Source: Micromussa lordhowensis
Lineage: Eukaryota > Cnidaria > Anthozoa > Scleractinia > Lobophylliidae
Reading direction: 5' to 3'
Assembly: GCA_964020085.1 (NCBI GenBank)
Contig: CAXHUQ010000746.1
Location: 20,001-84,000 of the forward strand
Length of the DNA: 64,000 nt
Notes under the pieces: model-generated
Database searches by the model: none
The model's input: only the letters and a program-made list of their open reading frames with translations
Told to the model about the DNA's origin: nothing
Translations under genes and position numbers: made by a program
Shown: in pieces, positions 1-64,000 of the stretch
Layout: each line of letters opens with the position of its first letter
Position numbering within the stretch: position 1 is the first letter of the stretch

Positions 1-264
1 TTTGTCCGACACAATGTATTGACTGTAGTTTAATGCATGTTCTCAAAAGTCTCGGTCACAAAAATTTACAATTATTACTAGGAATGCGTTCTTCTAATAA
101 GCACTAAATAATCCTAAAATGGGGCATTTTCAATGCCTCGGGGCTCCTTAATGAGCATGGGCACCCCCCTTTTTTATTTCAAAATTGAAGCTCTCATATG
201 ATAAATATTCAGTGGACAAAGTTTGAACGAAAATCTATTGTCACTTTTATTTCAGAGGAATTAC

Positions 265-473
265 CTTAACTACTTTCTTGCCATCAAAGTACAGAGTTGG
301 GGTAGACTGAGGTCCAAGGTGGAATCTATCACGTTGACGCCAATAGCGAACTACTGCATTCCTCTGTTCACGTGTGCGTTCTGCCACGGGCACGTTGAAA
401 TTTCCTTGTACCAGCAACAAAATTGTCTCATAAGCCTCGTCGCTTGATGGATGAAGATATCCCCCTCTTTTTT
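265..473 (-). CDS. Unrecognised coding-like exon (partial)
   Basis: The minus strand is open across this stretch. It encodes a hydrophilic segment with an acidic start (SSDEAYETILLLVQGNF), then an Arg-rich helix-like part (AERTREQRNAVVRYWRQRD) and a beta-like end (TPTLYFDGKKVVK). The frame meets a plausible donor (AAG|GTAATT) just below position 265, and a possible acceptor (GGAGTAG) lies above 473. The composition looks like a real protein, but I do not recognise the family. It could be a host exon or a transposon-encoded DNA-binding fragment. No partner exon was found between it and the left edge. Confidence 0.35.
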
Positions 474-1274
474 CTACTCCGAATGTACAACAACCCAGTA
501 TAAAGCAGCTCAGAAAGGCCGAGAACCACTTGCATGCCATCTCAGCTATATCGATGGGAAATCTACGAAGTTGCACAATAAAAGTGATCGTCTTACCATA
601 ATAGAACAGCCGGCTCCTAGGTGTTAAAACTGGCACCAGATCAGATAACGTTTGTCCAAAGCAACCCATGCTAAAGCGAAAAAGCCTATGGTGCGGATAG
701 TTCAGATGGTAACTATCTATGAAATCAACTTTTTTTCCATTTGTTTAGTTACTATCTGGTAGCATTAAATTTTTGCGCCTCCTCAAGTTTGCAAGCAAAA
801 ACTCGACCAACAAGATGAATTATCACTTTTCCAAGCAGACATAACGGGAACGGGAACGAGAATTGCGGCCTTCGCTTTCCAGAGCCCGGGCAACCGCCTG
901 TCTGCGGAATATCTTCCGCGGTGACTAAAATAGCAAGAGGTTCTATCCTCCCTCACTTTTAAAAAACTAAGGGCATAAATACAGCAATGGAAAGGAGAAG
1001 GACAAACATGTGAACTTTGTCTGAAAACCCCGCCAGTCACTTGAGTCAGAGTCAGTAAACAAGGCACGTAAAGGAATGACCAGTCTACGCTTTCTGGGCC
1101 CAACCCATCACTTCCTGCCCCACCATCTTCCAAAATACCACAGCACACACCAAGCGAAAATCGATAAGACTTATAAAAAAAAACAAGGAAAAACGTATTC
1201 CTGTGTGCACTGCAGAGAGAAGAGTTCTTACATTTTCCACCAAACCTAGTATTCAAGATAATTTTGAAAGCTTA
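474..1274. other. Intergenic, no gene seen
   Basis: A 157-codon minus-strand frame runs through most of this stretch (783-1256), but it is Cys/Ser-rich, has no recognisable domain and no convincing splice context. I see no gene, repeat or RNA here that I can support. Confidence 0.4.
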
Positions 1275-1487
1275 TTACAAAGTGCGACAACTTGCAATTA
1301 CAAAGTGCGACAGTTCATATTTTTACAAAGTGCGAGAACTTGTTATTACAAAGTGCGACAGCTATTTTGTTACAAACTGCGACAAGTGTTATTACAAAGG
1401 GCGACAGGTATTACAAAGTGTGACAATTTTATTACAAAGTGCGACAGGTATTACAAAGTGCGTCGATTATAACAAAGTGCGACAGAA
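1275..1487 (+). repeat. Irregular array of a 15-bp motif (TTACAAAGTGCGACA)
   Basis: About ten copies of TTACAAAGTGCGACA start near 1275, 1298, 1323, 1346, 1370, 1392, 1411, 1432, 1451 and 1470. Start-to-start spacing is 19-25 bp. Copies differ by 0-2 bases (for example AAACTGCGACA, AAAGGGCGACA, AAAGTGTGACA), while the linkers vary in length and sequence. Two overlapping 89-91 codon frames across the array are by-products of the repeat. Confidence 0.85.
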
Positions 1488-2728
1488 CATACTCCAACCA
1501 AGGTCTCCTGACAAAATTATCCACAAATTTAATGAATAAAAATTATGGAGGTAAATAGCAAAAGTTTTTCAACAAATATCCATGTAATCAATGTGTACAT
1601 TACAAAGGCAACACATTTGTGGTTATTTCGGATAATTTGTTGCAAAACTATTCGTAATCTCCACGATTTTCATTCGTTAAATTTGTAGAAAATCTTGTCA
1701 GGTGGCTTTGGTTAGAGTAGTCGCACTGTAATATCGAGGCGTATAGGTTCACTTTGATCAAGGGTATTACCTTGATCTTCTCTTGTTCAGTATACATTTG
1801 GTTTCTTTCACCATCTCGTTTATCTTCAGTCATAATCCATTGCTATTGAAAAGAAATTCGATTGCTTCCGTGTTCTTTTACAAAAATTTAAATTTCTACT
1901 TAGAAGGATTCACAGTAAAAATTACGGGTAAAGTAAACGACTTTTCAACCGCTCTGTGGTCATTCTCTGTCTCAAGGTCAATGTGGAGGGTAACATATAG
2001 ATATATTTGTATAAGGAGAGAGATAATGAAGTAAAAATATGTCCTAAAAGATAACAATGGGGTGTTAAAAACAACAACAGCATGCAAAAAACTTTCGCAC
2101 GAATAGAGTCAGATTGTATATCGAGACTTGGTCTCAGTTTGTCAATAAAAAAAAAACATCTCATAAACGAGGCAGTCGTTTTTGCATTTATTTAAAAACA
2201 TTAAAATTCTTTCCAAGATCCTTTGGGGCCAGGCAATGCTTCTCGCGGAAATGTTTGCCAATAGAATTCCTTACAACGAAGGTTCTATACATTACATGTG
2301 TTTATGGCCGCAGCATAAAAACTCAATTCAATCAAGCGAGCATCATAATCCGATAGAGCACGTTCATGGCGTGGTCTGCTTCGACATTTCCTTGAAATGT
2401 GATAGAACAATCCTCCGTAGGTAAAAAAGATGGCGATTGAAACATTTACCCATAACTGTTAGCGCACGAAAACTTTAAAAACGTTGATCATAAAAACGAA
2501 CAGAGAAGTTCTAAAATCTTCAAGCCTAGCATACACAATGTCTTTAGTACGTCACAGGTACAAATATTGCGAAAATGCGGCTTTTCTTGTACTTTATGGG
2601 ATGTGTAAGGTCCGCATGGTAATTATTATTTTTTTACTTTTGAGTTTGAAGAGCGACTTGATCGAAAAGCTAGAGTTACTCTAATCCTTATTGGGAGAAA
2701 TGTTTTAAATCCTTTTCTCATTTTTAAG
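1488..2728. other. Upstream or intronic sequence of the GT31 gene, nothing firm
   Basis: AT-rich DNA with only short random frames. It ends in a pyrimidine-rich acceptor (TTTTTAAG) before the next exon, so at least part of it is probably an intron of the glycosyltransferase gene. I found no upstream exon of that gene here. Confidence 0.4.
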
Positions 2729-3464
2729 GTCTTGGAAAACAGTATTCCTGATCGGACAGAGCTCCAACTCCAAGCTAAATGACTTGGTTCGACAGGAAGC
2801 AAGCATCTACAAAGACATCGTCATAGGATCTTTTAAGGATACATACCGCAACCTTTACATGAAAATGGTATTTAGCCTCAAATGGCCGCTGGACCATAAG
2901 TGTCAGGCTTCTTACATCCTCAAGACAGATGAAGACTGTTTTGTTAATATCGGTAATCTTCTTAACTGGCTCAGCAGCTACCATATTGCCAATGGGACAC
3001 ACCCACTTTACGCCGGTAGAGTCCAGCTAGGTATGGAAGTTGTACGGGATAAATGGAGTCCCTATTATCTCTCTGAAAACGATCATCCCGCCAACACATT
3101 TCATCCTTACGTGTCCGGTGGAGGCTATGTTCTCAGTGGAAGTCTGCTGCTGTCTCTTGCTGAAGTATCACAGAGATCGCCGCTTTTTGCAAACGAAGAT
3201 GCATTGCTCGGCTCTCTAATGCATCGGCTTGGGGTACAACCGATAGACAACAACAAATTTTTGCCTTCAATCTCCTGTGAAATCTCCGACAGAGACAGGT
3301 TCCGAGAAGCAAACATGTGCGCTTTGTCGAGACAGATTGTTTTGCATGGTGTGCAGGAAAAGGACCAACTGGAAATGCATTTTAACAGCGCCCTGCTAAA
3401 TTATTTTCCCTCGCTTTGTTCTTTAGAGACCATGTACGAAAATATGCGAGATCACTGCTACTGA
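2729..3464 (+). CDS. Beta-1,3-glycosyltransferase (GT31 family), terminal exon
   Basis: A large last exon encodes about 244 residues of a Golgi type II beta-1,3-galactosyl/N-acetylglucosaminyltransferase. It starts after the TTTTTAAG acceptor in phase 1, giving SWKTVFLIG, a usual GT31 start of the catalytic fold. Landmarks in order are KDIVIGSFKDTYRNL, the metal-binding DxD region as KTDEDCFVN (the family is usually KTDDDVFVN), HPYVSGGGYVLSG, and the acidic NEDALLGSLMHRLGV corresponding to the EDV(Y/F)VG motif. It ends CY-stop. The N-terminal cytosolic tail and transmembrane anchor would be on upstream exons, which I did not find in the window. The exact sugar specificity cannot be told from the sequence. 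The DED variant of the DxD motif is conservative. Confidence 0.88.
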
Positions 3465-4403
3465 TGAAAAAAAATATTCATGTTAATAACACAAAAACCC
3501 TTTTTCCCTTGACCAAAATCCTTCTTATTTTGAACAAGTCTATTCTACTGATCGAGTGGAGCCACAAGAAGTATCTCGTTTATACAGATTTCCATCTACT
3601 TGATGATTTCCTTCATTCTCCCAAACTTGACATTGTATTTATATGCAAGGAGAATCTAGTTTTTGATCATTTATAAGGAAGTCAAGAAAGCGGTGCGTGC
3701 ACCACGTGCGAGCTTCACTCCTCGTACTCGCCAAACGTTGTGTCAGCGAATGGTCCTCAAAACAGTAAAAAATTAAACTTAAGTTGAAAAAGGAAAATGA
3801 ATGAAATATTTATTAAGTGTTGATATATCTAGTTCTTGTTGTTTTTTGTTTTCAAGAGAAAACTAATTATTAAGAAAATTATAAACTTTACAAAAACGCG
3901 AAGTAAAGGCTTTATTACTAGCAAGTCAAATTATTCTCGCATTTTGGTCATTAATTGGTCATTAATTGGTCATTGGTCCTAATTGATCCGACGTTTTTCA
4001 CATTTTAAATGAAACTCTTCGCTCTTTCAGAGACGTCGAATTAGAGGGCTCTCGTACAGTGTCATAAAATAAAAGCAAAGTTCTTGGCAGGGCAAATATT
4101 TTTCTGGAAGAGAGGAAAATTTGAAAACAGCTAAGTCAAGTCTGGAGTCAGGAAATATTTTAAAATCTACGTAAGTGTAGAAACTGGGCGAAAAAGTTGG
4201 TTTTAAAACTGATTCTTTTGGTAAATCTATTAGTGTACTAGGGACTTCTCCTGTTGAGAACAATGAACACCCAGGTACAAGAACGTACAGCCTGGATAGG
4301 TGAGACTCATGTATCGGTTGTTTAGTGGGAAATCGGACTGTTGTTGCTCAGTCGCCGTATTTTGAGTTATTTTGGCCAGGTATAAAATTATCAATAAAAA
4401 TTC
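3465..4403. other. Downstream flank of the GT31 gene, no gene seen
   Basis: AT-rich 3' flank. A short tandem of ATTAATTGGTC-like units sits near 3950-3980. No coding region, RNA gene or clear element could be supported. Confidence 0.4.
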
Positions 4404-4476
4404 AGGCCTGAACGGGATTCAAACCCTTGACGTCTGCGATACCGCTGTAGTACTCTACCAACTGAGCTATCAAGCC
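4404..4476 (-). tRNA. tRNA-like sequence (probable pseudogene or SINE head)
   Basis: Reverse-strand cloverleaf-like sequence. The acceptor stem GGCTTGA pairs with TCAGGCC. There is an A box (TAGCTCAGTTGGTAGAG) and a B box (GGTTTGAATCC). The anticodon stem has two mismatches and loop position 33 is C instead of T. By position the anticodon would be GGT (Thr), so a working tRNA is unlikely. A tRNA-derived SINE head or dead tRNA copy fits better. No intron or CCA is seen. Confidence 0.45.
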
Positions 4477-4902
4477 AACTGGGAGCTGCTCACATTGTGA
4501 GCTCGTAATATACCCGTAGATGATGAAGAATGCAAATGAATACGGAAAGAAAATTTAGTGGTGAACTATAAAGCGTAATAATGCAAAACCAATTACCTTT
4601 CAACACTCAAGTGAGTGAAAACCGTTCTGCTATCCTCGTTGTTTTCATTTATCACTCCCCGTGAGTTTGCTATTCTTTCTTCCGTTCATTCCCCGCAAGT
4701 TCAGGAAGTCGCTTTCACAATCAAAGACTCTATGCACGTGACCTTCAAAGATCTGACGTTTTTTCGCGACAACACTACAAGCGCATTCATCCAGCAACGC
4801 TATACAATGACATCATTTTTCACAGGATCACACGACACTTGCCCCATTCTCCTCGCTTCTCGGCATGACATCGAGGTCATGGGCTCAAATTACTTTGACG
4901 TC

Positions 4903-5509
4903 TTAAGGTGGTTCGAAATAGTTTTATGGCGCGCGCAAACTGGGTTCTAATCAACAAGCCTAATCTCGCGCGTGCAGTTGACGCACATGCGCAAATGCTG
5001 ATATTGTCGTGTCGAAATTTTTGAGTTTTTATAACTTAATCGCTCATATTTCCGCTTCCGCTCGGTGGATTTTTTTCATTTTTTCGGTGATAACCAGGAT
5101 CAATTGGCTGCATACATAGTCCGATTTTTAAAAAATTCTGTAGGCAGGAAAAAAAATAAGAGAACAATAGTCAAAAAAAGGATTTTTTCTTAATCTACCC
5201 TACAGATTTTTTTTAAACTGAAATATTTTTGAAGGTCATTTCTGGTGACATATCATATTGCAGTTTGAGAAGATTTCACCGACCAATTTTTTAAAAAAGA
5301 CAATAGATTTCGATTTTAGGGGCTCAACTGAATGCGTCATATGGTTGCTATGGTAACAGGTTTTCTGAAATAAATGTCATGTAATGAATCTATGATGTTT
5401 CTTTTATTTCTGTGCCAAATTTCATAGTAATACGATGAACCATACATAAATTAGAAAAGAATTTGTGAACTTGTCTCGGGAAAATGAAAACTACTTCGAA
5501 CCACCTTAA
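4903..5509. mobile_element. TTAA-bounded MITE, family TTAAGG (copy 1)
   Basis: The ends are inverted repeats: TTAAGGTGGTTCGAAATAGT on the left and, on the right, the complement of TTAAGGTGGTTCGAAGTAGT. That is one mismatch over about 20 bp. TTAA lies at both outer edges, as expected of a piggyBac-type target duplication or of a TTAA-ended repeat. The interior is non-coding, with GCGCGCGCAAAC near the left end and GGTTGCTATGGTAACAGG near the right. A relative with the same terminal and internal landmarks lies at 52176-52811. Confidence 0.75.
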
Positions 5510-5546
5510 GGGCTTCTTGGCTGATCGTTTTAACCTGTAACATTCT

Positions 5547-6092
5547 TTGCATTATTTCATCGCCAGATATGCCAGACAGAACCCGATAGCAATCAATCAT
5601 AACACGAAAGTGCAGTACAATGCGGCACACATCGCTAACGACAAGACGCTATATCCAATGAGCGGTATACTCAAATTCAACTCCATCGGAAAAGTTCGAG
5701 AGCAGCTGATGGATCCAGACAATATGGATTTCAGACCCCGGGTTGATTCTGTGTACAATATTCAAGGTGTGGGGCCGTATAACTTCACAGAGACCAAGAC
5801 ATAATACTGGATCCCAGGTCGAAGGAAGCAAAAAACTCAATAATCCCGTCCCGACAGACAAGTCCAACACTGTAATGGCAGCCAGCCGCGAGGCGCTGAT
5901 GTGGTTGAACAGCTTCGAAGGGCAAGAACATGTTCTCCATTTCGGAATTTGACGAAGGTGGGCGTGGCAAGACACGGTGGCAATGTGGTGAAGCTTTCAA
6001 TGAAGTTGGCACGTGGTCGCCAATACTACTGGCGAGTTGACGTCCACGTTGTTAAATACGTAAGAGACGTGTGGTCATTTACGAAAATATAA
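5547..6092 (+). pseudogene. Decayed exon of an extracellular parallel-beta-helix type protein
   Basis: Three plus-strand frames follow one another: 5547-5801, then about 5803-5949, then 5950-6089. Together they resemble the C-terminal part of secreted repeat proteins: a helix-repeat segment (YFIARYARQNPIAINHNT, DPDNMDFRPRVDS), a YWIPGR-like linker just after a TAA, then ALMWLNSFEGQEHVLHFG and GRQYYWRVD / VRDVWSF, which match the usual YWRVD...GDVWSF ending. At least one stop and one or two frameshifts break it, so I call it a pseudogene. The family call rests on short motifs remembered from bacterial and cnidarian proteins. Confidence 0.5.
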
Positions 6093-6563
6093 AAGTTTTA
6101 GTCCAAAAGAAAGAAAATAAAGGGCGTGATAATTCAAAGAGTAATATCTTTTATTTACTGTAGTCAGATCCGACAGCCTGTTGCAGGCTCGCAGATTTGG
6201 AGAAAAGGGGAATAGAAACGAATGAACAACCAAAGATCTGTGCGGAGGGTAAATAAGCATGTAAATGAGAAAATAAACGACAAAATAGACGGTATTTTAC
6301 AATGGAGATCCAGTTATCAGTCCTCTTTTCTTTTCTATCCGTCATTACACTTTCGAGTCTTCAGGAATGTGCCCTTTCTGAGCGCCAGATCATTGTGATT
6401 TACGAAGCTCAACTTTGTTTTCTTTAGGCTTGTTGACATGATAACAAACGTTTTGAGAAACTATTGCATGAAATATTTCTTGCCAACCAGCTTCACATCG
6501 CTGAAGACTGTCTCTTCAGTCCTTTTGTTGAACTACACAGTGAGTCATTTGAACTTGACCGAT
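6093..6563. other. Flank 3' of YBEY, nothing firm
   Basis: AT-rich sequence after the pseudogene and beyond the YBEY stop codon. It may contain the YBEY 3' UTR (minus strand). No other feature could be supported. Confidence 0.4.
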
Positions 6564-9500
6564 TCATTCCTCTCGCAAATCATCTGCTCCTTTGTCACCA
6601 CTTTGTACATGTTCAACATTTCCTGAAAAACTTTTGGTTTCTTCGTCCAGCGGCCTGAAAACATACAAATGAGTCAAAGCAAGCGACTAATGAAACACCT
6701 GCAAGTAATTGACTCGAAACGATGTTCAGAAGGGCCTACTTTTACATCTACAGAGGTGCTCTCTTACAGAAGATTCCACAGGGCATCTTCCATGGGACCA
6801 TCCCCAGAAATGTGCAAACCGGACTGCCTCATGTAAGGGGCTACTTCACAATAGGGACCATCTCATGCACAGTTGTAAGGGCCCACGAAATGTAAGGGAC
6901 CATTTTCTACAAGATGAAACACCTCCCTAAAGGGGAAAAATTCCAATAGAGGACTCTATCCAGGAGAACATCCCATAACACAAACCACTATAAAAAGAAA
7001 CTTCCTCTGAAGATTGGGGGTCATACAGACATGATCTGTTAGTTGCCTTCTTAACTTTAATAGGGGCGGTTAGACTTTATTGCCATTTCTCACTTACATG
7101 ATAAAATGCTCCACTTTTTCCGGAGTTATAGGCACCGCATTGTAGCCAGTTATTCTGTTGAACTCAGTTAGGACTTCTATCTCCTTTTTGCGCATCTGCA
7201 CAGGCAAATGAAGTCAAGTCAGTACAACTTGTTATCCCAATTGACTCCCACAGCTCATTGCCAAAAACACAGTTTTTGGACATCTTGGAGATTTTAAGAC
7301 TGAATATGCACCGAATTAGTTCCAATCAGCTCAAAAGGCATTTGCAACATAATAGCATGCTTTGCTTTCTACTAACACCATGTTTTATGACATTGTCATG
7401 GACATGGTCATGCACATGCAGAAATCAAACTTTGGAGAAAGTGAGCCATGTCTTTAGGCTTTTCCTGTTTTTTTTTTTTCTTTAATTTGTTTTTCGCCTT
7501 TCCTTTTCTTATCTTGTTGCAGCAAGGATTGTCCAATACACCCAATTAGAGTTGATTCGACTCTGGCATTTCCGATTAGCTTTACTGGAAGTCGATTCAT
7601 GATTTCTTGGATGGAATCGACACAACTAGTCTCTGTTAGTGTTTATTCGACATGCCTGAAGTCGATTTGCGCTTTGAATAGCTTCTTTGCATCCATAGGC
7701 AAGCGCCTAGCTGACAAAATAACGACTACCTGGTCAAATTGCAACTTGGTTTTAGAACAACCGTTGTCTCAGTTCCAGTTAACTGAACTAGAGGAATCGT
7801 TTGTGCTTCAGCAGCTTGCCTCTTTGAAGACAAATAAAGCAATTGGTTTGGACAAAATTAGGGCTAGACTACTCAAGAGCTCTGCTAATACTATCACTCC
7901 CTCCATCACTAAGCTGTTGAATCGATCGATTCTTTCAGGTAAATTTCCTAAATTGTGGAAATGCTCAAAAATTACAGCCTTGTTTAAATCTGGCGACCGG
8001 TCAAATACATACAACCTTTATTTATACACGATAAAATATCAAAGCTAACAAGCTTGTGGGGTCGTGTACTACTAATCTACAATTAATCACAATTAATAAA
8101 ACTAGCTACAATTAATAAAAAATAATAATAATGATTTTGATTTTGATAAGTCAATATTTAAAAATAAATAAAATTCTCCGATCTTTTGTTGATTATTTGT
8201 GGGGCTAAAACATTAAAATGAAAATCCCTAAAAGCGTGACAATTAACAACATTTTTCAAAAAGGATTTCAGGTCTGTGTGCTCTAGTATCGATCTATTAG
8301 ATCGCCCTATAGCGTTCCAGAGGACAGCCCCTCTATAGGAAATGGAGTTATGGACGTATTTGGAGGCAAAACTCGGTACTATCAGCCCATGCTTCAGTCG
8401 TGAGGAAGGTCTGTTGCCGTGGATAATCAACTCATCAGCTAAAGTGCTTGGGAGCATGCCATGATAACCCTTGAAGAAAAGCTTAATTAAAGAACGTTTA
8501 TACATATATGTTAAAGTGTTCCATTTAACGGTAGCTAAAACGTCAACCGTTGGCATGTCCGGTGGAAAACCAAAAATAATTCTAGCAGCACGGCAATGTT
8601 GTCTTTCCAATGTTTTAAATAACTCAGTCTGATTAACTCCGCCCCAGACAGGCATCGCGTACGTAATGGATGGCTGGATAACCTTTACGTAAAATGACTC
8701 GCACACATGACTGGGTAGAAACCTGGATTTCTTCAGGAGGCTCAATTTGTTTGCAAAGTTTTTAATGACTTCTTTCAGATGAGGTATCCAGCTCAGGTTT
8801 TGATCCAAGGTAACACCCAGAAGCCTGGCCGTAGCCTTGTATTCAATAATGGACTTGCCAATGTAAATGGCAGGCAGCGGCCCAATAAGCCGAGCTTTGG
8901 AGAGTAACATTACCTCGCACTTGCCAGGATGTGGAGTAAGGCGGTTGTTAACACACCAGGTGAAAAGTTCTTCCAGGGCACAATTTAGTAAATTACAAGC
9001 GACGTCTTGCGAGGAGCCTATACAGAAAACCGTAGTGTCATCAGCGTACATAAAAGTATCTCCAGATTTAATAGATAAAGGTAAATCGTTCGTAAAAAGC
9101 GTAAACAAGGTAGGGCCCAACACCGAGCCCTGTGGTACTCCGCACCTAACGTACATTTGTGGAGATTCTTTTCCATTTATCGTCGTGAACTGCTTTCGAT
9201 ACGAAAGGTAGCTCTCCAGCCATGCATAGAGTTCACCATGAATGCCGAACTGTCCATGTAATTTGTCCAAAAGGCGCGAGTGTAATGCATCGAACTATCG
9301 ACCTATCTCTATTTTACCGACACTCAGTAAAATTCTCGAGAAAGCCGTGCATTCCCAGTTGTACCAATACTTGGTTATTAACAACCTTCTCACAAGGAAA
9401 CAGTTTGGTTTCAGGAAGGGGCTCTCTACTGAATCTGCTTTGACATCATTTGCTGATGAAGTCTTATTGAACATGGAACAAGGTAAACTGTGTGGGGCCG

Positions 9501-12500
9501 TGTTTTTGGATTTAACCAAGGCTTTCGACACCGTGGACCATCGGATTTTGTTACGAAAGCTTTCCAAAATTGGTTTATGCGAGAACTCGCTTCAGTGGTT
9601 CCGCTCTTACATTACTGACAGGAAACAGCGTACATGTTGTGGGAATGAGTTGTCTGATGAATTGCCAGTTACCCATGGGGTCCCTCAGGGAAGTATTCTG
9701 GGTCCTCTGCTATTTGTCATCTACATTAACGATTTGCCAAGCGTTCTAGATGCCTGTCAAGCATCACTTTATGCAGATGACACGGTGATCTACTGCTATG
9801 GGTCTTCCTCTCAGGAGCTGACTGAAAAGCTCAACCAAGACCTCCTGGCTGTGGCGAAATGGCTAAATGAACACAAGTTAACACTGAATCTGGAGAAAAC
9901 CAAATGCATGCTTATAGGCAGTAACAAGAAGTTACAGAGGAAAATAGCTCTAACCGTTTCAATTTTTGATCATTGTATAAACAATGTTACTTGTTTTAAA
10001 TATCTTGTAATCTTAATATCGTCTGATTTTTCGTGGACAAATCATGTTGAATACATGGCAGGGAAAGTTAATCAAAGGCTTGGCCTACTTAGACGCATTA
10101 AGCATTTGTTACCGTTTAAAGCGCGTATCCTTTTTTATAAAAGCCTTGTTATGCCCTTATTCGAGTATGCTGATTTAGTTTGGGGAGACAAACATAATGT
10201 AACTTTAATGTCTAGTTTGCAAGTGCTTCAAAATAAGGCGGCTAAAATAATATTAGATCGACCACTGTATTCTTCTGCGTCTGATGCGTTAACTACACTG
10301 AAGTGGTTAACACTAGAAAAAAGGCGCTTCCAGCGCCGATGCGTACATGTATATAAATGTCTTTATGGTCTCACGCATCACAAATTAACATTAGTCACTC
10401 AGCAAGAACAGCATAGTTACAACACAAGAAATAAAGCAAACCTCAAAATTCCATCCGTTAAAAGAAACTGGGGTAAACAAAGAACTGGCTATCATGCTGT
10501 AAATGATTTTAACTCGCTGGACAAAACTATACGAGCCTCTGATAATGTAAATATTTTGAAGCGTCAGATTTTTAATTCATTGATTTAAGTTTTGTATTAC
10601 ACATAAGATACATTAGTTTTTAGTAGCATCTTTTAGCATTTTTATTCATTGTAAAGTTTTAATTTTTAATTTTCGAGGTCCTTTTTGTAAACCACTTTTT
10701 AGTGAAAAAGTTTCCTCATTAAAGATTGTTATTATTATATTATTACCTAGAAAAAACAGCGCAACTGGGCTATGCAGGGTGGGTTAGAAATGTTGTTGAT
10801 TTGACTTGATTCAATCGAATCGATACGACTCGTCTTCCATAATGTCGATTCGACATGCTGGAAGTCAATTTGCAAATATAGCGTAACTGGGCTATGCAGG
10901 GTGGGCTGAAAATGTTGTTGATTCGACACGATTCGATCGAATCGACACGATTCATCTGCATTGATGTTGATTCGACATGGCGGAAGTCAATTTGCGCGAG
11001 ACTTAAAAAAATATAATGCAACTGGGCTATACAGAGTGGGTTGAAAATGTTGTCGATTCGACATGATTTGATCGAATCAACACAACTCGTTTTCCGTTAT
11101 GTTGATTCAACATGCCAGAAGTCGATTTGCACGAGACTTACATCGAATCGACTTCTCACGAATTGAGTCAAATCGTCAAGAACCTAAGACGAATCGACTC
11201 AAGTTTGTTGTCACGTTTTAAGAACGAGAAAGGTTCATGCATTATTATTTCACGGGTCTTGACTTCCGGTGGTGCGGATCAACTTCTTACAAATCAAGTC
11301 GAATCGTCAAGTACCTCAGACGAATCGACTCAGTTTGGGTGTATTGGACATGGATGGTTGCAGGTGAGTGATTGACCTTCTACTGGGCTTGCTTCCAGTT
11401 CAAAAATTTCAGAGAAAGCATTTTTTGAGATGGGCAATTTTTACCATGGAGTAGCTAAGTGTAGTTGCAGGAAATTTTGCTGCGAGATTTTCACTCAAAT
11501 TTCTAAGCAATTTAAGAACTTGAGACAATTTTGGTCAGAGGCGATAACATCAGAAATGGAACAAAGACCAACGCTTGTCACAGCCAGTTATGGCACGCAC
11601 AAAAGTCAAAGGGTTAACATGATCACCCATATTTACCATGAAGTGCTCTTGCAGTGGCCACCCAGTTCATATCAGGAGATTTTAATGACCCATGTGTTCG
11701 TTTTCCAAGAACATAACAGTACTGAACCAGTCTGGTCAGACACAAGCCCCCAACCTCACTATCCAAAGTCCAACACCAAGGAGGGGACTTCCATGTGAAA
11801 AGGTCGGCATGCTCATCAGAAAACTTGAATTAAACTCCTAAAGGAGACCAATCTGGTCGTGCTTCAAGATTGATCGGGATCAATCATATCACTTTAAAAT
11901 TATAGTGAAATTTCATCCTGAATACCCTTAGTGAGATCAATATCTGTGATTCACACCACTTATTGAGATAATGAGCATACCCAACCCACAAGGGACGTAC
12001 CCCGCAAGGTCCAATACATTCATCATTAAGGCACAAAGCTCACCCACCAAGTCTGCATACAAGCCAAGTGGCCAATCAGGCCTGGATCTGTAGTATGAAG
12101 TGACTAGGAGTATTTGTACTCCCCCACGTAGATGAGATGCTAGTCCATTGCAGGGTTACCCCCCTCCCCCCAAGCATTAAATTTGCCAGTACCCATTAAA
12201 GGTCAAGTTACCTTGTTCAGGTTGTTCTGTGTGTCGTGTGTATATCCTAGTAAGTGACAGAGACCATGTGTTATTATGACCTGGAGATGAATAAAAAAAT
12301 AAATCACAAACTTAAACAGTTCTTCGACCGGGCTTTGAGGCTTTAGGATCGAGGATCAAGTTAACTTGTTCAAAGCTTCAAGTGACTGTAACTTGTCACT
12401 GCTAAGTAATGTATATCATTACATGGTGTAATAAAGTTCTTGCAAGAGTCTAGCATTCTTAATCATGAAGTCACTGTGAATGACTTACTGGTAAATAATC

Positions 12501-13242
12501 ATCCAAATGTTTCCCATCAGCTTCACAGTCTTTTGCAATTTGTGGAGTTCCAAGAACGATATCGCCCAATGTATAATCATCTTCCAGCCGTGGTAAAGGT
12601 GGAAGAACACCAGGGACCAGATTCTGTTATACAGACAAAAACCGAAGAAATGTTGAAATGTGCAGTTCCAGAGAATATCCAATACTCACACCCAGGAAGG
12701 TCATTGGAAATTTTGACGCAGAAAATGTACCCAGTTTTCTGGAGATCGGCAGCAACTCATGTGATCATGGGAAAATCTATGGAGGGCAGATTCCATCAGC
12801 ATAGTTTTCTTTTGTTGGCACCTTTGAAGTTTTCATCTGAGAGGTTCAAAATTTCATCGGCTCCTTTGAAAAGATTGTCCGACAGGCCAGGGAATTTCCT
12901 CCATGGTGGGGGGTGAGGAGGTTGCAGATAAAAAATTGTCAACTTAAATTAAGCTGGTATGCTCAACATTTAAACTCAACATTCTTCAGCTTCAAACTAC
13001 AGTTTGCAAACGTGATAAATTTTTCCACTTACCTCAAATTGCGGAAATGCAAGAATATCAGTTACAACATTCCTTCTCCGGTAGCGCAGATTGAGGCTCT
13101 TTATGAAACCTTTCCCAACAAACATGAGGTTCACATCAAAATGGCTGATTCTTAGGATTTCCATGAGAGTATTGCAGTTCGATAAAATGACAGGAAGATT
13201 TAAAGCAGTGCGTTTTTGAATGCTTCTAATCCAGACCACCAT
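6564..13242 (-). CDS. YBEY: YBEY-type endoribonuclease (rRNA maturation factor); catalytic exon not found
   Basis: UPF0054/YbeY family, a metal-dependent RNase acting on organellar/bacterial-type small-subunit rRNA; animal members are mitochondrial. Exons seen: 13033-13242 (start ATG at 13242; SHFDVNLMFVGKGFI, then RYRRRNVVTDILAFPQFE), 12489-12623 (PPLPRLEDDYTLGDIVLGTP, the family's LGDI strand), 7098-7195 (MRKKEIEVLTEFNRITGY) and 6564-6654 (acidic tail ending DDLREE-stop). Phases fit within each neighbouring pair. The exon expected to carry the zinc-binding HxxxHxxxxxH helix should lie between 7196 and 12488, but I could not find it. That interval is largely filled by the 7525-11356 transposon. 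The gene is head to head with the ACL4-like gene. It may be intact with a missed exon, or broken. Confidence 0.75.
7675..10745 (+). mobile_element. L2/CR1-like LINE with reverse transcriptase, split by a second LINE
   Basis: Non-LTR retrotransposon, 5'-truncated. The first part (7675-8010) begins in the region just before the reverse transcriptase (LNSFFASIGKRLADK, then LEESFVLQQLASLKTNKAIG). The second part (9284-10588) resumes at SNYRPISILPTLSKILEKAV and continues through GAVFLDLTKAFDTVDH, HGVPQGSILGPLLFVIYIND and the catalytic ASLYADDTVIY, then the thumb and C-terminal domain, ending at 10588. A short 3' UTR ends in ATT/TTA repeats near 10740, as in L2/CR1 elements. The gap is an antisense LINE. 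The element lies inside the copy-1 TIR transposon, so it is younger than that element. Confidence 0.88.
8011..9283 (-). mobile_element. Nested 5'-truncated LINE (reverse transcriptase, antisense)
   Basis: A minus-strand open frame (8158-9270, 370 aa) begins inside a reverse transcriptase: ELYAWLESYLSYRKQ, CGVPQGSVLGPTLFTLFTND, and the catalytic TFMYADDTTVF. The C-terminal domain follows (KSRFLPSHVCESFYVKVIQP, LERQHCRAARIIFGF), then a stop. It interrupts the plus-strand LINE, whose halves meet at both sides. AATACAT (8004-8010) and AATGCAT (9284-9290) are a plausible 7-bp target duplication with one change. The 3' tail on the minus strand has AATAAA-type signals near 8020. A long intact frame despite 5' truncation suggests a recent insertion. 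Confidence 0.85.
10758..11160. repeat. Subterminal tandem array of TIR transposon copy 1
   Basis: Three units of about 122-136 bp start at 10758, 10881 and 11016. Each contains GCAACTGGGCTATGCAG, AAAATGTTGTTGATTCGACA and GAAGTCAATTTGC. The cores are palindromic (GATTCGATCGAATC). The same layout, with GAGTCG replacing GATTCG, occurs in the array at 39108-39440. Confidence 0.8.
12050..12200 (-). mobile_element. SINE 3' part (copy C, reverse)
   Basis: Read on the minus strand this matches the tail of the SINE at 49846-50142: AATGCTTGGGGG, GTAACCCTGCAATGGACTAG, AATACTCCTAGT, and a final CCACTTGGCTTGTATGCAGA. The 5' tRNA-like head is absent, so the copy is truncated. It lies in the YBEY intron. 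Confidence 0.7.
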
Positions 13243-13580
13243 GCTGGTGTGTAAAAGTTTTCAGTAAGCCTCTTGTCACTGCGTGTAAGTGACAGTAAGC
13301 GTCACATTAGATCCTGTCATAGTTGCGTCTGCATTCGCCTGCAGTTTCTTTGTCCAGTCTAATCCAGTCTAATCCATAGTAGTTATGTTGCTTATATAAA
13401 GGTACGAATCTTGATAATACTATGACCCCGCAAAAACGTTTTATCATAAAAGGTTAAAGGGCTCGAAATATATAGAGAGGACGCATAGTGTTGCATATAT
13501 GATGTGATTTCCTGGCGTTGTCCCAACAACCCAGTCAGCGGTTTTCCGCATAAGTGTTAGCAGAAGTGTAGGAAAAGAAT
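13243..13580. promoter_or_regulatory. Shared upstream region of YBEY (-) and ACL4-like (+)
   Basis: The two start codons face away from each other, 338 bp apart, so this stretch must contain both promoters and 5' UTRs. I see a duplicated GTCTAATCCA near 13355-13375 but no clear TATA box. A bidirectional promoter is inferred from spacing alone. Confidence 0.5.
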
Positions 13581-16500
13581 ATGGGGAAAGAACGGAAGAA
13601 AAAAGCGAAGAAAAACTCGGCAACAGCTAAAAAGAAAAGTATATTTTATGTCTATAATTAAGACTTAATTCTCGTGGTCTACACATACCGGTTGAATTGA
13701 TTAAGACATTTGAAATGAGTGTAATACGCCATCTGTTTACAAATTATGCAGTTACCACGTGTAACGAGAAACTTTATCACGTTACGTTCTTAAATTGTGA
13801 CGAAGTTTTAATCTACTTGACTTGTTAATTGAGTTCGTGTCGTTATTTAAGTCAGTGAAAAATATCTGAACCTGGAGACTTGACAGCACGCATGTTTGGG
13901 ACCAGGCTGTTTATTGAGTGTACAATACAAATCTAAGTTTGCTTGTTGCTAGCTAAGGCCCTGTAAAAAAGGTAATCTGAACATAGTGGAGTCTCCTCCA
14001 CTAACTATGATCTGAACAATGCCTTGCAGTCATGAAGCCAGATGCATTTGAAACCAACCCTGAGAAGGCACAGAGCAGAATAGAACACTGCCTTTTGTAT
14101 AAAGTTTGACAATCATACCAGGTGTCATTCAGAGTTTTGCCCTTCACCAACAATCACATATTAATTAGCATTGTAAAAAAATGTTATCTTTAAACAGGAC
14201 TTTCCTCTGAACCAAATGACAAAGCTGTAGCAGACGTAAATCAATCTGAAAATGATTGTGAAACTGTCGACACAGCAAAGAAAAATACCAAAGGGAAGAC
14301 CAAGTACAACATTGCGGATTTGCTAAAACAGGTTTGAATTGTACATAAAGCAATTTACTACAATTAGCAGTTGAGCAAGGTGTAACAGATCTAGATCTTA
14401 CTTTTGTGACGACGGTTTGGCCTTAAAATTATGATGTTGCCACCGGCAACTTTCCTCCTTTCCAGCGGTAACAATATCATCGCCTACAATTTCACGTGCT
14501 TTTCTGCTGATGGCCTTAAAGGCTGACAAGTTGCTACTGGAAACAGAGCCAGTTGCCCATGACAACAACGCAACAGGCCACGCTCGATATATCAATATTC
14601 TAACATGCCCGAGGCTTTCATGTCAAATTTGTAAATTTTTAAAGTTTCTTTTGTCTCACAATTCCCAAAAGAGACTTGGATACAAAGAAAACAACACCAA
14701 ATATAGAAGTTTGTCCTGAAAGCCTTGGAGCCATGTTAGAATATTGATATATCGAACGTGGTTTATTTGAACATTAAAACCTGGTTGCCAAACTTCCATC
14801 ATGCCTTACTTGACTGAGAATCCCAGTAAGACTTCCACAAGATGTAAGACTTTCATTTTCAAGTATTGGACTGTTATAAATGACACAAATTAAAATAAAC
14901 CTAAAAAAAACACGGATCACTGTTTTTCAACTTTACCCGAATGCAATCTGTTTTAATCTTCTCCAGTTTCTCCCATACATTACATGTACAATGTAATTTA
15001 ATGTCAGTGTAATAATAATGTTTCTTTTCCTTTTTATTTCCACTAATTTATTTTTATGATAGGTAGATGAGTGTTTGGATAATTTCAATTTTGAACTGGC
15101 CATAAAGTTCTGTGAAAGAGCACTAGATATGGAGTCTGAAAATGTGGAAGTACTGGAAATGGCTGGAGCAGTATTCCTTGAAACAGGAGATGTAGACAAA
15201 GCAAAGTCAGTATCCTTTTAGTTTTAACACACAGATTTTGTGTATTTGTTGTCACTGTTTCTCTTTTGTTTCTATCAAAAAATTATTACTAACAAGTTAA
15301 GCTCTTTAACTCAGTCTTTCAGTGCAGGCCAAGCTTCAAACACATTTATCTTTCCTTTTGGGCACATTGCAAACGCAACTGTGATAATTCGTTTTACTTC
15401 AGAAAATTCCAGAAAATATCCATGCCTACCCCAACGAGGGTTATTGGGTATTCTGATGGAGAGAGAAGTTTGAAAAGCCAAATTTATGAAAGGAAAGTAC
15501 AAAGCTAAACTGGGAGCTCTAGGGGGAGTGGCAGGGGGAAGTGATGATGATAATGAAACTTTATCGAACACCTCCCTGAGGGGCTTTTTGGTGACCAATA
15601 CCAAGCTTTTCATGGGAGGTACAAATATTTATTGAAACTGGTAACCCTCAAAATAACTCCAATATCAGCTGTAGTACAAAAGAAGGTATGGGTACTTCTA
15701 CTTGATACAGTGCTGTCTACCATTCAATGCTTTTCCCCTCCCCCTCCCCCCCCCCTTCCCAATTTACTGGTGTGTTAACCTGGCTAGTAACTTTCTAGTT
15801 CCCGTTGAGGAATTTGGATGTAGATTGTCACTATAACTGCATTATTGCAACATCAGTTTTTTTTCTTTAACTACTTAGTGCTTTGAAAATGCTGTTAGAT
15901 TATCTCCAGATGAAGGTTATTCAAAGTACATGAACCTTGGTCAGTTGTTGGATGGCCAAGAGGCAGTGACAGCCTTCAACAAAGGAATTCAGTTGATGAT
16001 TGCCAGTGGAGAAAATGAAACATTTCAGGTATGTCTTTCTTGCCATAGTCAAGGTCTTGCAATGTATATGTTATGGTTCAATTTTAGTTTTGGTTTAATT
16101 TCTGTTAAACCAGTTTAAATTTTTCAAACTGGTTCATATTTTTCAAACTGGGTTGAAATTTTCAAACCAGTTTAATTTTCAATTTTGAGCAGAATGTGAG
16201 CATGTGTCTTAATAATTTGGGTTAAGCACTCAAGTTAGTGATTAGGCCTAAGCACTTATCTAGAATGGTTAGCTTTGATGTTAGGCTGGGAACTTTACAT
16301 ACATGTATGAGTTAGTGGTTTGGGTTGAGCTCTCAGGTTAGTGATTAGGCCTAAGCTCTTATTTGGAATTGATTAGCTTCTTAGTAATAAAGACAAAGTT
16401 CATGTATGAATAAATTAAAATGTATATGTATTTATGAATAAATTAAAATTTATATGAGAGGGGCTTGGGGTGATGAACTGATAATTAAAACAAGTATGAG

Positions 16501-19500
16501 AGCTCTTGCATCCATTGCTTTCATGGTCAAGTGGTAATGACAGTGGAAAGCAGATCCAGAGGTCGGCGGTTCAAATCCCGGTGAGTACGAGATAAAAAGA
16601 AAAAAAAGTGAAACCTACTGTTAATTAGTATTCAAGCTTAATGGGGATTTGGGGGAAGGGGTAGAATAGATGGGACAATAAATCAGGAGAAACTCAGCGA
16701 GAAAAGGAGAGAATAGGTTAGAGAATAGGTTAGAGGAATGTTAAGAGATATTTTCCCTTTTTATAGATAGTTGACAAAAAAAAACTGGTTTGAAAAATTC
16801 AACCCAGTTTGAAAAATATGAACCAGTTTGAAAAATATAAACTAGTTTGAAAAATTTAAACTGGTTTAAAAAAAAATTAAACCAGAAGTAAATTTAAACC
16901 ATAACATATACAAATAAGTTGCCAGGCCAGAGATGAGTGTTAGGCCCTGAGTGAACAAGTGAATTTAAATCATCTAGTGTAACAAACATTCCCTCCTTTA
17001 TTTCTGTCTTTGTTAAGGCAGCTGCAAACAATAGTTCATCTGCATCACCAACAGAAATCTCCACAGCTTACTGTTCACTGGCAGAAATGTATCTTACCGA
17101 TGAATGGTGAGTGCTAATGTCACATCTTTTGGTTGTTGACTATGTAGACATACGATATACACGTGTCATCTTACATTATGTACATATTATGTACACGTAA
17201 GAGTAAATACAAAATAGAACATTTGGTTGGATATTCTTGAGAGTCAGTGGCAAATTTGAACAAGATTAGAAATTAAGTTTAGTATCTTTACCTTTGTTTA
17301 GAAATGTAGATTTTATATTATCAGGTTCACACATCAAGTGCAGCTCTTCAAATCAAATGCAGTGATATGTAGTTTTCGAGTTGCAGTTTTGTTAATACAT
17401 GTACCCCCAATACCAACGTCAGCTAATGATTATTTTTTTTTTACTTTACACTTTTCTTTACCTAGAATAATGATAAATTTAAATTACAGTGTGTTGTGAA
17501 TTGCTGTATGATTTGTGATAACTTTCCTTTCATATTTCACATTTTAGTTTTAAAGAGGAAGCTGACACAAAGTGCTATGAGTGCTGTCAGAAAGCAATTG
17601 AATATGATGCAACCAACCCTGAAGCATTTCAACTGATGGCCAGTTGTCTGCTCAGTCAGCAAAACATGGAAGAAGCAAGGAAGATGTTGGAAAAGAGTTT
17701 AGAGCTTTGGCAAGGGAAGGACGAAGAGCTTCCAGAGGTTTCTGCTGAATTTTCTGTAGCTTGAAATATTAAATTTCATTACCTAACTTGTTATACATTT
17801 CTTTTAATGGTAATTTTTTTAAAAGAGAGTTTTGTGGTACATCAAGAGATGATAGCTACTTGTACTAATAAAATGATGACTTTTTTATTCTCATTACCAG
17901 TCTGTTTTATGTATTGATATTCTAGAGGAGATAGCTGCTGTGAGACAGTTTCAAGCACCTTTAGTTACTGATTTGATCTTGATATATTCATTTCTTTGAA
18001 GGCTCCTGTGCCATCATATGAATCTAGAATCACCACTTCAAAATTGCTCATTGAATTGGAAAATTATGAGGTAATTAATTTGAAATCATTAGCCAATGCA
18101 TTAGTGATTGTTTTCTTGGTATTTCTAATGTTTATACCCATGGTAACACTGTTGCTTTATCCCTTGAACATTGGTATTCACCAGAAGTGGTCACAGCAGA
18201 CACTTGCCTAGGTACCAGTTGCCTAGTGATGGAATTCAGCAGGAGCAAACATGTTATCCTCAATCCAATTCTTCTCATGTTCACCTATCATTATTTCTTC
18301 TGTAGACTGCTGGTTCAGTACTGGAAGAGCTTATTGAAGAGAATGATGAATTTCCACAGGTAATTAAAAATAATACAGTTGAACATTTCTATAATATGTT
18401 CAACATCCTTGGGGACGGAGCAAAGTGGCCATTGTAGAGAGGTGGCCCTGATGGGAAGGTAGTCATGTAATGTGACACCTGTTTTTTTTTGGTGGGGATG
18501 CTAAATGCAGCATTTAAATACATAACACTTAATCAAAATATACCATGGAAATAGAAATCAAACAGAAACAGACACCAATGGTATGGACTAATTTTCATGA
18601 CCTTGCACAATTAAAAAGGAGTATATTGTATACACCATTTGTCCGTTGTTGAGAGGTTTTTTTGGCAGGTGGGAGGTGTTTAAGTGGCTGTTGCCATTGT
18701 GGAGAGGTGGCCATTGTAGAGAGGTTAAAATTAGAATGAATGTTTGCAACTTTTTCCGGTATAATAAAAAGTTGGGCGTTAGCTGTATTTCAGTTCTTAC
18801 TGAATTGCATAGCATGTCAAATGCTTGTTTTAGTCATGTGATTTTCAGTGGTCCTGGATGTATTACTGTGTTCTTAATGCTGTGTGTTTTGATTCGTTTC
18901 CATAAAATAGTGTGAGGTATAATCACTTTTGTTGCTCATCAACTTTGTAGGTGTGGTATCTACTTGGTTGGTTGAATCACATCACAAATCAGGACAAGTC
19001 AAGCATCAGAGCATGCCTGGAGCGAGCTCAGAAGGTAAGCAAGCTCTTCATGGTTGCCATTGTGTGCTATGTATCTTGTTTAACATTCGAAGGTTGCTAT
19101 CTATTAATGAAGCAGAATGAAGCCTGCAAGACTTCAGTGTCAGTGTGTAGGCCATATTGATGAAGCAGTTAGTATAGCAGAGTGTTTTCACGTGACGTCA
19201 CGGCAGCCATTTTTGGTGCCCAAAATCAATCTTGTGGGAGTTAAGCTCTTTTCTTATGCAAACACTTAATTTTGTTCCAATATAAATACCAACGTCTTTC
19301 CTAGGGTCTCATCTTTCCGCCGTGGGAACAAAGTTGAAAATTTGCATGGCTGCTGGCCGCTTGAGTGAAATTCCTAGCAGGGAGAGCCACGTGTTTTTTC
19401 ACTCGAATGCGGTACAATAATAAACGTAATTTTTGGTTTGAGTTAAATTACACTGTTCATGCATCTGATTACATTACGTTTCGTGTATTTTATGAATTTT

Positions 19501-19673
19501 GACAGCTGTTTGCACAATTTGGATGTGAGGACCAGCCCATGATGGATCACGTGACTGAACTGCTGGTCAGTTTGCCTGAAGACACACACGAAAACGAAAA
19601 CGAAGAAAATGGTGACCTGGATGAGAATTCTGAGCCTGGAGACAGTGACGAAGAAGAAATGGATACACAATAA
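13581..19673 (+). CDS. ACL4: TPR protein resembling RPL4 assembly chaperone ACL4
   Basis: Ten exons give 380 aa with consistent phase: 13581-13638, 14198-14331, 15063-15209, 15879-16028, 17018-17106, 17548-17737, 18002-18070, 18306-18359, 18951-19034 and 19506-19673. The start gives a Lys-rich MGKERKKKAKKNSATAKKK, likely nuclear/nucleolar. TPR helices follow: DECLDNFNFELAIKFCERAL, SCFENAVRLSPDEGYSKYM, CYECCQKAIEYDATNPEAF and VWYLLGWLNHI, with an acidic C-terminus (ENENEENGDLDENSEPGDSD). A TPR core between a basic start and an acidic tail matches the ACL4 family, which shields ribosomal protein L4 during import. One donor (15209, TCA|GTATCC) is weak. The last exon is duplicated downstream. The ACL4 call rests on domain order and memory of the family. 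Confidence 0.8.
14368..14817. mobile_element. MITE, CAGTTGAG family (copy A), interrupted by a second MITE
   Basis: The ends are CAGTTGAGCAAGG on the left and CCTTACTTGACTG on the right, a diverged inverted repeat. The interior matches copy B (34839-35082): TTATGATGTTG, GGCAACTTTCCTCCTTTCC, ATATCATCGCC, CAAGTTGCTACTGGAAAC and AGCCAGTTGCCC. It lies in intron 2 of the ACL4-like gene. It is about 200 bp longer than copy B because of the nested element at 14585-14754. Confidence 0.75.
14585..14754. mobile_element. 170-bp MITE with perfect 23-bp inverted repeats, nested in another MITE
   Basis: Both ends read CGATATATCAATATTCTAAC plus ATG on opposite strands, identical over 23 bp. The interior has no coding potential. 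Copy B of the host MITE lacks this block at the equivalent place, so the insertion came after that family spread. Confidence 0.8.
16206..16380 (+). repeat. Two-copy repeat with GTTAGTGATTAGGCCTAAGC
   Basis: AGTTAGTGATTAGGCCTAAGC recurs about 105 bp apart (near 16230 and 16337), each preceded by GCACTCA or GCTCTCA and followed by ACTTAT or TCTTAT. It lies inside the 16064-16911 element. Confidence 0.65.
16522..16590 (+). mobile_element. tRNA-like SINE head
   Basis: An A-box-like TGGTCAAGTGGTAATGA is followed 30 bp later by a B box, GGTTCAAATCC, and then an A-rich stretch. The acceptor stem is not convincing, so this is a SINE-type Pol III promoter relic and not a tRNA gene. Confidence 0.45.
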
Positions 19674-20390
19674 GAAAAAATCGCAGTTCGCTGCACGGAC
19701 TCCAGAAGAACTTTCCAAAATAGAATACGTGAATTTTATCGTGACAGAATGATTATAATTCTCAAAAAGAAATGGCTACACAATGCTTACCTGTTATAAG
19801 AACTCCTGAAGAGCTATCAAAAGTTTACACTTTGAAATTTTATAATGACTTAATTTTACTCCAATCATGGAGTGAAATTCCTAGCAGGGAGAGCCACGTG
19901 TTTTTTCACTCGAATGCGGTACAATAATAAACGTAATTTTTGGTTTGAGTTATATTACACTGTTCATGCATCTGATTACATTACGTTTCGTGTATTTTAT
20001 GAATTTTGACAGCTGTTTGCACAATTTGGATGTGAGGGTCGATGTGAGGACCAACCCATGATGGATCACGTGACTGAACTGCTGGTCAGTTTGCCTGAAG
20101 ACACACACGAAAACGAAGACGAAGAAAATGGTGACCTGGATGAGAATTCTGAGCCTGGAGACAGTGACGAAGAAGAAATGGATACACAATAAGAAAAAAT
20201 CGCAGTTCGCTGCACGGACTCCAGAAGAACTTTCCAAAATAGAATACGTGAATTTTATCGTGACAGAATGATTATAATTCTCAAAAAGAAATGGCTACAC
20301 AATGCTTACCTGTTATAAGAACTCCTGAAGAGCTATCAAAAGTTTACACTTTGAAATTTTATAATGACTTAATTTTACTCCAATCATGGA
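19363..20390 (+). repeat. Tandem duplication containing the ACL4-like last exon
   Basis: Two direct copies start at GAGTGAAATTCCTAGCAG (19363 and 19870), 507 bp apart. Each holds the intron end, the acceptor, the last exon and about 180 bp of 3' flank. The copies are nearly identical. Copy 2 has an in-frame 12-bp addition (GTCGATGTGAGG) and a few substitutions. Confidence 0.9.
20013..20192 (+). CDS. Duplicate last exon of the ACL4-like gene
   Basis: This is the second copy of the terminal exon, with its own acceptor (TTTTGACAG) and TAA. It encodes the same acidic tail with four extra residues (GRCE) and an N-to-D change. It would be used only if splicing skipped the upstream copy, which has its own stop. 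It is either an alternative terminal exon or a functionless duplicate. Confidence 0.6.
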   Translation: MFAQFGCEGRCEDQPMMDHVTELLVSLPEDTHENEDEENGDLDENSEPGDSDEEEMDTQ

Positions 20391-21148
20391 AGGTGCTTTC
20401 CCGTCATTTTTGGAGTCGTCAGTCCTGGGATGAAATAGGTTTAAAAGAGTTCCTTTTTTAGACGAACCAAGTGATTAAGAAAATAATCAGTCTGAATATT
20501 TATGTGAAAGAACGTTGTTTGTAGATGTGGCATGGCTTTTGTCCTCATAGAAAACAATTCTTGATAACTCTCGGTCGTGTAGTGTCGTTTTCGACAAATC
20601 TTCGTGAAGGTACCGAACAGCTCCGATTCTGTTCGGTTTCGTCCGTTTTACGAAAATCTGGAATTTTTTGCGGAAAAGCCTCATCACAGGCCAAAGCTCG
20701 CGAACAACCGAGCATGGCAAAAGAAATTATTTTTCCTTTAAATCCTCATTGTTGATCGCATATCAGTTTTTGAGACTAAAAACGCAAAGATAGAGGGAGA
20801 GATAAGAAAATTATGACGACTTAGTCTGTCTGTCGCTTGATTCTGCCCAAACGAGATGAAAACGCTTGTCGCTAGCTTTTGAGCCCATGGCGACATCAGA
20901 CAAGCCGTTGCAAAAGTTGATCTCTTTAATAAAAGTAAATACAACGAAATACTTTTTATAAACTTTGAAAATTGTCTTTCTTGAAAGGTGAAGTATGTGC
21001 AAACATCGGCGACCGCACGTGATGTAGTCATGATTATATGTCCTTGATTAGTCACCAGTTCGTACTCAACTCGCCACATTCTGTCAGCCTCACTCCCCGC
21101 CATTCTTGACTCAAAGCATTGTGCCCCCCTTGGCAGTAAGCAGGAATT
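20193..21148. other. Gap between convergent 3' ends
   Basis: After the duplicated exon's flank I see only short random frames up to the GALNT stop codon. 3' UTRs of both genes must lie here. Nothing else could be supported. Confidence 0.4.
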
Positions 21149-24100
21149 TTAGGAGTTCTTTTTGGTTTTCAGCTGTTGGTAGCGAGAGAATTTCCATTTC
21201 TGTGTGCTCTTTCCTCGTTTGCATGGATTAACCACCACGTTTTGTTGATCTTTGGACATGTCTAGACAGGTGCCGGTCCACACGTGTACTATGGTACCCT
21301 GGAATAAGAAGCCATTGTCAGTATTTTTATCCTTAAATATGAACTGGTGCCAAATGATTTTCATGAAGAGAGAAAGTTTTTCAGGCTTTGGAAGATGTTA
21401 ATTCGTTTGTTAGCTTGCTTGTTTGTTTGAACATTGTTATTTAGAGCATGGAAACTTTTCACCTTGCTCGTACCTAGGGAGCGTACCCTAACTTTATCAG
21501 GAAATACAGTGAATGAAAAAACTTTACCATACTCCCTCAAATATTTTTGGTTTTCCCATAGTTATAGGATCGTTTTCCCTTCTTCTAGCTTTCCCTTTGG
21601 CACTTATGAAGGAAGGAAGGAAGAGACACATAACTCTGTCGATGGGGCGTTTTCACAAGACGTTACGACGACCATTTTCAACAGGTGTCCCCCAAAAATG
21701 AAAATTTATCTTTTGGGAAATAAATTCCTTTCTCAGGCAAAAATCTTCTATCGTCTGGCAACAGCAACTTGACCGCTGCGTAAACCCTCTATTGACAATC
21801 TACGTCTTAATCGTCATCATTATCATTAACGGTTGATTGACAACTAAACGTTTTTAAATGATTTGACCAACATTTTCTTGATGCTGTGCCGGACTCCCTC
21901 TTTGTTTCTGTGTTTGTTGTGTAAAGTTTGTAAATCATCGGTTATTGTGTACCTTTTTCTTATCGTGTTTCCATTCCTGGTTTCCTCTCAGTCCATGACA
22001 CGTGATCATTTCAACAAAACTTCCCGGATCACCTTGTGGCGCGTCCAAACACTTGTCATCATTAAATTGTACTTCATTATTCTTTGTCAAGGTAAAGAAC
22101 TGCAAATAAAAAAACAAATTTCAGTAAAGATTTCTGGCGACCTCTGATTAACTTTTGACCTTGACTTAGTTTTGATTAGCGTCCACTTGGAATAACTGAG
22201 CTTTTTGACGATCACTTGATCAATGATGATTTCTGTGAACTTTTCTGTGCGCCATTTTCGTTTGAGCTAATCTCAAAATGTGGAACAAACATTTCAGCTG
22301 AGGAATTATGCCTTAACTGGGACAACATGTACATTTGAACGCTTTTCCTAGTGCCTCGACCCTTTTGCCCAGCTCTAAGGTCGACCTGGCTGTTCAACTA
22401 GACGTATTTTCGGTATTAAACTGGAACTAGGTTGCAAGGGAGGCTCATGTGGGGTAATATCATTAAAAGGTTGAAAAGAATCCCGTCATTAGCCTCCATT
22501 GCAAGCTAGTTCCAGTCGAATACCGAGAATGTGGGCTATTGAATAAGCAGGTTTGACCTGATTTCCTCCCATTCCGTGACAAGTGTACAGTCCCACTCGA
22601 TCCACTTTAGCTCCTTTTTCTCCAAGCGTGTCAACACAAAGAGACGAGCTTGGATTTCGAATCTGAAACAGAGAAGAATTAGTTTAGTGCTGGCTCGTTT
22701 CAACAGCAAAGTTTGCGGTTATCCTATAGACTGTTGGCAGAAAATTATCCGCGAAAATGATTGGTTCTTTCGCCTTTGATAGTTTACTGATATCAACAAC
22801 AACAACAACCTAAATATTAACAGTTGTAAATAAATATTAACAGCGCGTGTATTGGCTTTGAAAGAGAAATTATTTTTGATTAAAAGCACCTTTCGTAGGT
22901 TTCAGACTACTTATGTCTCCCCATTTGGTTTTTGCAAGCGATAATCAAATTAGCTGCTCGGGCTTACTGTTAAATATAACGCCCTCCTATTATACGCAAC
23001 AGAAAAACATGTTTGGACTTCCATGGAAGCGAGCGGTATTATAGGAGAACTAGGAATGGCATGTGAACACGGCCCAAAAAGAAACGAGATCACATTTGCT
23101 TTTCTAAATATTTCAGAAGAACTTGTTTGAACCCCATGTAACATTTACGACAGTGGAACGTCCTGGATAATGTGTCTTTCACGTACCTCTCCCTGCGCGG
23201 GAGGATTGGGATCTACTGATGCTAGATCCGGGAACACGTTTTCCAAATACCATTTGAAGTTTTTACAGCCAAGTCGCTTTCTCAGTTTGAGTCGCTCGCT
23301 GATGTCGCCGATATCAATTTTCTTTTCTTCTTCTGTTTTCCTCCTGTAAAAACACCAACGTTTCCAAAAATCAACCGGTCTGATATGCACGCCCTGTCTT
23401 CTTGTCGTTAAGAATTTCTCCAAAGCCGTTACTTTGGATTGTCTTAATGCCCTTACGTACCCAGGCCCCGTCGCTCTACAGTTCGCCGGAGAACTTTATT
23501 TCTACGGTTAGGCCTGCCGTCCACACTAATCCGTCCGCCCTTCAAACCAGAGGAATTAGAAAACGCCCGCTTTGCATTTCCGTGTCGACGAAAAACATTT
23601 TGAAAACAAAGCTTTTTGAAAACGTTGACCTCACGATAATCATCTGATTTCCCTGCCCGAGACTTCCTCAAACACAAATTCAAAATGACCAGTGATTGTC
23701 GAGTTTTCAAATTTCTTCGACGTAGTGTGCACGAAAAACATTTGATGCATTTTGATAGTGAAAACGCTGTTTTCAAAACTTTTTCCGGCGTCCTGTGGAC
23801 GGGGCCTCAGGCAATTAAAGAACTGATACTGGTTAATACCTGTAATAGATGTCCTTGTATTCGTCCAGCCAGACTTCAGCCAAGCGGTTGAAGTTCTTTG
23901 CCAGCGTCATTCCTGTACCCTTAGGAAACTTGTACGGTGACGTATATTTACGGAACACGTGACCAACACGTGAACAGGGCACTATCTCCAACTGACCTCC
24001 GCACATCCAAACCTAATGAAGGATTAACACATTTGTTTCCTGAAAAAATATTTCAGCTGTAGTGGTGATAGTCTAAAGTCGCAGAAAATAGATCCAAATC

Positions 24101-27100
24101 CCAAAAAGGTTCTCAAGTTTAAATTATGGAGTTCCGAGAACGTGCGAGTAAAGAAAACAAACTTTTATGAGATGCGTGTAACACGTACGAGAAAAAAATA
24201 TTTAATGACAGACAGAATCTTTCCTTCCTGGAATCAAATAAGAATGTTTGCTTCTCTCATTTGACGCAGGTGACAAAACAAATTTGTCAGCAAGCACCCA
24301 TACATAGCAATTTCTGTTAGTGTGAATAACTTTAATATCAGCTTAATGAAAATTAGTTAAGCTCAATGAAAATCAGATGTTTTACGTTCTTACCCTGAAG
24401 GAAAGTTCGAGATTCTCTCCTCCCCATATGTCCATTTGGTCGTCATAAGATCCTAGATCGTAGAAATATTGTTTGTGCATCGAGAACAGACCTCCCGCCA
24501 TGGTAGGACTCCTGTAAAGAGGTAAGTCGCCAATAGTAACTAAGATCATATAGGGAACAACTACCTTTCAGGGATAAAGGTGACCCAACCCGTTATTTTT
24601 GGAAGAAACGTTGCTAAGAAACATCAAGTAATCTGAAGGCGTACCCTGTCATCCCTCTTCGTGTGCGAAACGTTTTCCGCTGTCGGGAAACATGCGAAAG
24701 GGAGTTTGGATTCAAGTGTTGCGCGACTCGTGGCGCAGCTGTACAGCGGTCTCTTCACACGGTGTCACGCGTTAGTGTTTCGCTCAGTTTTGAATTTTCG
24801 CGATCAAGTAACAGCCAATCAGAGAAACGACACGGATCTCTGTAGAGTTACGTCCTCAGTATGGAATGTTTGCGGATCGAACCGCTGGCGTTTCTTGGCC
24901 AGTGGCCAATTACTAAGCTTAGCGCGCGATTTCCTTACTAAGGTTAGTTGCTGGGCGCGTTTAGACTGGCGTGTTTTGATTTTCCTAAATCCAGTATCAT
25001 TTAAGAGAACGAGTTATCTGGAATTGATCTGATTGTAATTCAGACAAATTAATTTGCCACTAACCTTATGAAGTCTGTCTCGTCCTCTCTTCGTTTCTTC
25101 TCGTCTTCAGGAATTGCTTTCCACGTGAAGAACAAATCCCAAGAAAACCCTCCACGCTCGTATATCACATCAGAGGTTTGATAGCCGAAGTCATCGGCAT
25201 TGATCACCTCTATGACAGGACATACCACATTTGAACGGTTCTGAGCAATCCTCGCTAGCAGTGGTTCCAGCCATCCTTCAGTCGCTTCACAGTGAGAGTC
25301 CAGAAAAGTTAGAACCTCACCCCGGGACACCTCGGCTCCTCGAAGCCGTGCTCGCACCAGACCTTCCCTCTGCGGCATCCGAAGAACTTTGACTTTTTCA
25401 AATTGGCTAACTTGTTCTTCCAGGGGCTTCTTGAGATTTTCTGTTTGATTCAGTGATAGAAATACTTTGGTGGTCAAATAGTTAGGGAATTTTGCATTTA
25501 GACATTGATATGTGGTGAATGAGGTTGGAGAAATAATTTAAACGGGAACACAAAAATTGCGTATCTTGGAGATGCGTATCTTGGAGATCAGCCTGAATGT
25601 TTCAAGTTTGCCGTTCTGAATTTGTCTAAATTTTCATTTTTGTTATTGTTACTCCTTTGACGTTTGCTCGCTGAGTATTTTTAAAACCGGGGATGTAAAA
25701 CAATTTTCGGCATGACCAAACAAAATATCTGGCATAATCTCATGGGCAACAAATTACTCCTTAATTTCGGTGCGAAATTTCAGCATTAATATATAATTTA
25801 TAATTTCACATTTAAAATTACAAAATTGCTAGGGCGTCATTTGACGCGAAATTTCTCGATACAATAAACAAGTGAAAAGCCCACGATTGTAAGAGTAGTT
25901 TGTCACCCATGATATTAAAAAATAATCAGATGGTATACTCGTGAAATTAAGAAATAATTTCACTCGTCACCATTTCATTACCCATACAAATACAACTCCT
26001 TGAGTCCGACCCTCTGTGAGGTCTGTTAGAGTTTAGCTCCAGGTTATCCAAGCTCACCGTATTCGCTGAAGTCATCCACGAGAATTATGTCTGCCAAAAG
26101 ATGCGGAGGTGAACGATTTAAGACACTATGTACCGTCCTTAATAGAACTGACAGAGCTTCATTGTGGAAACAGATGATCACACTTGTGGTGGGTAGCTTA
26201 GCTGGGTATTTCTTGTGCTTCTCACGACATCTAAAATGACAGAGGAGATATGATTTTTCAGTCCAGAGTAATGCTATATTCCGGACGTGGTATGAGAAAA
26301 AGGAAGTTAATTCACAAGGGAGGCTGTTACGACAACACTAAACTGTATCGAAATAAAATGGTTGAGAAACTATCCTCTTGCAACACTTATTAAAAGCCAA
26401 AACTGATTTGGGTTTAAACGGATAGTGCCAATAAAATATCAGATTTCTCCCACAAAACCCCTCCGGCAACCTCGTGTTTATAAGTTGCCGTATATATTAG
26501 GAGGCGCCGTTTTTATCAAGGAATGTCGGCTCTGCGTAAAACGAAGACAACGATCAGTTCCTAAAGAAACTAATTCCATTTGTGGGTGGGAAAGTACTAA
26601 CAATTAATTATCATTTTGAAGTTGATAAAAGCAAATTAGCCAACTTCGGCAATTGGTCTGTTGGTCCACTCGAAACGGTGGGGGTTAATTTACTTTTATA
26701 TCAACTGCAAGTTGATAATTTTATATTGAAATGAAGAAAAAGCAATTTTTAGAACCGACTGTCTTTCGGCATAACCGATTATTAAGATGAGAACTGTGAA
26801 TTAAACTAAAAGGTTTACGTCCAACTTACTTTGGTCCTCGATAGTCCCTCAGACTTCTATCTAAGGACATGTGATCGCTAAGAATCACATTAAAAGAATG
26901 ATTATCAAATACGCGTTCCGCTTCATCCTTGAATCGAGGCGGTAAAGCCACCGGTTCGCCGTCATCTCCCAACCCTTGAATGACTTCGGTAAAGTATGGC
27001 CTGACTTTGGAGCTGGTCCACTTCCGTTGCTTGGCTCCGTCGCGCGACCGCTTTACGTGTGCACTTCCGGTTGCGTCTAACGGTACAAACGAGTCTGTAT

Positions 27101-27212
27101 CGAAGAAATTCATCTGACTGTTCATGGAGGATAACACGTAAAGGATGTCAACGGCGAGCCAGAATAGAGAGGTGAGAATGAAAACCTTTACAAACAGTCT
27201 TCGATTTCTCAT
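21149..27212 (-). CDS. Polypeptide N-acetylgalactosaminyltransferase (GALNT, GT27), complete
   Basis: Starts mucin-type O-glycosylation in the Golgi by moving GalNAc from UDP-GalNAc to Ser/Thr. Nine exons total 593 aa: 26830-27212, 26058-26230, 25065-25440, 24394-24511, 23840-24012, 23187-23343, 22558-22662, 21953-22099 and 21149-21298. All junctions are in phase. ATG at 27212 gives MRNRRLF followed by a signal anchor ([20 protein letters not shown]). The catalytic domain shows [35 protein letters not shown] (the DxH metal site), [22 protein letters not shown] and [22 protein letters not shown]-terminal ricin-type lectin domain follows ([23 protein letters not shown]). The isoform cannot be assigned. 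It is convergent with the ACL4-like gene. Confidence 0.92.
22404..22531. repeat. Foldback (hairpin) repeat in a GALNT intron
   Basis: Arms 22404-22445 and 22490-22531 are imperfect complements: CGGTATTAAACTGGAACTAG versus CTAGTTCCAGTCGAATACCG, and TTGCAAGGGAGGCT versus AGCCTCCATTGCAA. The 44-bp loop is non-coding. It looks like a short foldback MITE. Confidence 0.7.
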
Positions 27213-28432
27213 AATTGCTGGTAACTTGTAGCTGATCTCAAAGATTTCTGTAGCGTGCACCAAACAGTCCGGGCGTTACTCTAGAAAATTGTTCGCCTTT
27301 AAATGTTGATCTCATCCAGACACCTTTCAATACTCTGCTTAATAAGAACTGCAATGAAAAAGAATTGCAGGAAAATCTGCTTTAGGAACCATGACTGCTT
27401 TCAAAAGCTGAAAGAACTCTACGGACGACGAAGAAGTCGCTTAATAAAATATTCATAACCGCAGGTCATTTATGTTGGAACCTTTATCTCCACTGAGAGG
27501 TGATAACACCGGTACCTGCTTGAATTGGCATTCTGGGAAAGTCGAGTAAAATGCCAATCAAAGAAATTGCTTTCTTCAGTAATTAGAGCTTTCCACATTT
27601 TGGCCGCGAGGAAATTGGTGCGAGGGTCATGTGCGCACACTTGCCAATTTTCTCTTTTTCCTTTCTCGCATAATAAAACCGCGAGCCACTAAAATTGTGG
27701 GCATCTCGAGGTTTGCCAGTAACACTTCTAAGCGAGTAATAATGATAAACTAACATTACGGAAAAAAACGAGGCGGCATCAATTAAAAATGTGGGGTAAG
27801 ATTGATTTGATGTCTTATGTCTGTTAATTATTTGCGACAAATACTGAGTGGTGATACGGCACGAGCTAAAAGTTGTAATTACTTTATCGATATTCTAACT
27901 TACTTCAAGAAAACACGAAGCGATAACAAGAATATTCTAGCTGCTAGCACTGATCAAGGATGGCCTAAAAAGTCATCAGATAAATGTATAAGCCAGAGAC
28001 GACACACTCCTTTTTATTACACTCGATTTATTATTGAATAATATCATTAAAGCAAAACGGTTACAGACCCAATGGTGAAGGCCCGAATTCACGTAAGATA
28101 ACTGACATTTGGACTTGCAATTAAAAAATAAATACTTGAAATAAAATACTGAAGATGGCAATGAACTCGAGAAATTCACCCACGCTGGTAAAGCTCGGCG
28201 GGCTTACAAACTGACGAGGGACCTCCACGGATTTCATTTTTGTACCTTATTCACTGAAACGGCGTAGTTTTAAGTTCAAGCTCACTTGGTCTTTGATTCG
28301 TGTAGTTATCACTGTATAATTTAACGTGACCACATGTTTCAAGAGATTTTGTCAGCAAACACTGCAAAACCAAAGTAAATGTTGAGGAAATTTACTGCCG
28401 CGGAAAAAACATTCACTGATTTGAGCAAGAAG
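27213..28432. other. Gap between GALNT start and beta-tubulin end
   Basis: It must hold the GALNT promoter and 5' UTR and the tubulin 3' UTR. AATAAA on the minus strand (TTTATT near 28012) is a possible polyadenylation signal for tubulin. No gene or element was recognised. Confidence 0.4.
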
Positions 28433-32650
<4,218 letters not shown>

Positions 32651-34126
32651 GGTGAAAATTTATAAACAGCTATATGGCTCAAGACAACAGGTTCACTCTA
32701 CTCCGCTCAACGTCTCACCGGGTGTGTCCGCATCAACATATATATATTTAATTCGCACAAAAAGAACTCCTCGTGTTTTGATTATTTTCATTAAACTTAT
32801 GTCAAATTCAGATATGGTAAATGCTCTTCCATGATTGGCGACTTTTGACTATTTTTTTTTTCAATTAGACATATTTTTCGGGCATACAACAGCTGTTTGT
32901 ATGAATAAATCATTTCTTTTCAAGATCAAAAGGGCAAATGTTTCTGAAATGTTTGGGTATCGCGATTCCTTGGGTTAGCTTGTTGATTAATTGCGGTTTA
33001 TAAAGACTGGTGTGGTGTTTCTGTGTTAATTTAGATACAAACACTTTCTAGAAAACAAGTCTTGCTGATTTAAAATAAATTATTTGAAGACAGGGAGTGT
33101 TGAATTGATGGCATTTAAAAAGGAAATTATTATTGCTGGCGCAAGCGTTTTTGTGTGTAAAATAAATGACATCTGGAAAATCAAGGCGCATAACTCCATT
33201 GTTTGGCAAACTGGGCTTTTGCAAATGAAATCCTCACAGATCCTCAGTTTATTAAAAGCTTTTTACAGTTCTAAAGGGAATCTGAAAGGAACAAAGTCAA
33301 ACATCTTTGCCGAGAGCTACAAGTTTACAAGAGTACTGTTAAAAAAATATATTGTGAATGATGAATTAATCAAATGCAAATGAATATATGAAAGACTGAA
33401 TTAATCAAAGTTAGAGTTTGTCAACTTAAGCTCCATTTTTTATTTGCCTTATTGTGATTTTTTTCCATTGACCAGCAGCACCCAGGACATACCAACGGTG
33501 ACATCGCCAGCGTGAGTTTTCCCGCGTTTTCTGCTTTTCCTCATTGGTTCGTTTCAACTAGTAATCCTGAACTCCATTGGCAGATGACACAGCACGAAAT
33601 AAGGGGGTGGAATGGGGGCGCTTGATGGAGCTTTTACATTATCCGACAATCTTTCCTGAGGAATTATATTTTGTACTGTGTGGCCGGACACGGACTCTTT
33701 TAAATATAAAAAGCCCTTTACTCAGACAAAGTCCAGGTCATAACCATTTGGTTTATGGCTGAATGGCTCAGAGAAGATTCGGTTACCACCATTATAAGAG
33801 GCTGAATTTTATCATTACAACGTGATGTGCCACGGTTTATTTTAACTATGAAGCTCTCTCTCTGCAATCCTCACTGTAACGCATCTGTATCAGTTATTCA
33901 CTTCCGGTCTAGTTTCATAACTGACATTGTCATGGTAACAGTTCAGACCATGCTTTCCGGTTTTGACTTGTAAGCGGCAGTCGAGTGTGTAGATTAAAAC
34001 ACAGCAGTTTATATCTCCAGTTCTGGTTGATTCTTCTCTATTCTACATACGAACAACGATACACTCACACTCTTAGCTACGCCTGTTTCTCTCGTGATAG
34101 AACGCGAGTTTAATGACGATGTCTGT
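32651..34126. other. Gap between beta-tubulin start and CIR1 end
   Basis: It holds the tubulin promoter and 5' UTR, where TATATATATT on the plus strand near 32740 could act as a TATA box for minus-strand transcription, and the CIR1 3' UTR. A 99-codon frame at 33084-33383 has no recognisable feature and no splice context. No gene is called. Confidence 0.4.
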
Positions 34127-37100
34127 TCATCTCTTTATATCCCTGGAGTGTCTGTTTGTCTTCACATCTCTTGAGTGTCTGTGTGTCTCACTGTGAGGTC
34201 TGTCTGTCCTAGTATCTCTTGATTGTTTGTCGTGACGCCGGCGCTCATTCACCTCTGTATCATTGGAGTGTCTGTGTGTCTTGTTATCCTTAAAGTGTCT
34301 GTGTGTCTTGTTATCCTTAGAGTGTCCGTGTGTCTCACTGTGATTTCTGTCCGGCTTCGTATCTTTGTGTCTTTCTCTATGCAGTCTATCCGTCTCAGAA
34401 TCTCTCAACTGTTTGTACTTTTCTTCAGAAACTCTGTCAACTAATTCTCTGGATTTCCCCTCCTTTTCTTTCTTTTTGGATTTTCTCTTGCTTTTCCTTT
34501 CATCTGAGTCGGACAAGTCCGTCCCTCTGTGATGTTTCGTCTTACTGTGCTTACTGGATTCTTCCTCGCTGTCAGATGAACCGTCCCTTTTTCGTTTCTT
34601 CTTCTTGTGTTTTTTGTGACCACTTTGCGTGTCGATTTCTTCGCGTTCAAGTCTGTCCAGTTTTCTAAAGGAAATAACAGATCAGAACTGATCAGCCTGC
34701 GAGCAGCTCACTCGAAGGGAACACAGCTTTGGAAAAGATTAATGCAGAGTAATATATCTTTCAAGTTTAAAATTACACATTCCCAAAGCGCCCGCAATTC
34801 AATACCGGAAGGAACATGTTCTGTCTTACTACGATTATCAGTTGAGTAAGGCGCGACGGAGCATTGGTGACGAAGTTTTGGACTTCAAATTATGGTGTTG
34901 ATACGGGCGACTTTCCTCGTTTCCAATGGTGACAATATCGTCGCCTGCAACTCCCCGCACTTTGCTGCCAATAACGTCAAACGCCGACAGGTTGCCACTG
35001 GAAACGGAGCCAGTTGCCCGTGACAACAAAACAAGTTGAACCAAACTTGGTCATCAAACTTTCATCGCGCCTTACTCAGCTGATTACTGGTAGTAATTCA
35101 ACTTTCAGTAAAAGTTCGATGGCAATTCTCCTAACAGAAGTTCTCAATAAAAAGCACAAGGAAACACATCAACAACAAACAAGGTATACCTGAGTAATTT
35201 CTTTTTCTGTTTATCTGTGAGAGAAGCCAAGAAAGCAGCTTCTGCATCGTCGCCACTTTCGTCATCAGATGCGACAATTTGCTGTAAAAACAAAAGTGAA
35301 ATAAGAACAAAAGTAAACAAAAAAGAACTACCATTTGCACTTTGTTAGGTTCTCTAACGTTTCAGCCAATCAGAGAGCAAACAACAACGCGTGCAGTTTC
35401 CCCATAGCACGTGACGATTTTGATTCCTCCTCCTTGACTTTTGATTGACCCAGGAGAGGCAAATATTTCTCAACAATAAGAGAATACCTGCATTAAGCAA
35501 AGAAAGGCACGTCTTTCATGGACTCTCCCCGAGTTCCAGAACATCTCAGAACCATTGTAATGCCATGCCCATGCCAATGACCCAGCGCTTCGGAGTTCCG
35601 TGTTTTCATTTTCGCATTTAGTTATCAACCAGCACGAACTTGTGTTGTTCTAAACGACTCGCACAGAATTAACCTCGATTTTGACTGAGGGTTTGGTTCG
35701 ACTTCAGAGAGGAAAGGGAAGTTAGAGTGGAGCATTCTATGAGTAAACTGGTTTGGCGTTTAGTGCGCTCAAGAATAAACTCTCAAAGAGACACTTCTCC
35801 TTCATACTCAGGCTTTGAGTAACAGTCTCACCTGGTTTGGATCCCCGGGATCGAACACTCGTCCTAACACGTTTTGCTTCAACGTCAGACCCTCAGTGCG
35901 CATGTCTTTTAAAAGTCTCATCGGGTCAGCGATGTCTGTAACGAGTACAAAAATATGAATGCATTCCCTTGAATGTTTTCTTAATGTAGTATTTTAAAAA
36001 ACAAACTCTATGTATGTCAATGTTCTTATGCTAGCGAGGTCACTTTGTGAAACAATTCTACCACATTGATCTAGGTTTAATATTCATTTTATCCAACAAA
36101 ATTTGCAATTTGTACCAAGAGAAGGTCTTTGCTTTGTTACAAATTCAGTACAAATGTACATATAGGTAAAGCATTCTAATGAAACACGGGTCATGTCCAG
36201 AATCAACCATTTCTGGTTGTTTAGATTGGTTGGGTTTGTATGTATTCTACTAGGAAAACACCGGTTTTTGTTTGGTTTGGTTGATCAACTTTTTCAACTG
36301 GTCTCAAGCCAGGTTGGAACGGTTGAAAAGAATTGGCAAGGACTATTAAGTATTGCTAGGAGTTACCGTGTTTCAATTGAAAATGGTTGGAAAAGTGTTC
36401 TCCTGAGAAACATCAACCATATCAACTCAAAGCGGATGCGGTTGAAACGGTTGATCTCAACAGAACACGATCTTGACGTAGTTCAAACCTGTTATCAGAC
36501 TTGGATCAACATCAGCATTTTTACTCTTGTTGAATAAGGGGCACTAGATATGGATAGAAACAAAACAAGTTAAGGTAAATTCAGGTATGTTTAGGGAAAC
36601 AGTAAAGTGAAGAGTTCGTTCAGCAAGATTTTAGCAAAAAGCTTATAAAGGAATGTTGAAGTTAGCCTGCATAGCAGGCATTGCCAAAAAAGCACGCAAA
36701 GGGAACAAACCCGCTAGTGAGTGCAAAAAATAAACAGCAGTGGGAGGGAATGAGGCAAGCGAAGAAAACACTTGCAATCAATTCCAGACATTTACCGAAT
36801 GCCCCCAACATGTTGCGCTCCTTTGGGGCACAAACTGTCACATCAGAACCAATGATAATCAACTTCCTTTTCTCCCCACCCCCTCCCCCTTCTTCCTCAC
36901 CCCCTCCCCCTTCTTCCTCACCCCCTCCCCACTTCTCGCCTTTATTCTCGCCACAGGCATGCTCCTTAGCTTGCCAGCTTGCTCACTGGCTTGTTCGATC
37001 TCTCTGCCTGGAAAATGAAAGGAAACATCTGCTACACAGGTTAAGTTGAAGTCTGTAAAAAAACACCTTTGAATCAAAATACTTACCTCTCTGTCTGTGT

Positions 37101-40100
37101 TAATGTGTCCCCATTTCCCACATTTGATGCACTTGACATTACGAACCTGAAAAAGTATGTAATATAAGAATGCTACAGGCCAGTAATGGCAAATCTTTCA
37201 GTAACAGAGAAGTTTCACAGGCAATTTCTTTGGTTTTGGTTTTACTATGGTGTGAGATTGGCTCAGTAGCCTAATTGGTAAGCAATCAAATGCCCTTTCC
37301 TAGTGCAATACCATGTTCCCCTTGAGAAGAAAATGTCCAAGCCATGATCACAGTATTTTGCTGCAGACTGGTTTAATGATAAAGCAATCGGAAGTACTGC
37401 TTCAAAACTATAGTTTGACTTGTTTTAGAACTTTAGTGTTACTCTGAAAAGTATGGAATTTCCATGCAATTTATTGCTCAGAAAGTTCATATTGTGGCAA
37501 ACAGTCTGGGTAACAGAGTTTCCAATGGGTAGCAGATTTATGATAAGAAAAGAAAAGATGAATGAATACGATATTTAACAATGTAAACCTTACAGCAATT
37601 CCAAATGGCTGATCACGTGCTTCGATGCCTAAGCTCTTGGCATATCTACAGGAGAAAGATGAATAGCTTAGATTCATGGAAATACACGCACATGTACATT
37701 CAAAATGGAAACAACTCTTCAAAATGACAAGAAAGCTATTTGGACAAAGCCAAACAAATTCAAAGTTTCTCGTAAACAATGACTTTAAATCATTTGTGTT
37801 AACACAAGGTACGTACGCCTCTCTTGGTGCTCCTCGTTGCCACTCAAATTTTACTTCACCTTCCTCTTCCTCTGCAACCTAAAAAATACTTTCACTATGA
37901 AAGGCGTCTTTTTATAACAAAAAGCATAATTAACATGCAAAAAGCATCTGAGGGCATTTTTTCCTAAATATTCCGTATTTGTTAAATGAAGCATTTGAAA
38001 GATATTTCTAAAACGTCCTCTATTAGTGCAGCTGTCAGTTGTCCAAGGCCTTAAAAATATTCCATACGTCAGGAAGTGAATGGGTGTAAATTACTAATTA
38101 AATAATTGAAACAAATGATGATACATTTTTTCTTTATTACGTTGCTTATCACTTCTGGAGAATCAAGATCCAACTGTGCTAATTAACTTTTCTGTTGAAC
38201 TTACCTTCTTATCTATGATATCCAATGATTTATGGAAGAAAACAAAACAAAAAACACTGATAAGTACGTAGTACTGTACAAATATTTTAGTATGATATAA
38301 GTAACCATTCTATTTTTATTACGAAAATCTCAGAAAACAGTTTGAATGTTTGAAATACATGTACCAGTAATTATGTATGGAGAATAATTTGTGCAGCCAC
38401 TAAATATTGAAATAAATGTTCTAGTTGCTAGTCATAGCTTTATCTGAGCAAATTGTGACACAAGATGTGGTTACAACTAATTTTGAACTTTTCGTTATTC
38501 ATTTCTTCCACATACATTTATACAATGTTATAAAATGTGGTCTTTTTTCATTAGTATCACCCAACTAGTGGACTAATGCAAATCCTGCATTTTAATTGGC
38601 TACGCTACTCGAGGACTATTAGCAATAGTCCTTGTGCGCCATCGAGCATGACGCTTTCTATCGTTTTAGTCCCAAATAAATATTTCTTCAACTTACATTT
38701 GCCAACTTTCTTATTGCCATTTCTGTCCGACTAGTTGAGTGATTTTCGCCTCATGGGCTATTAACCTATAGTCCTTTCAGGCTACGGGTCTAATTGTTAA
38801 TTAGTCACAATTTAAGTCTTAGAAATCTCACCAGGCCTTTCTATGGTTCTTTACAAGTCTTCTAGCAATAGTTGCTAGTCTTTTGCTTGTACTTGTCAGA
38901 GGGTTGTCCAATACACCCAAAGTGAGTCGAGTCGTGCAACGTTGTTGTCGACTCGTCTTACCGGAAGCTATATGTATTCTGTAGTTACTTTACTATCCGG
39001 AAGTTGAAGTAATATTCGCTGGTTTCTACAGGAAGTTAGGTTCATAAGTTACTTGCGTTACTGACGAGTCGACACCACTCGACTTTTTGAGTTGTCTAGT
39101 TGATAGTGTGAGACTTAGTATAAAAGTGCTTGAAGTGGTTGTGGTGGGGTTGTATAAAATGTAGTGGAGTCGTTTCGAGTCGTTACGAGTGGTGTCGACT
39201 CGATCAGTCGAGTCGAGATAGTTGACTTAGTATAAAAGTGGCGAAGTGGTTGTTGTGGGGGTGTATAAAATGTCGTCGAGTCGTGTCAAGTCGCTACTAG
39301 TGGACACGACTCGTGTTAGGGAATTGTCGGGTCGACAGAGTGAGACTTACTATAAAAGCCGTGTTTGCAGTGGTTGTGGTGGGGGTATAAAATGTCGTTG
39401 AGTCGTGTCAAGTCGCTACGAGTGGACACAACTCGTCTTATAAATTAGTGTATTCAGTTAAGGCTGTTTGAAGTTATCTATAGTGTACATCGATTGTGTA
39501 CAGTAAGTGGGTGACAATGTTGGCACTCGCTACACCAAAATTTGCAAAATGATAATTTTGTGGAAGTTTTGTTATGGTGGAAAATTATTATCAAGAATCT
39601 ATGCAATGCAATTAATGTATGGAATTGTTATGCCAAATTAGGTACATGAAACACAAGTGCCTGCAACAGCAATTATTGCTGTTTCAGAGAAAGATGTTTT
39701 TAGTTGTTTTTTTGAGAAATTGTAATGTTATAGTTAGATCATTTTGTGTTTACTTTTGATTGACACATAATTAGTGGCTTGTCAATTTTGTTTGTTATCT
39801 ATCTGTTGTAGCAACAATATTAATTACAAAAGGGATTTGAAGCAATTATTTTGGTAAGGTCTTGTGGAAAACAATATAGCAATGACTTTAATAGCAATTG
39901 TTTGCTAGGGGAGATTTTGAAATGTTCTTCTTCTTCTTTGAAATTTCCAAAGTTTCTCTTGATTCTCACACTGATGCTCTTTTCAAAGAACACGGGATTT
40001 TGAAATTCTTTGACATTTATTTTTACCAGATAGGTAAATTTATGTATCTGTTTAAAAAAGGTTTACTTCCTAATAATTTTTGTAATATGTTTACTTTTGC

Positions 40101-41988
40101 AAGCCAGTTACATTCGCATTATACTAGAAACTGCAACCATTATTACATACCTCCCTGTCGAACTAATATTAGAAACTTCTCAATTCGGTTTCAAGGACCT
40201 AAGTTTTTCAATTCGTTAAGCCCTGAAATTCAAAACAGTGAAAGCATCCGTTCGTTTGGCAATAGACTTAAAACATTCCTCCTACAGAAAAATTGAGCTT
40301 CTTACTTCTTTTCTTCCTTTTCTTTTTTCTTTTGTTTATTTATTTATTTATTTATTTATTTTTTTTTGCTTTTGTTGTTGTTGTTGTTTTTTTTTTTTTA
40401 TACATAATGCATTTTAATATTTCATGCTGTCCCCACAGTTTGTATGATTTACCCTTAGATTGTCAGGAAGCCTATAGTTCATAAGCCCCTGGCTTCTATA
40501 TAGGCTTCCTTACCATTACCACCTTCAAAATTGTTAAGTTGCCGTCTTTAAGTTCTCTTAAATTTCTAGTGTATTGCGTTATTTATTTATTTTTATCTTT
40601 CTTGTGGTTAATGGAAAATAAAATGGAAATGGAAATGGAAATATTTAAAGTCGAATCAATCTTCTGCTGAAATTTCATTGACGCGTGGTCTCTTTCTTGG
40701 GGAGGAAGTGGCAGGTACCCCATTCTTTCTGTTCTCATAATCTTCATTATGTTTGTCACTGTGAATGAAACAGATTGAAATAAATATCTTTGGAAATCAT
40801 TGTAATTACAATACACTGGAAAATAGTGCATGCAAGTGAAAGGTATGTTATTGTCAATGTCAAAGGTTTAAATTGGGTGGTTTGAATGTTAGCGTCATTG
40901 TTCTTAAAGGTTAGAGTTCATTCAATAAGTTGGATTATTTTTTTAAACTATCGTTTGAAATAAACTGACAATCATGTGATAGATTGTCCTCATTATGGAC
41001 TACTGTATTGTAATGTTTATTTTATATAGGTTACCTGTTGCCCACCCAGGTGTTATTATATTATTTGTATTTTCATTTAATGTAAGATGCTGCAAAGTAC
41101 TTTTTTGGCACTTATTTTTGGATATTAAGTACAATTCAGTTACAAATGGATATTATTGCACAACTATAATATTTACCTCTCTTCATTTGCTTGTGTGTAA
41201 GCTGCTTGATATTTTGGCAGGGAGAGGCCTATTGCTGCCAATTTTTTGGCAAATTCCATTGCTTCTCCTCGGTCTTCAGGGATATTTTTCTTCTTAAAGA
41301 AATAAACCTATTGTACAAAGTGTATGATATTGTTATTAGTAACTTTTAATGGGGTTTGTTCTTGAAAACCTCTGTAAATGCTTTGAAGAGAAATTTGGTT
41401 ATCAACAATCTCTGTGCTCTTTATTGAATCGTGTTATTGCTGCTCATCGAAATGAGTTGCTGTTTTATGGTATGTATTAAAAGACATAAATACCTCCAAA
41501 TTTGCACATGTGTACATGGAATGCAGTGTTTGTTGCACCAAGCATCAACATGGATTTTGAAATGAAATTTATCACAGACCATATCCATTCATGACATTTG
41601 GTGGCAATTAAATCACTTCGTTCCGGATTCAGAGAAAATGTTTTCAGATAACAAGCATCATTGTTGTTATTTTGTGATTATTGGCATTCTTATAGATAAA
41701 CGGGCTTTTTGCTAACAATCATGGTAACCAAAATGACTAGTCATATGACTGATACATTTCATAAGAATTAACAATGCACAAGAAATCCTGTATATAGTGC
41801 AGATATTAAGTTTGTTTATTGGAATTATCTTGCGATAAATTGCATGATTGTAGATTAGGGTATGGGCCTTTTTTATAACAATGGGAAAAACATTACTGAT
41901 CATGGGACTGATACCTATTTGATTATATTTGCTTTATACCAAGATCAATTAGTATAGGTAATCATACACTTTTTGCACTGGTGTTGCA

Positions 41989-42021
<33 letters not shown>

Positions 42022-45000
42022 GAGTAATATTTTTCATGTGTATTATTAGCTATGATAGAAGATGCAAGAAGTAAAATTAACTCACCTGGGATTTGTTTCC
42101 AGGGATTATGAAAGTTTCGACATGCCCTAATTCCAATGTAGAAATTTCCTCCACAACTCTCAGCATTAATTGTTTCCCTGTCTGGTTGTTGACGTTATGT
42201 CTTCGGAAAAGGCCTTTGTAATTCAGCTGAGTGAAGCTTATAATTGGACCTGGAGTAGTTAATACTGCTGTGTAGAGTTTGTTCAACGGAATTGTACTTG
42301 ACGGATTGTCTGTTTGGATTTCATGTGGAGTTTCTGATGATGATGGAGTCGAGAAGAACGATCGATATCCTCCAAAACAGTCGCCATACTATAATAAAAC
42401 CATCAACTCCGAACAACTCTCTCGAGAAAACAGTAAAAGCAACCGCTTCGTCCCCAGTCTCTCTGTCTCACCTTTTGTTGTTATGACACAAAACAATGAC
42501 AACATTGGAAAGCGGTTGAGACAACCCGTTATATGATCCGATTTGTATGTACGGGCCGATGTTTGTGGTAAAAATTGATCGCTCTTCTGCATAACTATAA
42601 TGATTGAGTTCTACTTTCCATGGCTTCTTGTTTCGATGCACAATTTTATTTCCTGCACAAAAAGGGTCATTTGTCTGCACAACTTTATAGAACGTGGTAT
42701 ACATTGCATGGCTTTTTGTTTGGATGCCCAGTTTGGTTTCCTGCACACGACTTTATTTAAAACGTGTCATTTGTCTGCACAAGTTTACAGAACGAGGTAT
42801 ACATTGCATGGCTTCTTGTTTCATTTCTTTTGTGCTTTTCTCTGCAAGCGCGTTTTTAGCCATATAAAGTCGAGTCGTGTAGAATAGTTTAAACAGTGAC
42901 TTTGAACGTTTATTTTGAATCTATTAGTTTAATCTGATATTTATTAATTTTGTGTGATTTCCGGTCAGCGGTCGTTACTGTAGTTTAGTCTCGTCATTGC
43001 TTACGTCACTATTCGGGAAAGGTACAAAACACGTTTTTCGTTCCCGCTCAAAAGCTCGCTCAATATGACCGCCATGTTTGTAACGCTGTCGAACCAAGTG
43101 AAATATAGTTGAGTTCCTATCACTGTTGTATTTCCTACTTCCCCACATTTTTGGTGCCGGGACCAGGATGGAAGAATTACCGAAACTGCTAGCCTCGAGA
43201 AGAGCACACAAGGCGCATTTAACCAAGTTAAGACACAAAATCGACGAAACTGCAAAAGGCACAATTACCCACAATGGGATTGCTTTACTCAAGTCGCTCG
43301 TCGACCAACTGAAACAAAAGAGACAAACCCTCAAGGAACTTAACGATAAGATAGCAGTTTTACTGGAAACTCCTGAAGAACTCGAAGTAGAAATACTCGA
43401 TGCAGAGGAACTAGACAGCCTTATCGTGGAGAAAGTTTGCATCACCGACAATTTAATTGAACTCGCCAAAGGGAACCTCAGTCAACCAGTGTCGTCTCAC
43501 AGTCCTGACACTATCGGTACTCCGCCAAGTTTGCCGCAAGGGGGACAAGAAATTCAACAACCCATTCCATCTACGTCGCAAACGGAACAAGAAAGTCAAC
43601 AAGCCAATTCACCCCCGCCGACTGGAACGTCAGATAGCGATTTTCAAGGTAACACAGCCGCCTCAGCAGAGAATCCTCCGATTACACCGCCGCCGGTGAG
43701 TACATTCCAAACTAGTCGTTTACCTAAACTTGTATTGCCATCGTTTAATGGGAACCCGCTTGAATGGCAATCGTTTTGGGACGCTTTCCGGTCTGCAGTA
43801 CACGATAACTCTTCAGTCAGTGATATCCAAAAGTTCAATTATTTGAGAGCACAGTTACGCGACGGAGCATTGCCGGGTTGCCATTAACAAGTGCCAATTA
43901 TGCTAAGAGTGTTCAGTTATTGAAAGAGAGATTCGCTCAACCCCACAAGATCATCAATGCACACATGGAGGCACTACTCATCCTTCCATCACCCACTGAC
44001 CATTTAAGTAGTCTGAGGCTTTTCTACGACTCAGTTGAGACACACATCAGGGGACTTGAATCACTAGGAAAGAAAACAGAAACGTATGGAGATATTCTTG
44101 TCCCCATCATTCAGAAGAAATTACCTACTGGGATTAAGAGGAATCTAGCAAGACAAAATGGAAATAAGGAGTGGCAGCTTGATAATTTGCGGAAGGCAAT
44201 CTTGAATGAAATTGAAATCTTAGAAGCAGGTCAGAACAGTTCTAGTGACTATGAACTCAGTAGTAACTCAACAACTGCTGCTACTGCTGCATTTCTCACG
44301 TCTTCGAAGCCACATACACCTGTTCTCCCTCCTCCCACTGATCGGCGCCCCACCAAACGAACATGCCTTTTCTGTAAGGGCGAACATAGTCCAAATGATT
44401 GCAATGTCGTGACAGATAAGGGAAAGAGATACTCCATTGTACGTGATGCAAGGGTATGCTTTAACTGTCTTAATCGTCATTCAGTATCTAAATGCAAGTC
44501 ACGGAACCGATGCAAGGTATGCCACCGAAAGCATCATACCAGTCTTTGTCAAAATGTAGAACCACCACCTCTAGTGTCATCCACTGAACCAACAACTGCA
44601 AACAAGATTTCAAGTACACTCGCCACAGACAAGACTGTAGCACCTTCAGTCTCATCCTATCACATTGGCGATACTGACAGACAGACACCCGTTCTGCTAA
44701 AAACAGCTGTTGCTTCTATTGGAAGTCACAACAACCACATCAGTGCGCACATTCTATTCGATGAAGGCTCTCAACGCTCCTTCATTACATCAGACGTAGC
44801 AACCAAGCTTGATCTGAAATCAGAAACGCACGAGACAATATCTCTGTCAACTTTTGGTGGAAGCACATCATCTGTTAAACGCCTTGACACTGCTACCATT
44901 TATCTCAAAACTGCTCAAGAGGAGACCATTCCCATTCACGTGATCATTGTGCCAACAATTGCTGCGCCGCTCACTACTTACACTGGTGCCAACGTAAGGG

Positions 45001-48000
45001 ACTTGCCACATCTAAAGGGACTGTCATTAGCACAAATTAACGTTGATGATTCACCTTTCACAGTTGATATTCTAATCGGTGCTGATCATTATTGGGACAT
45101 CGTGGAAAACGAAGTTATCAAGGGTCCAGGTCCCACAGCAGCCAAATCAAAGATAGGGTACCTCCTCTCAGGCCCCCTCTCCAACAGTAACCATTCAGAG
45201 AGCCTCAACACTTCTATTTTAAATGTTGTGACCGAGCATCGTCAAGAACAGTTTGATTTGGAACGTTTCTGGCAGATTGAATCAGTTGGTGTTCAGCCAG
45301 ACTCCTCAGAAGAAATGCCTGACTTTCTGAAGTATTATCAAGACTCGTCTATCACGTTGGAGGATGGCCGGTACAGTGCAAAGTTACCATGGCGACCAGA
45401 ACATCCCCCTCTACCATCAAATGCAGAAGTCACTAAGCACAGAACCCGTTCCATGATCAGAAAACTGATTACAGATCCTGAGAAACTGCGCATGTACAAT
45501 GACGTCATCCAAGAACAGCTGTCTCGAGGCTTTATTGAAAGGGTGAACAATCCAGATTTGACCAACGGAGAGTGTCATTACATACCTCATCATGCTGTCC
45601 TCAAGGACTCCAACACAACTCCCCTACGCATTGTGTACGACTGCAGCTTCAAACAAGGTGAACAACCCAGCTTGAATGATTGCTTACAGCCAGGCCCTCC
45701 GCTTCTCAATGACCTTACTGGCATACTTCTACGCTTCCGTCTTCACAAGTATGCCATAGCTACAGACATTGAAAAGGCATTTTTACATGTAAACCTGGAC
45801 CAAGCCGATCGAGATGCCACGCGATTCTACTGGCTACCTAATACAGATGACCCAGAGAGTGAATTCATTGTGAACCGATTCAAGTCTGTTATGTTCGGTG
45901 CCACAAGTTCCCCCTTCATCTTAAACGCCACCCTCAACAAGCACCTCACGCAGTCTACAGACCAAATCAGCTTGGATATGCTAAGGAATCTGTACGTGGA
46001 CGACCTCGCCTCAGGAACAAGCGATGATGGTTCAGCAGTCAACTATTACCAGGATGCCAGGAACAAGATGTCACCAGTGGGCTTCAACCTCAGGTCATGG
46101 AGTTCAAACAGTCCTGGTGTTCAACGCCTTGCAGCCAAGGATCAAGTCCTCGACACCAGCCCAACTAAGAAAGTACTTGGCATGCTTTGGAACATAACTT
46201 CAGACACCCTACGAATCTCATGCAAACAAGCAACCTCTACCCCTCCATTGTCAACCAAGAGAGAGGTGTTACAAGAAACAGCAAAAGTCTTTGATCCACT
46301 CGGCTTACTTCAACCAGTCACCGTTGCTGCTAAGATTCTAATCCAAGAACTGTGGAAGGAAAATATTGATTGGGATGACCCCCTTCCACCTTCTCTTGAT
46401 CAAAAATGGCGTACTGTAGCAAAGGAGATAGGGGATGCAACCAAACTTGAGTTTCCGCGTCGCTACTTTACTTCTGATGTCTCTGTCGATAACAGTGATA
46501 CAGAACTACATGTTTTCGCTGATGCGAGCCAAAAGGCCTATGGAGCTGCCGCTTACTTGGTACGTGAAAACCAGTCGTCCCTAGCCCTGGCAAAGTCTCG
46601 TGTTGCTCCAACAAAGAAGAAACGCACCCTTCCAGAGCTAGAACTTATGGCAGCTTTAACAGGTGCACGTTTAGCTTCTTATCTTCAAGAACAACTGCAA
46701 GTTACGAGAGTCACGTTGTGGTCTGACAGCCAAATTGTACTTCATTGGCTCAAAAGCACCAAGTCGCTGAAGCCATTCATCAACACTCGCATCCAAGAAG
46801 TAAAAAAGCTGACATCTATTCCCAACTGGAAGTACTGCCCTACAACTGAGAACCCCTCCGATCTTCTCACAAGAGGGATAACAGCACATCAACTGAAGAC
46901 TTCTTCACTGTGGAAACATGGTCCCACATGGTTGCCAAATAGATCTCTGTGGCCTACGTGGCCTACAACAGAGGTTCTCCACTTATCAGCCACTGAAACC
47001 TCAACTGATGGGTCCCCTGCAAACAGCACAATCCCAGTTCAACAACAAGGCCTTCATCGCCTGATCAATCCATCGGATTTCAGCAGTTTGCCAAGGCTTC
47101 TACGCGTTACAGCCTATGTTTTCAGATTTGTACAGCTTCTCCAGAAGAAGGTCAGCCAACAAGGTCCAATTACAGCTATGGAATATGATCATGCCATGAC
47201 AGAATGGGTAAAGAATCGTCAATCTGTTGTCTTTCATGCTGAAGTTGGCAACCTTTCCTCAAAGCCAAGACACCGTACAACTTTGGTACGTCAACTTCGC
47301 CTTTTCCTTGATGACGGTGGTCTTCTACGCTGTGGCGGGAGGATACATAACGCACCCTTAAGTAGCAACACCAAATTTCCTCTGCTGCTACCAAGCAAAG
47401 ACCGCTTCACAGATCTAGTAATTCACTCCACCCATGTCAAGCAACTTCATGCAGGTGTCAACTCAACGCTCACCGCCCTGCGTCAAAGTTACTGGGTTCC
47501 TTCTGGCCGACAACGCGTCAAAACCTTAATTGACAAATGCGTAACCTGCAGAAAGGTTTCAGGAACAGCCTACAATGCACCAGACCCACCACCCCTTCCC
47601 AAGTCAAGAATGCAACAAACACAACCCTTTGAAGTCACAGGAGTGGACTACACTGGAGCTCTGTATGTTCGAAACGCTGGAATTGAAACAAAGGTCTACA
47701 TATGTTTGTTTACTTGTGCAATAACCAGGGCTATTCATCTTGAAGTTGTTGAAGACTTGACTGTTGAAGCCTTCTTGCTCGCCTTTCGCAGATTTGCAAG
47801 TCGCAAATCTCTTCCAAGGAAACTAATATCTGACAATGCCTCAACATTTGTATCAGCGAACAATGAACTTAAGGAACTGTTCCAATCTCATGCGCTCAAG
47901 GAAACACTTGCTAGGGAAGGCATTGAATGGCTATTCATTCCAAAGAAGGCGCCTTGGTATGGCGGGTTTTGGGAACGCCTCATCGGTCTTACCAAGTCCA

Positions 48001-50975
48001 CCATTAAGAAGGTACTCGGCAGAGCTGCAGTCAACCTGTGCACTCTTCAAACGATTGTTGTTGAAGTGGAGGCAATTCTTAATGATCGCCCCCTGACCTA
48101 TGTTTCCTCGGACATTAGGGATGAAGAGGCATTAACCCCTGCGCATCTACTTTATGGCCGACGAATCACGTCACTACCACATCCACATGTAGAGAGTGAC
48201 GAAGTGGATGATCCCACCTACCAAACAAACATAGATTTCCTGGGGAAGACAAAACACGTCACGTTACTGATTCAACACTTTTGGCAACGTTGGCGTCATG
48301 AGTACCTCACCTCCCTCCGAGAGTTCCACAAAGGTTCAGGAATCAACAAGGAATCCGTAAAGGTTGGCGACGTAGTTCTAATCCACGATGACAACCCGAG
48401 AGTAAACTGGAAACTAGCACTTGTCACCTCCATTAACAGAGGTCGCGATAGACTTGTACGTTCCGTCAATTTACGTACTGCTAATGGAACAACAAACCGC
48501 CCCATAACAAGATTGCATCCTCTAGAAGTTCAAGCCAAGGAAGTACAGTGTCCCACAGAGGCCGAAACAACCACAGTAGAAACTCCAACTCCTGTGAGAA
48601 GACCACAAAGAGATGCAGCACGACGTGCTATGAGAAGAATTGCAGACTGGACAAGGGACATTTGCGTGCCCCCGGAGGATGTAGAATAGTTTAAACAGTG
48701 ACTTTGAACGTTTATTTTGAATCTATTAGTTTAATCTGATATTTATTAATTTTGTGTGATTTCCGGTCAGCGGTCGTTACTGTAGTTTAGTCTCGTCATT
48801 GCTTACGTCACTATTCGGGAAAGGTACAAAACACGTTTTTCGTTCCCGCTCAAAAGCTCGCTCAATATGACCGCCATGTTTGTAACGCTGTCGAACCAAG
48901 TGAAATATAGTTGAGTTCCTATCACTGTTGTATTTCCTACTTCCCCACAAGTCGACTACTGGAAGTAACGAGTCGTGACGACCCGACGACATTGATCGCT
49001 CTTCTGCATAACTATAATGATTGAGTTCTACTTTCCATGGCTTCTTGTTTCGATGCACAATTTTATTTCCTGCACAAAAAGGGTCATTTGTCTGCACAAC
49101 TTTATAGAACGTGGTATACATTGCATGGCTTTTTGTTTGGATGCCCAGTTTGGTTTCCTGCACACGACTTTATTTAAAACGTGTCATTTGTCTGCACAAG
49201 TTTACAGAACGAGGTATACATTGCATGGCTTCTTGTTTCATTTCTTTTGTGCTTTTGTCTGCAAGCGCGTTTTTAGCCATATAAAGTCGAGTCGACTTCT
49301 GGAAGTAACGAGTAGTGTCAACTCGTGTCGAGTCGTGACGACTCGACGACATTTCCACCCCCCATTCACGTAGTATGACCATTTCCGGTGACTGTAGTCA
49401 GACTTCCTGTAGGGTTTGTCAACTTCCAGTAAGGATGACTTCATGAATTTCACGACATGACTTTTGCCAAGACGACTTGTCTATACATACAGACGACTCG
49501 ACACACTTTGAGTGTATTGGACATGTGTGACTTGTCAGTGCATGACCAATCTGCCCTATTCAGCGATTAAGACATACCTTTGTCAAAACCAGGTGGTGCG
49601 TCATACAAAAAATCTAAACCTGACTTGATCCTTTCATCATTACTGATAGCTAGTCTGTAGAAGAAAACAAACACACTAAAAAAAACATGCAAAATCAAGT
49701 GTAAGTGAAATTAACCCCGGCTCTTTTCACAGGAATGCAAAAATTGCCATAATAATTGTGCTAATCCAAATTGATACTACAAGGGCCTTAAAATGATTAT
49801 GTGTTGTTTGTCTACATGTATTTATTTCTATTTCGCACCTATTCTTGGAGGTGTGGTGGCCTCATGCGTTGGCCTCATGCGCTTGCCTCCAGATTGAGCG
49901 GTCTGGGTTCAAGCCCTGGTCGGGACATTGTGCTGTGTTCTTGGGCAAGACACTTAACTCTCCAGTGCTTCTCTCCACCCAGGTGTATAAATGGGAACAC
50001 GTGTAATTTAATGCTGCAGGGTAACCCTGCAATGGACTAGCATCCTATCCAGAGGAAATAGAAATACTCCTAGTCTCTTCATGCTACAGAAACTGGGATA
50101 AGCTCTGGCCTGATGGGCCACTTCCCTCGTACGCAGACTTTACCTACCTATTCTTGAATTTTGCTTGTTCCTTGTTATACTGAAGTTCCAGTTCTTTTTC
50201 CTTCTGCTGCTCTGCAAGTAGCTTCTGCTCTGCCATCCAGACCTGTAACATGGAATTGATGCAAAAATTGTTGATTTCTGAATTTGTCAACATAGCCAAC
50301 ATAAACTTATGTAAGGCTGTTTATGATGCATAATATGATTTTAGATCAGGGGCTCAGATTCCCCTTGTGACTTGTGACATGATGAGCTTGCATCTTTCTC
50401 AGTTTAGTTTTTGTCAACATTATGTAATAACTCTCATTAGTAACCACTTCCCATAAGCGACAACTTTTAACCGGTAAATAAAGGTTTTGTTTATACAACA
50501 TGATTGTTGCATGAGGCTGCTGCTTACATGTATGTTGCTCCAGGCATGAAGCAACATGCTTATGTGACTGATTTGTATTTCCTAATTATCCGATGTTAGA
50601 TCACTCCTGAGAAATATTCACCAAGAAAATTTCTTATCATCGCGTAGTTTCTTATAACAGCAATAAAAAAAGCAAATATATGTAGATCCTTTAAATGGCA
50701 GGAAGCAAAACTGCATACATTTCTCTGCATACAATAAATATCTTGGTATCTGACAGCGGACAATTGCACTGCACAAGAAGTCTTATATAATTAAGCCTAA
50801 ACTTAATCAAGACAGTCTTCGATATTAATATTGTACATATTTGTATGAACTGCATTGAACTGACAATGAATTTATAATGCTCCTGAAACCCCGGGTATAA
50901 ACTTGATCTTACCCTTTTGATGTTGGCTTTAGAGCCTGGATGGAAATCCTTCTTGTTCATGAACTTGGCAAACAT
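34127..50975 (-). CDS. CIR1: CIR1 (RBPJ corepressor-interacting / splicing-associated protein)
   Basis: Nuclear protein that links CBF1/RBPJ to histone-deacetylase corepressors. Exons: 50913-50975 ([20 protein letters not shown]), 50148-50242 ([20 protein letters not shown]), 49578-49654 ([20 protein letters not shown]), 38205-38212 (8-nt microexon), 37817-37878 ([12 protein letters not shown]), 37594-37645 ([17 protein letters not shown]), 37087-37146 ([20 protein letters not shown]), 35832-35935 ([19 protein letters not shown]), 35190-35281 ([18 protein letters not shown]) and 34127-34664 (Lys/Arg/Ser/His-rich tail). This follows human CIR1 in order. The 37087 exon ends in phase 0 but the next needs phase 1, so one small exon, expected to hold the last Cys of the zinc knuckle, is missing from my reading between 35936 and 37086. 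Intron 3 contains a 10.6-kb transposon. Confidence 0.9.
34839..35082. mobile_element. MITE, CAGTTGAG family (copy B)
   Basis: A 244-bp element with inverted ends CAGTTGAGTAAGGCGCGA and TCGCGCCTTACTCAGCTG (one mismatch in 18). TTAT/ATTA continue the symmetry outside. The interior matches copy A at 14368-14817. It lies in the last CIR1 intron. Confidence 0.8.
36871..36930 (+). repeat. C/T-rich 21-bp tandem repeat
   Basis: CACCCCCTCCCCCTTCTTCCT is repeated 2.8 times. One strand is almost pure pyrimidine, a sequence that can form triplex DNA. It lies in a CIR1 intron. Confidence 0.85.
38556..38743. mobile_element. Short MITE, ATCACCCAACTAGT ends
   Basis: ATCACCCAACTAGT at the left and ACTAGTTGAGTGAT at the right form a 14-bp inverted repeat with one mismatch. 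The interior includes GCATTTTAATTGGCTACGCT, is non-coding, and stands just outside the 10.6-kb transposon. Confidence 0.55.
39108..39440. repeat. Left subterminal array of TIR transposon copy 2
   Basis: Three units of about 115-120 bp share GACTTAGTATAAAAG, AGTGGTTGTGGTGGGG, TATAAAATGTCGTCGAGTCG and a GTGGACACGACTCGT end. Order and spacing match the copy-1 array (AAAATGTTGTCGATTCGACA ... ACACAACTCGT), so the two arrays are homologous though their palindromes have changed from GATTCG to GAGTCG. Confidence 0.8.
39480..39897. other. Unassigned interior of TIR transposon copy 2
   Basis: AT-rich, non-coding sequence between the left array and the LINE fragment. No feature recognised. Confidence 0.4.
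39898..40645 (+). mobile_element. LINE 3' fragment (C-terminal RT domain and tail)
   Basis: A 132-codon frame (39898-40296) ends with [34 protein letters not shown] and [19 protein letters not shown], the usual C-terminus of L2/CR1-type open reading frames. It is followed by T/TTTA-rich sequence and a 3' end of GGAAAT repeats (to 40645). It is strongly 5'-truncated. It ends 10 bp from the stop codon of the antisense cargo gene. Confidence 0.75.
40656..42388 (-). CDS. Unrecognised three-exon gene inside the TIR transposon (C-terminal part)
   Basis: Three minus-strand exons join in phase: 42086-42388 (acceptor TTTTATTATAG, donor CAG|GTGAGT), 41177-41307 (donor GAGAG|GTAAAT) and 40656-40758 (ending TGA). 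Together they give 178 aa. The order is a Ser/Thr/Pro-rich linker ([11 protein letters not shown]), a folded-looking segment ([75 protein letters not shown]) and a basic nuclear-localisation-like tail ([16 protein letters not shown]). No ATG fits the visible frame near its start, so 5' exons are missing or were displaced. I do not recognise the family. It could be a transposon protein or a captured host gene. Confidence 0.6.
42574..42877. repeat. 304-bp repeat, left copy
   Basis: It starts ATTGATCGCTCTTCTGCATA and ends AAAGTCGAGTCG directly at the BEL LTR. It has one mismatch to the copy at 48991-49294. Internally it has two imperfect copies of CATTTGTCTGCACAA and TATACATTGCATGGCTT. Before the BEL insertion the two copies formed a tandem array with a period of about 340 bp. 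Confidence 0.9.
42878..43147 (+). repeat. BEL/Pao 5' LTR
   Basis: A 270-bp terminal repeat beginning TGTAGAATAG and ending CCCCACA. Identical by eye to 48680-48949. Confidence 0.95.
43168..43887 (+). CDS. BEL/Pao gag, N-terminal part (ends at frame break)
   Basis: The first ATG after the primer-binding site opens a 239-codon frame. It starts with a basic helical segment ([17 protein letters not shown]), then an acidic coiled-coil-like part, a Pro/Ser/Gln-rich linker and the start of the gag core ([32 protein letters not shown]), as in DUF1759. It stops at TAA 43887, while the gag core continues in the -1 relative frame. The sequence at the junction looks shortened relative to the family, which points to a small deletion and not a slippage site. 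Confidence 0.85.
   Translation: MEELPKLLASRRAHKAHLTKLRHKIDETAKGTITHNGIALLKSLVDQLKQKRQTLKELNDKIAVLLETPEELEVEILDAEELDSLIVEKVCITDNLIELAKGNLSQPVSSHSPDTIGTPPSLPQGGQEIQQPIPSTSQTEQESQQANSPPPTGTSDSDFQGNTAASAENPPITPPPVSTFQTSRLPKLVLPSFNGNPLEWQSFWDAFRSAVHDNSSVSDIQKFNYLRAQLRDGALPGCH
43878..48689 (+). CDS. BEL/Pao gag C-terminus and pol polyprotein
   Basis: A 1,603-codon frame. Approximate residues: gag core remainder 1-120; CCHC-like zinc knuckles 163-224 ([21 protein letters not shown]); retropepsin-like aspartic protease about 285-440 ([11 protein letters not shown]); reverse transcriptase about 560-830 with the catalytic LYVDDLAS near 704; RNase H about 870-1000 ([13 protein letters not shown]); integrase zinc-binding region about 1180-1230 (CVTCRK); integrase core about 1250-1400 ([25 protein letters not shown]); and a C-terminal DUF5641-type chromatin domain ([13 protein letters not shown]). 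The stop codon lies within the first bases of the 3' LTR. The whole frame is uninterrupted, in keeping with a recent insertion. Confidence 0.93.
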   Translation: MPLTSANYAKSVQLLKERFAQPHKIINAHMEALLILPSPTDHLSSLRLFYDSVETHIRGLESLGKKTETYGDILVPIIQKKLPTGIKRNLARQNGNKEWQLDNLRKAILNEIEILEAGQNSSSDYELSSNSTTAATAAFLTSSKPHTPVLPPPTDRRPTKRTCLFCKGEHSPNDCNVVTDKGKRYSIVRDARVCFNCLNRHSVSKCKSRNRCKVCHRKHHTSLCQNVEPPPLVSSTEPTTANKISSTLATDKTVAPSVSSYHIGDTDRQTPVLLKTAVASIGSHNNHISAHILFDEGSQRSFITSDVATKLDLKSETHETISLSTFGGSTSSVKRLDTATIYLKTAQEETIPIHVIIVPTIAAPLTTYTGANVRDLPHLKGLSLAQINVDDSPFTVDILIGADHYWDIVENEVIKGPGPTAAKSKIGYLLSGPLSNSNHSESLNTSILNVVTEHRQEQFDLERFWQIESVGVQPDSSEEMPDFLKYYQDSSITLEDGRYSAKLPWRPEHPPLPSNAEVTKHRTRSMIRKLITDPEKLRMYNDVIQEQLSRGFIERVNNPDLTNGECHYIPHHAVLKDSNTTPLRIVYDCSFKQGEQPSLNDCLQPGPPLLNDLTGILLRFRLHKYAIATDIEKAFLHVNLDQADRDATRFYWLPNTDDPESEFIVNRFKSVMFGATSSPFILNATLNKHLTQSTDQISLDMLRNLYVDDLASGTSDDGSAVNYYQDARNKMSPVGFNLRSWSSNSPGVQRLAAKDQVLDTSPTKKVLGMLWNITSDTLRISCKQATSTPPLSTKREVLQETAKVFDPLGLLQPVTVAAKILIQELWKENIDWDDPLPPSLDQKWRTVAKEIGDATKLEFPRRYFTSDVSVDNSDTELHVFADASQKAYGAAAYLVRENQSSLALAKSRVAPTKKKRTLPELELMAALTGARLASYLQEQLQVTRVTLWSDSQIVLHWLKSTKSLKPFINTRIQEVKKLTSIPNWKYCPTTENPSDLLTRGITAHQLKTSSLWKHGPTWLPNRSLWPTWPTTEVLHLSATETSTDGSPANSTIPVQQQGLHRLINPSDFSSLPRLLRVTAYVFRFVQLLQKKVSQQGPITAMEYDHAMTEWVKNRQSVVFHAEVGNLSSKPRHRTTLVRQLRLFLDDGGLLRCGGRIHNAPLSSNTKFPLLLPSKDRFTDLVIHSTHVKQLHAGVNSTLTALRQSYWVPSGRQRVKTLIDKCVTCRKVSGTAYNAPDPPPLPKSRMQQTQPFEVTGVDYTGALYVRNAGIETKVYICLFTCAITRAIHLEVVEDLTVEAFLLAFRRFASRKSLPRKLISDNASTFVSANNELKELFQSHALKETLAREGIEWLFIPKKAPWYGGFWERLIGLTKSTIKKVLGRAAVNLCTLQTIVVEVEAILNDRPLTYVSSDIRDEEALTPAHLLYGRRITSLPHPHVESDEVDDPTYQTNIDFLGKTKHVTLLIQHFWQRWRHEYLTSLREFHKGSGINKESVKVGDVVLIHDDNPRVNWKLALVTSINRGRDRLVRSVNLRTANGTTNRPITRLHPLEVQAKEVQCPTEAETTTVETPTPVRRPQRDAARRAMRRIADWTRDICVPPEDVE
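48680..48949 (+). repeat. BEL/Pao 3' LTR
   Basis: A 270-bp repeat identical by eye to the 5' LTR. The pol stop codon lies within its first ten bases. Confidence 0.95.
48991..49294. repeat. 304-bp repeat, right copy
   Basis: Partner of 42574-42877. The one difference I saw is CTTTTGTCTGC versus CTTTTCTCTGC. It is followed by GAAGTAACGAG and GTCGTGACGACTCGAC palindromic sequence, which also precedes it at 48955-48990. Confidence 0.9.
49846..50142 (+). mobile_element. tRNA-derived SINE (copy A, near full length)
   Basis: The head carries a Pol III type region (GGCCTCATGCGCTTGCC, B box GGGTTCAAGCCC). The middle has TTCTTGGGCAAGACACTTAA, a segment widely conserved in marine-invertebrate SINEs. 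The tail has GGTAACCCTGCAATGGACTAG and CCTGATGGGCCACTT. It lies in a CIR1 intron and ends about 5 bp from the exon at 50148, very close to its splice donor. Confidence 0.8.
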
Positions 50976-51151
50976 CTTGCTGTTTACAAACACAGGTACT
51001 TGGCAAAAATAATGAACGAAAACTGAGCTGAGGGCACAATCGATCTCAATCGTCCGCCATCTTTACTAGTAATGCCTTGCTCGCAATGGTAAGTGGGATA
51101 TAGCCGTATCTATTGTTAGTGCCAGGTCCTCTCGATCTTCTAGAAAACAAC
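50976..51151. promoter_or_regulatory. Shared upstream region of CIR1 (-) and the mpaB-like gene (+)
   Basis: The start codons face apart with 176 bp between them, so the promoters must overlap. It contains GTCCGCCATCTTTA (51052-51065), whose complement AAGATGGCGGAC matches the YY1 consensus core found at many TATA-less animal promoters. The regulatory role is inferred. Confidence 0.6.
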
Positions 51152-53932
51152 ATGTCGGTCCTTTGCGACGAGTTGTTGGATAAGAAGAGATTTGAATGTG
51201 ATCCTCTTGCAGACGATGCCGTGTTAGCAGCAGTGAAAGATCATGGCGAAAATGTTTTGCGAAATCACGAGCTGTACAGCACTGTCAAAGAACTGGGAAA
51301 AACAAGTGCAGACTTGAGTTGTGCGAGGTTCATGGAATTTTATGAACAAGAGCCTCCGTGGAATGTAGAATGGAAGAGTTGCGAGTTAGGAAGACGACTT
51401 TTCGTTCGAAACGGTGGCATCGCCGGTCTTGTTCTTATGTATGGTAGTCTTGTCTCCTCATTCACTGCTTCACTCGGAAACAAGGTATTAGTTTCCGGGT
51501 ATTACATAACAACTGATAACAACTGATTAAACGGGGAAAAAATATAACCAGCTTGAAGATATAAAATTCGCCTAAACTTCAGAATACCCGTCCACTTATT
51601 TGCATCTCATTGAATAAGAATAGAAACTATTTTTATATACCTCGTTCTTCAAAGCACCGACACATGTAAATGAAGTGGACGGGTATTCAGAAGTTGCTCC
51701 TAAAATTCTCCCTCTGATTATCTTGATAGATGTTGGAACATGCATCAACCCAAATAATATTTACTTTCCATGGTTGAATTTATTTATTATGAACATTTGT
51801 GTGCTTGACAGTAAAGTGATACCGTGGCTGAAATTAGAGAGTAAGGAAAAATATAAGTTCTATTCCCACGCTGAATAGATTGTCCAAGGACTGATGATGA
51901 TTACAGCGCAATAACTGTTTATCTGGACAGGTGCTGTCAGCCATGGGTCGCTTATCTCCATACGGAGATGTTCGTCAAAGACTGTTTGAAACTCTTCACT
52001 TTGTGAAGGTTGTTGTTCTTGGTTCACCGAGTGATATTAAGGAGGCGTGCATGAGGGTGCGTCTACTTCATGCTGCCATACGCTATCATCTTTGTCATCG
52101 TGAAGGTGGTTGGGAAGTTTATAAAGTAAGTGCAGTCATTGAACAAAGTTTTTACTTGCAATAAAATTAATGTTTTTAAGGAGGCTCGAAAGGGTTTTTA
52201 GGTGCACGGGCGCGCGCAATCTACACACGCCATAACTAAGATGCACGCGTCAGCTGAATCAGTATTAAAATCAGTACACCGGAAGTTAATGATGCGTAAA
52301 ATCGCGCGAACCGGAAATAAAACCTGTGAAAAACATTTGTATTTAGCTCGAAAGTTTGCTCGGTGACCTATCTTGATTTTTTGCATGCACGCTTCATTCA
52401 CGATGGCACTTCAAATATAAAAGTTTCAGGGAAATTTATCTAGTAGAATTTTCTGCAAGCCATAAAGCGCGTTTTTTAAAGATATATTAAATTCCACTCG
52501 ATAAATTTTTTTCATACTGCCTGAAAAGGTAAATAATTTAGGGAGCTTTTCAACAAAGAAATAAAAAAGGTAGGTCACCGAATTAGTTTTTCAGATATTT
52601 TACAAAAACTGACATTTAGAGGGCCTTTTTGTGGACCTGGGGTGTTGCCATGGTAACTGATATGACGTCATAAGCACCTTTATAATATAGTACAACTATA
52701 GAGGTCCAAGGAGACATATAGTTTGCCTACACCATTAAATATCCTTCTTTGTAATCTTTAATCGTTTAGCAAACACTACATCAACAAAAATACCCTTCCG
52801 AGCCTCCTTAGGCATTTCATTTGAACCACCTTGTTATTTGACTATTTTAAGCAGATATTTTTTAAAAAAATTTTAGACATCTACATTTAGCCTTGCCGAA
52901 AGTAGCCTCCTGTGCAGATGCTCTTAAGCTTCGTCACATAGTCTTCCTCCTCCACTGGTCATCGGGGAGAAAGATTATGTGACAAGCCCAAAGAGCATCT
53001 GTGTAGGACACTATACCAAAATTAACCAAACTAGTTAAAGACGCAGATGCACTGGCCATGTTACATGTGCTACAGATGAGATTGCTAGTACATATGTATG
53101 TTGAATGTGTGACAGATGTTAGCACATTTTACAAAAGGAAAAAGGTTTGGTTTAAATTTAATTTGTCTTTTCTTTCCTACATGTAGTATGGGTATCCAAT
53201 CAACCAAGAGGACCTTGCAGGAACGCTGTCTACTTTTTCATCTGTTGTTATTCAGGGTTTGGAACTTTTGGGAGTTTCCATGACAGAAAATGAAAAGGAT
53301 GGTTACCAGAAACTGTGGAAGTATGTTGGTTATTATCTTGGTAAGTGCAAAAATTCAATAAAAATATTGAAAGTATATTCATATGCTTTTGATTGCATCT
53401 CATCTTAAGTATGAGTTCAAACAAACATTTACGCCAAAAGAATCGGCAGTCTGAATAGGGCAATAAAACAGGACATATTAACCACGCATTTACAATAACC
53501 TCTTTTTCCACACCAGGAATGACAAGTGATCTGTTATGTAAGGACTACAAAGATGAGTGGAAACTATGTACTTTGATAAAAGTACGACAGTGCAAGCCTG
53601 ACAAAGACTCTGTTATTTTGACAAAAACACTGCTACAAGAGTTTGCCAACAAACCTCCCTTTCACCTAAGTTATAATACCACCAGTAGCTTATCAAGACA
53701 CATGATTGGCAATGACCTTGCTGATGAGCTTGGACTTCAAAGGTTTAATGTGCCTGGTCAAATAGTTATGGCATTGTTATACTGGTTTCTTACGCTGGTG
53801 TCATTCATTCAAAGAGGTATCTCTCCTCTGGAGCGTTGGATGTATGCATTTGGAAGGCATTCCTTGAATATGTTTCTTGATTTGTCCTTAAAAGGAAGGA
53901 GGCCATCTTATATCATGAAGGTGTATTCTTGA
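51152..53932 (+). CDS. DUF2236 / mpaB-type oxygenase-like protein
   Basis: Four exons give 365 aa in phase: 51152-51484, 51931-52125, 53187-53340 and 53517-53932. I chose ATG 51152 (MSVLCDELLDKKRFECDPLA). Recognisable family stretches are GRRLFVRNGGIAGLVLMYGS, VLSAMGRLSPYGDVRQRL, the His-rich MRVRLLHAAIRYHLCH, and YGYPINQEDLAGTLSTFSSV, as in the DUF2236 fold shared with mpaB and latex-clearing heme oxygenases. The second half has a hydrophobic segment (VMALLYWFLTLVSFI), so membrane attachment is possible. The substrate is unknown. Intron 2 carries a MITE. It is divergent from CIR1. The family call rests on motif memory; the protein is complete and intact. Confidence 0.82.
52176..52811. mobile_element. 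TTAA-type MITE, family TTAAGG (copy 2)
   Basis: The left end TTAAGGAGGCTCGAAAGGGT and right end ACCCTTCCGAGCCTCCTTAG are inverted with few mismatches. It shares TTAAGG-GG-TCGAA ends, a GCGCGCGCAA block near the left end and TTGCCATGGTAACTG near the right with copy 1 (4903-5509). The right outer tetranucleotide is TTAG instead of TTAA. It sits in intron 2 of the mpaB-like gene. Confidence 0.75.
52909..53009. repeat. Foldback repeat
   Basis: CCTGTGCAGATGCTCTTAAG and TCGTCACATAGTCTTCCTCC are mirrored by GGGGAGAAAGATTATGTGAC and CAAAGAGCATCTGTGTAGG. Arms of about 42 bp with a 15-bp loop. Non-coding, in an intron. Confidence 0.65.
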
Positions 53933-55540
53933 ACAAGAATTATTGTCAGTCAAATTTTATTTAATGTGTCGAGCAGGTCTGTTGCCACCTAGCTTGGTGT
54001 ACACTACAAAGAACTGCATTAATAAAAGAGTCCTTGACAGTTAACAGTCTTGCCACCCATTCCCATTCCCAGAGGCTGTATCTGTGTCTGTGAAAAGTGT
54101 CTCCTTTCGTTGAAGATCCACTAGGCAGGAAACACAAGTGAACAGAGCTGAGTGGCAAAGCCGTGAGTAGTGCAGGTGTCGGAAGAGGACACGGCTCACG
54201 GTTTCACCCCCTGTCTTCTAGTTTGTCTGAGGTTCTTCCCTTTGTGGATCTTTGAGCAAAAGAGAGACTGCTCGCAGTCTAGTGTAATCCTTTTGATCAG
54301 CACCAAGAATAAATTAATAACCACTGGCCAGTTCTGTGTCATTCTGTTCAGATCCAGTGCTTGTTCCACCCCAATCTGATGACTGTTTATGATGAGTACT
54401 CTGCACCCGAGGTTCTTGGTGCTGACCAGCAAATCACATGATAGAAAATCAGCCATGCTGAGATGCAGATTACACAGCTTGACTTTCCATTGTTTTGGAG
54501 AACAACCCCAAAATATCTATCAAGAAATACACACTGATTCTGATTCTGCAAACAGCTTCATATATAATACAAGTCAGACAACTTACTTATAGTTCCTATG
54601 ACAACCAATAGCTTTAACTTCCAAGTGAAATTAGCTACTTTGCTGAAATCACTAATTTAACTACCCTCTTTATAACTATAAACTCTACCTCTAAAATACT
54701 AGTAATTACAAACGATCTTGATATTATCATCACAGTCAGTCTTAATCATGGCACAAGGTCCATAAGGCCTCAAGATTTCATATTTATTTCTTTGATATGA
54801 ACACTTGCTTGGTCCTTTATATGTCCAAATTAACAAGCTTGGAATAAACTGATTACTTTACTTTAGAATTACACTTTTAAAATTATGTTTACTTACAAAT
54901 TTTTAACTCTAGCAGATTCTTCTCTAGGATGTCATTATGATTACTGAAAGTTCCTAGAAACTGAACCAAAAATTATATCTTGAAACTTAAACTCAACACT
55001 TGAACTCTAAGAACTATAATGGTACAGTTTGCCTAAGTTGAATAGCTGCAATACCCACATCCTTGCTAGAAGGAGTTTTGGATGAGCAAGTGCTAAGATT
55101 CAAAAACTGGGCCAGCTTTAGATGATTTTTTTTCCCGTAATAATCAATGAAAATGCTCAGAAAAAGTAATAAGAATCACCTGATAGTCTGTACTGCACAT
55201 TATGACTGCATGATTTGAAATTTGAATTAAAAAAATAAATGCATTTAATTGTAGTCTGAACTTTAAGAGAGTGAATCGTTTGCTGCTCATTTCACTCGTT
55301 TTAATTCTGAGAATATGACATATTATCAGAATATTATTAAAAGTAGGTGCTCCAAACTTCAACAAATGAGGCAGGGATTTGTGTTTGTTCTGACAATCAA
55401 CTTTGATTTTTGCTGCCAAATAACCCTGTCCTACTACCCAATCTCTCTCCACCTGCCAATAGTGTTCTTCTAAATAACACAAAACTATACAAATATTTAA
55501 TATGAATCATTAATGATCAATTATGTGCAATGCATTTTAA
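53933..55540. other. Gap 3' of the mpaB-like gene, no gene seen
   Basis: It contains the mpaB-like 3' UTR and AT-rich DNA. A few 60-110 codon frames have no recognisable features. Nothing else could be supported. Confidence 0.4.
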
Positions 55541-55888
55541 ACAAGGACCCGCGCTATATAAGGAGCCTTGGACTGGGCGAGCAGTCAGTCATTTCACTCT
55601 AGACACAGAGCTGTCAACATCTCCGGGTCACGCGATACGGTTAGAGGCGGGAAATTCAAATTTACTTCGATAAATTCTTCAATTAGCGTCAGAAGGATCA
55701 GGATTTAAGTACATTTATAAGTTAAATTCACAATTTGGGTGGTTCTACACTCGCATTAAGTTCTTATTGTGTAGGTTTTTATTTGTTGCATTGATTTATT
55801 TGTCCGCCATCTTTGATTAGGACTACGAAACAAAGATTGCGTGACAAAGAGGGGGAGGAGCTATGCCTTATATAGCGCGGGTCCTTGT
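55541..55888. mobile_element. 348-bp TTAA-flanked MITE with perfect inverted ends
   Basis: The ends ACAAGGACCCGCGCTATATA (left) and TATATAGCGCGGGTCCTTGT (right) are exact complements, continuing to AGG/CCT. TTAA stands at both borders (55537-55540, 55889-55892), as in piggyBac-type insertions. The interior includes TGTCCGCCATCTTTGATTAG, close to the YY1-like site in the CIR1/mpaB-like promoter. No coding region. Confidence 0.85.
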
Positions 55889-56190
55889 TTAAGATAAATA
55901 GTGTTTCATTTTATTGTTTTTAACTGTAAATTCATTTCACCATCCTTGATGTCACTAAAACCTGTCGGTACCAAGTTCAAACCATGACATTAGATAATTC
56001 GTTGCTTTATCAAGATGGGCCAATGTGACTTATAAATATGTAGTTGTGACTTTCTCCTCTGAACCCCAGAAAAGGCCTGTATAGGAGGCTAAACCAACAC
56101 ACGTTATGATATTTTTTTTATATTGTCACTACACTTTACTTATGTGACTTAAGGATAACTTGGGGGTTTCATTTGATTTATATCTGACGC
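55889..56190. other. Flank 3' of the TMBIM gene
   Basis: This short AT-rich stretch probably contains the TMBIM 3' UTR (minus strand). Nothing else was seen. Confidence 0.4.
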
Positions 56191-59100
56191 TCAGTTGCTG
56201 CCTCGTCCAAATATTGCCAGAAGCAGTAAGAAGATGCGAATGATATCCATGTAAAGAATCAGTGACGCAAAGATGTATTCCTCAGGAGTCAACTCGTACT
56301 TTCTACCACCCATAACCAGCTGCACGTCATAGGCAAGGAACTAAGGAGAGATAAGTGCTGGTGTTACTTCAGATGTTAAAAGGAGTTTCAAGCACAATTA
56401 TTTAGTAATGAATGCTAGGAACAAGGCCTCTTCCAGAGACATAAATATCAAAACCTTCATCAGCCACTACATGCCCAAAGAAAACCTAGCTAATACGTTT
56501 TCCTTATAGAGAAAGTTAATTGGCCTGTCAGTGGGTTCCACTGTATTCATTACACTTATCATGGGCTGATTAACATTGCATCAAATTTGCTTTAATTTTC
56601 TTGCCCAAGATCCTTGTTTTGAATAAATATTGGTAGCAGTAAACCATCAAACCACCAAGATTTTTGTATTCAAAGCAGATATTGCAACTGAGTTGTGTCA
56701 GCAGCTGTGCAAACTTTCCTTTCCTTTTCATACCCAAAACAGATCACTAGGCTCCACTCAATACAAAGAATTTGACCTTCAATTTCAATTTCTTGCTTCT
56801 AGATGAAGTCTGTAAATCCATTTTACACAATGGACATTCATATTTCATACAACCACAACTTGATCATCACAGCAACATGTACACTTAAGAAAGAAAAAAA
56901 TCATTTGGCAAAAAATGTCTGAAAACTTACTGCAACAAAGACTAAGGCTAACAAGCCTCCAATGACAATTTTTCCAGCCTGTGATGGGAGAAAAATGTTA
57001 AAATAAGAAATGAGCAATATTATTGTAAATTTAACACCAAGATCAAGGGACATACATTTAAAAGTATTGCAAATTAAAGGCAACACCAAAATTGTTAAAT
57101 CCAAAGTTCAAGACCTGTTGTCCAAAATTGAAAATAAAAAATTAACTCAAACTACTCTAGGAGTTAAGTTATTTTGCTACCGAAGCTGCACATACCGTGG
57201 TACTCAGAGCCAACCAAAGAGGAGTGAAGATGCTGAGGAAAAAAATGGCCAAAGCGGCACAGAAAAGTACGCCACCCCAGGTGGTGAAATCATACTGTTG
57301 ATATTAAAGCCAAAAACAAGTATTAATAACATGGTGGATAGTTCATCTGAATTCCCACATTCTCACAAGATTGACCTAGCAATAAATGAAAGCTCTCTTT
57401 TGCTTAAATTGCAAGATCTGTTTTAATGAAAATATCAGATAAAAAAATATTTGAAACAAGCAGTACCACATGAAAGTATTGCTCAACAGCTTTCATTTGA
57501 ATGTTCACACATGGTTTCATCTAAAGAGACTGACATTGTAAAAACTATAGAGACAAAATAATAGTAATTTGAGTTGCACACAGTTGGATTCAAATAAATC
57601 AGTACCGGTAAATCTCACCTTGGTCTGACAGGCAAAAATCATGACAGAAGCACACACAAGCTGAAAGAAAATAATACAATAAAACAAAATCAACTGGAAG
57701 TTAAATTGCACTTCAAGTGTAGCTGCCACCAGTGTGCAAAGAAAACCAATTTGGAAGCTAACCCTTCCAGCCCTGTAACTATCAATGATGTCCTAACCCA
57801 AAACTCATTAATTACACTTAGTTTCCAAATACGTCCTGATTATAAAATCAATATGACATTGAATGAATAATAAATATTATTTACTACAATAATTCTATAT
57901 CTTACAATAAGTCTTTAATTTGAATTTCTTTACAAATTTCTGCCAAATATTTTTACTTGCCCATCAGGCAAACAAAGGAGGGAATCCACTTGCACAACTG
58001 TAGAATCAATAAGCCTTGATAAGACTAGCATAAAAAAACTTCCTTTCACACTCATCTGATAGCACTGTAAAAGTGGAGCTTCCTTAGCTCAAACTTTTTT
58101 AAATAGCAAATTTGCAAAAGTTACTTACAGTGGTGACACCCATCATGATCAGCACAATATTTGTCTCATGGAAGCTGTAGGTAAAGAAATCAAATGTTCA
58201 AGTGTGGAACTCAAATGAGGCTTGAATTCTCCTAATTTGAATTGTTCAAGCTTCTGCCCAACTCTCATATTTCATCCTGGGATTTTAGTGCCTCTATAAA
58301 TACTAATTCTCAAAGCTTACTAAGAGGACCATACCGACGTCAAGCATTGTTATTAGCAAAATATGGGTAGAATCAAAATAAAAAATTGAATGTTTGAATT
58401 TCTTGGGGTTGAAAATGTTTTACACCCTGTACTTATCAGATAAAGGAAAACACTAAGTGAGAGCAGCCACAGAACATTACTTTACTTTACCCTAACATCC
58501 AGACATCTGCGACAGATTTATACAAGTGATCTAGAGTACAGTTGTCAAGTATGGCGTTTAATATTAATAGCAACTACCAATGAGGTCATACAATCCTTTC
58601 CAGCACTTGTCTGAGGCACTTGTCTAATGTAAAAAATGGGTACTGGCAAACTTAATGCTGGGGGTAACCCTGCAATGGACTAGCATCCCATCCAAGGGGA
58701 GTAGAAATACTCCTAGGTAGGTGTTTCATGCTACAGAAACTAGGATAAGCTCCAGCCTGATGGGCCACTTGGCTTGTATGCAGACTCAAACCCTTTCACA
58801 ACTCAGATATTTTTGAACCAAGATAAATGTTGCTACCACAAATTGAATACATTTAACATGACGATAATTATAATTTCATTCTGACTAAGATTTTCCATAC
58901 CTGGAAATTACTCCAACAAGATAGGACAAAGACAAAGTCTAAAAGAAATGAAAGTTAGATCATTGATTATTGTCAAGAACAACAAAGTAATTTGGCAACA
59001 ATCCTTTTTTACAAACTATAGAATGATATTATGTCATATTTTTCATTACTTAAACACAGAGCGAGCCTATAAAAGACAAGGACATGCCACCTTTGAAGCA

Positions 59101-62100
59101 CTTTGTTGGCTTTTTTGCGTAATGGTGGAAAGTCTAAATAACAGTCAGGAAGAAATAGCATTTTTTTGTTAAAACAGCGGAGTCATTTACATGGAATAAA
59201 ATAAAGTAAAGAAAAAAAAATAAAGTGGAAATAAATTGAAAGAACAAACTTAATGAATTCTCTTTATCTGTTGGGCAGTCAGTTCCACCAACTAAAATAG
59301 CAAAGCTGATGCCTGATCAACCAGCAACCTGTTTCCATTTATCTGAGCATGCTGAGAACGAAAACAAGTCTGGTAAGAGGTGATTTTGGTTAGCCTGTGA
59401 ACACAGACTGATTTTAGTGGGATACTCAAAATTATTCAGATTGATTGATTGTGCAAACAAAATTGTGCAAATTGAACAATGCTGAGTTATTCTTCAAACT
59501 GTTCTATATGCAAAGTAAAGAAGTTTGAAACAAAGTACTACAAAGAAAACAAAGAGAACTTGAAAAGGGCAAAGTAAGATTTGGCCTGAATATTGACGTT
59601 AGAAAGAGATGGAAGACTCTTGGCTGAGTAATCAAGGTCGAGGTAAGGGTTCAGCCGAAGCCGAAGGCAAAAATTGTGTTCGTAAAAAGACAGACTGAAT
59701 TTGAGCAGCAAGAGTACAAAAACAGCCAATGCTCACCTAATATAATCTCTTTTACATAACTGGCTCAACCCAGATATAATAATGTTTTGTTTTGGAACCG
59801 GCTTGCATTCAACTTCTTTGCAATGCACAAATCCATGTTTATTAAATTAATCGGCTGCATTGTCATCTGGCGCGCACTTGTATCTGGGATCTTTTATGAG
59901 TTTTACTTTTCAAACTTGTTTCTCAACCACGTTAATCCAGAAAGAAGCAAAGAGACTCCATTTTCTTTTCTGGCATTAAAGAAACTAGACACAGCATTTT
60001 TTAAATTTGGGTAAGAAGATCGAATTCACATGATACGCTTTAACAAGTGGAAAAAAATTATGAAGTTGAAATAAAAAAGTCAATTATCTTTCTAAACTCT
60101 TCTTCTGAAGTGATTGTTTAATTCACAAAGTATTACTTACTTCTATTTAATAAAACAGGAAATCACACCCGATCACTCCAGAATTTTGTGACAACTCGGG
60201 TGCGTTAAAATTAGACTCAAATGAATAAACCAATCAAATGGGGGCATTGGCTGTCCATTGTGATTAGCAGGCTGAACATCTCAGCCTCGTTATATAGGAT
60301 CACTCCATGTTTAAATTGTACTTACAAATAGTGCCAACAAAATGACGTTTGATGGGTAGCTTCTCCTAAAAAATAAAAATAGTATTTGTTTAAGCATTAG
60401 CGTACAATGATGCATATTCAGTGCATTTTTACATCCAGGTGCCTAGAAACAAGAAAATTATTTTTCTTTGTGTTGTATAACCTGAAACAAGACAGAAGTT
60501 GCAGAAAATTCCCACAAGTTTCAACAAAATGACGTTTGATGGGTAGCTTCTCCTAAAAAATAAAAATAGTATTTGTTTAAGCATTAGCGTACAATGATGC
60601 ATATTCAGTGCATTTTTACATCCAGGTGCCTAGAAACAAGAAAATTATTTTTCTTTGTGTTGTATAACCTGAAACAAGACAGAAGTTGCAGAAAATTCCC
60701 ACAAGTTTTTGTTTTATTCTTGAGGTGACAAAAATGATTGAAACTCACCTCACTCCTTCACAGCACACCAGTACAAAATACAGCACAAAGAAGACCACAC
60801 TGAAAACAACAATAAAATGCAAGAATGATGCTTGTATCTCAAAACTGGAGCTTTGCTTCTTTCAAGGATGTCTTTCTAATCTCCCCCATCCCTGGTCTCC
60901 AGCTCAGCATGGAAGGAACCCAGACAACTCTGGGTACAGTAATACGTGATGTAACACGATAATTGTAATTAGAAAGAGGAACCTCACAAGCTTGGTCAAT
61001 AAACGATTTATTACATGACATTATGAACACTATTTTCTTGCCGAAAACAGGGGGTAATCCCAAACAGGTAAGACAATCCCATCTTGCCCACTCAGGTAGC
61101 CAATTGATCACAGCAAAGGATTTGCCCCATCTTGCCCGCTTGCAGAGTTAGATAAATAATTAAAGTTATTCTACCTTAATGACTAGGTTGTACTTACTAT
61201 GCTGAAATGTACAAGCCCATGCTCTCTTGTGCAAAACCTCTCACTTTATCACTACAAAAGAAAAATATTACAAATTTTCTGCATTTAGAACTACTTAACA
61301 CACAATCAAAAAGAGCACTTCAACGAAGGTCTGACAAATCTTTACAAACCCCTCCCTCAGGCGAGATTACACAATAACAGTATGGAAGTAGGGGAAGGAT
61401 TTTGCAAAGATTTGTCATGTCAAAAAACATGTGAGGGAGATGGAGGGGAGCTCCAGGGCATGCTGGATGACGTGTTTGGGATCAGGGTAATGGTACAATC
61501 ATGTTAGAAAAAGTGATTTGAGAAAAAACTTTGCAAAAGTCGCTAATTAAAAATTCTCAGATTGTCGCAAAAGTATTCGAAAACAAATCTTTTGACTTCT
61601 TTTTGTGTTTGCTTGGTTTCGTGAAAGCAATGAAAGTTAGGCATTCGAGCGAATTTTTGGACTGTGTTCAAAATGTTAAGGCAAAGAGTTGCCAATTATT
61701 ATAAAAATAAAAACAAATTGCAGAGCATGAAAAGGCCTAGGTACAAGCTACAGTGTTCTGCACGACTTGTAGGTAGCTGTTTTCCCTGTAAGGTTGCTTA
61801 AGAAAGGACAACAGGAGACAAAGGTAAACTATTCATTCTTGTCATTCCGTTATTTAATCTCTTCGTACTCAGCAAGATTGTGTGTTCTCTGTGGTGACAT
61901 CTACTTCAAGTTCACAACAATTTTGATTATTAAAAACTAGATCATTGGATAATGCAATTCAAGAGTTTTCATTGGCTTAGCCATCATGATATATGAGCCA
62001 CCATACCATGCACTACAAATATGGTAAGCATGAGCGTAATTTTTTGTGGGATGTTTTGATTTTTATTTCATTCCAGTTTTCTATATTTTGCAATGTTAAA

Positions 62101-62512
62101 TTAATAAAACAACACTCCACTTGTGCTGGTTTGATATGAGATGGGTATAGCTAACTCGGCGCCATGCGTCTTGTTGTCTATCTACTGTCTCACATCCAAT
62201 GTGCCCTTGTGTAATAATAAATAATTGGAAAATTGAACATATTAACAATATGGTAAAACTGTTGTTTAATTTGTGATGTAAGATAACCAAAAGTGCATAA
62301 CCATTAGATTCTTACTTGAATATGAACAAGCAAATAGTTCCCACAGTTGTTAACAGCTGCAGCATCAGGACAGCAAACACCTGCAAAACATGATGAAGCC
62401 AACTTAATTTGCAAACATGTCAATAAGTATTCCTGGTCATTATTAACTAATTTAGGCAAGATGAGTTAGTAGTAATTGAATTACTACTAACTCATCTTTA
62501 CTACAAATAACT

Positions 62513-62554
<42 letters not shown>

Positions 62555-63519
62555 GCAATGCATTTGTCAGCGCATCTAAAATTCTCAATGCGCTTACAGT
62601 GAGAAGCTAAAACTCTCAATCATTTACACAATCTTAGGTAACGAAAAAATAAGTCGATAAAATGCGTCTTGTTGTCTATCTACTGTCTCTGTGTAATTAT
62701 TACATGGAGGGCATAAACTAAAGGCTATGAATTCAAACAACAGAAGACATGGAAATTGTCATTTTCACCCAGATGGTGATCCATCCTCTTTGTTCAATAT
62801 TTCAAAGCCTAACAATAATCCTCTCGTTTGAAAATGAGTATACCAGACAAATTTCTGTTGCAAAAAATACCTCACTGCTGAAAATTTCAAATAACACATC
62901 TTTTGTAACTGATATTGCAAGCTGGGACATCTTTTATCATATTTTGTGGACATGCTGATAAATTCGCTATGTTTTGAAAGTCAGATCAAACTGATGAAAC
63001 AGGGAAAGCTTCTGAAAATTTCTCTGTCAGTCATCTTCAGGAAAATTTGAATTAAAATTATACTGATGAATGGATCATTACTTGATCAGACTGTACTGCA
63101 GACAAAATGGACAAAAAATGTATTAATTGCCTTGAATCTCAGAATGCAAGACATTGCAAAGACTTGATGACTAGGTAGTCATGGACACTTCCATTTTTAG
63201 GACAAAATTCCTGGCTTAGCCTGGCATAAAGAATAGCTGAGCAATGAATTGAAATAGCCATTTTTAATTGATTCAGAAGCCAAATCTTTCCATACTTTAA
63301 AAGTCAAGGTATTAGGTTTTGCTGATAAATAGTTTGGAACCTGAACAGGGCCCTAAAAGGAAGGTGACTAAGATTGACGCTGAGCTAACTACTCCATCCA
63401 CACAGCTCTTCTCCCTGACCACTGAACAGATGAACCTTGCACATTAGCAATGTTACAAATTAACATAATTATATTAACAAGGATATAATGATATGACAGA
63501 CTCACCCGCCTTATAAATC
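56191..63519 (-). CDS. TMBIM/Lifeguard (BAX inhibitor-1 family) protein, N-terminus outside window
   Basis: Multi-pass ER/Golgi membrane protein family controlling calcium leak and cell death. Eleven in-phase exons: 63506-63519 (14 nt, FIRR), 62316-62380, 61198-61251, 60749-60799, 60326-60365, 58901-58938, 58129-58174, 57619-57660, 57196-57294, 56931-56978 and 56191-56340, about 215 aa to the stop. The order is RRVFAVLMLQLLTTVGTICL, GFAQESMGLYISA, VVFFVLYFVLVCCEGVR, RSYPSNVILLALF, LSLSYLVGVISSF, HETNIVLIMMGVTT, then YDFTTWGGVLFCA, AGKIVIGGLLALVFVA and the family end ELTPEEYIFASLILYMDIIR. Six or seven membrane helices are evident. A 187-bp tandem duplication includes part of the 60326 exon. 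The paralogue (GRINA, FAIM2 or TMBIM1 type) is unresolved. Confidence 0.9.
58631..58788 (+). mobile_element. SINE 3' part (copy B)
   Basis: Tail of the same SINE as 49846-50142: GGTACTGGCAAACTTAATGC, GGTAACCCTGCAATGGACTAG, GAGTAGAAATACTCCTAGG, CCTGATGGGCCACTTGGC. The head is missing. It lies in a TMBIM intron. Confidence 0.75.
60335..60708. repeat. Perfect 187-bp tandem duplication spanning a TMBIM exon edge
   Basis: CAACAAAATGACGTTTGATG starts at 60335 and again at 60522. Both copies run to CCCACAAGTTT without a difference that I saw. The left copy overlaps the exon at 60326-60365. The right copy repeats 31 bp of that exon with its acceptor but lacks the donor. Confidence 0.92.
62460..62496. 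repeat. 37-bp perfect palindrome
   Basis: GATGAGTTAGTAGTAATT, one central G, then the exact complement AATTACTACTAACTCATC. It lies just left of a TAA microsatellite in a TMBIM intron. Confidence 0.9.
62513..62554 (+). repeat. (TAA)n microsatellite
   Basis: About 14 uninterrupted TAA units, followed by a Pol III or LINE-unlike AGCAATGCATTTGTC sequence. It is in a TMBIM intron. Confidence 0.95.
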
Positions 63520-64000
63520 CTGTGATCAAAATATATCCAGCAAACAGAGAAAAAAAAGACATTGAAATTTTTAGTACGAAGTATATTAAAGTACCAGTGT
63601 AATAGAGCTGTCATCAATCGAGTGTCGTAAAACCAAAACCAAGCAAATTGCTGCCTATTAGACTACTCAGCCAATCGCGAACCGTAGTAAAACCAAAGTA
63701 ATTGCCTTATTTCTTTCGACACTCAAAATGAAAACTACTCTAACAGTTACTGCAGTTATGAATAATAATCAAAATATTGCAACAAGGGAATGAAGTACAT
63801 GTAATCACAATTGAAAAACGCTGATCTAATTTTATTTATTTGGCGAATCACTGTATTGGAATGAATATGCATCGTCTAGTTGGTTTCATTCATATTGTTT
63901 GGAGAAATAAAATGTCTGTTTGAACTGGCTTTAATAAAATAATTCCAAACAAGGCTGCTAGAAACTATTTTTTGCATACATCATTTCTCAACAATGAAGG
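63520..64000. other. TMBIM intron running off the right edge
   Basis: AT-rich intron upstream of the 14-nt exon. The N-terminal exons of TMBIM must lie beyond 64000. No other feature seen. Confidence 0.5.

What the first reader, a model, noticed from the sequence alone, without database searches (positions are those of the whole stretch)
38900..49529. A large TIR transposon family with 9-bp target duplications and palindromic subterminal arrays, two copies in one window
Two elements (7525-11356 and 38900-49529) share TGTCCAATACACCC ends, short matching extensions outside the inverted repeat (AGGRT on the left, TGKRTG on the right), candidate 9-bp target duplications (7/9 and 9/9) and homologous ~120-bp arrays. 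Agreement of all four between copies makes chance unlikely. The inverted repeat lying 5-6 bp inside the true end is unusual. A 9-bp duplication suits Mutator-like elements, but the array architecture does not match one I know, so the family may be undescribed.
Basis: partly seen in the sequence, partly recalled or inferred. Interest (0 to 1): 0.85.

Follow-up and report, generated by a model that had tools for sequence, protein, structure and literature searches.

The report
Coral transposon with motif-array ends
Two pieces of this animal genome (probably a stony coral) are copies of a jumping-gene family that duplicates 8 bases when it inserts, appears to carry a zinc-cluster transposase gene, and packs its ends with many copies of a short motif whose main form differs between subfamilies.

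Summary
The 14-bp core TGTCCAATACACCC occurs 323 times exactly in the 581-Mb host assembly; the reversed control occurs 0 times. I fetched the 25 convergent pairs found among the 100 listed places. In 26 independent copies the ends lie 6 bp outside the core, flanked by an 8-bp target duplication: 17/26 perfect, 21/26 at least 7/8, none in 2000 shuffled pairings. The proposed 9 bp is 8 bp plus a chance base. Both window copies are enlarged by later insertions (BEL/Pao in B, non-LTR in A). Subterminal arrays are dominated by one heptamer per subfamily (CGATTCG, CGAGTCG or CGATCCG), up to 79 per copy. A TIR-bounded 11.2-kb relative of B carries a split gene whose first exon matches Pfam CxC5, 'cysteine cluster associated with KDZ transposases' (E 8e-5, below the curated cut-off). 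B is an internally deleted relative. Best reading: a KDZ/Zisupton-related transposon, not Mutator-like, with a CxC5-type transposase and motif arrays that co-evolve with a binding protein. The KDZ domain was not detected, no intact copy was seen, and motif binding is inferred.

The parts
38891..38898 (.). left 8-bp target duplication of element B (ACTTGTCA)
   Evidence: sequence
38899..49529 (+). element B: GAGGGT-TGTCCAATACACCC ... GAGTGTATTGGACA-TGTGTG; internally deleted relative of an 11.2-kb element, itself split by two insertions
38899..38918 (+). left terminus of B: 6-bp tip GAGGGT plus 14-bp core
39093..39436 (+). left subterminal tandem array of B (3 x ~111 bp) with palindromic CGAGTCG units
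39826..39930 (-). downstream coding remnant matching the tail of P0007
   Evidence: 86% identity, E 2.9e-8
39931..40639 (+). 709-bp insertion absent from the 11.2-kb relative; read by me as the 3' end of a non-LTR retrotransposon with an ATGGAA tail
   Evidence: blastn; ORF; no Pfam hit for the frame
40659..40760 (-). exon with a basic, nuclear-localisation-like stretch (PRKRPRV)
   Evidence: the join to the previous exon is as in P0001
41179..41307 (-). exon VYFFKKKNIPED...; 49% identical homologue in a CGATCCG-type element (L017)
41344..41418 (-). exon-like piece STEIVDNQISLQSIYR (candidate end of the catalytic region; inferred)
41514..41662 (-). candidate catalytic-region exon (NDACYLK ... 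CDKFHFKIHVDAWC), carries a frameshift and a stop
   Evidence: KDZ-like motif recalled, no Pfam hit
42082..42364 (-). accessory-protein exon (LNKLYTAVLTTPGPIISF...IPGNKSQ); relatives P0001-P0004, P0008-P0015
42346..42387 (-). first 14 codons of exon 1 of the CxC5 gene (MATVLEDIDRSSRL), joined to the next part by a deletion
   Evidence: tblastn E 0.022; blastn, 533 columns at 93% to the region holding exon 1's start; P0006
42574..42873 (+). right subterminal array unit of B, first copy (second copy 48991-49290, identical over 300 nt)
42873..48954 (.). BEL/Pao LTR retrotransposon (42878-48949; two 270-bp LTRs, 270/270 identical) with 5-bp duplication AGTCG, inserted in B's right array; not part of the transposon
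48991..49354 (+). right subterminal array of B, second unit plus palindromic stretch inverted relative to the left array
   Evidence: I1, D1, D5, D6
49510..49529 (+). right terminus of B: core GAGTGTATTGGACA plus tip TGTGTG
49530..49537 (.). right 8-bp target duplication of element B (ACTTGTCA)
7516..7523 (.). left target duplication of element A (GTTGCAGC)
7524..11356 (+). element A (CGATTCG subfamily): about 0.76-kb non-autonomous copy plus nested non-LTR retrotransposon sequence
7673..10744 (.). insertion in A with RT frames (9242-10588 + and 8158-9270 -), absent from relative L028; borders approximate
10758..11131 (+). right subterminal array of A (3 x ~135 bp, CGATTCG palindromes)
11357..11364 (.). 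right target duplication of element A (GTTGCAGG, 7/8)

Best explanation
Elements A and B are copies of a multi-subfamily cut-and-paste DNA transposon, very likely in a stony coral. SHOWN: the copies end in a 14-bp inverted core with a 6-bp tip outside it that differs between the two ends, and insertion duplicates 8 bp. SHOWN: the subterminal regions are tandem arrays of palindromic units dominated by one heptamer per copy (CGATTCG, CGAGTCG or CGATCCG). SHOWN: an 11.2-kb copy of B's subfamily, bounded by both ends, carries exon-like pieces of a gene whose first exon resembles the CxC5 cysteine cluster linked to KDZ transposases; B keeps the start of that exon, a candidate catalytic exon and an accessory-protein exon. 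INFERRED: the CxC5 protein is the transposase; it cuts at the tips with an 8-bp stagger and moves the short derivatives in trans. INFERRED: the heptamer arrays are binding platforms for the transposase or for the element's small basic accessory protein, and array and protein specificity drift together as subfamilies split.
For: Genome copy number 323 exact cores, control 0. 8-bp duplication in 21 of 26 copies (>=7/8), 17 perfect, 0 in 2000 shuffled pairings; left tip GAGGGT in 24 of 26. Heptamers: the most frequent one is CGATTCG in 8, CGATCCG in 18 and CGAGTCG in 1 of 27 copies; the 49.5 kb of window outside A and B holds 0, 1 and 2 of them respectively (also 51); the 11.2-kb copy holds 43 CGAGTCG, 1 CGATTCG, 0 CGATCCG. 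11,241-bp copy with both ends; against B it aligns at 98-99% over four stretches of 347-1136 columns, 93% over 533, and 83% for the first stretch of the left array. Exon 1 matches PF18718 CxC5 at 8.1e-5; of five database relatives P0021, P0023, P0020 and P0019 match it at 5.8e-5, 3.6e-4, 5.1e-3 and 0.035, P0022 not at all. The FFKK exon of B has a 49% identical homologue in a CGATCCG-type element, and a protein named as Desmophyllum pertusum is 50% identical over 84% of P0001. Zisupton makes 8-bp duplications (passages of PMC12730594).
Against: All CxC5 scores (14.7-23.7 bits) lie below Pfam's curated cut-off of 26.9, and the exon-1 pieces of the CGATTCG-type copies L025 and L027 hit no family up to E 1. 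PF18758 (KDZ transposase) and CxC6 were not hit by the exon joins scanned up to E 10 (HMMER's filters drop most weak matches); the join of exon pieces 3-4 hits zf-TRM13_CCCH instead (E 9e-4, 19.3 bits, cut-off 20.9, 15 residues). The 11.2-kb copy has no target duplication (ATAATGCG/GTAAATTC) and a frame break in the candidate catalytic exon, so no working autonomous copy was seen. The accessory exon of B has no match in the 11.2-kb copy, so no single element with both parts was seen. Exon borders are my reading, except the joins present in P0001/P0002. The heptamers are not strictly private: CGATTCG copies also hold 1-16 CGAGTCG, and they were picked after looking at the arrays. AlphaFold models of the accessory protein are poor (mean pLDDT 48 and 50). 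No binding data. Of 26 copies L022, L023, L027 and L030 lack a recognisable duplication, and L014 has one only if its right tip is read as 5 bp.
Confidence: 0.66

Rival explanations
1. A Mutator-like family (Phantom, Rehavkus or Foldback type) with arrays in or next to the inverted repeats.
For: Architecture is similar: PMC6446971 (passages) lists Rehavkus with 9-bp duplications and a minisatellite before the 3' end, and minisatellites after the Phantom reading frame in aphids; FB4 elements show tandem internal modules (PMC4022104 passages). Some MULE groups are listed at 8 bp (Spectre) or 8-10 bp (Phantom), so 8 bp alone does not exclude MULEs.
Against: The duplication is 8 bp in 17 of 26 copies and extends to 9 in 5, about what one extra chance base gives. 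No MULE or PHD domain appeared in the exons scanned; the only transposase-linked hit is CxC5.
Confidence: 0.07
2. An ordinary Zisupton/KDZ family whose arrays are passive minisatellites produced by replication slippage at hairpin-forming palindromes, with no protein partner.
For: 8-bp duplication and the CxC5 match fit KDZ. Of four units folded as DNA, two fold clearly better than dinucleotide shuffles (z -6.1, -3.2) and two weakly (-2.0, -1.7). Unit number varies from 1 to about 10-16.
Against: Passive arrays would not be expected to keep the same CGANNCG framework in all three subfamilies, in left and right arrays, with one variant dominating each copy.
Confidence: 0.2
3. The CxC5-type proteins are not KDZ partners but the transposases of their own superfamily, of which this coral family would be a first delimited animal case.
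For: In Pleurotus ostreatus CxC5/CxC6 reading frames are multicopy, one lay in a 6.8-kb insert that broke poMSH4, and intact KDZ transposons there were never preceded by CxC5/CxC6 (PMC7641404, passages and section 15). PF18758 is not hit here either. The element gives CxC5 a defined vehicle with ends and an 8-bp duplication.
Against: Zisupton also makes 8-bp duplications. Failure to hit PF18758 may only reflect divergence, short exons and a damaged copy; the piece CDKFHFKIHVDAWC...C recalls KDZ-type motifs (recalled, no call).
Confidence: 0.3
4. Chance or composite: shared ends belonging to unrelated repeats.
For: With 3 mismatches allowed the window alone shows little excess of the core (8 vs 4.3 expected).
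Against: 323 exact genome sites vs 0 for the control, 25 convergent pairs with matching tips and mostly matching duplications, and long alignments among copies.
Confidence: 0.01

Closest known systems
Zisupton / KDZ (Kyakuja-Dileera-Zisupton) DNA transposons
   Same: 8-bp target duplication for Zisupton and for a Dileera family (PMC12730594 passages); multi-exon transposase gene (PMC9297572 passages); CxC5-type cysteine cluster (Pfam label).
   Different: PF18758 not detected; ends are a 14-bp inverted core set 6 bp inside unequal tips; large heptamer arrays are not described in the passages I read.
CxC5/CxC6 multicopy insert in Pleurotus ostreatus (PMC7641404)
   Same: A CxC5-bearing multicopy mobile-looking gene without a recognised KDZ neighbour; direct repeats inside the insert.
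   Different: The section I read defines no ends or duplication and associates the insert with a Copia element; here the ends and 8-bp duplication are defined.
VANDAL elements with VANC proteins (Arabidopsis)
   Same: Short motifs accumulated in tandem repeats that differ between related elements and are read by an element-encoded protein (PMC5735166 passages).
   Different: VANDALs are a MULE clade of plants; protein binding is shown there and only inferred here.
Foldback / FB4, Rehavkus, Phantom
   Same: Tandem modules in or next to inverted ends.
   Different: Rehavkus is listed at 9 bp, Phantom at 8-10 bp; the 9-bp duplication and MULE link of Foldback are recalled, no call. No MULE-type domain was found here.
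Coral CMITEs (PMC2872659)
   Same: Non-autonomous elements in coral genomes.
   Different: piggyBac-type, TTAA duplications, other ends (passages).

Membership tests
Zisupton / KDZ | 8-bp target duplication (Zisupton; Kyakuja 7 bp) | tested here: met
   17 of 26 perfect, 21 of 26 >=7/8
Zisupton / KDZ | KDZ transposase domain PF18758 inside an intact element | tested here: inconclusive
   Not hit in exon joins up to E 10, from a damaged copy; the whole-genome search for PF18758 did not complete (17 tries, first, last)
Zisupton / KDZ | KDZ-associated cysteine cluster (CxC5) | tested here: inconclusive
   Best Pfam hit, E 8.1e-5 in the element and 5.8e-5 in P0021, but 23.2 and 23.7 bits vs cut-off 26.9; no hit in L025/L027 pieces
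Zisupton / KDZ | terminal inverted repeats | tested here: met
   14-bp core in inverted orientation, with unequal 6-bp tips outside it
Mutator-like (MULE) / Rehavkus | 9-bp target duplication (Rehavkus and many MULE groups) | tested here: not met
   8 bp; 9-bp matches in 5 of 26. Not decisive: Spectre is listed at 8 and Phantom at 8-10 bp
Mutator-like (MULE) / Rehavkus | MULE transposase domain or PHD finger | tested here: inconclusive
   No such hit in the exon pieces scanned, but no intact transposase was available
Sequence-specific anti-silencing systems (VANC-like) | element-encoded protein binds the repeated motif | not testable with these tools
   needs binding assays
Sequence-specific anti-silencing systems (VANC-like) | motif accumulated in tandem repeats and differing between related elements | tested here: met

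The most novel reading that the evidence does not exclude
CxC5-type proteins, so far filed as associates of KDZ transposons, are the transposases of a DNA-transposon superfamily of their own. It has 8-bp duplications, unequal tips, and subterminal arrays of a CGANNCG heptamer whose middle bases mark the subfamily. An element-encoded protein reads the arrays and co-evolves with them: an animal counterpart of the VANC/VANDAL motif-array system. That would also explain the Pleurotus CxC5/CxC6 insert.
Probability: 0.3. Interest if true: 0.78.

Novelty: new variant of a known kind. Interest (0 to 1): 0.6.

Why it matters
It gives the CxC5 cysteine-cluster proteins, which the Pfam label and the one paper my searches found know as KDZ associates, a defined vehicle with mapped ends and a target duplication. 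It also offers a natural experiment: subfamilies keep the same terminal core but differ in the heptamer that fills their arrays. That makes it testable whether transposon-encoded DNA-binding specificity and its target arrays co-evolve in an animal, as reported for VANC proteins in Arabidopsis.

Tried and rejected
Mutator/Rehavkus/Foldback was considered first because of the stated 9-bp duplication; disfavoured after the 26-copy test and the CxC5 match. A Helitron reading was dropped because of the target duplications. A host-gene-capture reading of the gene on B's minus strand was dropped when one of its exons appeared at 49% identity in a different subfamily and the 11.2-kb copy carried the shared exons on the same strand. 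AlphaFold on the accessory protein gave mean pLDDT 48 and 50, so no fold search was run. A scan of viral contigs with the CxC5 alignment found no relative. PDB sequence matches of E 0.64 or worse only. Paper searches with no direct description. For PMC6446971, PMC12730594, PMC9297572, PMC7599744, PMC4022104, PMC5735166 and PMC2872659 I saw passages only; for PMC7641404 passages and section 15; other papers only as search listings.

Limits of the sample: the 25 genome copies were chosen because both cores are exact and lie within 10 kb among the first 100 of 323 listed places, so they are biased towards intact, short copies. L032 was dropped from the 26-copy count as a duplicate of L031 but kept in the 27-copy heptamer count. 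L001-L008 (single ends) were used only in tblastn checks. In one search I asked for 4 of the 50 unpaired places; three of the four (L034-L036) contain runs of roughly 4.7-5 kb of N, as does L018 (5000 N).

Full report
What was claimed and what is there. All four ends are present, three exact and one with a single mismatch. The window by itself hardly exceeds chance when three mismatches are allowed (8 against 4.3 expected), so the test had to be genome-wide. In the 580.8-Mb assembly holding the window the exact 14-mer occurs 161 times forward and 162 times reverse, and the reversed control pattern 0 times. Among the 100 places listed I found 25 convergent pairs within 10 kb and fetched these 25.

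Ends and target duplication. Across 26 independent copies (24 genome pairs after dropping L032 as a duplicate of L031, plus A and B) the flanks match best as an 8-mer lying exactly 6 bp outside the core on both sides: 17 perfect, 21 with at least 7/8, against none in 2000 random re-pairings. Nine-bp perfect matches occur in 5 of 26, which chance extension explains. The element therefore begins GAGGGT-TGTCCAATACACCC (24 of 26) and ends in a tip whose reverse complement is CAGTCA (11), CATACA (5), CATCCA (3) or a variant (7). The tips of the two ends differ, so the elements have an orientation. Four copies lack a duplication (L022, L023, L027, L030); L014 shows one if its right tip is 5 bp.

Nested insertions. 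B is interrupted by a BEL/Pao retrotransposon (Pfam Peptidase_A17, RVT_1, DUF1759 and others) with identical 270-bp LTRs and an AGTCG duplication, and by a 709-bp insertion absent from its relative, which I read as a non-LTR fragment although its frame hit no Pfam family. A is interrupted by about 3.1 kb with reverse-transcriptase frames (RVT_1) absent from its close relative L028. Without these A is about 0.76 kb and B about 3.8 kb.

Arrays. Subterminal regions are tandem arrays: 3 x 111 bp in B and 3 x 135 bp in A, 10 x 134 bp in L018, about 16 x 115 bp in L030 (other periods also reported), about 9.6 x 138 bp in L017. Each copy is dominated by one palindromic heptamer of the form CGANNCG: CGATTCG in 8 copies (9-79 per copy, with 1-16 CGAGTCG beside it), CGATCCG in 18 (3-40, with at most 3 of either other), CGAGTCG in B (14, none of the others); in the 49.5 kb of window outside A and B the three occur 0, 1 and 2 times. 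I chose these heptamers after seeing the arrays. Of four units folded, two form hairpins clearly better than shuffles and two only weakly.

Coding content. On B's minus strand lie exons whose relatives include database proteins P0001/P0002, 99 and 98% identical and read across exon joins, and a protein named as Desmophyllum pertusum at 50%, a stony coral (recalled), which suggests the host group. One exon has a 49% identical homologue in the CGATCCG-type element L017, so I take the gene to belong to the transposon. A fetch of four unpaired places gave L037. Joined to L038 it is an 11,241-bp element with both ends, no N, and 43 CGAGTCG heptamers; against B, four stretches align at 98-99%, one at 93% and the first stretch of the left array at 83%. 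Its minus strand reads exon 1 (233 aa) and further exon-like pieces over about 6 kb. Exon 1 matches Pfam CxC5, 'cysteine cluster associated with KDZ transposases', at 8.1e-5, 23.2 bits against a cut-off of 26.9. Four of five database relatives match the same family, from 5.8e-5 to 0.035, the fifth not; the exon-1 pieces of L025 and L027 hit nothing up to E 1. B keeps the first 14 codons of exon 1 and a candidate catalytic exon (41514-41662), broken by a stop and a frameshift. PF18758 itself was not hit; the join of pieces 3-4 hit zf-TRM13_CCCH at 9e-4 instead. The 11.2-kb copy lacks a target duplication and a match to B's accessory exon, and its candidate catalytic exon has a frame break.

Mechanism. 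Most likely a CxC5-type transposase binds the ends, cuts at the tips with an 8-bp stagger and mobilises internally deleted copies in trans. The arrays most likely serve as a multi-site platform for that protein or for the small accessory protein with a basic PRKRPRV stretch. Cleavage, binding and co-evolution are inferred; ends, duplication, arrays, gene remnants and their damage are shown. The best model for the arrays is the VANC/VANDAL case, where motifs accumulate in tandem repeats, differ between related elements and are read by an element-encoded protein (PMC5735166 passages).

Known kinds. Zisupton gives 8-bp duplications (PMC12730594 passages) and has multi-exon transposases (PMC9297572 passages). 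In Pleurotus, CxC5/CxC6 genes are multicopy, one lay in an insert that broke poMSH4, and no KDZ transposon was found near them (PMC7641404). So either this is a divergent KDZ family or CxC5 proteins define a transposon group of their own. My searches showed no paper describing this family; they cover only the held open-licence library, and of most hits I saw only the listing. I file it as a new variant of a known kind and leave the separate-superfamily reading as the novel case.

Noticed in passing
42873-48954: Young-looking BEL/Pao LTR retrotransposon: two identical 270-bp LTRs, 5-bp duplication AGTCG, long open pol frame.
   Followed up: partly
60335-60708: A 187-bp unit present twice in tandem, the two copies identical.
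   Followed up: no
1272-1485: Tandem repeat of TTATTACAAAGTGCGACA-type units.
   Followed up: no
2784-3464: Galactosyltransferase (PF01762) reading frame, E 3.6e-33.
   Followed up: no
L013 (G000:C2:2669666-2674140), minus strand 570-949: This CGATCCG-type copy carries two reading frames for which tblastn found no other copy among the loci then held, one with a weak Myb/SANT-like match (E 0.03): possible captured host gene.
   Followed up: partly
L018, L034, L035, L036: Runs of about 4.7-5 kb of N inside or next to these elements, perhaps fixed-size assembly gaps at repeats.
   Followed up: no
L031 and L032 (G000:C4:15620129-15632429): Two copies about 10 kb apart whose printed flanks (20 bases each side, target duplication included) are identical: probably a local duplication that included the insertion.
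   Followed up: no
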